Assembly (NCBI GenBank): GCA_002794775.1
Contig: NBAY01000125.1
Coordinates: forward strand, 1 to 64,000
DNA from: Porodaedalea pini
Taxonomy: Eukaryota > Basidiomycota > Agaricomycetes > Hymenochaetales > Hymenochaetaceae
Length of the DNA: 64,000 bases
Reading direction: 5' to 3'
The notes below the pieces were generated by a model that ran no database searches, had not been told where the DNA came from, and saw nothing but the letters and a program-made list of their open reading frames with translations. Of this stretch, positions 1-64,000 are shown piece by piece (position 1 is the stretch's first letter; the number at the start of each line of letters is the position of its first letter). The translations under genes and the position numbers were made by a program.

Positions 1-87
1 CTGCGTGAGTGTTTGATTCACTAGTTGTTTGATTCTTGTCTCCTCCAGAACACGCTTCTCTTTCTTCTTCTTCACGACTTCTGATAA

Positions 88-442
88 ATGATGATGATCA
101 CTGACTTTAGCCCTTTAGATATATCTCAGGCTCAGGGAAAGTATGCAAAGTACAAGGACTGGTTTTTATGGAAGGATACCGAGGAGAAAGGAGTATTTGT
201 AGGTGAGTGTCGTCTCGTCAGATAAGACACTTCTACTCCTGTTTGACAGCAATGGTTCTGCAGCTAGCAAAGATTATCCTATGATGGGCGGTAAGCTGAA
301 AGAAGGCCAAACTGAGGTCACAGATCTCTGGGCAGTAGCTCACTACTGGAACTTCTTCACAGACAACGAGATGGTGTACGAAGAGAGGGAGAGACAGTGG
401 AACATGTATGAACAAAGACTGAGAAATCGCATTCAACCTTAA
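88..442 (+). CDS. Small hypothetical protein, left copy (97 aa, two exons)
   Basis: I do not recognise this protein. The model is exons 88-202 and 264-442 with a GTGAGT donor and a CTGCAG acceptor; the ATG-ATG-ATG start is preceded directly by an in-frame TAA. It joins to a 97-residue polar protein rich in charged and aromatic residues (for example DWFLWKD and AHYWNFF), with no signal peptide or membrane segment. Its paralogue at 23299-23644 keeps the same splice sites and frame. A 9 bp difference near the end of exon 1 is in frame, and a 2 bp loss near the 3' end gives this copy a different, longer C-terminus. Conservation of the frame despite heavy decay around it argues for a real gene, but function is unknown. 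It is convergent with the glucosyltransferase remnant. Confidence 0.45.
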
Positions 443-1653
443 TGGCATGGAATGCATCTCAAATATCTCGAGAGTCTCACGTACTAGGATAGTATTTAGC
501 TGTAGTATTATGCGATGACTATCTGTCCTTAGAACAATATCATTTGCCATCTACCAGACTCCAACTTGTAATTAAGAATCCCCAGCAGACAGTGACGCTG
601 TTGACTCATCAATGTCTTGGCAGTGTTCAGATGATGAGGATGCCATTGTCAGTATGGACTGGGATTGAGCATCAGGCCCTACCTCGAGGAAAATGATAAC
701 ACTAGCAAAGTTCAATTGCTCTAAGAGCTGCCGTCGCCGAATAACAAAAGTTGCCAGCTTTGATTTGTATGTTATCAAACTAAGTACAATAAGACTACAG
801 TTCGTAGTGCAGAGACAGGAGAGCAGAATGAATTCTACAACAGTAAACCTACGCATAACTAATTGGACTACAACAACATTCAAATTGCTTTCTAATGAGT
901 GATCATCGTGAAGATATCGTGGATGTTAGAAACATGAAATTACAGCTATAGGTATTATGGGGAATGATGATGCACGAAGATGCAAGAAAGCAAGGCAGCC
1001 ATATCCTACATACAAATAACACATGATAACTTCAATCCAGTTCGGACCTGATGCGACCTGTGCGCTTAAGGTAGGTATATATGGCGCACATGGCATTCCG
1101 TGTGCCGTCCTCCTGAGATCGAAGGCTTTGCATGAGAATTCACAATATACAATAAGAATAAGAAAGAAACGTACTTGTCTAATGTTCTCTCTGACAGAAG
1201 CTGCTCGCTCCTTCATGACTCTGTCGCATAATAGAAATCAGCATTCATTCCAGGTTAGCAAAGAGCACCACAGGAAAAAAATGTACCTGTTGGAGGTGGC
1301 TTTGATGAGCGCACTGGCAAGCTCCGACAAATGCAGACTTGAGACCTTCAAACCTGCCCCTATTTTCTGCACACGTGAAGCCCAGAAGAATTGATCACTA
1401 AACAAATACTGGTGCATCAGCTCCCAGGGCATGAATTACATCAGGAAAAACCTCCCCGGTGGAAAATAGCAGAATCACCGGAATCAGCCGGTGATTCCGA
1501 CTGATTCCATACTAGGCAGATTCTATAAGGGTGTTCCATATTCTGTGGTATTCTAGACTTTCTCTAGTATTCTATGTCATTTATTTGTGCATTCCAGTAG
1601 TTCTTCGTCATTTATTCGTGCATTTCAATTTTTCTTCATTGTTTATTCATGTA

Positions 1654-2294
1654 CAGTTGAACCTGTGTATAAGAATCCTGGTGTATAAGAACTACCTGCA
1701 CTTAAGAACCAAATTCTGGGTCCACCGCCATGGTAGGCAGGGAATTCAGGGTCCTATAAGAACTATTGCTATAAGAATTAAGAACTGACCCTCTCACAGA
1801 AATTTAAGGCAAAAATTCTTATACGGAGGTGGTCAGCTGACCATGTATATCCCTATGTGTATAGAATTGTGATGATTCATATCTTGCTAAGCAGCTTGTA
1901 CAGCCTAAATACAGTAATAAATGAAGAAAAATCTTGTGGAAGGAAGCTTATGGTAAATATATTCCTGAATTAGAGCACCCAGAGCCAGAGCTGGAGCCTC
2001 TAATCACACTTCCTGAGGCTTGCCATGCACTGACATGTACTGTTTCAGAGCCGATCTTGTGATGAAATCAGTCAACCTCAGAACCTTTCTGCAAAGCTCA
2101 AGTGTGTGCTTGAGAAGGAGATTGACAAGGGCCATGGACAAACATATTTGTAGTCACATTCCTTAATTCTGATGCTTATACCAAAAATAGTAAATTTGTT
2201 TATGTATTACACAATACTGTGCACAAGAACTACCTGTGGTTAAGAACCGGAGAATCTGTCCACCGAGGTCAGTTCTTATATGCAGGTTCGACTG
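1654..2294. mobile_element. Nested 641 bp pogo/Fot1-like MITE
   Basis: The left end CAGTTGAACCTG and the right end (reverse complement CAGTCGAACCTG) form an inverted repeat that continues for about 22 bp with three mismatches. It is flanked by TA on both sides (1652-1653 and 2295-2296). TA plus a CAGTYGAACC terminus is typical of the pogo/Fot1/Tigger group. There is no transposase; only short repeated motifs such as TAAGAACC near both ends. Confidence 0.8.
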
Positions 2295-2489
2295 TATTCC
2301 AATTTTCCTTCCTCATTTATTTGCATATTCCAAACTTTCATCAATATAAATTATGCTATTCCGTACTCATTCCATACATGTCCATACTTACTCAACCTAC
2401 TTAACAAACAGGTCATGGAGCACACCAGGAAGATCACCGTGAATAATAGCCACAATGCTGATCATAGATACGGCAGTCTCCAGTTCTGC

Positions 2490-2970
2490 GAGTGCTATTG
2501 GCGCCAGACTCGATGGGTGGGTACTGCACCTGATTGAAGGGAATGGCACACGACTTTGCACCTGCAGACGGTGCGCGTACGTCTTGTGGTTCCAAGCTAT
2601 GTAGAATAGAATAATGGTCAGCTCCCTTTAGCAAAGTGGAGGAAGGAGAGGAGACACGCACTTGCGTCCACTGTGCTCCTTGATGTCGTCTTCGCACACT
2701 TTCTCTTCGCACCACGGAAGGACTGCAACATATTTGCTGTTGAGTGTCGGCACGACATCGTCCCATTTGGTTACGACACGCAGGTGAGACATGTACAGAG
2801 TGTACAGAGCCTTCATGCGCTCGAACATCTGTTGAATAGTCTTGAGAAGTGCAGGTACGGGAGTCTCCTCCACGCCCATATCACGTTGCACAGAACGTGT
2901 TTGCTTCTTCTGGATATCAACCGGACCGAGTTCAAGGCAAAGTGGAACACCCTGGACAAAAAGTCATTTG
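2490..2970 (-). pseudogene. Prolyl-tRNA synthetase C-terminal fragment (captured)
   Basis: Read on the minus strand, pieces match the end of eukaryotic-type prolyl-tRNA synthetase. They are a QGVPLxLELGP block followed by QKKQTRSVQRDMGVEE (about 2880-2960), then VTKWDDVVPTLNSKYVAVLPW with CEEKVCEDDIKE (about 2670-2790), then EPQDVRAPSAGAKS and IPFNQ (about 2500-2600). These lie in the anticodon-binding and C-terminal zinc-like domains. The catalytic domain is absent, the frame changes between blocks, and the family's terminal cysteine motif and final GRSY-like residues are lost. It abuts the eIF4G fragment on the same strand inside the TA-flanked element, so it is a captured host fragment, not a gene. 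Confidence 0.8.
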
Positions 2971-3029
2971 TAAGTCCACACGAAAACCGAGAAATAAGGA
3001 ATGATTGAATTTTCGCGCCGACTATTCTC

Positions 3030-4745
3030 CGACTTCTCCTGCATGGGCTTCGAACGGGGAAGCAGGTTGAGTCTGGGACGCTGAGCAGGTTGGGCAGGTT
3101 CCACAGGTGCGTTGTGGGTCAAGTGGACGCTCGTTGTACGGCTTGACGGGTGACTTGGACGAGACGAGGATGCAGTAGGAGCCTCATTAGCGGCCTCAGC
3201 GGCCTGCAGCATCTGGAACATGTTCATGTTCGAACTCGTCCTTGAAAGGCTCGCACTGTCACGCTTGCTGTCTCCCTTCTTCGTGAAGACGCTAGTGGGT
3301 TCGAAGTTCATGGTGCCACTGCCCTTCTGAATCTTGCCAGAGTTCGTCAGATCACCCGCCTCATTTGCAGGCCTCGAAGGGCCAGAGAAGACAGCCCATC
3401 CATCGGGACCCACTTGAACATTTCTGTCACGATCATGGCCATGGCGTGAACCACCGTGAGACATGGCCGACCGCGCTAAGTTATGTTGCTCCTGTTGCGC
3501 CTTCTCTTTCGTGGCCTGTATATTGGTAAGCTCAAGTGAAATCGAGTAACAAAGCAAGAGCGCGTACCGCCTGAGCGATTGTCGACGGAGCAGCGACCGA
3601 GTTGCGGGTAGTCCATTTCCTTTCCCGCAATTCAATCACATCCTGTCCAAGAAAGTCAGCTCAACGAAAGGCTAGGAAACAGAGGGTACGCACTTGTAAC
3701 ATGAACTGCATACAAGACGACACGTTGCTGCTCTTCGCAAGCTCCTTCATCCAACTGAAATAGACGTCCATGTGTCCGCGAGCCTTAAGAGGTATCGAGC
3801 GCCTGACAAACACTTGTCAGTAGTTTACATATACTTTCGATCTCTTCCTCCTCGGGATTGTCGACGTTGTTGAGCAGCTTCTTGATGCACTCATGCATGA
3901 TACGTTCCGTGAGCATCTGAAGATCGAAGAGCTCACCGATGAACTTGACGAGTCCGAGACCTTGACGCTTGGCCTTCTGTGCAGTGTGGTATCTGTCCGA
4001 GTACAGCGCGTTCTCGCAAGCCTCCTTGTTTTCTTCCTTTTCGTTGGCATCCTAACCAGCCTGATCCTCTGTCGCCTTCACGAGAGCCGCTGCCGCCATC
4101 GACTCCTTCTGCGTCCAGCCGTGCTCAAAGTCTTCCTGACAGCGATTCAGAAGGTACTTACGGAAAAGCAGATCACCTGTAATCGGCTTGCCCTCAGCAT
4201 TGTGGATACCATCATCCTGCACGTTCGGACTGGACTGCTCCATCATCTTACGGCACAAGCGAGCATACATCTCACTCCAGGCCGCCTCATCCGTCGCCCT
4301 CTCGAACACAAGCCGAATGAGCTGAATGAGCGTACGCCCATCCTTCACGCTCTCACTTTTGTTTGCCCACGCAATGATCTGGTTTGAGATGGACTCCAAC
4401 TTCTTGATAGTGGGCTTGTTGAGCAGCAAATGGACTTTCTTGTCCACAATCTCGGGTGAATCTGTGTCAATTGAGGCCCCACACCTGGACGTGCTGCCCG
4501 CGACCCAGCAGTTCGCAGACTGCTCGGCGCGACGTGTTTGAAGGAGGAAGTAGCATTCACGTTGGACTGATTGGCAGAAGCACTGATACAGTCTGACTCG
4601 TTGCGTGTTGAGCAGCCACATTTCCTACACGTACGCTTGTTGCCCACAGCGCCTGCGCCACCTGACTGGAAGAGCGAACCATAGGCGATGGACGCCCGCC
4701 TGCGAATGGAAGGCCGCCGTGCCCACCACTCATTGACGTCAAGCA
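3030..4745 (-). pseudogene. eIF4G fragment with MIF4G domain (captured)
   Basis: Minus-strand translation gives the basidiomycete eIF4G central region. An N-terminal low-complexity part contains GGRPSPMVRSSSQ and GNKRT (about 4600-4745). It is followed by the MIF4G domain: VLLNKPTIKKLESIS-like repeat 1, IIAWANKSE, LIRLVFERATDE, MYARLCRKMMEQ (about 4200-4480), LLFRKYLLNRCQEDFEHGW, then KRQGLGLVKFIGELF and RIMHECIKKLLNN (about 3840-3990). The region after MIF4G (GSRHGHDRDR, NMNMFQMLQ, LLPRSKP) runs to about 3030. Frame breaks and stops separate the blocks, and intron-like gaps remain, so the copy derives from genomic DNA. eIF4G is the scaffold of the cap-binding complex; this copy lacks a full open frame and probably encodes nothing. 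Confidence 0.85.
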
Positions 4746-5106
4746 CATGAAGCACTTTTCACTTGACAGTTTGTTCAGTGCAGAGAAGTTCAGACTTTAC
4801 GGTCTTCGGCTTGAAGATGAGCAAGTTGAAAGTCAGAAGTCGGATGGCATGTTGCCTGCAGCAGTGAGTGCGTCCCACCAGGCGGCCGGTAAGGCTACTG
4901 CTGTGTGCATAATGGTTGCGGTGGGTGTGATCGAGGGTATGTTCAGACGTTCTGTAAGGACATCGGCGCCAGACATATTGGAGTGGTAGCAGATGTGAAG
5001 ACTGTGGCACGCTGCGTCAAAACCAACATACATATGATCAAGTTCCCACACCTCTTCTGTGGACGACGCATCCAGGTGTGGGAAATTGGACTTAGCAGTT
5101 TTTGTC
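4746..5106. other. Element interior, nothing recognised
   Basis: Unique-looking sequence between the eIF4G fragment and the decayed inverted repeat. Open frames exist on both strands, but I recognise no protein family. It could be a further captured fragment. Confidence 0.3.
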
Positions 5107-5753
5107 ACCTGAAGTGCCTCCAAATACAAAATACATCATATCTAACTCAATTCTTCACAAAAACTCTTCAAAAAAGTTGCTAAATTTATTTTTCAATGGT
5201 TTCAAAAATGTGTTTGAGCTTAGAGGACAGAATATGGAATATTGAGGCTGCAGTAGTGGGAATATGTGTTTTTCTAGCAAAACTCCTTCCCTGAATTTCC
5301 CTGAGCTCAATTTTGAAGCTAACGGCATGAAATGGTTGGAGAATGGTCTGTATAATGTATATTGAATTTTAGATGGCTTATAACAATGCAGGCAATTTTT
5401 TGAAGACTGTCTGAGTCAAGCAAATTTGAGAGTTTCAGCACAACAGTCAAGCAGAACAAGAGGAGACATTAATATTCACTTTAGTTCAGCCCTCATAAAA
5501 TCAACCATATAATATATAGACCATTCTCCAACAAGTGTCATGTCATTAGCTTCAAATTTGAGCTCAGTAAAAATCAAGGAAGGAGTCTTGCTGGAAAAAC
5601 ATCTATTCTCACTACTGCAGCTTTAATATTCCACCTTCTGTCCACTAAGCTCACAAAATTCTAGAAGCCATTGAAACATAAATTTAGCAACTTTTTTGAA
5701 CTGATTCTGTGAAGAATTGAGTGAGATATAGATTTTACAAGTTTCTGAGGTGC
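5107..5753. mobile_element. Decayed inverted-repeat (MITE-like) element
   Basis: The left arm (about 5107-5370) and right arm (about 5510-5753) are inverted and alignable at very roughly 75-80 percent. Shared blocks include CTCAATTCTTCAC, TTCAAAAAAGTTGCTAAATT and GACCATTCTCCAAC. The arms fold around a centre near 5440. There is no coding potential. A related but disrupted copy lies at 6646-6851. Confidence 0.65.
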
Positions 5754-5789
5754 TCAAATGCTGCATTTGCTATAACATTTTCTGTCTCA

Positions 5790-5929
5790 TTCCACAACCC
5801 ACCTTGCCGATTCCAGCAAATTCCAATACAATTTTATTTTTCTACTCAATTTCGTGCAATTCCACAAACCACCTTGCCGGTTCTAGCAAATTCCAATACA
5901 GATCCTTTTTTCTACTCAATTCTGTGCAA
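5790..5929. repeat. Two tandem 70 bp subterminal units
   Basis: Units 5790-5859 and 5860-5929 share TTCCACAAMCCACCTTGCCG, AGCAAATTCCAATACA and CTACTCAATT. A third unit begins and breaks off. They lie just inside the right end of the TA-flanked element, and the left end has a similar ATTCC/ATTCT-rich stretch (1490-1650). Confidence 0.75.
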
Positions 5930-6645
5930 TTCCAAGGGGTCCAAATCCATCCTAATGCCATTCTGAACTATTCTACAAATGTCTTTCTATTCTAAAATTA
6001 TTCCATGATATTCCGTTGGGAGGTTTTTCCTGATGTAGGACGCTCCTATCCCACTTACCCAAACCAGGGTTTAATGAGCATTGGGATACCGGCACGCAGG
6101 CTAGCACCAGTCGTCCCTGCACCCCCGTGATGAAGTGCCGCATCAAACAACCAGCTGTACACACATCAACAAGGAGTCAGCACCGATTATATCATAGTAA
6201 CATATTGTGACGTGGGCCGCAGAAGCGCCACTTACTCATGCGGGATTTTATCAATCTAACGAATAGGGAGCAAGCAACGCAGTCAGGAAACAGAGATCCG
6301 AGGATATTGAAAATGAAATGGCCGAGAAAACACACATACGGAGTAGCATTCCGGGGGGAGCTCGTATTCAGGCCCATCCGACTTGCTCATTCGCGCTGAC
6401 CAGCCCTTCGAGATGATCGCCCGGACATCACCTACGAGAAAAAAATGGGCACGGGAAAGTGAGCGGATCCTATTATTATTGCACACTCTTCTTTACCGCC
6501 TTGACGACGCTTCGAGTCATTGCTGGAGGGTTGGGCACAGTGATGCTCCCAAAGCCGATGTACACTATCGGTTTTCCATCCTCTCGTGCCTTAGCCATCC
6601 ATTGCAGCAGGCTGTCAGGTGGTGCCCAGCCTAGATCAGGGTTCA

Positions 6646-6851
6646 AGCTTCAGTGACTTCATGTATAGCTCCACATATGAAGTCAGGTAAAATCATGAAA
6701 GGATATTGCTTGGCTGAACACCTGTTCTTAGCACTTCCAGCTCTCTACTTCAACACCTTGCTTTCTAAGCTCATATTTATATAGTAGATATCAAATGATG
6801 ATTTTATCAACTCATTTGGCAAAATACAGATTTTTTGAGCTCAAAAATGTA
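6646..6851. repeat. Disrupted relative of the 5107-5753 element
   Basis: A stretch around 6690-6780 (TTGCTTGGCTGAACA through TTTCTAAGCTCATA) aligns loosely with 5570-5660 of the decayed element. It fills the gap between the broken glucosyltransferase copy and the foldback at 6852. No gene is seen. Confidence 0.4.
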
Positions 6852-7710
6852 TTTTACAGCCATTTTCATAAGTCCTGCGACACGTGCATGTCACGTGAAA
6901 TGAGCCGCGTCAGAGCCAAAATGTCGAAAAATTAGAATGAATGCCTATTTTCTCTGTAAATTCTGCACAGTACCTGCTCATTAAGTACTCAAAAAAAAGG
7001 CATGGTTCTCAGGAGCAGAAATATGTAAAATAGGGAGCAATAAATTGACTGTGTAGGTGGGTGGAGATCAAACAAGTGCAGCTGGTCTGTTCTCTCACCC
7101 ATTTCCACCGAGATTCAAAAATTATGGTTCCCCTACATCTATCTATAAAATTCTTTCCTGTATCTGTAAATTAAGTATATGACTATATCAACAGCTCCTG
7201 AAAGTTTGAAGCCAATCCATTCAGTATTCATGGTCCAGCAGCAAGATTTGTGTTCCACTTCAAGCTCTTTCCACCCTCCTTTTCTCACAACAGGTCTTGC
7301 AGAGTAGAACACAAATCTTGCTGCTGAACCATGAATACTGAATGGATTGGCTTCAAACTTTCAGGAGCTGTTGATATAGTCATATACTTAATTTACAGAT
7401 ACAGGAAAGAATTTTATAGATAGATGTAGGGGAACCATAATTTTTGAATCTCGGTGGAAATGGGTGAGAGAACAGACCAGCTGCACTTGTTTGATCTCCA
7501 CCCACCTACACAGTCAATTTATTGCTCCCTATTTTACATATTTCTGCTCCTGAGAACCATGCCTTTTTTTTGAGTACTTAATGAGTAGGTACTGTGCAGA
7601 ATTCACAGAGAAAATAGGCATTCATTCTAATTTTTCGACACTTTGGCTCTGACGCGGCTCACTTCACGTGACATGCACGTGTCGCAGGACTTATGAAAAT
7701 GGCTGTAAAA
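6852..7710. mobile_element. Foldback element, 404 bp arms and 51 bp loop
   Basis: Positions 6852-7255 are the reverse complement of 7307-7710 with a constant coordinate sum of 14562, so there are no indels. About five mismatches were found by eye and all are transitions. The terminus is TTTTACAGCC. No target duplication is evident and no coding capacity is seen. Transcription in either direction would give a hairpin RNA of about 400 bp. Confidence 0.9.
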
Positions 7711-7787
7711 GACTAGTGATTTTGGTTGTGGCAAACATTTTGGCATACAACAGTATGTAAATCTAGCAAATTGCATGCCAGCAAGAC
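7711..7787. other. Spacer ending in the 7 bp left target-site repeat GCAAGAC (7781-7787)
   Basis: This AT-rich spacer lies between the foldback and the large palindrome. Its last seven bases, GCAAGAC, recur at 22747-22753 directly after the palindrome and are read as a target-site duplication. Confidence 0.7.
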
Positions 7788-7859
7788 CACTTCAGGCTAC
7801 CCCTAAAAGTAGACCTATTAGGCTAATTCTTACACACAGATAATTAACCTATTAGGGGT

Positions 7860-8060
7860 CAGGTTTGGGTGTACCCAATTTCCTGGGTGCACCCAGTGGG
7901 TGTGAGCTGGGTATACCCAATTGTAATTACTGTGGGAAAATTGGGCCTACCCAGTTTCTAGGGCACTCCCAACTGGGCCTCCCCAATGTTCCTAGGTGGG
8001 CATGCCCTGGGTATACCCAGATATGTCACTGTCACTGACTGTCTGGGGGACTTTTGGGCA
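7860..8060. repeat. End-proximal GGGT/ACCC palindromic motif cluster (left)
   Basis: Near-palindromic 12-mers follow each other: TGGGTGTACCCA, TGGGTGCACCCA, TGGGTATACCCA, TGGGCCTACCCA, and then GGGCACTCCCAACTGGG and a second GGGTATACCCAG. Position and repetition suggest subterminal protein-binding sites. The same motif builds the minisatellite at 9200-9790. Confidence 0.75.
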
Positions 8061-9182
8061 CACCCAGAAAATCATCCCTCCCTCCCCTTTTATTTTTTTA
8101 TTTTCTTCTTCAGCTGTATACTTCTAATGGCTTCATAGATGCATATATAAATATAGGTTGCATGCTGAATGTGCATCTGCTATTTTAAGCTCTGTATATA
8201 GCTTGTAGACATTATAAAGTATGAAAGTCAATTATATTGACATCTGAGCTTGCTATTGCAGAATACCCATTGTCAAGTGCAAATAGCAAGTTGTTTGATT
8301 AAGCTTTGAGCTCAGTTTTGAATGTATCTTGACCTCAATCAAGCTCAAATTTTATTTATTTTATTTAGGACTTCATTCTACTTCAAAGTTCAAATCTCAA
8401 TTCTATTGCTAAAACTTTCTTCTCCCTTAGGTCATAACAATCAAGCTAGAACCTCATGGTTGATTCTTGAGCTCTACATTCATTCTCAAATTGAGCAGCT
8501 TCTGTAAGCCCACCAGAGCATTTTTACCACATCTGACTTAACATCAACTGGCTGGACATCATGTCATGACTCTGAGGTACTGAGCTGCTGATATTCCAAG
8601 ATGCACAAACTCCAGAAGGCCACCATACATCCATACCATGACTGCACTGAGTCTGAGCCTGAAACTTGGTGGCAGCATAGCCTCTGGACATTTGGAGCAT
8701 AGCACATTATATTCTATTTATATTCTTTTCATATTCCCTTCACTCCCCAACCCATCCAAAGCTAATATGAACTCATTCAAAGCTCATATGCACTTGCACT
8801 GAGTCAAGTGATCCTTTGGCAGACATATACTAAAGATTTATGCATTCTGAGAGTAATTCTCAACAGATTCCTTTCAGACTGGTACTGTATAGTTCATATT
8901 ATATAATCCTTCCTATTTGAACCCTTTCTGATGCCTTTGTTGCCTCAGTCTCTCTGACAGCAACAAATATTGTTTTGTCCTGTCTGTCTTGTGGGCTCAA
9001 GTGTTGGCACTATCTAGGTGCCTTCTATATAGGATCAATTTATTACTGCAAAGAGAAATAAGATTAGATACTACTGAGATGAAAAGGAGAGCCTGACTGA
9101 GAGAGCCTAGATGTCTTAGGTATATACAAAGATTTGGAGGTGTCCAGTTGGATGTGCCTAAAACATTTGAGAGTGTCTAGCT
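8061..9182. other. AT-rich arm sequence without genes
   Basis: No open frame with family resemblance was found on either strand. The mirror is 21352-22473. Confidence 0.6.
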
Positions 9183-9800
9183 AGGTATTCCCAGATACAT
9201 TGGGTATGCCCAGTTGGGCACTTTCAATTATTTGGGTATGCCCAGTTGGGCACTCCCAATTATTTGGGCACGCCCAGTTGGACACTCCCAATTATTTGGG
9301 TACACCCAGTTGGGCACTCCTAATTATTCGGGCATGCCCAGTTGGGCACTCCCAATTATTTGGGTATGCCCAGTTGGGCACTCCCAATTATTTGGGTACG
9401 CCCAGTTGGGCACTCCCAATTATTTGGGTACGCCCAGTTGGGCACTCCCAATTATTTGGGTATGCCCAGTTGGGCACTCCCAACCATCTGGGTATGCCCA
9501 GTTGGGCACTCCCAATTATTTGGGTATGCCCAGTTGGGCACTCCCAACCATCTGGGTATGCCCAGTTGGGCACTCCCAATTATTTGGGTATGCCCAGTTG
9601 GGCACTCCCAACCATCTGGGTATGCCCAGTTGGGCACTCCCAATTATTTGGGTATGCCCAGTTGGGCACTCCCAACCATCTGGGTACGCCCAGTTGGGCA
9701 CTCCCAACCATCTGGGTACGCCCAGTTGGGCACTCCCAACCATCTGGGTATGCCCAGTTGGGCACTCCCAACTATTTGGGAATACCCAGTTGGGTGTGCC
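9183..9800. repeat. 32 bp minisatellite, about 18 units (left arm)
   Basis: The unit reads GGGTATGCCCAGTTGGG followed by CACTCCCAATTATTT. A variant ends AACCATCT, and the two variants alternate over part of the array, giving a 64 bp higher-order repeat. Because 32 is not a multiple of three and the unit lacks stops, long open frames appear in several frames on both strands; these are repeat artefacts. Each unit holds self-complementary pieces (TGGGTATGCCCA, CCCAGTTGGG). Confidence 0.93.
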
Positions 9801-10093
9801 TAGCTACTTATTATCTTTTTTAATTTCTGCTTAAGATTTTTTTTTTCTTTTTTTGAGAAGTAAAAACTGTTATGTCATGAAAATCAAATGGGTCTAGAAT
9901 AGAAGTCTTGAATATTCTATGGAGAATTTCTCAATCATTTTACTATAGGCTCTGAATCTTAGCTGCCTTGCTCTGAAGACCAATCAATACACTGCAAGCC
10001 ACTGCAGGTCAGATGACAATGTTGTTTGATGTGAAAGCAAAAGAAAGTAATGTTTGCTGTGCACTGAGCACTGCATGTTGGTGAGCTACAATG

Positions 10094-11154
10094 ACCATAC
10101 TAGAACATGCTCCAAGGGTCAGCAGCATCATACTGATCATGTTGGTACAGAGCATAGCTTGGGGAGTTGGACTGATCCACCAGGAAAATGAGCGAGTTCA
10201 TGGTAGCAGTGTACTTGTTGGGGCCATGGTCACTGTAGTTGAAAAGCAAAGTCACACCCTGAATATACATGTGCAAAAAACCACTGAGGTTCAAGTTTGG
10301 GTTGTTACTGAACATGCCGAACTCCGAACCAGTTGCTGACACAAGCGAAGAGGTCATCTCAGACTAGCCAGTCATTCCGAAGTACCAATAGTTTTTTAGT
10401 TTGCTGTCTCCACCCACAAACCATCATCTGAGACAGCAAAGCAGTTCTCCTTCGCATTCGCAACAGTAAGAGGAAGAAGCTGCACTGTGTTTCCAGTCAT
10501 GTCATCACTTAGGATGGTGAGAGATGCCAAAGTGAGACCACCATTGCAAACACAGTTCCAGTTACCCTTAATATCAGCATCTGACCACCAGCCATTCGTG
10601 CCCTGTGCCAGAGCAGCAATGCCAAGGGACAGACCATACTGGTTCAAAGTGGACCAGATCATCTCCTTCTTGTCATCAGCCCACATGTCGTAAAGCTAGT
10701 TGTAAGCAATACCAAAAGCGGCGGACATTTCAGCAGTGTCAAGAAAATGAGCAGGACTCCACCTGTCAACAGCGGGATCCCATGAGGTCGAGCCATTGCC
10801 AGCAGCATTCTGCAAGTACAACATATCAGCATGTATGAGGATGCAAATTATATAATGAGCCAAACCTGGAGCTCTAGCCAGGTACGGTCAACTCACAATG
10901 AATCGTTCGTCATGCGGTAGACATACGCAAAGGCCTTATGCACTCTTTGACTTGACGGCAGGCATCAAGCATACCACTGGCACCATCCATGAAATACGGG
11001 ACAGGGTCCATGGCCTTCCAATCAGAGGCATTGCCGAAGATCGTCTGGTTCCAGCTGCTGAAGTAAGGGTCGTGCGCAATAAGGTTAGGCAGCACTTCCC
11101 ACTTGAAAGCCGGCTCAATGAGACGCAGCTAGAGCAAAAGTAGCGTGTCTTCCT
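10094..11154 (-). pseudogene. Heparinase II/III-like polysaccharide lyase fragment (left arm)
   Basis: The minus strand encodes the catalytic-domain family seen in Agaricomycete heparinase II/III-like (chondroitin AC/alginate lyase fold) proteins. Blocks include EVLPNLIAHDPYFSSWN, FGNASDWKAMDPVPYF, then NAAGNGSTSWDP, HFLDTAEMSAAFGIAY, GWWSDADIKGNWNCVCNGGL, and finally DHGPNKYTATMNS and QYDAADPWSMF. An intron lies between the LELQ and NAAGNG blocks, so the source was genomic DNA. Several in-frame stops (for example TAG in place of the W of YNWLYD, and stops after ETAN) and frame slips make it non-coding. The protein's N-terminal region and C-terminal beta domain are missing. Confidence 0.85.
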
Positions 11155-11383
11155 CACAGTCTGGACCTGGTTCTTCTGCATGGTGATGGTGATGTCGATG
11201 TGACGCTCTGGGATAGATGCACGGCCGCATCATCTGGCAGCGTCGCAGCACATCTAAGTGCCCTGTTTGCCATGCCTGCCTTCGTCCTCACATGACCAAA
11301 CTCCGGGCTTGCGCCTGCATCTGACAAGGGTGGACTCGGGAAGTGCATCACGTTGTGCACTGCAGAAACCGGAGACGATCCAA

Positions 11384-12574
11384 ATGCGCTTGCACCCTAG
11401 CTTTTCATGTGTTGCATGCCGCGTGACTGCTCTTCCTGCGGCGGCGTAGTACTCTTGCCGACCCAGAGACGCGGTCCTAGGGCATCGCCCAGTGCGCGTT
11501 CGCGGCGTCCAACCACATGTGATGGGACCGGAGAGATTCACCCATGTTCGATTTGAATAGCATCGATCCTGTAATGATTTCGATACGAGAGTGAGTGCGG
11601 CGACGAAAGTGCGCCGCGGGCGAAGAAGCGGCAATGACAGAGGTGACAGCGGTGTGAGCGGTTTTGCAAGGATCTTACGACGCTTGTCATTAGACTGCCT
11701 TTGAGTCTGCATCTGCTGAGTGGATGGAAGCGAAGCGTCCATCTGGTAGACTGTCGGCACGCGCGATCTGTCGGAGGGGTCCATTGACGTCAGCTCTGTC
11801 AGAAAACCGCAGGGGTTGGACGTGTCCGAAGAGGTATTCGCCTTTGACGAGAGAGACACCTCGCCTTCCCTCTTATCCAACTCCGGCTCGACCCGTCACC
11901 TTCCCCCGCACCGCCCCGATGTAGCAGAGCGCCGACTGCAGGACGCTACGTCTCGTGCGTGAACGGCGAGGCGAGTGCGATGCAACGCGTATGCGACGAA
12001 GTGCGCAAGCGTATTCGGTATCACTGGTGCCCCTCTTGATCCTGCCATTGCGGTAGCGGGGGGCACGCAAGACGACTGCGGTCGAGGACGATGTGGAAGA
12101 GGTGGAGGACGACGGAGGAAGGATCTCGGGGCAGTTGAAGGTATGGCTGACGAAGCGCGCACAGAGCTTGCTGGTGTCTTCGTGCCCGTAGTAAGTGGCG
12201 ACTGCCGGTGGGGGTGCTGCCGGCGCGGGGTGGTGCGAGTGGTGTGCGCGCGGGACTGCCGATGACTGTTTTTTGTCGAACGTTTTCGGCGCGGTCGGAG
12301 GAAAAAAAACGCGATAGAGAAAAAGACACCGATCAACAGCCGCTCATCACTCAATTATCAGAGATCGGGGGGAAAGAGGGGGGACGCTTACAGAACTCGA
12401 GGTAGATGCTGCGGCAGCGGCGGACGCAGAAGACGATTTCGCAGGTGGAGGCGGGGCGTACGTCGCGCGGTGCACGCGCCGGAAGGGCGAGTGGTTCGAG
12501 CTGGCACTCGATGATGATATCGAATGCTGATGCGGATGGGGGTGGGGATGGCGCGGGGCGTGGACGGTGGCCAT
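11384..12574 (-). pseudogene. PHO80/PCL-type cyclin fragment (left arm)
   Basis: Minus-strand translation starts MATVHAPRHPHPHPHQHS, a histidine- and serine-rich leader. It continues through an intron to YYGHEDTSKLCARFVSHTFN and LAHFVAYALHRTRLA, then shifts frame. Later blocks give PTVYQMDASLPSTQQMQTQR and PRRTFVAALTLVSKSLQDRCYSNR, the cyclin-box core of fungal PCL/PHO80-like cyclins (compare the family's LASKFLQDRCYSNRAW). Stops and frame changes break it after the leader and after the cyclin box. The region 12575-12843 between this fragment and RPS6 is probably its promoter or 5' leader; no protein was recognised there. Confidence 0.72.
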
Positions 12575-12843
12575 ATTCGCTGCGGCGGGCTCTCTGGCTC
12601 TAGGCGTTGACGAGCGTCTGTGAGCGTCAAAGGACAGGTGGAGTTGATGCGTGAGAAGAGGTCGCTACGAATGTTTTGATTGGAACGAGATCCTTCTCGG
12701 ACACAACGGTTGCGTCGCGTTCGCCGAAGTGCGCAGTGAGAAAGGCAGATGAGAAAACGGCTGACGTCGATGTTGAGGCGTGTGGAACATTGGCGGGGGC
12801 AGAAGGAAGAGGTGAGGAATGCGTCCCAGGTGAACAGGGCGAG

Positions 12844-13149
12844 GGAAGTTGAACCGCTCGACGGTTTCGGTAGATGTCGCCAGTCCCTCCCTGCCTGACA
12901 ATGACGAGAGAGAGGACAGCGACGTTGCGACCGATGATGCAGCCACGGGCCGGCTTGCACTTTCTCACCAGTGCAGCAGAGACGGTAGCAAGAGTGACCA
13001 GCAGAAAGGAGAAGGCGAGCAGTTAGGAATGAGTACACCCTGCTTCATCGGGAAGTCCTGCTCGTCGTTTCCGCCAGAGACGCGGAAGACGTGGCCCTTG
13101 AACTCATCACCGAGCAAGTCGCTGGGGACACCTGGGACATCTTCTTGCC
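12844..13149 (-). pseudogene. Ribosomal protein S6 (eS6) fragment (left arm)
   Basis: The minus strand reads [17 protein letters not shown], then [12 protein letters not shown], then after a frame slip [11 protein letters not shown], and then [21 protein letters not shown]. This order matches the N-terminal half of eS6. The remainder of the protein is absent. Its start lies within a few bases of the HSP90 fragment, which is read in the opposite direction, so 13140-13160 is a capture junction. Confidence 0.8.
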
Positions 13150-13154
13150 GTGGA

Positions 13155-14262
13155 AAATGCGGTAACGACCACCTCGCTATGAAGCACTTCTCGGTAGAAG
13201 GTCAGCTCGAATTCAAGGCTATTCTCTACATTCCGAAGCGGTGAGTCTCCTTGCTGGCCTTGCTATGAACCTGTTTCTGACGTCTCTTTTAGCGCACCGT
13301 TCGACCTCTTCGAGTCCAAGAAGAAGCGTAACAACATTAAGCTCTACGTCCGCCCCGTCTTCATTATGGACGACTGCGAGGATCTCATCCCCGAGTACCT
13401 TAACTTCGTCAAGGGTATCGTCGACTCTGAAGATCTCCCGCTCAACATCTCGCGTGAGACGCTCTAGCAGAACAAGATTCTCAAGGTCATCCGCAAGAAC
13501 ATCGTGAAGAAGTGCCTCGACCTCATCCAGGAGATCTCGGAGGACAAGGACAATTTCAAGAAGTTCTACGAGGCGTTCGGCAAGAGCCTCAAGCTTGGTA
13601 TCCACGAGGATGCGCAGAACCGCAGCAAGCTCGCCGAGTTCCTCCGCTTCTACTCGACGAAGTCGACTGAGGAGCAGGTCTCGCTGAAAAAGGGTACGTG
13701 TTCAAGCGGCGGCCCTGTTCCATTATTTGGTTACTGACAGCTTACCGCAGACTACATCACGCGGATGCCTGAGATTCAGAAGTCCATCTACTACCTCACT
13801 GGCGAGTCGCTCAATGCCGTCAAGGACTCTCCCTTCCTTGAGGCTCTCAAGAAGAAGGGCTTCGAGGTACTCCTGCTTGTTGACCCGATCGACGAGTACG
13901 CCGTCACTCAGCTCAAGGAGTTCGACGGTCACAAGCTCGTGTGCGTGTCGAAGGAGGGTCTGGAGCTCGAGGAGACCGAAGAGGAGAAGAAGGAGCGCGA
14001 GAGTGAGGCCTCGCAGTTCGAGGAGCTCTGCAAGGTCGTCAAGGATGCGCTCGGCGACAAGGTCGAGAAGGTCGTCATCTTGAACCGCGTCACCGACTCA
14101 CCATGTGTGCTTGTCACCGGCCAGTTCGGCTGGTCCGCAAATATGGAGCGCATCATGAAGGCGCAGGCGCTTCGCGACTCGTCAATGTCATCGTACATGG
14201 CGTCGAAGAAGACGCTTGAGTTTAACCCGCACAACGCGATCATCAAGGTCCTTCGATGTTGA
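13155..14262 (+). pseudogene. HSP90 middle/C-terminal domain fragment (left arm)
   Basis: This is a high-identity HSP90 segment: [21 protein letters not shown], then [64 protein letters not shown] and [20 protein letters not shown]. It spans the second half of the middle domain and the start of the C-terminal domain. Two introns are retained (13241-13292 and 13694-13750, both GT-AG), so it was copied from DNA. An in-frame TAG interrupts the ETLQQN motif (CAG to TAG, about 13466), and after NPHNAIIK the frame ends. The ATPase domain and terminal MEEVD are missing. It cannot make a chaperone. Confidence 0.93.
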
Positions 14263-14352
14263 TCGTCTTTTGCTGGCCCATCGCCAGGTCAGCGATGTCG
14301 ACACTTCATGGCCGGTGGTGTCTTGAGGAGCTCGTCGTGTTCTGTCCCTTCA

Positions 14353-14427
14353 GGCAAGCAAAAAAAATGATGAAAAGTAATTATTAGTATATTCAAATAG
14401 TTTTTATGATTATTTTTTTTGCTTACC
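14353..14427. repeat. 75 bp AT-rich hairpin (mini inverted repeat)
   Basis: GGCAAGCAAAAAAAATGAT at one end pairs with ATTATTTTTTTTGCTTACC at the other. It lies just downstream of the HSP90 fragment, with mirror 16107-16181. It may be a very small MITE or a binding-site pair. Confidence 0.55.
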
Positions 14428-14498
14428 TTGAGTGTGTGGCCGGTGGGACAGCCGTGCTCGTCGTCGATGGTGAAGACGAAACGACACGAACAACGACG

Positions 14499-14703
14499 AC
14501 GCGTTGGTTGTGTTGCCTAATTTGGCCGATCGCCGCGTCTCAAACAAGCAATCAAAGCATTCCGATTCTTTCGGAAATCTCGAAAGTCTCAGCTGTTGGC
14601 CTCAAACAAATTCTACGGACGCGTTTAAAAATACAAAAAAATACGGAATAGTTTTATTATGTATGTATCTCTATCATAGCCAATAATTACGCGTCAAACG
14701 CGT
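14499..14703. repeat. Four ACGCGT sites in 205 bp (left arm)
   Basis: ACGCGT occurs at 14499, 14619, 14689 and 14698, mirrored at 15831-16035. The sites lie at the inner side of the arm, outside the gene fragments. They could be binding sites for an element-encoded or host factor; ACGCGT is also the MluI cell-cycle box core in fungi. Confidence 0.5.
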
Positions 14704-15107
14704 TTTTTTATGGAGTAATAAATACAACAGTAATCTTGACATGCAGCACCAGGCCTCCAGAAGCATACACAAAAGTACAATATACCCTGAAAGGCCTGGC
14801 ACCTATTCTATCATGAAGTAAGTGATACATTGTGTATGCATGCAAGGTTTCAAGCCAATCAGACATGAACTGACTTCATAATAGAGAAGGAGGTGGTTTC
14901 ATGAGATCTTCTGAATCTGAGTGTTTTGTATATCCTGTTCCCACTTTCTACTTTGATGGTACATAAAATATTAAGCATATCCAGAATGGATATGTCTATG
15001 TTTCTGTAAGTTTACAAGTTTCCAGCCTCAGTGGTTGGAGCTGGGTGAATTGAAAAACATCGAAAAGCATGGTTTTTAGAAGTTCAGAGAAAGCATATAT
15101 TCATGTT

Positions 15108-15426
15108 GTTGCTTTATTCCAAACCTCAGGAAGCTCTATAAAATAGATATTAGTACTTTATATGACTACAATAAATGTAATCAGGTGCTAGATCTCGGAG
15201 TTAGAGGAAAGTTCTGAAGGGGCAGAGGAAATACATGCAAAACTGCTCTGTGTTTCTTGGATTTGTGTCGAGTTTCACAAAACATGAACTGTATCACCTC
15301 TCATTTCACTCCCAATTCCGAACTTTTTCCTCACCCACAAAACTAAGGACTGGATATCTTTCTTGCAGCATACTTAAATACAAATAACTAATTTTGTTGA
15401 GCTTCTCATACTGTGAACCAACTAAA
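15108..15426. other. Unpaired centre (loop) of the palindrome, 319 bp
   Basis: The arms stop matching at 15107/15427. The 319 bp between are not self-complementary and contain no recognisable gene. A unique spacer allows junction-specific amplification and argues against a simple sequencing fold-back. Confidence 0.85.
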
Positions 15427-15830
15427 AACATGAATATATGCTTTCTCTGAACTTCTAAAAACCATGCTTTTCGATGTTTTTCAATTCACCCAGCTCCAAC
15501 CACTGAGGCTGGAAACTTGTAAACTTACAGAAACATAGACATATCCATTCTGGATATGCTTAATATTTTATGTACCATCAAAGTAGAAAGTGGGAACAGG
15601 ATATACAAAACACTCAGATTCAGAAGATCTCATGAAACCACCTCCTTCTCTATTATGAAGTCAGTTCATGTCTGATTGGCTTGAAACCTTGCATGCATAC
15701 ACAATGTATCACTTACTTCATGATAGAATAGGTGCCAGGCCTTTCAGGGTATATTGTACTTTTGTGTATGCTTCTGGAGGCCTGGTGCTGCATGTCAAGA
15801 TTACTGTTGTATTTATTACTCCATAAAAAA

Positions 15831-16035
15831 ACGCGTTTGACGCGTAATTATTGGCTATGATAGAGATACATACATAATAAAACTATTCCGTATTTTTTTG
15901 TATTTTTAAACGCGTCCGTAGAATTTGTTTGAGGCCAACAGCTGAGACTTTCGAGATTTCCGAAAGAATCGGAATGCTTTGATTGCTTGTTTGAGACGCG
16001 GCGATCGGCCAAATTAGGCAACACAACCAACGCGT
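15831..16035. repeat. ACGCGT cluster (right arm mirror)
   Basis: Mirror of 14499-14703. Confidence 0.5.
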
Positions 16036-16106
16036 CGTCGTTGTTCGTGTCGTTTCGTCTTCACCATCGACGACGAGCACGGCTGTCCCACCGGCCACAC
16101 ACTCAA

Positions 16107-16181
16107 GGTAAGCAAAAAAAATAATCATAAAAACTATTTGAATATACTAATAATTACTTTTCATCATTTTTTTTGCTTGCC
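16107..16181. repeat. 75 bp AT-rich hairpin (right arm mirror)
   Basis: Mirror of 14353-14427. Confidence 0.55.
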
Positions 16182-16271
16182 TGAAGGGACAGAACACGAC
16201 GAGCTCCTCAAGACACCACCGGCCATGAAGTGTCGACATCGCTGACCTGGCGATGGGCCAGCAAAAGACGA

Positions 16272-17379
16272 TCAACATCGAAGGACCTTGATGATCGCGT
16301 TGTGCGGGTTAAACTCAAGCGTCTTCTTCGACGCCATGTACGATGACATTGACGAGTCGCGAAGCGCCTGCGCCTTCATGATGCGCTCCATATTTGCGGA
16401 CCAGCCGAACTGGCCGGTGACAAGCACACATGGTGAGTCGGTGACGCGGTTCAAGATGACGACCTTCTCGACCTTGTCGCCGAGCGCATCCTTGACGACC
16501 TTGCAGAGCTCCTCGAACTGCGAGGCCTCACTCTCGCGCTCCTTCTTCTCCTCTTCGGTCTCCTCGAGCTCCAGACCCTCCTTCGACACGCACACGAGCT
16601 TGTGACCGTCGAACTCCTTGAGCTGAGTGACGGCGTACTCGTCGATCGGGTCAACAAGCAGGAGTACCTCGAAGCCCTTCTTCTTGAGAGCCTCAAGGAA
16701 GGGAGAGTCCTTGACGGCATTGAGCGACTCGCCAGTGAGGTAGTAGATGGACTTCTGAATCTCAGGCATCCGCGTGATGTAGTCTGCGGTAAGCTGTCAG
16801 TAACCAAATAATGGAACAGGGCCGCCGCTTGAACACGTACCCTTTTTCAGCGAGACCTGCTCCTCAGTCGACTTCGTCGAGTAGAAGCGGAGGAACTCGG
16901 CGAGCTTGCTGCGGTTCTGCGCATCCTCGTGGATACCAAGCTTGAGGCTCTTGCCGAACGCCTCGTAGAACTTCTTGAAATTGTCCTTGTCCTCCGAGAT
17001 CTCCTGGATGAGGTCGAGGCACTTCTTCACGATGTTCTTGCGGATGACCTTGAGAATCTTGTTCTGCTAGAGCGTCTCACGCGAGATGTTGAGCGGGAGA
17101 TCTTCAGAGTCGACGATACCCTTGACGAAGTTAAGGTACTCGGGGATGAGATCCTCGCAGTCGTCCATAATGAAGACGGGGCGGACGTAGAGCTTAATGT
17201 TGTTACGCTTCTTCTTGGACTCGAAGAGGTCGAACGGTGCGCTAAAAGAGACGTCAGAAACAGGTTCATAGCAAGGCCAGCAAGGAGACTCACCGCTTCG
17301 GAATGTAGAGAATAGCCTTGAATTCGAGCTGACCTTCTACCGAGAAGTGCTTCATAGCGAGGTGGTCGTTACCGCATTT
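16272..17379 (-). pseudogene. HSP90 fragment (right arm)
   Basis: Identical mirror of 13155-14262, with the same retained introns, in-frame TAG and truncations. Confidence 0.93.
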
Positions 17380-17384
17380 TCCAC

Positions 17385-17690
17385 GGCAAGAAGATGTCCC
17401 AGGTGTCCCCAGCGACTTGCTCGGTGATGAGTTCAAGGGCCACGTCTTCCGCGTCTCTGGCGGAAACGACGAGCAGGACTTCCCGATGAAGCAGGGTGTA
17501 CTCATTCCTAACTGCTCGCCTTCTCCTTTCTGCTGGTCACTCTTGCTACCGTCTCTGCTGCACTGGTGAGAAAGTGCAAGCCGGCCCGTGGCTGCATCAT
17601 CGGTCGCAACGTCGCTGTCCTCTCTCTCGTCATTGTCAGGCAGGGAGGGACTGGCGACATCTACCGAAACCGTCGAGCGGTTCAACTTCC
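17385..17690 (+). pseudogene. Ribosomal protein S6 fragment (right arm)
   Basis: Identical mirror of 12844-13149. Confidence 0.8.
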
Positions 17691-17959
17691 CTCGCCCTGT
17701 TCACCTGGGACGCATTCCTCACCTCTTCCTTCTGCCCCCGCCAATGTTCCACACGCCTCAACATCGACGTCAGCCGTTTTCTCATCTGCCTTTCTCACTG
17801 CGCACTTCGGCGAACGCGACGCAACCGTTGTGTCCGAGAAGGATCTCGTTCCAATCAAAACATTCGTAGCGACCTCTTCTCACGCATCAACTCCACCTGT
17901 CCTTTGACGCTCACAGACGCTCGTCAACGCCTAGAGCCAGAGAGCCCGCCGCAGCGAAT

Positions 17960-19150
17960 ATGGCCACCGTCCACGCCCCGCGCCATCCCCACCCCCATCC
18001 GCATCAGCATTCGATATCATCATCGAGTGCCAGCTCGAACCACTCGCCCTTCCGGCGCGTGCACCGCGCGACGTACGCCCCGCCTCCACCTGCGAAATCG
18101 TCTTCTGCGTCCGCCGCTGCCGCAGCATCTACCTCGAGTTCTGTAAGCGTCCCCCCTCTTTCCCCCCGATCTCTGATAATTGAGTGATGAGCGGCTGTTG
18201 ATCGGTGTCTTTTTCTCTATCGCGTTTTTTTTCCTCCGACCGCGCCGAAAACGTTCGACAAAAAACAGTCATCGGCAGTCCCGCGCGCACACCACTCGCA
18301 CCACCCCGCGCCGGCAGCACCCCCACCGGCAGTCGCCACTTACTACGGGCACGAAGACACCAGCAAGCTCTGTGCGCGCTTCGTCAGCCATACCTTCAAC
18401 TGCCCCGAGATCCTTCCTCCGTCGTCCTCCACCTCTTCCACATCGTCCTCGACCGCAGTCGTCTTGCGTGCCCCCCGCTACCGCAATGGCAGGATCAAGA
18501 GGGGCACCAGTGATACCGAATACGCTTGCGCACTTCGTCGCATACGCGTTGCATCGCACTCGCCTCGCCGTTCACGCACGAGACGTAGCGTCCTGCAGTC
18601 GGCGCTCTGCTACATCGGGGCGGTGCGGGGGAAGGTGACGGGTCGAGCCGGAGTTGGATAAGAGGGAAGGCGAGGTGTCTCTCTCGTCAAAGGCGAATAC
18701 CTCTTCGGACACGTCCAACCCCTGCGGTTTTCTGACAGAGCTGACGTCAATGGACCCCTCCGACAGATCGCGCGTGCCGACAGTCTACCAGATGGACGCT
18801 TCGCTTCCATCCACTCAGCAGATGCAGACTCAAAGGCAGTCTAATGACAAGCGTCGTAAGATCCTTGCAAAACCGCTCACACCGCTGTCACCTCTGTCAT
18901 TGCCGCTTCTTCGCCCGCGGCGCACTTTCGTCGCCGCACTCACTCTCGTATCGAAATCATTACAGGATCGATGCTATTCAAATCGAACATGGGTGAATCT
19001 CTCCGGTCCCATCACATGTGGTTGGACGCCGCGAACGCGCACTGGGCGATGCCCTAGGACCGCGTCTCTGGGTCGGCAAGAGTACTACGCCGCCGCAGGA
19101 AGAGCAGTCACGCGGCATGCAACACATGAAAAGCTAGGGTGCAAGCGCAT
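17960..19150 (+). pseudogene. PHO80/PCL-type cyclin fragment (right arm)
   Basis: Identical mirror of 11384-12574. Confidence 0.72.
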
Positions 19151-19379
19151 TTGGATCGTCTCCGGTTTCTGCAGTGCACAACGTGATGCACTTCCCGAGT
19201 CCACCCTTGTCAGATGCAGGCGCAAGCCCGGAGTTTGGTCATGTGAGGACGAAGGCAGGCATGGCAAACAGGGCACTTAGATGTGCTGCGACGCTGCCAG
19301 ATGATGCGGCCGTGCATCTATCCCAGAGCGTCACATCGACATCACCATCACCATGCAGAAGAACCAGGTCCAGACTGTG

Positions 19380-20440
19380 AGGAAGACACGCTACTTTTGC
19401 TCTAGCTGCGTCTCATTGAGCCGGCTTTCAAGTGGGAAGTGCTGCCTAACCTTATTGCGCACGACCCTTACTTCAGCAGCTGGAACCAGACGATCTTCGG
19501 CAATGCCTCTGATTGGAAGGCCATGGACCCTGTCCCGTATTTCATGGATGGTGCCAGTGGTATGCTTGATGCCTGCCGTCAAGTCAAAGAGTGCATAAGG
19601 CCTTTGCGTATGTCTACCGCATGACGAACGATTCATTGTGAGTTGACCGTACCTGGCTAGAGCTCCAGGTTTGGCTCATTATATAATTTGCATCCTCATA
19701 CATGCTGATATGTTGTACTTGCAGAATGCTGCTGGCAATGGCTCGACCTCATGGGATCCCGCTGTTGACAGGTGGAGTCCTGCTCATTTTCTTGACACTG
19801 CTGAAATGTCCGCCGCTTTTGGTATTGCTTACAACTAGCTTTACGACATGTGGGCTGATGACAAGAAGGAGATGATCTGGTCCACTTTGAACCAGTATGG
19901 TCTGTCCCTTGGCATTGCTGCTCTGGCACAGGGCACGAATGGCTGGTGGTCAGATGCTGATATTAAGGGTAACTGGAACTGTGTTTGCAATGGTGGTCTC
20001 ACTTTGGCATCTCTCACCATCCTAAGTGATGACATGACTGGAAACACAGTGCAGCTTCTTCCTCTTACTGTTGCGAATGCGAAGGAGAACTGCTTTGCTG
20101 TCTCAGATGATGGTTTGTGGGTGGAGACAGCAAACTAAAAAACTATTGGTACTTCGGAATGACTGGCTAGTCTGAGATGACCTCTTCGCTTGTGTCAGCA
20201 ACTGGTTCGGAGTTCGGCATGTTCAGTAACAACCCAAACTTGAACCTCAGTGGTTTTTTGCACATGTATATTCAGGGTGTGACTTTGCTTTTCAACTACA
20301 GTGACCATGGCCCCAACAAGTACACTGCTACCATGAACTCGCTCATTTTCCTGGTGGATCAGTCCAACTCCCCAAGCTATGCTCTGTACCAACATGATCA
20401 GTATGATGCTGCTGACCCTTGGAGCATGTTCTAGTATGGT
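19380..20440 (+). pseudogene. Heparinase II/III-like fragment (right arm)
   Basis: Identical mirror of 10094-11154, with the same stops. Confidence 0.85.
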
Positions 20441-20733
20441 CATTGTAGCTCACCAACATGCAGTGCTCAGTGCACAGCAAACATTACTTTCTTTTGCTTT
20501 CACATCAAACAACATTGTCATCTGACCTGCAGTGGCTTGCAGTGTATTGATTGGTCTTCAGAGCAAGGCAGCTAAGATTCAGAGCCTATAGTAAAATGAT
20601 TGAGAAATTCTCCATAGAATATTCAAGACTTCTATTCTAGACCCATTTGATTTTCATGACATAACAGTTTTTACTTCTCAAAAAAAGAAAAAAAAAATCT
20701 TAAGCAGAAATTAAAAAAGATAATAAGTAGCTA

Positions 20734-21351
20734 GGCACACCCAACTGGGTATTCCCAAATAGTTGGGAGTGCCCAACTGGGCATACCCAGATGGTTGGGA
20801 GTGCCCAACTGGGCGTACCCAGATGGTTGGGAGTGCCCAACTGGGCGTACCCAGATGGTTGGGAGTGCCCAACTGGGCATACCCAAATAATTGGGAGTGC
20901 CCAACTGGGCATACCCAGATGGTTGGGAGTGCCCAACTGGGCATACCCAAATAATTGGGAGTGCCCAACTGGGCATACCCAGATGGTTGGGAGTGCCCAA
21001 CTGGGCATACCCAAATAATTGGGAGTGCCCAACTGGGCATACCCAGATGGTTGGGAGTGCCCAACTGGGCATACCCAAATAATTGGGAGTGCCCAACTGG
21101 GCGTACCCAAATAATTGGGAGTGCCCAACTGGGCGTACCCAAATAATTGGGAGTGCCCAACTGGGCATACCCAAATAATTGGGAGTGCCCAACTGGGCAT
21201 GCCCGAATAATTAGGAGTGCCCAACTGGGTGTACCCAAATAATTGGGAGTGTCCAACTGGGCGTGCCCAAATAATTGGGAGTGCCCAACTGGGCATACCC
21301 AAATAATTGAAAGTGCCCAACTGGGCATACCCAATGTATCTGGGAATACCT
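20734..21351. repeat. 32 bp minisatellite (right arm)
   Basis: Mirror of 9183-9800, with the same order of unit variants. Confidence 0.93.
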
Positions 21352-22473
21352 AGCTAGACACTCTCAAATGTTTTAGGCACATCCAACTGGACACCTCCAA
21401 ATCTTTGTATATACCTAAGACATCTAGGCTCTCTCAGTCAGGCTCTCCTTTTCATCTCAGTAGTATCTAATCTTATTTCTCTTTGCAGTAATAAATTGAT
21501 CCTATATAGAAGGCACCTAGATAGTGCCAACACTTGAGCCCACAAGACAGACAGGACAAAACAATATTTGTTGCTGTCAGAGAGACTGAGGCAACAAAGG
21601 CATCAGAAAGGGTTCAAATAGGAAGGATTATATAATATGAACTATACAGTACCAGTCTGAAAGGAATCTGTTGAGAATTACTCTCAGAATGCATAAATCT
21701 TTAGTATATGTCTGCCAAAGGATCACTTGACTCAGTGCAAGTGCATATGAGCTTTGAATGAGTTCATATTAGCTTTGGATGGGTTGGGGAGTGAAGGGAA
21801 TATGAAAAGAATATAAATAGAATATAATGTGCTATGCTCCAAATGTCCAGAGGCTATGCTGCCACCAAGTTTCAGGCTCAGACTCAGTGCAGTCATGGTA
21901 TGGATGTATGGTGGCCTTCTGGAGTTTGTGCATCTTGGAATATCAGCAGCTCAGTACCTCAGAGTCATGACATGATGTCCAGCCAGTTGATGTTAAGTCA
22001 GATGTGGTAAAAATGCTCTGGTGGGCTTACAGAAGCTGCTCAATTTGAGAATGAATGTAGAGCTCAAGAATCAACCATGAGGTTCTAGCTTGATTGTTAT
22101 GACCTAAGGGAGAAGAAAGTTTTAGCAATAGAATTGAGATTTGAACTTTGAAGTAGAATGAAGTCCTAAATAAAATAAATAAAATTTGAGCTTGATTGAG
22201 GTCAAGATACATTCAAAACTGAGCTCAAAGCTTAATCAAACAACTTGCTATTTGCACTTGACAATGGGTATTCTGCAATAGCAAGCTCAGATGTCAATAT
22301 AATTGACTTTCATACTTTATAATGTCTACAAGCTATATACAGAGCTTAAAATAGCAGATGCACATTCAGCATGCAACCTATATTTATATATGCATCTATG
22401 AAGCCATTAGAAGTATACAGCTGAAGAAGAAAATAAAAAAATAAAAGGGGAGGGAGGGATGATTTTCTGGGTG

Positions 22474-22674
22474 TGCCCAAAAGTCCCCCAGACAGTCAGT
22501 GACAGTGACATATCTGGGTATACCCAGGGCATGCCCACCTAGGAACATTGGGGAGGCCCAGTTGGGAGTGCCCTAGAAACTGGGTAGGCCCAATTTTCCC
22601 ACAGTAATTACAATTGGGTATACCCAGCTCACACCCACTGGGTGCACCCAGGAAATTGGGTACACCCAAACCTG
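22474..22674. repeat. End-proximal GGGT/ACCC motif cluster (right)
   Basis: Mirror of 7860-8060. Confidence 0.75.
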
Positions 22675-22746
22675 ACCCCTAATAGGTTAATTATCTGTGT
22701 GTAAGAATTAGCCTAATAGGTCTACTTTTAGGGGTAGCCTGAAGTG

Positions 22747-23213
22747 GCAAGACAGAATTGATTATGAACACTGGCTAACTCAATGCAGGTCAAAGATAGA
22801 TATGTTTGCAGGAATAGTCAAACAATGCACATTGAGGTAATCCAAATGATGAGGAACATATGCAAACCGGGCAGGGAATTGTGCAAAGATATGGATGTTT
22901 GCAGAGAGCGGACATGATCTGACTAGCTTGTCTGAGCACATTTGCTCACGATTTTGGCCGCTAGGGTCCTTCCTAATGGGGTAAACAAAGGATCTTTGCA
23001 GATAAGTTTTCAACTCCGCTTTGTGGTGAGCAATGTGGCCTCACCATTCAGTATATAAAGCCTGTCCATCCGCTACCCAGTCCCCATTATCTTTAGACTT
23101 CAGACTCCGGAATTCGAAACATGCCAAGGGGAAAAGCTGCTTCGTCAAGCTTACTGGCACTACGATATGAGAAAGTATCTTCATCCGAAGTATCCGATGC
23201 TGGGTTATTTGCA
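22747..23213. other. Right target-site repeat GCAAGAC (22747-22753) and flank
   Basis: GCAAGAC at 22747-22753 repeats 7781-7787. The rest is the 5' flank of the small gene, with a TATATAA box at about 23052. An ATG at 23121 opens 97 bp ending at a GTGAGT donor (23218), but joining it to the next acceptor (23262) leads to an early stop, so it may be a 5' leader exon. Confidence 0.5.
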
Positions 23214-25283
23214 CTGCGTGAGTGTTCGAATTCACTAGTCGTTTGATTCTTATCTCCTCCAGAACACGCTTCTCTTTCTTCCTCACGACTTCCGATAAAT
23301 GATGATGATCACTGAATTTAGCCCTTTAGATATATCTCAGGCTCAGGGAAAGTATGCAAAGTACAAGGACTGGTTTTTATGGAAGGATACCGACTCGAAG
23401 AAAGGAGCATTGAAGTTTGTAGGTGAGTGTCGTCTCGTCAGATAAAACACTTTTACTCCTGTTTGACAGCAACGGTTCTGCAGCTAGCAAAGATTATCCT
23501 ATGATGGGCGGTAAGCTGAAAGAAGGCCTAACTGAGGTCACAGATCTCTGGGCAGCAGCTCACTACTGGAACTTCTTCACGGAGAACAAGACGGTGTACG
23601 AAGAGAGGGAGAAACAGTGGAACATGTATGAACCCAAAGACTGAGAAATCGCATTCAACCTTAACGGCATGGAATGCATCTCAAATATCTCGAGAGTCTC
23701 ACGTACTAGGATAGTATTTAGTTGTAGTCTTATGCGATGAGTATCTGTCCTTAGAACAATATCATTTGCCATCCACCAGACTCCAACTTGTAATTAAGAA
23801 TCCCCAGCAGACAGTGACGCTGTTGACTCATCAACGTCTCGGCGGTGTTCACCTTGCAGATGATGAGGATGCCCCATTGTCAGTATGGACTGGGATTGAG
23901 CATCAGGCCCTACCTCGAGGAAAATGATAACACTAGCAAAGTTCAATTGCTCTAAGAGCCGCCGTCGCCGAATAACATAAGTTGCCGGCTTTGATTCGTA
24001 TGTTATCAAACTAAGTACAATAAGACTACAGTTCGTAGTGCAGAGACAGGAGAGCAGAATGAATTCTACGACAGTAAACCTACGCATAACTAATTGGACT
24101 ACAACAACATTCAAATTGCTTTCTAATGAGTGATCATCGTGAAGATATCGTGGATGTTAGAAACATGAAATTACAGCTATAGGTATTATGGGGAATGATG
24201 ATGCACGAAGATGCAAGAAAGCAAGGCAGCCATATCCTACATACAAATAACACATGATAACTTCAATCCAGTTCGGACCTGACGCGACCTGCGCGCTTAA
24301 GGTAGGTATATATGGCGCGCACGGCATTCCGCGTGCCGTCCTCCTGAGATCGAAGGCTTTGCATGAGAATTCACGATATACAATAAGAATAAGAAAGAAA
24401 CGTACTTGTCTAATGTTCTCTCCGACGGAAGCTGCTCGCTCCTTCATGACTCTGTCGCATAATAGAAATCAGCGTTCATTCCAGGTTAGCGAAAAACACC
24501 ACAGGAAAAAAACGTACCTGTCGGAGGTGGCTTTGATGAGCGCACTGGCAAGCTCCGACGAATGCAGACTTGAGACCTTCAAACCTGCCCCTATTTTCTG
24601 CACACGTGAAGCCCAGAAGAATTGATCACTAAACAAATGCAGGTGCATCAGCTCCCAGAGCACGAACTAAGACGCTCCTATCCCACTTACCCAAACCAGG
24701 GTTTAATGAGCGTTGGGATACCGGCACGCAGGCTAGCACCAGTCGTCCCTGCACCCCCGTGATGAAGTGCCGCATCGATCTGCGGGAACAACCAGCTGAA
24801 CACACATCGACAAAGAGTCAGCTCCGATTATTTCATAGCAACATATTGTGACGTGGGCCGCGGAAGCGCCACTTACTCATGCGGGATTTTATCAATCTAA
24901 CGAATAGGGAGCAAGCAACGAAGTCAGGAAACAGAAATCCGAGGACATTGAAAATGAAATGCCCGAGAAAGAACACATACGGAGTAGCATTCCGGGGGGA
25001 GCTCGTATTCAGGCCCATCCGACTTGCTCATTCGCGCTGACCAGCCCTTCGAGATGATCGCCCGGACATCACCTACGAGAAAAAAATGGGCACGGGAAAG
25101 TGAGCGGATCCTATTATTACTGCGCACTCTTCTTTACCGCCTTGACAACGCTTCGCGTCATCGCTGGAGGGTTGGGCACAGTGATGCTCCCAAAGCCGAT
25201 GTACACTATCGGTTTTCCATCCTCTCGCGCCTTAGCCATCCATTGCAGCAGGCTGTCAGGTGGTGCCCAGCCTAGATCAGGGT
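23214..25283. repeat. Right copy of the direct duplication (uninterrupted)
   Basis: Collinear with 1-1438 plus 6036-6645 and carries the empty target site of the 4.6 kb element at about 24668. It retains CG dinucleotides at many positions where the left copy has TG or CA. Confidence 0.93.
23299..23644 (+). CDS. Small hypothetical protein, right copy (94 aa, two exons)
   Basis: The model is exons 23299-23422 and 23484-23644 with a GTGAGT donor and CTGCAG acceptor, giving a continuous 94-residue frame from a triple ATG to a TGA. An in-frame TAA directly precedes the ATG. The protein contains DWFLWKDTDSKKG, YPMMGGKLKEG and AHYWNFFTEN; no family was recognised. A TATA-like box lies about 250 bp upstream. 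It is convergent with the sterol glucosyltransferase, whose stop is about 620 bp away. The left paralogue (88-442) keeps the frame and splice sites. An alternative acceptor (CAG before CAACGG) would break the frame, so I chose the CTGCAG site. Confidence 0.5.
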
Positions 25284-28200
25284 TGTCGAGGAACCAACTG
25301 TATGTAGTCAGACCAAATATCAGTTGTCGTGCAAACTGAGCATTATTATGTACTCACTATCCAGAGATGGTGATCGCATCCCCCCAATCCAACGGCTTCG
25401 GCACAACGGACGGCGAAAAGTTGTATATGAAAGGAATTTTAGACTGCGCGAGGTGGCCCATGTCGGTGTTTCCGATTTGAAGCGTGTTCCTTCTCCAGCG
25501 ATTGATCTGTCCGGCGGTCGCGCTCCAGAATACATTATCGAATAAAACATAACTGTATAAATTGAATCGGAGTCAGCTAAAAAGCACTCATGTACAGTCT
25601 GTCACTGGATAACACATACGTAGAGGCATTAAAGTGAGCAAGTTCTACGGGCGGACTAAGAAAGGGATGCGGAAATTCCGTTGTTCTTCAAAATAAGAAA
25701 GTTGTTTAGTTTCTTGATATCACTAGGACGAAGGCTGGATACTAACTTTGTCCAAGGCATGGTGAAAGTGCGGAAGTAGGGTATATCTGTCACCAAAGTC
25801 AGTGTTCCACCCAGTATACAGGCTTGTGAAAACGTACTAAGTGCTTCTGCAATATGTGCGCCGGCCATAGCAGATGGACTTTCTAGAAGGACATCAGCAT
25901 CTTTGCACTGCTCCCAAGCGTCAACTAGAACTGAATATTCGATGAGAAACCAGCTGAGGACATTGATATGAAGGGGACGTACGATCGTCTAGCCACGTTC
26001 GAAACTAGAAAGCCGATGTCAGTTAATACTTGGTGTTGAGTGATTTGAAATGACGTACATTGCCGAGACTCTCTTTGAAAAACTGAGGAGAAAACATCTA
26101 CATCACACGTCACATAAATCAGAGTGCATTCTCTCAATTCACAATGCCGCGCCTACCTTATGGTCCACACTCAGCTTCATCAGCGCGCCGGGATCCCCGC
26201 CTGCAGTGCGGTGCCGTACGCCCCAGCCCTCCACCCATTGCTTGTATTCTGCATGCGTGACGATCGTCACTCGATGCCCCTCGCGCAGGAGCGTCTGCGC
26301 AAGCGCAATATACGGCTGCACATCCCCGCGCGAGCCGATCGTGAGGCATACGAAGTGCATGGGACGTGCGCGCGGGAGTGTCCCTGCGGGCAGGTTGATC
26401 ACCTTCGGCAGCAACGGCAACGCTTCAGCCGGCAGGTAGCGCGTCGTCGCGCGGTCGATCGTGCGCGCCAAAGGGGAGAGGACGTGCGACACTGTTGCGA
26501 GCGGCGCCGGCGCCGTGCCCGCGCCTGCGGTGGGAGAAGCAGTACGCGTCGGCGTCACAATGGAGGCGGGCGATTCCGTGAGGACCCCTGCGTTCAATGA
26601 TCCGGTTCGACCGGGCGATGCTGAGTCCAGAAAACTTGCTCGATGGGGAGTTAATGGCGGGGAGAGTGTGGTGCAGCTTGCCTTCTGTACGCGGCGTGCC
26701 TCTACGGCGTCATTTATCCGACGGACAACCTCATCACGTCGCTCCTCTGTCGTAAAATCAAAATACATAGACGGGTGCTCTCGAAGGTCGAGGATCAGCC
26801 CGAACGTGCGCGGCAGGTAGCGGTAATTCAGGCGGGCGCCGGCGATCTTGCTGATCGCGAAACGGTACTTGTCGTCCTTGATGGAGAGGCATTTCGTCCA
26901 GAAGCCGACATAGTGTTTGGAGATAACAAAATACCCAGAGGACGCGATACTCCGGGTGACGCGTGCGCGAGTATCTTTTAAAAAAATTTAAAGTCAGTCT
27001 CATCTTACCATATGTTGCTACATAAATCTGTGAAACACTCACACCAAATATCACCCTCTCCTCCGAGGGAGAGAGCATTCCGTATGGCCTCCTCTTTATC
27101 ATCAGCGACCTTTCTCTCCCCCTGGTGTTGCTCTACAAAGCTCAATGCACCGAAATCAACGATGACCTTCGGCGGTACTCGTACGCCCGCATGTCGTTCC
27201 CGCTCCTTCGCCTCCGCCACGCGTTCGCCGAAATCATCCCACGCGTGCGGCTTCTGCGTAACACACAATTCGATTGTCCGCCCTTCTATATCGATCTCTT
27301 CCTCATCAGAGGACTGTTCAATATCCTGGTCCGCGCTAACCTCAGCACCCTCGTCGTTCTCAGATAGACTTGTACGTATTCTACCAGAGGAAAGCTCAAC
27401 ACTGAGTAAGTTTGCATACTTCAGCACCTTGCGCGTCGTGAAAGTGTTGACGCGGCTGAGTGGTATGCTAACTACATTTCATTCAATTATCAAACTTTAT
27501 AGTTATCAAGAACAAGAACTTACTCTGAACTCCGCGTGTCTCGTCCTCAGGTTGGCAAGACAGGTAGGACGCGCGGCCGTGGCGATACATGTAGATAGCA
27601 CCTGAAAGGAATATAAGAAACCATTTCCTTAACCACAACGCTCTACCATACCTTGCAATTCGCGTCTCCATTCCCGTGCAGACTCCTCAGTGTCAAACTC
27701 GGCGTAGCGGTCAAGATACCCATCTGGCTCGATACCATCGAACCTGATGATCCTTTTATTCTTCTCGTCTTCGGGGTGAACTGACTTTATTGACGAAACT
27801 GACGAAAAATCAGTACATTGTCTACAGAGAATATGAATCCTGACTCACGAAGTACCGAGCGTATAGGTCTGATGCGATCTTCCTCTTTGCTGGATGGGAA
27901 AGTCGTGAGCATGTCATGCGAGAGCTCGAGCCACACGCGTCGCTTCCTGCGCAGGCCGCCGCGGTGGATTGTGACGGGCCCAGTCCGAATGATCTGTTTC
28001 TCGGGATGAAGGTCTGGGCGCGTCGAGAGCAAGGACGCGTGGAATGCGATCCGGTGCGTCGTGAGATGGACCATGCCGAGGATCGCGACCTCCTGTAGGT
28101 ACGCGCCGTCCATCTCAAAGAGAAGCCGTTCGGTGTCTCTATCGTCGACTGTTAGTGACCCGAACTCGTCAATGAGCAGCTTGACAATTTGTTCACACGT

Positions 28201-28710
28201 GAGCTGGGAGACGCTCGGCGAACGCTCGATGCCTGGGCGTTCATTTGCCAGCTCAGCCTCGTGCGGGGGGTGCTTCGTAGCGTCGTCCACCACCGTCTCC
28301 GACTCGTCTGTCTCATCCTCCGAACCCTCTATTTCCTCCGGCTCCGTCATTTCTGCGCCGCCTAAAACGCTCCCTTCCTTCATCGCCGAGAGCTTCGCAA
28401 AGCGCTCCGACGCGACGAGCTCCGGCGTGCTGAGATCGCGACCGATGAGGTCTGCAAAACGGCGCACGGAGTCCGAGTCGCTTTCGCGCTGCTTCTTGTC
28501 CCCCGCTCCGTCCCCATCCCCGCTCTCCTGCTTGCCATCCTCCTCATCGGAAATGGCCTCGCTGTACTGAACGGCATCTATGAAAATGCGCGAAATGCCG
28601 TTATTGTCGAGCAAGGACGGCCGCAGTTCTGGATCGGGGCCACCGAGGTCCTCCTCCTTCAGACCGGACTCGTTCGACATCGTCGAGACTTGTCTCGTCG
28701 TCGATGCCAT
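24263..28710 (-). CDS. ATG26: Sterol 3-beta-glucosyltransferase with two GRAM regions (Atg26-like)
   Basis: UDP-glucose:sterol glucosyltransferase, which glucosylates ergosterol-type sterols at membranes; in some fungi it is linked to pexophagy. From the N-terminus there is an acidic, serine-rich leader, then a GRAM/PH region ([20 protein letters not shown], about 27.9-28.1 kb). A PH-like exon ([20 protein letters not shown]) and a second GRAM region ([20 protein letters not shown], about 26.9 kb) follow. The GT1/GT28 N-domain begins [16 protein letters not shown] (about 26.3 kb). The sugar-nucleotide block has [11 protein letters not shown], then [15 protein letters not shown] and [15 protein letters not shown], ending [11 protein letters not shown] at a TGA at 24263-24265. 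More than ten short introns are needed and all give a consistent frame. The first in-frame ATG is at 28710. The frame stays open upstream to at least 28812 (NSINDARKNYKQG, conserved-looking), so a further 5' exon is likely. Confidence 0.88.
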
Positions 28711-28820
28711 TTTGGATGGGACACCAGCAGGTAAGTGGTTGGTGCGGTACTTGTGCAGGTTGAGGAGCGTGCCTTGCTTGTAGTTTTTACGCGCGTCATT
28801 GATGCTGTTCACGGCGCGCC

Positions 28821-29577
28821 GTGCGTCGGCCGCGAGACGTCAGCACGCCGATCCGGGGACGTGCCAATTCTGAGTCAAATGCGCTTATCCTGTGCGACTC
28901 GATCGCATCCTGCGCCCCTTTGATTTATTCGAGATTGAATTGTCATGAAGATGACCAGGGTTACAGGAGCAGGAGCGGGACGAGACTCGTAATGTCTTCC
29001 ATCACTTTCATTGATGTTATTACTTGAGCAACACGTGCTTCGTTAGCGCCGACTTCAAGTTTGTTGCGCTAAAATTAGCTCGAGTATCCTGATTATATGC
29101 GCGGCAAAAGCATGTACACATGAGAGCACCTTCTACATTGCCACTCATATCCAGCTGCCGACTCCAGAAATCGGGTTGGAAGTGTAGCCTAACTGCAACC
29201 TGCAATGAGTAGACAGCCAACAATATGTATCATGTCTCTGCATTCGATATGCACGAGACCTACAAATTTCGACATAAAAACGCACGACCGACCGGCATCT
29301 GATCTCTAATCATTGAACAGCTGGCACAACGCCATCACCGTAGAGTTAATATGAATGACAAAGTGAGTCAGAGTGATGCAGCTCTACCGCCTTCATAACA
29401 CGTACAGCATAAGCAAGACAGACCGGACCCAGACAAGATGCGAACACAAACCAGAGATGATAAAAGCAGTTGGATGTGAACATATAGCACATTGACAAAC
29501 AGAAGCACAAGGCCGCAGCTCGGGAAAGGATACTGGAATTGCGATGACATTAGAAGCAGCGGAATGAACCGCGCGCT
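28821..29577. other. Intergenic region
   Basis: This lies between the glucosyltransferase 5' end and the RTT109 stop. No gene or repeat was recognised. Confidence 0.5.
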
Positions 29578-31161
29578 TTATTTCCTTTTCTTCTTCCTCA
29601 CAGTAAGCACCGTCACCCCGCCCGTGCTCCCATTACCCGTGTTGCCGTTTTCAGAAGCCGTAGGGAACGTCGGTGGAGGCGGCGCGTCGGGATTTGACAC
29701 CGCAATTTCACCGTATACAAACGATGAGTACGTGTCCGCCGATGGCTCCGGCTCCGGGAACGGGTTCGGTGATATGTCTTCGGTAGACCCACCAAGCGGG
29801 GCGGTGCGTCGCGGAGGCGTGCTCGGGGGCGCGAGGAAGCGCGGCAGTGAAGGAGACCTCTCCCGCTTGTCCTTCGCGGGGCCCTCTTCCTCGTCATCCA
29901 CAAGGAATGGTGGTCTCTCCTTGTGTGTTTCTGGAACATGCAACCCGCTGCACAGCCCGCGGATCGATGCTTCAAGAATGGAAGTGGCCTTGACCGTGCG
30001 CTCAGTCGTCGAAAACTCGTAGCCCGTCATCAACGACTTCACGAGACGTTGCACGAGGTGGTGCGACACCTCTCCGGGTTGCGGCGCCAGAGGGTTCGCC
30101 GCTATCTCCTCTTTTTGCGCTGTCGCTGAGCCAAAGCCAGCACCAAGGGAAAAGACTACGACGAAGAAACCCGTAACCGCACCGGCGACGCACTCCTGGC
30201 GGAAGGACATGCGCTCCCAGAACTCGTCCGCACTCACAATGCCCAGCTCGCCATGCACGCGCGTCTCCTTCTCCTTTTTCTCGTTCGTGTCTTTGGCGTC
30301 TGTCTCCGCCGTCCGCCGGCGCTTCCGTTTCGGCGAGCGCAGACCATCGACTTGCGTCGTGCACGCGATCTCGTCCATAAACCGTGACTTTGGGTCATCC
30401 TCGAATGATGGGATGAACTGCCCGAGATTGAATCCCTCCTCGATCTTCGCAGTTGCAGCATACGGCAAGGGCACCTCCGTTTGTGAGTAAGGATGGCCAT
30501 ATATCCACTTGGGGCCTTTTGCATCGTTTCTCGACATTTCTCCAAGCGCCTGCACAGCTTCAAGCTCGTCCATTCCAGGCAGTACAAAATACACCTTCAC
30601 CTCTCCGACATCGAGCTCCTGCACGACGCGTCCCAACACGCGCTTCCACCATACACACAGCTTCACATCGCTCAGCGGCTTCTTCGCGGGATGATCCGCC
30701 GAGTTTGGAAACAAGTACTGACGCTCGGCACGCGCGAAAAGGTGTACCCACAGCGTCGTCCCTCGCAGCTTTGGCGGTCGCGTTGCCGGGTACGCGTAAT
30801 ACGCGATGAGTGCCCGTACGAGCGCGGCGGTAGGAGAGGGCCTGGATCCTTGGCCGGTCGAGTCGACCTTCGCAATATATAGGATTGCGCTTGTTGTCGC
30901 AGGGATATGGAAGAGGGTGGCCTCGATGGCGGTGACGAGGACGCGTGGGGGCTCAGCCTCCGACTCGGACTCGGCGTTCGGGTTGGACAGTTGCTCTGAG
31001 CAAAGGATGAGCATGTACTGCGCGTAGATGCGCGGGCGGGCGGAGGCATACGGAAATAGCTCAGCGTGTTTGTGTGGGGCAGAGAGGAGAACATGCAGGT
31101 GGAAACGCCGATTCCCTGGGAGGTCCTTGAGCGCGTCGAGCATCTGATCGCGCAGCTTCAT
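29578..31161 (-). CDS. RTT109: Histone H3 lysine-56 acetyltransferase Rtt109
   Basis: An intronless 527-residue frame. Rtt109 acetylates newly made histone H3 on K56 (and K9) with Vps75/Asf1 during replication-coupled nucleosome assembly in the nucleus. Recognisable blocks are AILYIAKVDSTGQ, ALVRALIAYYA, the LWVHLFARAERQYLFPNSADH motif, VWWKRVLGRVV and the C-terminal DEFWERMSFRQECVAGAVTGFF. The order and spacing match fungal Rtt109. A basic, nuclear-signal-like SPKRKRRRTAE segment lies mid-protein, and a low-complexity C-terminal tail ends VRKKKRK. Both ends are intact. It is transcribed in the same direction as the upstream O-fucosyltransferase-like gene. Confidence 0.9.
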   Translation of the reverse strand: MKLRDQMLDALKDLPGNRRFHLHVLLSAPHKHAELFPYASARPRIYAQYMLILCSEQLSNPNAESESEAEPPRVLVTAIEATLFHIPATTSAILYIAKVDSTGQGSRPSPTAALVRALIAYYAYPATRPPKLRGTTLWVHLFARAERQYLFPNSADHPAKKPLSDVKLCVWWKRVLGRVVQELDVGEVKVYFVLPGMDELEAVQALGEMSRNDAKGPKWIYGHPYSQTEVPLPYAATAKIEEGFNLGQFIPSFEDDPKSRFMDEIACTTQVDGLRSPKRKRRRTAETDAKDTNEKKEKETRVHGELGIVSADEFWERMSFRQECVAGAVTGFFVVVFSLGAGFGSATAQKEEIAANPLAPQPGEVSHHLVQRLVKSLMTGYEFSTTERTVKATSILEASIRGLCSGLHVPETHKERPPFLVDDEEEGPAKDKRERSPSLPRFLAPPSTPPRRTAPLGGSTEDISPNPFPEPEPSADTYSSFVYGEIAVSNPDAPPPPTFPTASENGNTGNGSTGGVTVLTVRKKKRK

Positions 31162-33063
31162 GTCTCTTTTCCCCGTTTCTTTCTTTCTCTATTTCTTAAG
31201 AAGTTTGTCGTCAAGTTTACTTGAATCCAATGTATGACAATCCCTTGAGCAATCTGAGCTGTAGTGATTCAGTATGTGGATCAGATCTCGTTGACCGCGC
31301 AGCGTGAGAGCACAAGTGTAAGTAAAGCGGAGCTAGAGTGTCGGAAACACGTCGTGATCCAAAGCTGGTTCTCTATTCGAACTGACGTGCAGACATATAG
31401 CCAGACACGCAGTGAACGCTGAGCTCGACGAGTTAGTCAAGGTCTGGCTTCAAGGATGGTGGCGAACTCCGAGTCTTTGTTTCCGGCGCAAGTCTAGGAC
31501 GCGCGCACGTGCAGCCGTGACCATCTCTTTCCCCAAAGAGATTGGTCAACAAACTCGCTCCTAAGGGACCCACAAACAACTATTCAAGCAGGTTTAACAC
31601 AGAGCCATCAAGCACTCCGGAGGCCTTCTTCTATTTTATATGACAAGTAGTTTTGACTGCATGATAGGCTGCTTGGTATGATGACAGCAATACTTTATGT
31701 AAAACAATAAACTCAGTCTTTCGTGATATAAGACTGAGGTGGCAAAGCGTTGAACGTTCTGACTATATGCCTACTACCAAACAAAGCGATGTCGATCGTC
31801 ATGCCGATCATCACTTCTAATACTTTACTGGTCTGGCAAGCTAGTAACCTCACTAAACGCCATTCAAATTGAAACTTTAGCTTTCGACAGAGTAACGGAT
31901 CTTACAGAATTATTCAGAATTTTAGCATTCTTGCCTAGATAGGCTGATTCAATGGAATTGAGATGGAATACAGTGCATTCTCTTCCAACGTGAAGAGTAC
32001 GACAGGACGAGGGAGGTAACAGATCAAAATAATGCTGTCTTATGACATCAACACTAGTGATTTAGCTCGCTTCTTAGGTCCCACTGATACAGTGATAATA
32101 GCCCTTAATGTGTATATCCAATAAGAGTGTACAACAACAAAAAAACCTAGATGCTCTGCTAGTACTTATTGTTTCGACGATCCATCTTGTTATTGATGTA
32201 TGGGGAGACTTCACTCTTTCCCCCATGTATTTTGACCTGGCAAAGATATCTAGAGACAGACTAGCGAGACCATTAATCTCCAGCCCCGTCTTTCACCTAT
32301 ACAACTATTTGAACCTCGGCGTTTCTCTTCAACCGGCTCATTGTTATGTTTGTCACTCCTTTTCACTTTCACCCCATCTCCCTTAATCTGGTGGCTAAGT
32401 GCTTCAAACTTTGTAGAGCTCTTATCATGTTTTTCACACACAGGTCAACCCTTCTCTTCATTACCATGCTCGCCAGACCTTTCAAGCCCATCTCCTATGC
32501 CGCCCCGCAAGGCGGTGTCGAATGCGAGAGCGATTCGATGCACTGCTGTACCACTGTACTCGTACGCTCACATTTGAATTTGTAAACTACATATGCTCAT
32601 TTGGATTAACAATCTATACTTTTCCCTGATGGACCCAACCGCTTATCGGCGAAGGATGGTACGTGGATGAGCAATGCACAATCACTGCTGCAGTGAGACG
32701 ATATGGAACATATCCTCATACATATTCTTTTGGAACCACACAGCGTCTCCATGAGCCAGCTGCTTGAGGAGAATACGAGCTTCTGTATGGAAGTGCTCAC
32801 GTACTGCGAGAACATGGTCAGTAAGCTGAACTTCTGAATTGTTCAAATGGCGAATGTAGCTGATATGAACTTTATCATCCTTAGTCGGGCTGGGAACCGG
32901 TTGCACGCGTCTCTCTGGCTGAATGTAAAAAGGAACCCTGGACATATCGCCGGAAATTCTCTATACCGCTTGACTAACAATTAGTTGCTTTCCATCCAAA
33001 CAACGTGTAGCTTGCAGTAATCCTGAGCTCGGAGTACGTAACTGAAAGGTTCTTCTCCCTGAG
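31162..33063. other. Intergenic region, no confident gene
   Basis: AT-rich sequence. The only notable frame is an 87-residue minus-strand ORF at 32682-32945 (contains PERRVQPVPSPTKDDK and LLKQLAHGDAVWF). It is of unknown identity and could be a relic exon. Confidence 0.4.
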
Positions 33064-35262
33064 CTACCAGAAGTGATTACTGGAGGCGGGAATGCCATGC
33101 ATCCGGCGCATGAGGACGACATTCGCGCTCAAGCTAGAAAACTACAAAGGAAGGCCAAATATCAGCCTATCGGTCGCCGCACATGACAAGAGTAAAAATA
33201 ACATACCCCATTACCGATGAATACTGCCGCCCGCTCCGCAATACTCATATCGACTGCTACACTGACTTCTCGCTGCTCAGCGCTGAGCTGCAAGTCCCTC
33301 CCGGAACAGACCGAGTCCCAATCACCCTCTTCCACAAAGCGGGTCTTGAGAGCATCTACCCATGCACGATCGCCGTTTGTCATAATATATAGTCTACGAA
33401 CCGGCTTAACATCCGTGTCACCCGTCTCCCATGCCACGCGCGCCTCCCTAACACGCTTGACGATGCGCTCTTCGCTTGGCCAAGTGTGTGGGTCGTATAT
33501 CGCGAGCTTATCTGGGCGCATGACGGGAAAATGTAAGCGTTCTTAAACACGAAAACAAGTTCATCAACTGCCGTCTCGCCTTCCGTAGGCGTGCTGCCGT
33601 CACAACCAGACGGTACACTAAACCGGCTTGTGATGCCGGGTGACTGGCACCAGCCCATGTATGTCGAGCCCCACCTTGCGAGGTGTTTGCGGTGCTCCGC
33701 GTAATCGCCACGCCGAATGTGTACGGCCATGAGACCCGGCACACATACCTTTTCTTCTGCGAGTGCAGGTGCGACCAAATATGCATTTGCGTGAACCGCA
33801 GAGCGAACGAGGGATGACCAGCGGAAGTGCCTCAGTATGGGAGACTTGGAGAGCGAGGGCCACACGGTCAACATCGTCTTGTCCCCGAAGTGACTATGCC
33901 AGATATCAGTATCAGAGCCTCGCATATATGTGAGAGACGTACAAACAGTTGAAAGGATGTTCCAGCTCGACACAGCCTTCCGGCATGGCCAATAAATTCG
34001 ATACATATTTTTCCAAGACCTCGATGACCGTTCCTTCTTTCATATCCTCTGTTGCCCTGAGTCTCGTCTTCTGCTTCTCGTCTGGAAACAAGGACTTGAA
34101 GTATTCTGCGCTTACAGCACGAGGAGCGGGATGCTCTGGTGGGAAGGGTCCACCAGCAATGGGTCCTAAGTGCCTCGCGTGTGAGCACTCATTAGACTAT
34201 AAGTGCTGGCCTTACCTTCGACCAGAGCGGAAAGGGGTATGCGAGAGCGTACCCTCTGGCCCCAATGCTCAACATATGTTTCGGGCCCCTTATGCCATGT
34301 ATATTGCTCAAATACGAGCCTGCATCCTATTGATTGAGCAATACATAACGAGTAAAGAGACAAACGTACGCCCTGTTCGAGAGATAAGCCATGTGTGAGA
34401 TCAGATATCTGTAAGGATCCCATCAACTTCATGAACTCTTGCGTGTATCAGTGAGCTTAGCTGACAATATTTGAAAAACATTATTCCAACCAACACCTGC
34501 GGCAAGTCGCGTGTATAAGGGTTCAGAGACTCGGATGTGGTAGAATGTACTTACCCCAAGGCCAGTTTGTTACATAGAGGTAGCGGCCATTCCTACCCTC
34601 TGGAAATGAAAGGGATGGGTCATGTTGAGGATAGTTGCGTTCGAGCTCATAAAAATGGTCAAACAGGTAAGAGGTCACCGAGTTGTCTTCTGAAACACCC
34701 GAAGAACCGACATGGTCCATTTCTGAGACCTCGAAGCTATTGATAGGCTCGATGTGCAATCTGTCAGAGGTATGAGCGAAATACAGTTTGTTGTATCTAC
34801 TATCATGAGAGACCCACTAACCCCTGGAAGACTGGGTCTACTGTGCGGACTTGGGGGTTTTCGACGTTTCAACTGGATGTGTCTTTATTTGAAGACATAC
34901 TCAGCTCCCTGGGGATACAGCGACGGACGAACCGGCTCTATTTAATTGATATCCCGCTTTCATTCCGAGGAGCTTGAAATGAAACATCCAAGTGATCCGA
35001 TCAGTCCGACAACTTTTAACCGCATAAGGATATGTAGTACTCGGGGATACCAGCAGCGGGATGACCCAAAGGTTTGCCATTGCAGAATAGGAAAGAGCTG
35101 GTGCGAAAGGACCCAGAAAAAGCTGGTTGACTAGATATGAGCGGAAGAGAAAGGGAGGGACCGACGCCGTAATACAAAGCATGAGCAGACGTATGGGGGT
35201 TCGAAAAAAGAAAACGCTTGTTGTTACACTTGTCAGAGCAGAGCCAGTTCAAAACGCGCCAT
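33064..35262 (-). CDS. Putative O-fucosyltransferase-like glycosyltransferase (5' exons uncertain)
   Basis: Multi-exon minus-strand gene of an Agaricomycete family resembling GDP-fucose protein O-fucosyltransferases. Blocks in order are LHIEPINSFEVSEM, then RYLYVTNWPWG followed by VGWNNVFQ, EFMKLMGSLQ, RLVFEQYTWHKGPETYVEHW, and MLTVWPSLSKSPILRHFRWSSLV. The signature-like LMAVHIRRGDYAEHRKHLARW follows, then RLYIMTNGDRAWVDALKTRF and AVDMSIAERAAVFIGNG, with a last exon SSLSANVVLMRRMHGIPASSNHFW ending at a TAG at 33064-33066. The HxRRGDY and IAERAxVFIGNG(F)SS motifs fit the sugar-nucleotide binding part of that fold. The frame changes near 33520-33560 without an obvious standard intron, so a frameshift or unusual intron is possible. 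The start (ATG at 35262 or further exons) is not resolved. Confidence 0.6.
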
Positions 35263-35846
35263 GATGTGAGTAACTCATGACAGGAAGAAAGGCCAGTCTC
35301 CTATATATTACTCGTCAGAAATAAGCCTCAGAACATTGTTGGCCTATGTAGTCCCTCTAAGTCCTGTCAACCGTCATCCAGCAGCGTAGAGCCAGTCTTT
35401 TCCAATACCAACGGATGGATATAACGAGGCGTATTCTTAAATTCGAAAGGCTTCTTGACAACTCATGGCGGACGGATTCAAGTTGGGACTGAAGATTGAA
35501 GTATGAAAATGCAGAGTCGATCACGTGACCGTCCCGGTTGTGAGGCTCACTCTCTTTGCTCACCCATAAATTCAGAGGCTAATGATACAGACTCATTAAT
35601 ATTGTCTCGACAGTATCAAGTCGCCTCAGCTCCGTCTGAGAATATCACCTCTCTGACGCGTCCTTTGGAAGCCCCAGAGTCAGAACTTTAGAGCTTGAAG
35701 AGCGAAAACCACACAAGCTCTCGAACCACCGCGTGGACAGAACACATCTTGCAGTCTCAGGACACGTTCACCACGGAAGGGCACTCGGTGCAGCATTTTT
35801 TTCTTCATCTTCAGTTCGGAGAAAGAACGACCCGCTGGTCGACACG

Positions 35847-36781
35847 ATGGACGGAGGCGGCGCAGGCGCAACACCGAGCCCGGAGGATAAGGCGCGCTAC
35901 GAAGCAACGCGCAAGGAGCTCCTCCAGGCTCTGCAGAAGAAGCGTCTGGTCGACCGACAACTGGTGCGTGTACACACTCTATCGCTTTCGATTCCTCTCA
36001 TTCGCCTCCACGTTTCGTTTCGTTTCGTTTTCGATGTTTCCTGCCCTTCAAATGCGTATAGTCCTTCTTTCCTTTCGTTATTCTTGGTTCCGGTCCTCGC
36101 TTTGCCAGCATCGTCGATGGACGCTAACGTACAATCAATCCCCCCTGACCGCGGATATAGGCACAGCTCGAAGTGCAGATCTACAATTTCGAAGGCTCGT
36201 ACCTCAGCGAGACCGCGCAGCACAGCGGCGGGAACATCATCCAGGGTTTCGACGGCTACCTCAAGACGCAGAACGTCGGCCGGCGCAGGCACGAGCCGAC
36301 CGACGCCGACCGCGTCTTCTCCAACAGCTCCATGACCTATCAGAAGGTGTGCTCTCGTCTAACTGTGCATCCGCCTGGCTCTGGTATTAACTTTCCCTTT
36401 CTACACCACCAGAGTCTCGAACTGCTCGGCGACCCAGATGACGACGCAGACAGTGCATTCGGCGGTGGTGGCGGCAACGGCGCTGGCGCGCTCGGCAGCT
36501 CGCGCGGGCCCACACCGGGGCTCACGACGGTCGTCCTCCCGCCGCCGACCGCACGCACGCAGCAGGAGCTCTCCGCCGCGCAGCAGAAGAAGATGCGCGA
36601 CAAGGAGTACCAGCGGCGTAAGCGCGCGTCCGCCGCGCGCGAGAAGAGCCAGCAGGCCGCCTCTGCCTCCGCCTCTGCGCTCGCGGACGAGGACGGCGGA
36701 GGCGGCGGCGGGGACTCGACGTATGGCGGCACCTCGCGCGGACGGCTGAGCAAGAAGCCGCGCCAGGCGGACGATGATTGA
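35847..36781 (+). CDS. EAF6: NuA4 histone acetyltransferase subunit Eaf6
   Basis: Three exons (35847-35963, 36161-36346, 36413-36781) give 223 residues; both introns have GT-AG ends and preserve frame. Eaf6 is a small accessory subunit of NuA4/MOZ-type acetyltransferase complexes in the nucleus. The N-terminal half is a coiled coil (YEATRKELLQALQKKRLVDRQL then AQLEVQIYNFEGSYL) followed by the family motif GGNIIQGFDGYLK and RVFSNSSMTYQK. The C-terminal half is a glycine/alanine-rich and basic tail (QQKKMRDKEYQRRKRASAAR) longer than in yeast. The start ATG is the first in the frame that precedes the coiled coil. Confidence 0.9.
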
Positions 36782-37027
36782 CTGCGCTGATGTGGTGCTA
36801 CGGTCGCGGCCAGATGTAGTCTTTGCGCTCTTCACTGCCCTCATTATAGATGCACCCGCACGTATGCTGTTGGATCTCGGTTTTCAGAACCAAGCAGGAT
36901 TCCTTATTTGTTTATTTGTTTAATTGTCTGGTCTACATGTACGTGTACAATAGCTATAGCTACGACTGCTCTAATACGGATCGGTTTTGATCTTGCGTTC
37001 TTGCTTTACGATGATCAGGCCGGAAAT
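36782..37027. other. EAF6 3' region
   Basis: Short spacer between EAF6 and the Argonaute fragment. It contains no gene. If the 37-42.9 kb block is a Helitron its other end should lie near here; I could not identify one. Confidence 0.4.
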
Positions 37028-38059
37028 CTAGTGCGAAGCAGGAGCGCGAGTCTGAAAGCTTATACAGTATATAGATGCGCTGCTCCTTGCGACTGACGAA
37101 GGAACTCGTGCATCGCATCGTTCAAGTGGTCCCATGGCATATAGAATGCACTCATGCACGTATTGACATTCACCGCGAGCGACTTGCAGACCGGGCGGAC
37201 CGTCGCAGAGAATCCATTGACCACTGTGAGACCGGCCCTCGTGCAAACCCCTGACTCCGACTCCGAGTCTGGTGCGAAGTAGTAAGGATGTTTTCCCGAC
37301 GCATGCACGCCTGTGCGAGCCGCATGCAATGTCGCGATTAAATTGAAGGTAGATAAGATTGGGGATCGGGTTGTAGGTGGGGTCTTCACAGCGCAGGAAA
37401 CTAAGATACACAGTGGGCAAAAATACATTCTGGAGCCTCTGGAATTCTGGTCAGATGGGAAACCTCCCCTCCCGATTGGTCGATCAATATTATGACTAAA
37501 ATTCCACAGGGTCCAGAATTTGTTTTTGTCCACTGTGATAGTTACGAGGTCCGTGGCCATTTGCAAGCACATTAAATGAATGTTAGACGTACCAAGCCAG
37601 CTCCGCCGACCGACTTCAGGTCCTTTCCTTAGGACCAACTAGAGTCACGGCATACCGGCGTACCGCGTTCTCACCCGAACGTGTTCCCTTTCCACTGTCT
37701 GCATGTGCCTTTACCGTGACCGAGAAGTCCTTCGGCATCGCTTGCTTCGCAATAAGCCGACGAGTGCCATTGAGCACAATCCCTTGCAGGCAGATAGAGC
37801 CCAACCTCCTTTGACTTTCTCAAACGGCCCGATGAATGACATGCTTCCGAAGGTCCTCTTCCTCGCTGCGAATGCATGGCATACGTGGCTCGACCTTGAT
37901 CGCATAGTCGTACAAGATAACATCCTTGGGATATAATTGAGCTGGTACATATGAGCGCGGAGTGAGAGCTTGGAAGAAGAGAGAGAGAGGAGTTGTCCAT
38001 GTTGCTTCAGAATGAAGAACGGCTTGATGGGGCGGATGCTGATGAGAGTGCGGAACCAC
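37028..38059 (-). pseudogene. Argonaute N-terminal fragment
   Basis: The minus strand encodes pieces of a basidiomycete Argonaute N-terminal region: YPKDVILYDYAIKVEPRM and RSEEEDLRKHVI, then GTRRLIAKQAMPKDFSVTVKA, RYAVTLVGPKER, ILSTFNLIATLHAARTGVHA, KHPYYFAPDSES, then FSATVRPVCKSLAVNVNTCMSA and MHEFLRQSQGA. These are the N domain and linker 1. PAZ, MID and PIWI domains are absent, so there is no guide binding or slicing capacity. Stops interrupt the frame (after HRAV and after KERT), and a 129 bp MITE sits in it. It begins only 23 bp beyond the stop of the kinase-like gene on the same strand, an unusually tight junction. Confidence 0.75.
37409..37537. mobile_element. 129 bp MITE inside the Argonaute fragment
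   Basis: The ends are CACAGTGGGCAAAAA and the complement of TTTTTGTCCACTGTG, an inverted repeat extending about 37 bp with mismatches. It is flanked by ATA on both sides (TA or ATA duplication). CACAGTG termini with a TA-containing target suit Tc1/mariner-type MITEs. Confidence 0.8.
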
Positions 38060-38082
38060 TATAGAAACACATTCATTTCTCC

Positions 38083-38956
38083 TTAAAAATTCCCTTTGTA
38101 CACCTTTCCCAGCTTGTCCAGACGGTTTATAACAGGATCTTGTTGCACCCGATGCACATGCATCACGTGTTTCGCAAGGTTGCAGAATGGCAGTCCATAT
38201 TGATGTGCAGTCTCGTCCTGAAAGTCGATAAAGTCGGTAATGTCGAAAGGACGCGGGCCCAAACCGAAAAGGTTATAAAGTACGATATGCAGCTCCGAGC
38301 AGTGCAGCATGCCAGGACACTGATGCCAATAGCTGCTACCGAAGTCAAAGAACTTGTAACCATTCTCACCAGTCCCGTTGTCATAATCGCAATAGCGGGC
38401 AACGTTCCTCTCTTCAGCATCACCGTGATAAAGTCCAATCGAATGCAGACTCAAAAGAGACTGCAGCACCATACGTCTGTGACATAGACTATTTAAGTAA
38501 CTCGACTGTGCAGAACAAATAGTTGACGTACTTCTCATTGATTGACCACGTCTCGAACGGTTCAAGAGTCACCGAGCCCGCGAAATCCATAATCAATGCG
38601 AATACGTCCTTCGACTTATCTTTAGGTCGATACAATCCGTAACAAGTAGGCGTGAACTTGCGTATTATACTATCCAATCCGCAAGTACTCTTGCCCAGCA
38701 CAAGCAGGTAATAGCTGATGTATTCTTTCTTCAGCTGCTCGTAGCAGTTGTAGTATTCTTCAAGATTTTGCAATGCCACGTCTACGACCTTGATGACGAA
38801 TTTCGAAGGGTTGGAACTGACAGGACTGTGGAGTTCTGCCTCATATATCATTCCGGCGGTCCCTTCTTTCATCTTACGAACCACAGTAAGGCAAGGAATC
38901 CGAGCAAATGTTGGAAAAGATGGGAACGGTGCGTCTGGGTCATGTTCAAATTCCAT
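38083..38956 (-). CDS. Kinase-fold (aminoglycoside phosphotransferase/protein kinase-like) protein
   Basis: Two exons (38956-38532 and 38476-38083) give 272 residues with a consistent frame across a 55 bp intron. The N-lobe contains VVRKMKEGTAGMIYEAEL (a glycine-loop-like segment) and KFVIKVVDV with a candidate ATP-binding lysine. The hinge is FALIMDFAGS. The catalytic loop is LYHGDAEERNV, with HGD in place of HRD as in phosphotransferase-type kinases, and the metal-binding motif is YKFFDFGSS (DFG). The key residues are present, so it could be active; the substrate is unknown. Such kinase-like proteins are expanded in Agaricomycetes. Its ATG lies only about 90 bp from the last exon of the truncated ISWI gene, and its stop is 23 bp from the Argonaute fragment. 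Confidence 0.7.
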
Positions 38957-39001
38957 GAGGCCCGGTCTAAAGATATCAGAAATTGGGAAATTGAAAAGAT
39001 G

Positions 39002-42705
<3,704 letters not shown>

Positions 42706-42849
42706 GGTTTACGTCGACATGATGGTCAAGGCGAGAGTTACCACAAATTTAAACGCGAATGCGCCGCTTTGTAGTTCAAATTTGTAGTTATATTCCCACG
42801 GACACATACACATGAAAAGTGGACACACATCACAAAAAAGTCTAAAATC

Positions 42850-42890
42850 TTGCACGGGCTATATGCCCGTGCAATATGTATAATTTCTAA
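42850..42890 (+). other. Helitron-like 3' hairpin followed by CTAA
   Basis: TTGCACGGGC and GCCCGTGCAA form a perfect 10 bp stem around a 5 nt loop (42850-42874). CTAA follows 12 nt later (42887-42890). A GC-rich hairpin 10-12 nt before CTRR is the classical Helitron 3' signature. The next base is A, not the expected T, and no 5' TC terminus was identified, so this is only a candidate. Confidence 0.4.
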
Positions 42891-43683
42891 ATTATGTACA
42901 ACCGAATACGGCGCATACAAAACTACAAGTTGCAAGTCTGATTGATCTTGCCAAGTTAGGTCATACTGATCGTCACTTGCCGGAAATATACAAGAACGAC
43001 CAGCCCTGAAGAAAATATAAAGGAGAATACGGCGCAGCTTCAAATTGATATGGGATAATCTTACCTGGTAGAGTTCTTATTCTAGGTCTGCAAGTCATTA
43101 TACAAGACCACAAGTCTACTCTCTGTTCACAGGTTCTGTTGGTCCATTCATATAATATAACAATAATGCATTCTGTTGTATCAATTATTGTACAATCGCG
43201 TTGTTCAAAATCATAGCCACGTCAAAATCATAGTTAAAAGCAAAAGAAGCCAGGACAGACGGTGTCTGCAGGCGAGGGCGAGGCTTAGCGGTGACAGGCA
43301 CCTGCTCCTCGTAGACCTGAAACATGGAATAGCATGCTACGACGGAAAACAGAAAAACACACCTGCATCGCGCCGCCAGTAGTCGAAAAAATCGGGTGCC
43401 TGCCCTGGCATACCGTAGCCCATCGACTGCGGATGTGAGTCCGGGAACTGGGAGCCGTTCATCCCACCAAATTTCTCCTCTCTTTGCTGAACGTGGTCAT
43501 TCATCTGCATCCGCTGTTTGTCTTCGCTGCTCTCGTGTGTCGCAGAGAAATCGACTTTGATTGCATCTGCTTTTGGAACTGGTTAAGAGTACAAAGTAGG
43601 CATACATGCAAACGTAAAGGAGAGGAAAGTGAAGTCTATACATCCGAAACAAAGGGAAAAAGGAAGGAAGCCCATCGTCACAA
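42891..43683. other. Intergenic, short direct repeats
   Basis: GAATACGGCGCA recurs at 42904 and 43025. No gene was recognised. Confidence 0.4.
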
Positions 43684-45473
43684 TCAGAGCTTCACCTTCG
43701 CAGCGAACTGGTCCTCGGTGACGCCCTTGCCCATCGCAGCCGTGGACGACACGCCGCCCGTAATCGTCTTGAGCAAGTTATCCACATAATCCGCACCGCT
43801 CCACTTTTGATGCGTGAGCACGTCGCACCCGATCTCGCGCTCGCGGCGCTGGATGAGCTCGACATACGCCTTCATGCCCTCCTCCTTGAACGCGCGCGCG
43901 AACAGATCCGAGATGTACCCGTTCGAATGCAAGCCGCCGAGCGTGATGAACTGCCACACAAAGCCCAGCTTCCCGAGCTCCCACACGTAGTCCTTCATCT
44001 CACGCGCACCGAGGCCGGCTGCTTCCCAGTTGAAGCTCGGGGACAGGTTGTACGCGAGCCACTGGTGCGGGTGCACCGCATGCACGCCGTCCGCGAACTC
44101 GCGCGCCTGCGAGAGGATCGGCTTCTTCGTCTCCATCCACAAAGCATCCGCATATGGCGCGTACGCGCACGCGCGCACAATCGCACACTGCGTGCCGCCC
44201 TGATAGCGGTAGAACCCCTCGCGCGCGCGCGGTGCGTCCCAGTCCCAGTACGGTGCCGAACGGAGCCCGAACTCCTGCGTTGCGAGCGCGAGAGCGGCGT
44301 CGTGAGAGAGCGTGCGGACCTTGGAGGCGAACTCCGCGGCGCGCGCGCCGGAGAAGGAGGAAGACTGAGCGGCGAGGGCGGCAGCGAGAGTGTCGCCGTA
44401 GGTTTTAATGTTGGCCCTTGCGACCCATTCGTCTTCGACGGCTTGAAGGGCGTCGCCGACGTTCCCAGCAGCCTCGGCCTCGTTCATAACCGTAACGAGT
44501 GGGCGAAGTGAAGGGTTTGTGGAGCCAAGGATGAAGGGATGGTCCCGCTCATCCACGTTGGTCGTGATGAGTGTCGCCGCCTCCGAGTCCGTACGACAGA
44601 CAACCAGGTTTTCAACACCCATGATATCGAACTGCAGGCGGATAGCTACAAGGCGGTTGATGTGCTCCTGTATCGGAACAAGCACCTTTCCAGCCATGTG
44701 CCCGCACTTTTTCGTTCCAGGAGCCTGATCCTCGATGTGGATGCCCGCGGCACCCTTCTCGACGAAGAGTTTCGCAAGCTTCATCACGGCGGTCAGTCCT
44801 CCATGACCCGTATCCGCGTCGGCGATAATGGGGCGGAGATAATCGATCGCGGGAGTCGCCGCGCGTTCGGCATCGGACATCCGCAGACGAGCTTCGCGCT
44901 GCTTGCGATCATGGAAAAGTTGGGCCATGAAGAGGTGTTCCACCTTGTTGGGCACGGTGTTAGAGGGGTAGTCTGCGAAGCGGAGTTAGACAACATTATT
45001 CAAAGCGTTAGAGATCGAAAGTTTACCTGCAAGGTCGGGACCGGGTTCGTTTGTGCTGGAAGCCGTGCTCGACGTCTGCCAACCAGAAACGTACACCGTC
45101 TCCAGGTATTTGGCCATTTGAGTCACTTGCACCGGGTCAAGGCTGGAAGACTCCTGTCAGCTTTCAAGCTGACCTCGCATAAAACATAGTCACTCACGCT
45201 CCGTAAGTATGCGACGGTGTCTTGTTCTTCCAATGCTCTGAGAGCAGACGCCATAACTTTTTGCCCTGTATGTCGGAAGGGTACGAGATGGGGATGGTGC
45301 CACGCTTGGAGACGACCTGCGCTGCGGTGTACGGCCGCTTGACGCGTGCAAAGCGCGGATTCTTCGTCCTCGATCAGTATATGCGCATTGAGAGAGAGTA
45401 TTCCGGAACATACCTGCCACCGCTGCTCAAGCTCTCTGGCTTCCTGCTCGAATGCGATGCGTTCTGCGCTCAT
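43684..45473 (-). CDS. ICL1: Isocitrate lyase
   Basis: First enzyme of the glyoxylate shunt (isocitrate to glyoxylate plus succinate), peroxisomal/glyoxysomal in fungi and needed for growth on acetate or fatty acids. The start exon is [20 protein letters not shown] (45473-45414), then [20 protein letters not shown] (from 45361) and [20 protein letters not shown] (from 45142). A long 3' exon follows with [26 protein letters not shown] (the catalytic KKCGH), [30 protein letters not shown] and [13 protein letters not shown]. The catalytic cysteine and flanking residues are present and the length fits the eukaryotic form. The C-terminus is AAKVKL, only a weak PTS1-like tripeptide. It is normally induced on C2 carbon sources; no such site was identified here. 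Confidence 0.93.
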
Positions 45474-48400
45474 GGTAGTGGAATTTGAAAGGGGGAAGGG
45501 CAGAGGGGAAAGGGGAAACGTAGTGGTAGAAAGGAGAGAGGGTAGGGATGGAGAAAGCGCATGACTGCAGTATTATATGGAACGACGGGCAAAGGCGTGA
45601 CGGAGTTGCGGTACGAGGAGCGCGGGCGATCGGCGCTGGAGTCATGTGAATTCCTCGGATCCCGTATGTCTCCGTATCCTAATCCAGTAACATCACGTTA
45701 CGTTTTATTTCCGTTTGTAGTTATCCTTGCTCTCCAACCAGGTATCGACGCTCTAAGCACGCAAAATGTTTCCGAGGCATAATCACGTTCTGCAGCGCGC
45801 GGACTTACTGCCCTGCGTTGTTGTCCATCTCGAGTAGCATCCTTGACGTCCAATGCCGTCCTCCGCTCCGTTCGCCTCGTGGCCTCAATCCTAGGGGACA
45901 ACGAGGACTCGCCATCGTCCGATATGCCCCGAAATTATCTGTCGCGCCCGCCATCGTGTGTTCGGGAGGCCGACAGCGAGCGAGCACGGTGTAGCGGGAC
46001 GGGTGAAGGCCAAGGAGCGGCGGAAGACGTCGAACTCAGAACTACGTTCGCGAACGAGGCCATCCACCCGACTCTTTCCGATCAAGCGCAGCTCCGCAAG
46101 ATTTTTACCTTAATCTTTCTGAAGTGCCTCGCCTCAAGTATTCGTCTCAGTCTCTTGTGAACTGTACGTGTTACTGAAGCATAATCGAGTCACAGGCAGC
46201 GCATGGACTTGTATGCAGAAATCGATATAGGGCGGGGGGAAACGTCGTTCTGCTGAGAAAGCGTCAATCTGCTGTACAAAAGTGCTATAAGAACTCGAGA
46301 CAGCCAGACAACATGCTCCGACGAAAGCTTCACGCGATGCCATGCAAGAATGTGCTCCAGCCTCGATCTCACCACACAGGTCCGCTCTCTGCAAACCCTC
46401 CACATCTTTGTACAGACCCCGTGTTGCTTCCAGCCTGACCTCCGTTTGGTTCCGTACATTTGGAGCGCATACCTGCTATTGGTGTAGCACAGCTTTGCCA
46501 CAGCAAAGGCGTACTGTGCTCAACCGCAAAACATGGCCCTTTTTGCTTTTCTCTCAGAAACACGCTTTGACTCGGATTGATTCCCGGCTCGTGATTGATT
46601 TGATTCATGATGTGTCTAGCATCAAGCCGTACTTTGCCACTCCTGCGCTCCGCTGCTTTCTGCATGCATCTTATTCCGACTCATGTTTGATCTCGAACCA
46701 ATGTGTGTTCTCTGTTTCAAGTATGTTAGGCTCATTAAGGCTCATCCATCCATCACTCATTATTATTCTCAGTACTAGTCATCAAACCCCTGAACTCGCA
46801 AGGTGCCAAGCCATCACTACAGGAGACCTGTTTCGTACGAGAGGAAGTCTCACAATGTGTGCGACCTGACACCAGATCGCAGATGGCAAGTAGAGAAAAG
46901 TTTCCTCGATTCAAGGACTGTATATGTGCAGCTGGGATATCGTGCTTTGGATTCACTCTTACTTCGTTGTCTATCTTCCCTAATTCTCTACAGGACGTTG
47001 GCTATGGCCACTGGGTTGGGTACGGTATATTGATTGAACCGGCCCGCACTCGAAGAGACTTGAAGTACGAGCAGTACCAATGTTGGTCCGCGTGGCAGGA
47101 TAACAAAGGCAGATTTATGTATGAGTGAGCAATACTTTCTTGTCAAAAGGACCATTCTTACTACTCGTGATTAACAGTCATATCAACGAAATGGCAGTTT
47201 GTGTAGGCGCAGCAGCCGTCTCTGGCCATGAACATGCTACCTGCCGTGCTCGAAGGGGTTTGTTCACATCATCCATCCAGTCACACACAGACATGCAGTG
47301 GTGGTCCTTGCACGCGGCGCCTGTGTCAACCGCACTCTTTCTCGAGGTTACATAGAGTCAGACTCTGCCTATGATACGGCCAGTCAGCTAAAAGGTGCCA
47401 CCTCCTGGCTGCTCTTACGGTGTCTGAAAGGCTGTACTCGGTACATCCTGTACACTCAGTCGAGATGCTAGCTGATATGCATGGGTATTCTGTTTCAGTG
47501 CAGTATCGGTTAACCATGAATCGTGTCCGTGATATCTTGTCTACGGTTGTTCAAGTAAGAGTGTTGCGGAGGCCTGTGTTGCATAGCCTATGCTGATGAG
47601 CCGATTGGGTGTGCCACAAGTCACTCTGAACAGACAATGGGTGACTAACAATCAACATGGTGCCGCTGCAGTTGATGCGAGCCGTATTGCCTCATCATGA
47701 GCCATGGATGCAAAACAGTGAGATGGTTTCAGCTTCTGAAAATTCAAACATCAGTTCACCTCATAGTGTCACCACTAAAGAAGTTATTTTGAACTTTGGG
47801 AAAAGAATTGGCTCTCAGGGTTGGGTGCATTGGGCCTTGCTTTGAAGCTGCGGGACCAGTCTGGGGCTGTTTGGGGTGATCTGGACAGACTTAGGGAAGA
47901 TCTGCACATGGAAGATCTCGGCTGCCTTCAGCATCTTAGAACTGGTATGTACAATGGGAATCTGACAGAAAGTGGTGTGGATACAATGTGATTTCTGCCT
48001 AGTGCTCTGAATGTCAATGTGAAGACATTCAATCAAGTGCAGGTAAACAGTGGGAGTAACAATGAGAGTGCGGTGGGGTCAGTGGGAAAGGTGTGCTGTG
48101 GACGACTCGGGTTGTAGACAAAGCGCATTCATTGTAATTTGTATTTCGGCAGTCTTTCTTGTCAAATTTGGCGCTCCTGAGAAGCTTCTGCTGCAATTGT
48201 GTGGACTTTGAGCAAATTTTGCAGCATAATACACTATAAGGGCATTGTATTCACTTTTGAAACAGCCGAGTACTGCAGTGTTGTATTTTCCATTTATTTT
48301 TATGCTGTTTTTTTGTAGATCAAATCGCAGGCTTTGATCATCACTTTTCTCAAGTTCGTCTTGTCGTCGGCACCCACGACGACGACGCGCTCTGCGCACC

Positions 48401-48630
48401 TTCTTTGCAGCCTCCTTCTTTCGTGAGGAGCTCGACGTCGAGGACGGCGGGCAGCGCACGAGGTTGTGTTGTATAATTAACAGCTTCTGTTCTGTTCGCG
48501 CCGAGTCGGCTCGAAGCGCGCGGCAAGCAAATCGACGGGACACTCCCACCCTCTTCCACTCCTCAGCGTCGTCCTGCACGACGTCGAGCTCGAATCGCCG
48601 TCATCGACATCGCTCTGATTGCCTTACGCG
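45474..48630. other. 3.2 kb intergenic region without confident genes
   Basis: Scattered short frames on both strands show no family resemblance. The region probably holds the ICL promoter on one side and that of the 48631 gene on the other. A minus-strand frame at 48079-48579 is basic, low in complexity and overlaps the promoter of the next gene; I do not accept it as a gene. Confidence 0.4.
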
Positions 48631-51600
48631 ATGTCGTCGCATACTTTGCCGTCGTTTGCTCAGGCGTTCAGTGCACTCGATGACCGTGACAGGGCGTTGC
48701 CTCCAATCCACTCGCATTCGCACTCGCATTCGCCGTATGTTCGCCACGACACTCGACATGAAGCACGACAGGACATGCACGGTCCTCCGCTGCCGCCTTT
48801 GAAGCGTGAGAGCAGGAAAAGAGCGCTCGAGCGGGATGATTCGTCCGAGTGCGTCGACTTTCTTTTCTCTGTGTTTGTTGCTTTGATACGCTGGACTCAT
48901 CCAAACCTTTGTGGTATGACAGGCCGTCGTCGCCGAGGATCGTCAAGCAGGAGCAGGACGTCGACCAGCTAGATCCATCCCCGCCTCCACAGACGAAGCC
49001 TACACCCCCAGCACCGTCACCAGCGAAACCGCCGCGTGCACGCCAGCAGCTGCATCTGAACACGAACGTCGGTAACGCGAGTAGCAACGCAAATGCCACC
49101 AATGCGGGCGCTGCAACTACTACAAACTCGAATACGACAGCAACGAATGTCCATGCAGCCCCGCCGCCCCCACCGCCTTCGCTGGTCCGCCAACACCCAC
49201 CCTCAAAGCGAAGGCGCGTCACCATCAGCGGCGTCGCACATCCCAACATGCATGCTTCCGCCTCATATGTCGTCGACCCAGTGCATGCACACTCCCACAC
49301 GCCGCCGCCGCACACGCACACGGGGCCGAGCACGCCGATCTCACCCGTTGTGATGGGCTTCACGATCCAGCGCGACCCGCAGGCGGTTGAGCAAGTGCGC
49401 GCGATGCTCGCCGTCAAGCAGAAGCAGAAGGCGCTCATCGAGAGCCGCCGCGGCAGTGCTGCTGGCCTTGTTGGCATCGAGGGCGGACGGCGCGGCTCGA
49501 CTGCTGGTGCTGGAGGCGTAGATAGCGCTGGGCGTCGAGCAAGTGTGGCTGCGCCGTCGGTTACAGTGAACGTTGTCAATCCGACACCGACGACGGCGAC
49601 TGGCCCTGGTCCAGCTCCAGCTCCAGCAGCTCCTCCGCTGAGACGGACGGGATCGAGTCCGAATGGCCATCGCCTCGCGCCGACACCTCCATCTATGTCG
49701 CCCAACGCGCGAGCGAACGCGGCCCGTACGCGCAGCCCTTCTCTGCTTGGTGGTGCGCGCGCAATCAGCCCGTCCACGCATGTCGTACCCAGCCAGAGTC
49801 AGAACTCCCGAGCGGTGCCTTTGCCCCCACCGACGACGACGTCGAATCTCTCGCCGCCGTCCCACCACCCGCATCCGCAAGCCTATTCGCATGCGGGGCC
49901 GGGCCGGCCGCATATGCCGAGTCCGCCGCAGCCACCGCCGCCGTCGTCGTCGTCGTCGTCGTCAAGTACCCAAAACCAACCACCGACGTTCGTCGCCAGC
50001 CAAGGGCTTTCTGCGCTCGCGCACAACCTCCCGCCGCCACCGAATAGCTTTACGCGCCGGCGGGCGGGCCAGCTGGGACTGCGCGGCAACAAGCCGGCTG
50101 ACCTCATGATCAGCCCGCGCGAGTCCGAATCGGGGCCGGCCCTGAGTGGCCATAAAGGATCGGCCACTTCTGCACAGCATCCACCTCAATCGCAGACGCA
50201 TACGCAGTTGCCACATCGAGGGATGCAGATGCCGTCCGTGCCCGTCAACAGCAGCTACAAAATGCTGCAGCCTGCGATTCAGAGTGCGCCGCCGCGCCCG
50301 GGACAGCAACCGGGCCGTTTCCCAATGGCGTTGCCAAGTCTCCCGCCGGCGCTTGGGGCGACTGGTGGCGCAGCGCAGCGCGGGACGAGCGTGCGCAAGA
50401 CAAGCGGGCAGGTACCGCCAACACCGACGCGCCTGAGCATGCAGCGCGCACAAGGCACGGCGGAGAGCGCGAGTGTGCGGCTCTCACAGCCGACTGGCCT
50501 CCCGCGTGTCCCGCGCACGGCGACCGCCGCCTCATTCGCCACGCCTCATGGACCAGTTGGTAGCGCTGCTGCCGGTGGCTCAACTCTGATGCCCGGAACG
50601 CCGGCGACGCTGCACCGTGCATCAGGCGCGGGCGTGGGCCCGGACAAAGCAGCGTTCCTCGCACCGTTTGAACAGTTCTTTGACGCGTTGAGCGATGCGC
50701 AGGTGCTGAAGGGGTGGTTCGGCGAGCAGCTGCGTCGTGTTGGCGGGGTCGCGAAGGAGGCCGAAGCGCAGGTTGCGCGGCTGAAGGCGGCGGGTGGTGA
50801 TAGTACAGTATCGAGGAGCGAGATGGAAAGTGTGGTGAGGGAGGCGGTCCAGCAGGAGGCGCGGGCGTGGCGCGACGAAATGGGACGCTTGCGCGCACAG
50901 GTGGCGGAGCTCCAGGAGGCATTGCACGACATTAGGGCGGGCGAGGATAGGTCACTCGAAACGCCGGGTGGAACAACGACGAAAGGCAAGGGGGTCCTCG
51001 GGCGGCCTATCAACGGGCTCTCGCCACGACCGCTCTTCCAGCCTACGCCGCCCACGAGTAGCGCGAGCACCTTCCCGACCGCACCGGGCGTCGAGTCCTA
51101 CACTTTTCCTCCCGTGCCGCGGCCCCCGACTGCACCAGCCTCGGCAGCTTCCGCGCCTATGCACGCGCCTCCACCATCTTCCTCCGCATCGCATATAGAT
51201 GCACCCCGGCGCAGCATCTCGCCCCCGCGGGCCCGCGACGTGGGGTCAGACAGCGCGAGCGGCGGCGGCACAGGAAGCGGGTACGGGCGGAGTGTGTCGC
51301 GCTCTGCGGCGAGTTCGCCTGCGCCGTCTCTCGATGGCGAGATTAGTCGTCGTTTATCGGTGTCGGCGATGCGTTTTGAGCCACAGCAGCCGTTGCCTGT
51401 TCGGCGAGAGGCACCTATGGGAAAGAGTGAGCGAGAGAAGGAAAGGGAGAGGGAGAGGGAGAAGCGGGAGGGCAGACCTGATCCGAAGAGGACGAATAGC
51501 TATAGTGGAGGCGGCGGGGCGGCTGCCTCGGGCTCGAGCTCAAAATCGAATGCGGGCGGTGGTGGCGGAGGCGCTGATGCTAACTCGGACAAACGTCGCA

Positions 51601-51671
51601 ACTCTATCCCCGGCGGCTCATCCGCCTCAGGCGTAGCGAAGCGCCCAGAGTCGCCCATGGACGAGAGCTGA
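48631..51671 (+). CDS. Large low-complexity basidiomycete protein (988 aa), possible nuclear regulator
   Basis: Two exons (48631-48848 and 48923-51671) join in frame to 988 residues. Family function is unknown to me. The N-terminus MSSHTLPSFAQAFSALDD is followed by a short HSHSHSHS tract and basic PLKRESRKRALE. Exon 2 has a serine/proline/alanine-rich disordered body and a basic PPSKRRRVTISGVAHP segment that looks like a nuclear signal. A better-conserved-looking core is SPVVMGFTIQRDPQAVEQVRA, MLAVKQKQKALIESRRGS. A coiled coil follows at about residues 660-760 (FEQFFDALSDAQVLKGWFGEQL through LRAQVAELQEAL), then a charged Arg/Glu tract (SEREKEREREREKREGR) and a glycine/serine-rich tail ending PMDES. 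A (GTC)n tract at about 49940-49966 encodes polyserine. The start is the ATG in frame with the splice. The overall composition fits a transcription cofactor. Confidence 0.75.
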
Positions 51672-54294
51672 TGCGCGAAAGTCATTGGGACTTTCTTCCC
51701 TTACGAATTGTGAATACGAGCCCATCGTCTTCATCCTTGTTTTCGGCTCTGACGCCGACTTGTTCATTCTCTGAGGTCTGAAGCACTCCCCATTTGTTTT
51801 GGAAACTAAAACGTCGTTGTCCATGTGTATCTCTATACGTACATCTCCAACGATGCCCCTTTTTTCTTTGCTGTACATATTTTTTTCCCTCCTCTTTCTC
51901 ATTCATCTTGGGTTGAACGACGTGTACGATTTTTCAGAGTTGCTTCTGACTGACTCCACTTATATTTCCTTTTCATCCCCTTCCCCCACCATCCCATGCT
52001 TCCCTTGCTCTTCTCGTTTCTATGCTACATTCAAATTCAATTCTGCTTTCTGCCTGCCTGCCTGTTCCCGCTCCTCTTGAACTCGTTTTCGTCCTGTTCC
52101 TGTTTTGAAGGCTTTCTTGGCTTGCTTTTTCTGAGATGGATTGTCTGATACTTACACTTGGTTCTCCTCCTTACCTGTCCGTGTTCTGTTTTCGTTGGCC
52201 GACATATAGTACTAGTGTAGCACCGCATGCGCTCTTCCCTCTTCACCTCCATCCTCCGACCTCCAACTTCAAGTCCGACTCGTACTCTCTGCGTTATATC
52301 ACACCACATTATCCTGTCCTTTCTTCATCGCTCCCTGAAGCCTCTTTGTGCCGTTGTTTGTTTAGCCCAATATAGAGTCTGAGTCTTTTTACTGAATAGT
52401 TATGTGGGTCGAGAGGTTGTTGTTCTTCTCTCCCTTTCCCCTTCAAGTTCCTGAGACGCAGTCTTCTGAGTTAGGACATCCAGTCAATGTATTTAAACAA
52501 AACAAAAAGTGAAGGTAGTGTCTGCAAAGCCAAGTAGGTGCATATTTGTATCTTGTGTGCGTGTATTTGTGTGCATCCGTACACGGAAGGGGCAACAAAT
52601 AGCCTCTTCCGAGTCACTCTTACGCAACCGACACAACGGCAGCCCATCACCCCAGAGCGGCACCCAGTAAATGCTTTGCACGTGACAGTCGATACAATTT
52701 CTATTCGGCACAAGTGAAGGACTTGCGAGGTGCGTTGAGATCCCCCTATGTAGCCTGAGCATACCGCCGCGTTTCTTGATGTGCGTCGTACTCTCTAATT
52801 TTGTAGTTATCTAGTGCTTGCGCTCACTGCCATCGGGAGCGTCGGGCAATCGATGGCGGTAAGTTTTATTCAATATGGCCCGCGGCACTTCTGAATATAT
52901 ACATACTCTCAATTTATTATTGACTGCATTTCTACATCTCTCTGATAGCAACAAGGAGACTTTAACTTTTGTCTTGTCTGTCTAGTGTGCTCAGTGTTTC
53001 CGGCACCGCCGGGTTTCCATAACATTTCATTGCAATTCGGGGTTGTTCACTCACTGCAAAGTGTACAGTCCGTGTCTGCCACCTTTCAATACAATCCAAT
53101 TTTGTACCTTTTAGTACAGCCCAAGTTAATTTTGTAGTTTTCAGCAGAGCTGGAGGCTGTGTAATTCATGTAGGCTTTCCCGACTCTCAACCTTTACTTC
53201 CTTTTCTATGCACCTGTTTGCCGGCACAGAATCTTCCCTTCATTTCTTTGGGGCCGTTCTTATGCTTCTGTGCTCGGTGTGTCTGTTTGTCAAGAAACCA
53301 CCGCCTGGAGGTATCAGTCAATCGATGAATACGATCCGGGCGCAAGAATTGATATCCGATCGCGTATGGGGGTGGTGCGCAGGCATGCACCATCACGCAT
53401 TCACCGCATCCCCAGTTCAAGCATTTCCTGCCATCTTCCCTGGACTGTGTCACCATGCAAGCAAATGGGAGAGTAAAGGGCCATGAGATTATCATTCAGA
53501 GACTGCAGTCTAGTTAGTATATGTACATTTGTAGAGCGAGGCCGCAGAGTTCCAGTAAACATGAAAGAACACCTGGAAATACAGCATAGACGCTCAATTA
53601 AGTAGAAGGAGAGTGGACCATCGGGCTTACACAGGTTAGGAGAATTAAGTGACTCTTAGTCACTGCGACCCAGTGTGTGTAATGGAAGTCTTCGTTCACC
53701 AGATGTATTTGTCCTCATGCCCTCCGAGTCTGAAGGTGCTGGAGGGTCGTTGACCATAACGAGTTCAGATTTTGCGCGAAAATAAATAAATAATTACGGG
53801 AATTCCTTTCCACTCTACTCATACGTGACTTTGGAAGGCTAAGAGGAGCTCTGTGGGATCATGGAGGAAGCGAGTTGAACTGCTGAAGCGGCAGTAGAGA
53901 TGGGTCGGACCTTCGGTGACCTTGCGTCTCATTTCAAGTAGCACTGGCAGTGGCGTCAACAGGGTGTGCAACATTCTTGAGAGCTTTCCCAAAGGTGTAT
54001 CTGTTTACGCGTAATGGACGAGGGAATCTGCGCTTGACATTTACAGGACATAAAGCAAATTTGGACCCACACGCCATCACACTGAGCACCTCTTAAGCTT
54101 GTCGTGCGTTAGGCAACCAAACAGCAACACCTCGTTCCTCGGATATGAAACCTCCAGACTATTAAACAATTACAGTACACTATTTATGCTTGAACATGGC
54201 AGAGGCCGAAGGGTGCGCAGTACATACAACATGATATCCCCTTGTAAATCCCGAGACGAATATACGCCCTAATAATATTAATAGCGCACATATC
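51672..54294. other. 2.6 kb intergenic region, pyrimidine-rich first kilobase
   Basis: The first kilobase is T/C-rich, with CTTTTC and CCTCTT runs, and probably includes 3' UTR. No gene or repeat family was recognised. Confidence 0.45.
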
Positions 54295-55882
54295 TCATTC
54301 GATGACAATAACGTCGATGGGCGACTCTTTGAGACTGCCGTTCTTCTCCAGCCCGCTGAGACGCTCATCAGAAGCGCTTGTCTCGGTATCCAGCGTCACA
54401 CGGATGGACAGCGTCCTCACGCGCGGGCTCGGGCGGCGTGTCCGCCAGAAACACCACGCCCGCCACACGTCACGTCGTGTGCCAAACATGAGAAATACGG
54501 CGGTCGGTACTATTTGTCAGTGTGAAACACGAGGAGAAAGAGACGATGTCAGAAAGTCAGTTCGGTATCGAGAGCGGAGAACTAGAATAGGTGCACGCAC
54601 ATGATGCTTGGACAAGGTAAGGCCAAATAGAGAGTGAGCGTGCAAGGAAAGCTGCGCATGCGCTGTGGAAAATCGAATGATAAGATACAGGAGAATGATG
54701 ATTTAGGATGACTTACGCAAGCGTTGCAAAGCCGTATACACTGAAGATGGCGATGCGCATGATCATGGATATGGACGCCGCATTCAGTCGTTGCGAAGAT
54801 CGGACGGCCTTCCAACGACGAACGAGTGTAACTCCAATGATGACTGATTGTTCGCAAGACAACTCAGAATCAGCATCTGTCTTCTGTGAAGAATGGAAGA
54901 TGTTGTTTCTTACTTTCCAAGATGATCATGATTGCGATCACTCCGGCTGCGAAACCGGGCACGGCGTATACTCTGTACAAAGGAAGCGAACTTCATGAGC
55001 AACATTGCAATAAGAACTGCGGGAAAACCATACAATGGATCGTAGTTAATTGTGCAGTAGTACGACCCAGTTCTGTCGATAAGCTCGGGGTGCTTGAGAC
55101 ATATCTTCCAGTGGAAGCACTAAGTCAGAGATGAAATAATAGAGTGGAATTTGGCCGACGCACCACAAGCGATCCAATAGAAAAGGCGATGAACACAACA
55201 TATGGCGCAAAGAACAGCTGAAAAAAGTTGAACAAACCTTCAAATCGGGAGGAGTGTCGGACTTACGGAAATGAGCACTTCTCTCCTGTGTTTTTGCAAC
55301 CAGGATGACTGGCTGAAAGCGCACCGAACACCCATCCAAACTTGAATATGGAGAGCACAATATGCTACTACGGCACTGGTATGAGTACTCAAGAGTAAGC
55401 GCAAAGTTCAATCATGAGCGAAATATCAGTTTGCTTACAGTGGCACGACCCCGTGCACCATTGCTGCTTGGGCGACACAGAGACGCGAGCTGAGTCCCGT
55501 AAATCGATCCACTTCGTGGTAGACCCTGCTCAACCCAGTTCAGAATGCTGGAGTTTTACCTAGCAGACAAAATAAAGACAATGGTGCAAGGAAGTAAACG
55601 CACGTCAGACAGTACACGATCGAGTAGATGATCCACGACACGCAGAAATTCACAAGCGTCAGGTGCCTTTTCACGCTCGGTGCGACGAGCATTGTCCCAA
55701 CGAATAGAGGCATGCCGACCTGACCTCCGAACACCTGCAGGAAGATGAAGAGCGTCTTATATTTGTTTATTTTCTCCGACGGGACATTCGCTAAAAGAAG
55801 AAACATGAGTAATCGGAGCCGACAGGGCTGTCTCTTCATGGAGCGCACCAGGATCGACTTCGTACTCCCTAGGCAGAAGCAT
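54295..55882 (-). CDS. Seven-transmembrane protein (receptor-like)
   Basis: Multi-exon gene starting MLLPREYEVDP (ATG at 55880-55882), spliced to ANVPSEKINKYKTLFIFLQ. Hydrophobic segments follow in order: VFGGQVGMPLFVGTMLVA, LVNFCVSWIIYSIVYCL, STAVVAYCALHIQVW, a PPYVVFIAFSIGSL-like segment, NYDPLYGFPAVLIAMLLM, GFAAGVIAIMIILE, and MIMRIAIFSVYGFATL. The last exon is FLMFGTRRDVWRAWCFWRTR with a charged cytoplasmic tail ending PIDVIVIE. The number and spacing of membrane segments and the tail fit the Agaricomycete 7TM/GPCR-like families. The ligand is unknown and it is not the STE3-type pheromone receptor as far as I can see. Several introns are inferred only from frame changes. Confidence 0.65.
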
Positions 55883-56954
55883 TGTTGAAGGTGGTTGGTA
55901 GAGAAAGGAAAGTCAGAGCCTGAAAGGCGTGCCAATGCCCCTTAGCAGGATTGTGAGAGAGAGAGGGGAACGAAGCGATTAGGAGGATATACGAGATTGG
56001 AAGGAAGGGAAGAGGGGGGGGAAGGAAGCGGGAGGAAAGCAGGCGAGGAGCAAGCGAAGTGCGTTCGTGTCGCTCTCGCAGGCGATACTTATCACCTTGG
56101 TCTCGTCGGGATAACGAAACAGCCCGGACCAGTGATCATCAGTGTTCCAGCCCAAATTTTGCCTGCTTCGCGCTTTAATTGTCGTCGAACCCAGACTGAG
56201 GGCAGCCGTCAACTAGGTACTGATCTCGGAGCTGCCAAGTCGGAACTGCAACTAGCTGTACAGGCGCCTCCTTGGTTCGTCTTTGCTGATCATCAAGCGA
56301 ACCTAGAGCTTATCGTTAATTTAAGCTCGGGAAGTTGTTGGGCTCAACCTGTTGCGGAATCGCGCTCGAAGAAAGGATTCAATAGCCATATATGTCGCAT
56401 TCGGTTGTGCCTAGGCAAGTGAGCGTAGGTGGCCAAGGATGCATACTAGCACAGGAGAGTCGCAGGCTATGTAACTAATGGCAGAGGGGCTGTGAGGGAC
56501 CGCGTTGCCCGTTGACACCAGACAGCTCGGGAACACAACTTCGCAGTGAGATGCCAACACAACGGAAGAGTTCAAGGCCGGCTCGGCATCAGTCGTAGTC
56601 ACAAATACACATGCGAGCGATGTCCGTTGCTCGGTAGTGAGCTAGAGAAGCGCGATGCTTTGGGGTGAGCGGTGTTCGGGACCGTCTATGTTTATCGTCT
56701 TTCGCACCATCATGGAGACGCGAACCTGATCGACGGACACATTAGGAGAAAGGCGGAGGAAGTGCGTGCGTTCCTGTCCCGTTTAACTACACACCACCTT
56801 AGCGATCGCATAGATAGTCCTTGGCATGTTTCTCCTGCCATGACTGACATATGACTGAATTGTGAGAGAATTGAATATTTTCAGCTCAAGTCGAGGTACA
56901 GCTTGCGGCAAGATACTTACCCGAAGTTTCTGAAAGGAAACAAATGGATAGGGG
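55883..56954. other. Intergenic region
   Basis: About 1.1 kb between the 7TM gene start and the SET-TAD3 stop. No gene was recognised; the purine-rich stretch 55980-56045 is probably 5' leader or promoter of the 7TM gene. Confidence 0.45.
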
Positions 56955-58822
56955 CTAAGCATCAACATCTTCAGGAGACCCCGTTACTACCGCCCAATCA
57001 TCGTATTTCTCTTCCTCCTCAATCTTCCATCGCAAGATAGTATATCGATGATTCACCCCTTTGAGGCGCGGAACGCAAGTCCCACGCCCTGCAGCACCAC
57101 CACAGCCACCTGTTGCATCCATCGCGCGCACAAATACGATTTCGCGCACCCGTGAGTGTAAGAGTGCCATACTGCACATAATGCAAGGCTCATGCGTCGT
57201 GAACAGTGTGAGCCCAGTAAGCAAGTAGTGTGTGCCGTTTGTTCGCGAACCGTCTGTACCCGTGTCGTCGGACACGCTGTCGGCCATAGGTGTCAAAGAG
57301 GAAGTAAAGGGGTTGGCTATTTCAGCTGTGGAGGCCTCCACTGCTGGGGTGGAGTTTGTCGATGTTGATGTTGTGTGCGAGGCGCGCCAGTCTGCGACCT
57401 TCCGTGTGACATTGAAGACGGAGTGACGAAGCGGATTGGACGTGGATTGACGAGTGTCATGTGCCATGAAAGAGGGCATGTCACCTTCGTACGTTCGATT
57501 TGTCCCCTCTACGAAAGGTCGAGGAACATACGAGACGATCGGTAGCTGGTTCACAATATATATGAAGTGGATTTTGCAACATAATTCCAGGAACCTACCT
57601 CGCCATCCTGTGCCGCTTGTTCGGGCCACAGCCTTCAAGACCTCCACCGCCTCCCAAGCCCATGCCGTTTTCGCCCTACTCCACGGCTCCGGTTCGCCCT
57701 TTCGTCGCGGAGCATAAACTGTCGGCCAGATCTGGACTTTGAGCTTGAGTGACTTCGGTGTCAGCGCGACTGACTCCGGCACGTCAGTCTGATAAGGTTC
57801 GGATAGATCAAGGCCTTCGGGAATAGGGGGAACTAAAGCGGATGAGGAGAGAAGCAACGAGGAGACGGGGCCTGCTCGCCGGATCCGCTTCAGGTGCAAC
57901 AAATCAGGCGTTTCGAGTCCAGCATCTCTTACCCATCTGAGTTGATGATAAATAAATGGCTGTTGTGTAGTTATTTTAAGAAAGGCATCACATACTTGAG
58001 CAGTATCGAGATTTTCTTCGGGTCTGGAACGTCAACAACCCAGACTTTGACTTGCATGTCGAATCAGCAAAAAAATATCTCTGTCATGTTGACAAAGGCT
58101 GCCTACTGGTCCGAATGGATCCCTCCTGATCTTCGTCTTCATCCTCCCCGATTACTTTCGTTCGCAAGAATGGCAAGTCAGCTTCGGGTACAAGATCTGC
58201 GGGATTGCCTTCAGAGAACGGATTCCTCTTGTTTACGAGTATTGCCCGAGGCACATTCCAGTCATTTAAATACTCCAAAGCTGATCGGTTCTGAATAAGA
58301 GGCTTTTCATCCGCCGATCCGGCCGGCGTGAACCAGAGACAATGCCCATAGGATATGCAGAGCTCTTCACCCACATTAATAGGACGGGTTGCTGAAAATT
58401 GGATGGTATCGTTTGCAGGGTCGACAGAGAAGGAAATATTCGGACTTTCCGAGTGGTTGAAAAGGGATCCTTCGTTGTGGATTCAGTTATTGGTCGATAT
58501 AAAAATAAAAGAAATACACAATTTGTCTCACCCAATCCGAGAGCCAGGGCCATACGCCCGTCTGGCCAAATGAAAGTATGGTGGTCAGGTGTAGTGTGTT
58601 TTCCGTGGGCCTCGTACTCTTCAGGGGAAAAGAGCAAGACGGGACTCGATTCGACGACCGTCCGAGCTGAAATTTGCCTGGAAGCTGACGCGGGTTGGTG
58701 CTTACTCGCTGGGGTGTTCATGGAGCTGGTCACGAACCAAAGATGCCTCTTCCTTTACCTTCAGAGACTTTTATATTGCATAGGCCACTCTCTTGAACTT
58801 CACCGTGAAGGACATCAGACAT
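56955..58822 (-). CDS. TAD3: SET domain fused to tRNA adenosine deaminase subunit Tad3
   Basis: One continuous spliced frame. N-terminal part: MSDVLHGEVQESGLCNIKVS, GRGIF, TVVESSPVLLFSPEEYEAHG, then after an intron SLFNHSESPNISFSVD and INVGEELCISYGHCLWFTP. The NHSxxPN and EELCISYG motifs are those of a SET domain. Splicing at about 58110 and 58010 leads through VWVVDVPDPKKISILLK to WVRDAGLETPDLLHLKRIRR and the deaminase half. That half contains NPLRHSVFNVTRKVADWRA (H with V replacing the catalytic E, as in Tad3) and HEPCIMCSMALLHSRVREIVF (zinc-binding PCxxC). Tad3 is the non-catalytic partner of Tad2 that makes inosine-34 in tRNA. A 51 bp in-frame intron lies at about 57546-57596. The SET part may methylate a protein or be a structural add-on; its substrate is unknown. 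Confidence 0.82.
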
Positions 58823-60487
58823 AGACCGACCCGACGCCACGAAGAACACTTGAACCGACGTCAGCTCGTCCCCCAGTAAAATTGACGAATGAATACCTTG
58901 CGGTATATTTCTATTGGGGCTATATTATCCGTGCAGTCCTTCGCGGTCTGTGAAAGACCCGTCCGAACAGTTCAAAAGCTCTGCGGAGTCTGGGCAGAAG
59001 AAAGTCAAAAAAGCAAGTAAACACACACCACGTGACTTGGTATTTATAATATCTGCTATCTACTACTAACAGACCGCCAACCGCACAGGAACCGAAACAC
59101 AACAGAAAGAGAGACAACTACGTAGCGCGCAAAAACAGATAGGGGTAAATGAGGAGGGAAAAGATAACAGGGATTAGGGATCGTTATTAAAGGTGAAAGG
59201 ATGGTGGTAAATCGGATAAAAGGGGCATGCTGTCAGGAGGGCGACGGAATGAGAAATAAGCGAATTTTAAAAGGAGAAGGAAATTGTTTGGGCGAGACCA
59301 TTCGACAAAGTCTAAGGGTAAAGAGCGATTGTTAAAAAGGCCGTTTCTGATATGAGTAAAAAAGGGGCAACAATTGAGAATGTGATGGACATCGTGCTTG
59401 GTACACAACGGGTCCGGACAGCGAGGTACGAGGTTTCGGTCATGCAAGTCGAGCGTGTTCAGCATCAGGCTGACGGCGCATGACTTGGTATTCATAATTT
59501 CTGCTATCTACTACAAGCAGCCACCAACCGCTCGGAAAAGAAACAAAACTGATCGAAAATGTGAATCTGCCCATGTCAAGGCACGTAATGAGTTACGCAG
59601 AGTGTATGCGTTGTCGGGGGATATACCGACGAATTAGATAATGAAAAAGGATGGGGCATGATGAAATAATGTCCTCATACTCAAACTGAAGGGAAGCGGC
59701 ATATTCGTAGTATGTGGAATAATGGAAATTGGAGGGGAAAATGAAGCAATAAGGAATGAGATGGGACAGGTAAGGAGGACGCGACCCATACATCATTGCT
59801 AATTCATAGGGTAAACCTGGTGCGGGTATAAACGGTTGCACATGGGGGTTAAGAGGTTGAGTGCCGACAAAGGATGGCAGACCGGGTTGTTCGTCCGGAG
59901 GTGTATGATAACCGACAAAAGCCGGTTGGAAGTTATTGTGGGGGTTGGCCGATAAGGCCCGAAGTTCGGTTATAATTTCGACTGATGAGGCCGAAGGCGA
60001 TGGGGGCGCTGATGTGTATTGAGTCGCTGCAGCGAGCAGGCGACGGCGTATAAAGTGAAAGGTATCCCTGTCCGAGGCAGGAGGCTCAGGTAGGGTTGAA
60101 GACTTGGGAAATCTGGCCTGGCGATGGCTATGGCATCTGCGACAAGGCGAGATACGATGTAATGTGAGGGGGCGACACAATGGTGGTGCCAACGACGATC
60201 TAAGATCCAAGACTGCCGATATGATGTGGTCGAGGACACGGTTAAAGCGGAGGGTAGTTCTGCGAAAATGCATGGAGGGATCGCGCGTCGTCGACAGGGC
60301 GAGGTCTCAGCGCGAATGTTCCCACGATGGGGATGATGGAGGTAAGTGACTTGGTAGGCAGTCCCCGGCGTTTGCAAATTGCATGCCGTCGTTTCTCATT
60401 GATCCCACAAACCACACTGCATTTCGATCCCCTAACTTGCAGTCGGAATATCTGTCTCTCTAATTGTCGCAAAATCCTTGGTCGGCA
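58823..60487. other. Possible retroelement-derived region
   Basis: A roughly 75 bp direct repeat (59033-59115 and 59478-59560; GACTTGGTATT, TCTGCTATCTACTAC) flanks a minus-strand frame at 59187-59495. That frame contains CPDPLCTKHDVHHILNCCPF, a cysteine/histidine pattern like the zinc-binding tail after some LINE-type reverse transcriptases. A further minus-strand frame at 59593-60273 (226 aa, proline- and tyrosine-rich) is unrecognised. No RT motif was seen. Confidence 0.3.
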
Positions 60488-62362
60488 TGTCTGCCACTCA
60501 TAAAGTTCTGCACATATCTGAAACACTGGACCTCATCTTTAGCTTCAACGAGCAGTGAGATGCAGCAAGATGCTCCAGAGTATGTAAGACATGGAAGGCG
60601 GTGGCTTTAGATCACGTATGGCATACAGTACACGGAGTGTTCCCGTTATTCAGTCTTCTTGCCCATTTGTCATGGCAAAGCAATGGCAGAAAAAGGGACT
60701 TGGTGAGCCGTTTCTATTGGTAACCACTCAAGAAATGATAGTTCTGACGGTCCAATTTCTGCTCAGGTTTTTTCACGCAAACTCAGGCATGGCAATTGGG
60801 CCCATTTCACTCCTCTTGCAAGACGCGTCAAGTCGCTCCACCTTTCCTCGGAATTAAACTTTGTCCACGAATCAGTTTTCATCGAGGTCTTGCTGTCACG
60901 CCGAGAATTCATAACTCTTCCGAATCTCAAGACGTTAACCATCCACGCTTCTCAAGAGGCTTGCAAACTGTTGCGATACGCGGTGATGTTCCTTAACGAT
61001 CACCTGAATGTCCTTAGCCTCACCGTTACTGGCGATTCATCCGATGCATCAGAGGTGGAAACCTTCTTGGAAGAAGTCACAGCTCGCACATGCAACCTAC
61101 GACAAATGGGATTTTTCAGTCAGGTGGACAGTGGTTGAGATATGAGCGATGCGCTGTGCCGATTTCTTGTTGGTCAAACGTCACTTGAGACTCTCTATTT
61201 GGCATCAGGGACGCTAACGATGCCGGTCCTGACTTCACTTTCACGATTACCGAAGCTAAATCAGATCTCCATAGACCACGAATATCTGGATGGTGATGAT
61301 GATGATGATGCCGAGGAACCCTTTCGTGGAGTTGATCTTAGTAAACTCGAGACACTCTCCTGCGGATTGGAGGGGAATAAGAATTCTTTCCCATCACTTC
61401 TCTCCCTTGACATCCAGACTTGAATCGCCAGTGCGACATCTTTCATTTCTGCCCATTCGAACTTTTCTCAGCTAAGGGAACTTAATATCGATATGGTTTG
61501 CCACAACGATGCGAAAGATCTTCAAAAGTGCCTCGAAATGCTTTCCACAACATGCAAAGATCTTGAGCATATAAAGTTTACGCGCTTCCTGGACAACGGC
61601 GACAGACAAGTTGTACTCAACGCGGAGAGCAATCTCATTACAAAGGATACTCTAGCGCCCATCATTTCATTCCCTCTCCTAATCAACTTCTCGCTAACGC
61701 ATACTCGGCCGGTGGTTATACCTGACGACGATCTCGTGTACTTGCTGCGTCGCTGTCGACGCCTGACAAGATTTCATCTTAACCCATATCCACTCCAGAC
61801 TACACTTCACACCTCACCTCTTCCATCATTAGGTGTTCTGCACCGTATTGCGCAGTGTCGGCCTGAGTTGAAGCACCTCGGCCTCTACTTGGATGCGACC
61901 ATGGGGGATGACTCAGAGTTTCTATGCGCCCCTTCCGTACGCACGAGCTCATTCGTTAATTTGAAGACGTTGCGCCTTGGAAGCTCACGTATCCGCGGCT
62001 TGAACAGAGGCGCAATATACCTCAGCCATGTCCTGCCGTTCGGATGCCATCTTGTTCATCGTAACAGGATCTTGTGTACGGAAGAGGAAGACTGGGTGGA
62101 AGTGAGCGAGAGGCTTCCTTTGCTTTTGGAGGCTTCCTCAGCGCAACGGAGACGAATTCGCGAGTTAGAGGAGAAGGTGGAGACGCTACTGTCTAAACTA
62201 AAGGATCCTGGGTTGGGCGCTGCAGGCCGGGATGTTATTCAGGCCGCAGAGGTGGACAAGCGGGAACGGAACTCCGACATTCGGCTATGGCTGGAGATAC
62301 CGCAGAGTCGACGCCCGTCTAACTCGCGCTTGCCGAGCTTGGGACAGCAGCCGCCGGGTTAG
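60488..62362 (+). pseudogene. F-box/LRR-type protein, three TGA nonsense codons
   Basis: A single frame from ATG 60488 to 62362, with one intron at about 60719-60768, shows the basidiomycete F-box-like/leucine-rich family. The F-box-like start is LDLIFSFNEQ, then RCSRVCKTWKAVALDHVW. Repeat-like segments follow (FITLPNLKTLTIHASQEA, TSLETLYLASGTLTMPVLTS, LRELNIDM, LKHLGLYLDAT, NLKTLRLGSS) and a terminal coiled coil RRRIRELEEKVETLLSKL. Three in-frame TGA codons (in FNEQ*DAARC near 60557, at 61136-61138, and at 61421-61423) interrupt otherwise intact sequence. All can arise by one transition (CGA or TGG to TGA). The gene appears recently inactivated. Confidence 0.75.
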
Positions 62363-63523
62363 GTCTACATGCCTCATCAGAGTGGTCTGCGTTGACGGAC
62401 TACAGCGCCGTGGCAATGGTCAAAAATAATATGCTTCTCACTCCAAGCAAGGCACTTTCGTGTTCATTGTATGTACATCTTGCGAAGTAACTGATGACGA
62501 CGAGGGGCTCGTCTTACAACTCGATTACGAGACCAGTGACAAATGCTCTGTCTGAATCTTGAGACTGTTCAGTGAGCTTGAAGTTCGAATCAACCTTGCG
62601 GCTCGAAGATGATGCGCAACCTTTCCATTTTGTTACACTTGTACTGAGCGACGAGGCGTGTGTGGCTGAACGTGCATGCTCGGCAGAAGAGAAGGTGTTG
62701 AACGGCGGTGCACGCAAAGAATGCCAACTCACATTGATCGTACCTACTCAAAGCACCATACAACGAAGACGCTACAATGCGGCGTCTTCTAGGTGTAGTA
62801 AGCTCATTAGTCACCCGTCTGGTCATTGAAGAACGAGATGATAAATCCTGGCCTGATTGGAGTAGCTAGCCTGTAAACCCCCTCACTGAAAATATGATGG
62901 ATGCAAAGTGAAACCAAGAGCTACCCCTCTCCGTTTCTCCTATAGATAACCTTCCTCAATGTGTCCAAGCCAATGTTAACATCTAACTTTTTCTTGATGC
63001 ACGTACAGTCCTCATGTTTGAAGGCGAGGTAGAAGATTTAAGGACATGTCGCTGGGCGCGAGAAAAGCGTTGAGTAGAACAAGACGTTCGTATTTAAAAT
63101 CGCGAAAGGATGCTAATGCTTACTATGTCCAAGAACATATGCATACCCTGTGTTGGTTACCCTGACCGCCTTTGGGGGGATGACGCGTCAATAGTCAAAA
63201 ACAATGTATTTTTCACTCTAGGGATTACGTATCTTGCGAGATAGTTGATAACTTGAACAGCTACTCCGAGTCTGCGACTATGCTATGGCGCGCCGGCACG
63301 TGAGCGTTCACTTGACCTAAGCGCATTAGTCATGAACTTCTCAGTATGGCAACTCTCGCAACCGTGCTCGGCTTTCACGAACTTGATTCTCGCTCGTCGT
63401 CGGTCGTCATGTTCGCATCGTCGAGTCGCGTGTGCTCGAGCAAGCTCATTGCGAATGCTCCGAAGGTGTGTTCCGAAGCACAAGAAACTTTACGAAGCGA
63501 TTAAACACTGAAGTACCAATTGG
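62363..63523. other. Intergenic with degenerate direct repeat
   Basis: About 62410-62490 (GTCAAAAATAATATG, TCTTGCGAAGTAACTGATGA) resembles 63190-63260 (GTCAAAAACAATGTA, TCTTGCGAGATAGTTGATAA). No gene was recognised. The last few hundred bases should contain the promoter of the NDUFA9-like gene. Confidence 0.4.
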
Positions 63524-64000
63524 ATGTCAACGCAGCGCGGCCTGCATGACCTGACCTTAACAGCGTCGCGCAAGCCCATCATCTCATATGGTCCACCAGG
63601 AAGGAGTGCGGTAACTGGACACACCGTTACCGTCTTCGGCTCTACTGGATTTCTTGCGCGGTACCTCATTTCGAAGATGGGTAAGCTCACTCTGAAGTTT
63701 GCTAGTCCGTGTCATGCTGAAGGTGTTGATTGGCATTGTTAACCCTGCAGCGAAGTCGGGGACTCGCGTTATTGTACCGTACCGTGAGGAAGATGAGAAG
63801 CGCCATCTGAAAGTCATGGGTGATTTGGGGCAGATCATTCCGCTTGTTTGTCTCCTTGCATTCCCCTTCTAATATTTGCGCAAGCTGAAGACACCATAGG
63901 AATGGGACATCAGGAACGAGCAGCAGATTGCCGAGTGTTTGCGCCATTCAGATACGGTATACAGTCTCGTCGGACGCAACTACGAAACCAAGTTCGTATC
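63524..64000 (+). CDS. NADH:ubiquinone oxidoreductase 40 kDa (NDUFA9-like) subunit, 5' part
   Basis: Exons 63524-63680, 63751-63845 and 63900 onward, cut by the window end. Translation gives HDLTLTASRKPIIS, GHTVTVFGSTGFLARYLISK (the NAD(P)-binding GxxGFLxxxL of the atypical short-chain dehydrogenase fold), AKSGTRVIVPYREEDEKRHLKV, GDLGQIIPLEWDIRNE and AECLRHSDTVYSLVGRNYET. This matches the complex I matrix-arm accessory subunit NDUFA9/NUO-40. The start ATG gives a very short presequence; an upstream exon with a longer mitochondrial targeting peptide is possible (ATG at about 63455 opens a basic frame that stops, so it would need splicing). Confidence 0.85.

Follow-up and report, generated by a model that had tools for sequence, protein, structure and literature searches.

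A nearly all-TIR palindromic element in Porodaedalea pini with termini common to KDZ-coding elements

The window, a 64,000-nucleotide stretch of Porodaedalea pini DNA, contains a 15 kb palindrome that is likely a non-autonomous KDZ transposon made almost entirely of terminal inverted repeats (TIRs). In this explanation, a related KDZ transposase moves the element and one arm serves as a template for the other. The assembled sequences indicate that the palindrome was inserted as a unit, that it exists in many copies, that its termini are common to KDZ-coding elements, and that its arms change together and both carry a piece of a host Hsp90 gene.

Architecture and insertion of the palindrome

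Pairing each position i in the window with position 30534-i gave no mismatch and no indel from 7788 to 15107, and these 7,320 paired matches are beyond chance. The symmetry ends at the arm ends, and the left and right flanks are unlike each other. The 319 bp centre is asymmetric, with 76 mismatches at 160 half positions. The recomputed pairing thus agrees with the first-pass annotation, which had described mirror arms around a 319 bp centre between flanking copies of GCAAGAC. With mostly long TIRs and internal tandem repeats, the element has a Foldback-like anatomy (Table 1). The array of 32 bp units may act as a transposase-binding array.

Table 1. Features of the palindromic element and its surroundings in the window (contig C125)
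Feature	Position	Strand	Remarks
Whole palindromic element	7788..22746	.	14,959 bp; terminus common to other copies
Left arm	7788..15107	+	7,320 bp
Right arm	15427..22746	-	7,320 bp; exact reverse complement of left arm
Unpaired centre	15108..15426	+	319 bp; centre with edges at at least 40 loci (40 of 55 candidates scored)
Left target-site duplication GCAAGAC	7781..7787	+	Single copy in the C85 empty site
Right target-site duplication GCAAGAC	22747..22753	+	Direct repeat of left copy
Conserved 17 bp terminus CACTTCAGGCTACCCCT	7788..7804	+	Terminus match across genome
Conserved 17 bp terminus, right end	22730..22746	-	
Subterminal array, 32 bp unit, 18.6 copies	9200..9794	+	C2 and C28 have subterminal arrays too (32-33 bp units)
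Mirror of 32 bp array	20740..21334	-	Assigned by symmetry
Gene fragment with weak similarity to polysaccharide lyases of the heparinase/chondroitinase type	10396..10695	-	3 matches, best E 0.0034
Mirror of lyase-like fragment	19839..20138	+	Assigned by symmetry
Older sequence receiving Hsp90 piece	12966..13166	-	Adjoins sub-cut-off S6e match
Captured host Hsp90 gene fragment, intron included	13167..14252	+	95.6% over 1,089 aligned columns to C3 gene; one in-frame TAG
Mirror of Hsp90 fragment	16282..17367	-	Same TAG
Palindrome core	14253..16281	.	94.7% to C14 palindrome, which is without the Hsp90 piece

The proposal in the first-pass annotation that the whole palindrome was inserted as a unit is supported by the target-site duplication (TSD), by the many copies and by an empty site, which had been suggested as a check in other strains and was found within the same assembly. 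The joined flanks with a single GCAAGAC match C85:35444-35623 at 180 of 180 bases. A second match in the inverted orientation, C85:34649-34828, is also 180/180, and 6 kb of the right flank are present on C85 at 99% identity. A version of this locus that is 99% identical does not carry the insertion, so at this site the element may be young. Recent origin and ongoing gene conversion had been offered as alternative reasons for the identical arms; youth is possible, but comparisons between elements show arm-to-arm copying.

Exact TSDs of 7-8 bp were found in 9 of 14 elements, and two others have 7 bp TSDs with one mismatch. The remaining three, C105, C86 and C112, have no matching TSDs, and the left flank of C105 is the right flank of C65 inverted, indicating that ectopic exchange or misassembly does occur among the copies.

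The palindrome family and its KDZ-coding relatives

The search for further copies of the terminus returned 118 matches in the genome at one mismatch or less, compared with 2 for the reversed-pattern control. Paired termini (17 bp, at most one mismatch) enclose 34 of the 40 scored copies of the centre, and in 28 of these 34 the centre is within 400 bp of the midpoint. By coordinates, the 53 Mb genome, whose best named protein hits are to Hymenochaetales fungi, has no fewer than 28 centre copies located midway between paired termini that are 10.7-17 kb apart. Twelve palindromes were read whole. One asymmetric centre is common to the other palindrome copies, and an 843 bp part of the palindrome core matches both sides of many loci. 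The C50 palindrome is apparently interrupted at its centre, and its two sides score equally. The terminus pair at C78 65798-110380 (44.6 kb) is doubtful.

Two longer elements, C2:501266-530822 and C28:3533-25584, have the same terminus, with all 17 bp exact in both and in the window element, as well as 8 bp TSDs and ~4 kb TIRs. Both encode KDZ transposase and CxC1 domains in Pfam, and the KDZ transposase domain (PF18758) scores E 8.1e-54 in C2 and E 2.4e-60 in C28. Their common interior, 11.7 kb at 82%, is present at two separate insertion sites. The window terminus aligns with C2 at 86% identity over 312 columns and with C28 at 72-76% over 199-310 columns. No match to the centre and inner arm of the window element was found in C2 or C28, and the similarity extends only over terminal and subterminal sequence.

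A Pfam scan of 17 frames in the window arms revealed no transposase; matches of frames over the 32 bp array were taken as low-complexity noise. The earlier statement that there is no transposase holds for these 17 frames but not for the genome, in which C2 and C28 combine the same terminus with a transposase domain and qualify as the kind of transposase source whose discovery the first-pass annotation said would support transposition. Only 2 of 53 KDZ loci (77 matches) are inside intervals bounded by these termini, with 0.7 expected by chance, and the case for KDZ therefore depends on the termini, interior and TSDs that C2 and C28 share. A KDZ transposase probably mobilises the palindrome family, and we infer that a KDZ protein cuts the CACTTCAGGCTAC ends.

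Arm identity and captured gene fragments

Among 11 elements, 393 non-majority states occur in both arms and 30 in one arm. Outside the array, the arms of these elements differ from each other at 30 of 73,347 sites, while the mean divergence between elements is 1.47% in the outer arm and 0.87% in the inner arm. In the inner 5.2 kb, left and right are identical in 10 of 12 elements. The arms match within elements while the elements differ, and the Hsp90 piece is present in both arms here and in neither arm of C14, indicating that the arms are copied from each other. These patterns are most simply explained by gene conversion. Arm identity is not universal, as the C112 arms differ at 36 sites. 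The two sides score differently in 4 of 19 elements, and the tandem array adds 45 further arm mismatches and copy-number gaps across 12 elements.

The arm differences are concentrated away from the centre. With C46 and the tandem array omitted, 20 of the 30 differences are in the outer arm, compared with 31.5% expected from the between-element rates (p = 7.8e-5). The proportion is 9 of 10 without C112 (p = 2.2e-4) and 5 of 5 if only the eight elements whose TSD is exact or has one mismatch are counted (p = 0.003). The two copies of the TSD differ at 2 of 66 sites, versus 5 of 59,293 non-array arm sites in the same nine palindromes; this comparison omits C105, C86 and C112, which lack a TSD, as well as C2 and C28, which encode KDZ.

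The parent gene of the Hsp90 piece is located at C3:769757-771424, and the alignment spans an intron, as in gene-capturing transposons of the Pack type. In the C14 palindrome, 8 bp replaces the piece in both arms. The TAG in the first large Hsp90 exon is found in both arms of the window element and of C116 only, and the Hsp90 piece in C121 has a different TAG, again in both arms. The peptide of ORF 12627-13022, which we take to be ribosomal protein S6e, matches that family at E 0.0035 and 17.6 bits, below the Pfam cut-off of 26. The lyase-like fragment has no Pfam match at 0.01.

Origin of the palindrome and comparison with known systems

In the explanation we favor, the coding interior would have been lost, leaving unusually long TIRs that meet around the 319 bp centre. 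KDZ transposase from relatives such as the C2 and C28 elements would recognise the common termini, and perhaps the 32 bp subterminal arrays as well, and insert the palindrome as a whole, duplicating 7-8 bp of the target. Whenever one arm acquired a point mutation or part of a host gene, arm copying would restore the symmetry, through gene conversion perhaps initiated by gap repair or by breakage at the centre. Arm identity, Hsp90 in both arms and the location of the centre at the midpoint would be accounted for equally well if new copies were remade as palindromes from one arm, through synthesis on a hairpin or fold-back while the element transposes or a gap is repaired, and no later conversion would then be needed. 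We consider this snap-back mode, which the first-pass annotation had proposed, unlikely, since it predicts an even spread of arm differences instead of their concentration in the outer arm, and the TSD copies differ from each other at a higher rate than the arms, as if the arms had been repaired after insertion. Both tests rest on few events, exchange between elements could yield outer differences as well, and a TSD mismatch could stem from an insertion error. A related and unlikely proposal is that the palindrome is the replicating form, with hairpin or snap-back copying rebuilding both arms from one in every cycle of transposition. If so, a single step would turn a host gene caught in one arm into a mirror pair, and a self-correcting transposon family would be spreading symmetric gene fragments.

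It is quite unlikely that another transposase, for example of the hAT or P type, moves the palindrome while C2 and C28 carry their KDZ genes as passengers. TSDs of 7-8 bp are not specific to KDZ, as they are described for hAT (usually 8 bp, and 7 bp in hAT7; PMC12730594) and for Galileo (7-8 bp; PMC4168063), and the small overlap between KDZ loci and these termini also leaves room for such a transposase. On the other hand, C2 and C28, at two separate sites, have homologous interiors that both include KDZ and CxC1, and none of 20 scanned C2 and C28 frames contains a hAT or P domain, including a P-type transposase with THAP. An artefact, either an assembly fold-back, which the first-pass annotation had allowed for, or chimeric reads, is highly improbable. 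Contig trouble does exist, in the C105 and C65 flanks and in C85, which carries the empty site twice, inverted; but a fold-back at the window locus is contradicted by its different flanks, direct TSD and empty site, and we rejected it, as the other copies have one asymmetric centre in common and the arms of several of them truly differ. Sex chromosomes carry long identical-armed palindromes of host genes, but a host segmental inverted duplication in place of a mobile element is contradicted here by the dispersed copies, the fixed terminus, the TSDs and the empty site, and its probability is negligible.

As described in the sources cited, KDZ (Kyakuja, Dileera, Zisupton) transposons have 7-8 bp TSDs, CA..TG ends and KDZ and CxC1 domains in common with C2 and C28 (PMC12810828, PMC12730594). 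Cryptococcus neoformans KDZ1-3 are reported to be ~9-11 kb long with TIRs of 139-241 bp (PMC12810828), and two Kyakuja families are described without TIRs (PMC12810828, PMC12730594). In contrast, the TIRs here are ~4 kb in the coding copies and up to 7.3 kb and more in the almost all-TIR non-coding copies. No palindromic or multi-kilobase-TIR KDZ element was found in the titles and abstract openings of the papers listed from the open-licence literature, among which two on mushroom genomes refer to Kyakuja once, and among the matches listed no title fitted palindrome, TIR and gene conversion together. The closest anatomy is that described for Galileo, a P superfamily transposon of Drosophila with long TIRs, internal tandem repeats and all-TIR non-autonomous copies (PMC3573991, PMC4168063, PMC2775673). 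One reported Galileo copy is 9,021 bp long, and its TIRs (4,246 and 4,680 bp) contain pieces of other transposons at either end, a partial precedent for symmetric uptake. Chimeric Galileo copies with non-matching TSDs are also described, as in the palindromes here. Galileo differs in its transposase superfamily, and the descriptions consulted mention neither a large set of near-perfect palindromes nor a host gene in both arms.

Pack-MULEs capture host gene fragments, and Mutator-like elements have a TSD length and a transposase unlike those of the palindromes here. Long TIRs are a feature that the palindromes share with Mutator-like elements, as described in PMC3310237. Unlike in those elements, the captured piece here is inside both TIRs. 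Sex-chromosome palindromes undergo arm-to-arm gene conversion, and their arms are likewise more alike within than between palindromes; unlike them, the palindromes here are dispersed transposons.

By coordinates, one fungal genome contains no fewer than 28 dispersed palindromes (10.7-17 kb) whose differences can be counted. Arm-to-arm copying could thus be measured outside sex chromosomes, along with its gradient from the centre and the symmetric uptake of host genes. KDZ transposons, whose TIRs are 0-241 bp in the descriptions cited, would come to include all-TIR copies and TIRs of several kilobases. Dozens of sites with nearly identical inverted arms are also likely to give rise to rearrangements and assembly errors in such genomes.

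Structure, insertion and family of the palindrome

The palindrome in the window is real in sequence, as the first-pass annotation had described it: every base of the left arm pairs with its mirror (coordinate sum 30534) with 0 mismatches, the centre is unpaired, and GCAAGAC lies directly outside both ends. Its contig, C125, belongs to a 53.3 Mb assembly of 201 contigs (other contigs, and the elements on them, are named likewise). Just left of the palindrome is a hairpin-like inverted repeat element with halves ~95% alike and a 96% copy on C66. Direct ~2 kb copies, 95% identical, flank the palindrome, and the left copy is interrupted by ~4.6 kb, part of it a dispersed repeat whose numerous copies are 88-99% identical. 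Elsewhere in the window, a 943-residue open frame has its best named matches in Fomitiporia mediterranea (62% identity), Sanghuangporus and Phellinidium, which makes the host a basidiomycete, probably of the order Hymenochaetales.

Coordinates of the palindrome, its relatives and associated features
Feature	Location	Length	Remarks
Window palindrome	C125:7788-22746		arms 7788-15107 and 15427-22746
Unpaired centre	C125:15108-15426		
Hsp90 piece	C125:13167-14252		
Hairpin-like element	C125:6849-7713	865 bp	
Copy of hairpin-like element	C66:95476-96334		
Left direct copy	C125:1-1438 and 6036-6643	~2 kb	interrupted at 1439-6035
Right direct copy	C125:23214-25284	~2 kb	
KDZ-coding element	C2:501266-530822	29.6 kb	TSD TTGCTATC; ~4.0 kb inverted repeats, 97.3%
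Ty3-type gag-like frame	C2:507211-508392		
KDZ-coding element	C28:3533-25584	22.1 kb	TSD ACTTGTAT; ~4.0 kb inverted repeats, 98.3%
Doubled empty site	C85:34649-35665		
Nested palindrome	C50:82633-95945		outer terminus pair C50:61983-97119
Palindrome with changed centre	C59:30708-44834		
Matching flanks	C105:398-1148 (left); C65:52249-53000 (right)		

The proposal that the palindrome inserted as a unit is borne out by target-site duplications (TSDs) across elements and by an empty site. Exact TSDs of 7 or 8 bp flank the elements on C125, C116, C51, C65, C37, C59, C24, C2 and C28, and those on C49 and C46 have a 7 bp TSD with one mismatch; comparison of the flanks of the element ends revealed no TSD for C105, C86 and C112. 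The empty site was found in the same assembly on C85, where the C125 flanks joined with a single GCAAGAC match 180/180 bases, twice, in opposite orientations. C85 also matches the right flank over 6 kb at 99% without the palindrome, and thus represents the other haplotype or else a duplicate of recent date. The two empty-site copies lie ~600 bp apart; this doubling may be genuine, through inverted duplication, or may stem from a fold-back in the assembly, perhaps at the hairpin element.

Many contigs carry inverted pairs of sequence that match the first 1 kb of the window arm (scored for 40 of 220 candidates). Ten palindromes with the window-type terminus were read whole besides the window element, as was that on C46, which has a diverged outer arm; C14 and C144 were read in part. 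All 22 ends of the first 11 palindromes start with CACTTCAGGCTAC. With at most one mismatch, the 17 bp terminus occurs 118 times in the genome, versus 2 for a reversed-pattern control, and 113 termini, part of the 118-match set included, form 45 plus/minus pairs less than 45 kb apart. At least 40 copies of the centre exist (scoring covered 40 of 55 candidates), 34 of them inside a terminus pair. Twenty-eight are no more than 400 bp from the midpoint, even though the centre-to-end distance ranges from 5.2 to 8.5 kb; six are off-centre within their pair, which extra sequence in one arm would explain, and another six fall outside any listed pair. For palindromes outside the read set, symmetry is taken from coordinates and matches to both sides. 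The 28 exclude C59: its altered, shortened centre leaves the arms 213 bp apart and matches the common one over only 77 bp, and the arms show no mismatch outside ~136 bp of gap. One of the 28, on C50, is nested in another terminus pair; ~8 kb separates the inner arms of that outer pair, and the arrangement might serve as a clock for conversion between arms.

Coding relatives and captured gene fragments

A likely transposase source with the same termini, the kind of finding that the first-pass annotation held would support transposition, was found in C2 and C28, whose elements carry the terminus together with CxC1 and KDZ transposase domains. Their subterminal arrays of 32-33 bp units resemble the window element's 32 bp array, and a common interior of 11.7 kb at 82% indicates that the interior moves with the termini. 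The C28 inverted repeats differ by 5 mismatches and 64 gap columns. A Ty3-type gag-like frame also lies within the C2 element. The C28 KDZ frame has 705 relatives in public data at E up to 0.001, and PF18758 is present in all 120 of those listed. KDZ sequences are frequent in this genome, with 77 matches at 53 loci, and just two of these loci (C2 and C28) lie between window-type termini, with 0.7 expected by chance; the case for the KDZ link is carried by what C2 and C28 have in common structurally, rather than by locus overlap. Judging from sequence, elements of this type are the likely transposase source for the palindromes.

The window element has also captured gene fragments. One is 95.6% identical over 1,089 columns to the host Hsp90 gene on C3, and the match spans an intron, so the capture was from DNA. 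Both arms of C14, a relative, lack this piece: the left match stops at window 13169 and the right begins at 14253, with 8 bp between in C14. At the left junction the sequences overlap by 3 bp (GAC), which points to possible end joining or template switching. The piece was placed in older sequence and is adjoined by a sub-threshold match to ribosomal protein S6e; we take the peptide beside it to be S6e. A second fragment shows weak likeness to heparinase/chondroitinase-type lyases. Hsp90 sequence is present on both sides of 20 elements (83 of 91 candidates scored) and on one side only in C129 and C179, the latter contig ending inside the element.

Likely exchange between arms and between elements

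The two arms of an element change together. Within the first large exon of the Hsp90 piece, C125 and C116 share a TAG, present in each arm, that is lacking from all further copies in which this exon was scored; C121 has a TAG of its own one exon further on, again in each arm. Hsp90-piece bit scores are equal on the two sides in 15 of the 19 elements with both sides scored (unequal in C112, C90, C119 and C3). Ten of 12 elements show no arm difference over the inner 5.2 kb; C105 has 1 and C112 has 9. Among 11 elements, 393 non-majority states are shared by the two arms of an element versus 30 confined to one arm, states inherited by several elements being counted once per element. In a tree with several weakly supported forks, its bootstrap not settled, both arms of each element cluster, save for C105, which is unresolved.

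With the array left out, left and right arms in the 11 elements differ at 20/15,729 outer and 10/57,618 inner sites, and the mean differences between elements are 1.47% and 0.87%, respectively. The arms could have been made identical in a single act at birth, a palindrome being remade from one arm by snap-back. However, arm differences are over-represented in the outer arm (20/30, p 7.8e-5), also among the eight elements with an exact or one-mismatch TSD (5/5, p 0.003), and TSD copies are more diverged than the arms (2/66 versus 5/59,293 sites). Both observations favor repair after insertion, in which one arm would be repaired from its partner, most strongly near the centre. Since these tests rest on small numbers, and some outer differences may come from exchange between elements, snap-back birth stays a live rival and gene conversion between arms is held as likely. 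The first-pass annotation had offered recent origin or ongoing gene conversion; the insertion may be young here, and comparison across elements shows copying from arm to arm.

Lineages exchange stretches as well: C46 is a mosaic, matching the window at 98% over 11921-18613 and at ~77% at the terminus, with a different mid-arm. The C105 left flank equals the inverted C65 right flank at 99.9%, through either ectopic exchange or a misjoin; ectopic exchange is described for Galileo in the available text of two reports (PMC2775673, PMC3573991).

Comparison with known systems

In the parts of the reports available, terminal inverted repeats (TIRs) measure 139-241 bp in Cryptococcus KDZ1-3, whose TSDs span 4-8 bp (PMC12810828); two Kyakuja families lack TIRs and have CA..TG termini with TSDs of 7 bp (PMC12730594). 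Among the systems in these texts, Galileo is nearest in anatomy: one copy of 9,021 bp consists of TIRs of 4.2 and 4.7 kb, which at either end contain pieces of other transposons (PMC4168063). Galileo, however, is a member of the P superfamily. On sequence grounds, we conclude that the palindrome family would be KDZ by its coding relatives, with Foldback/Galileo-like anatomy.
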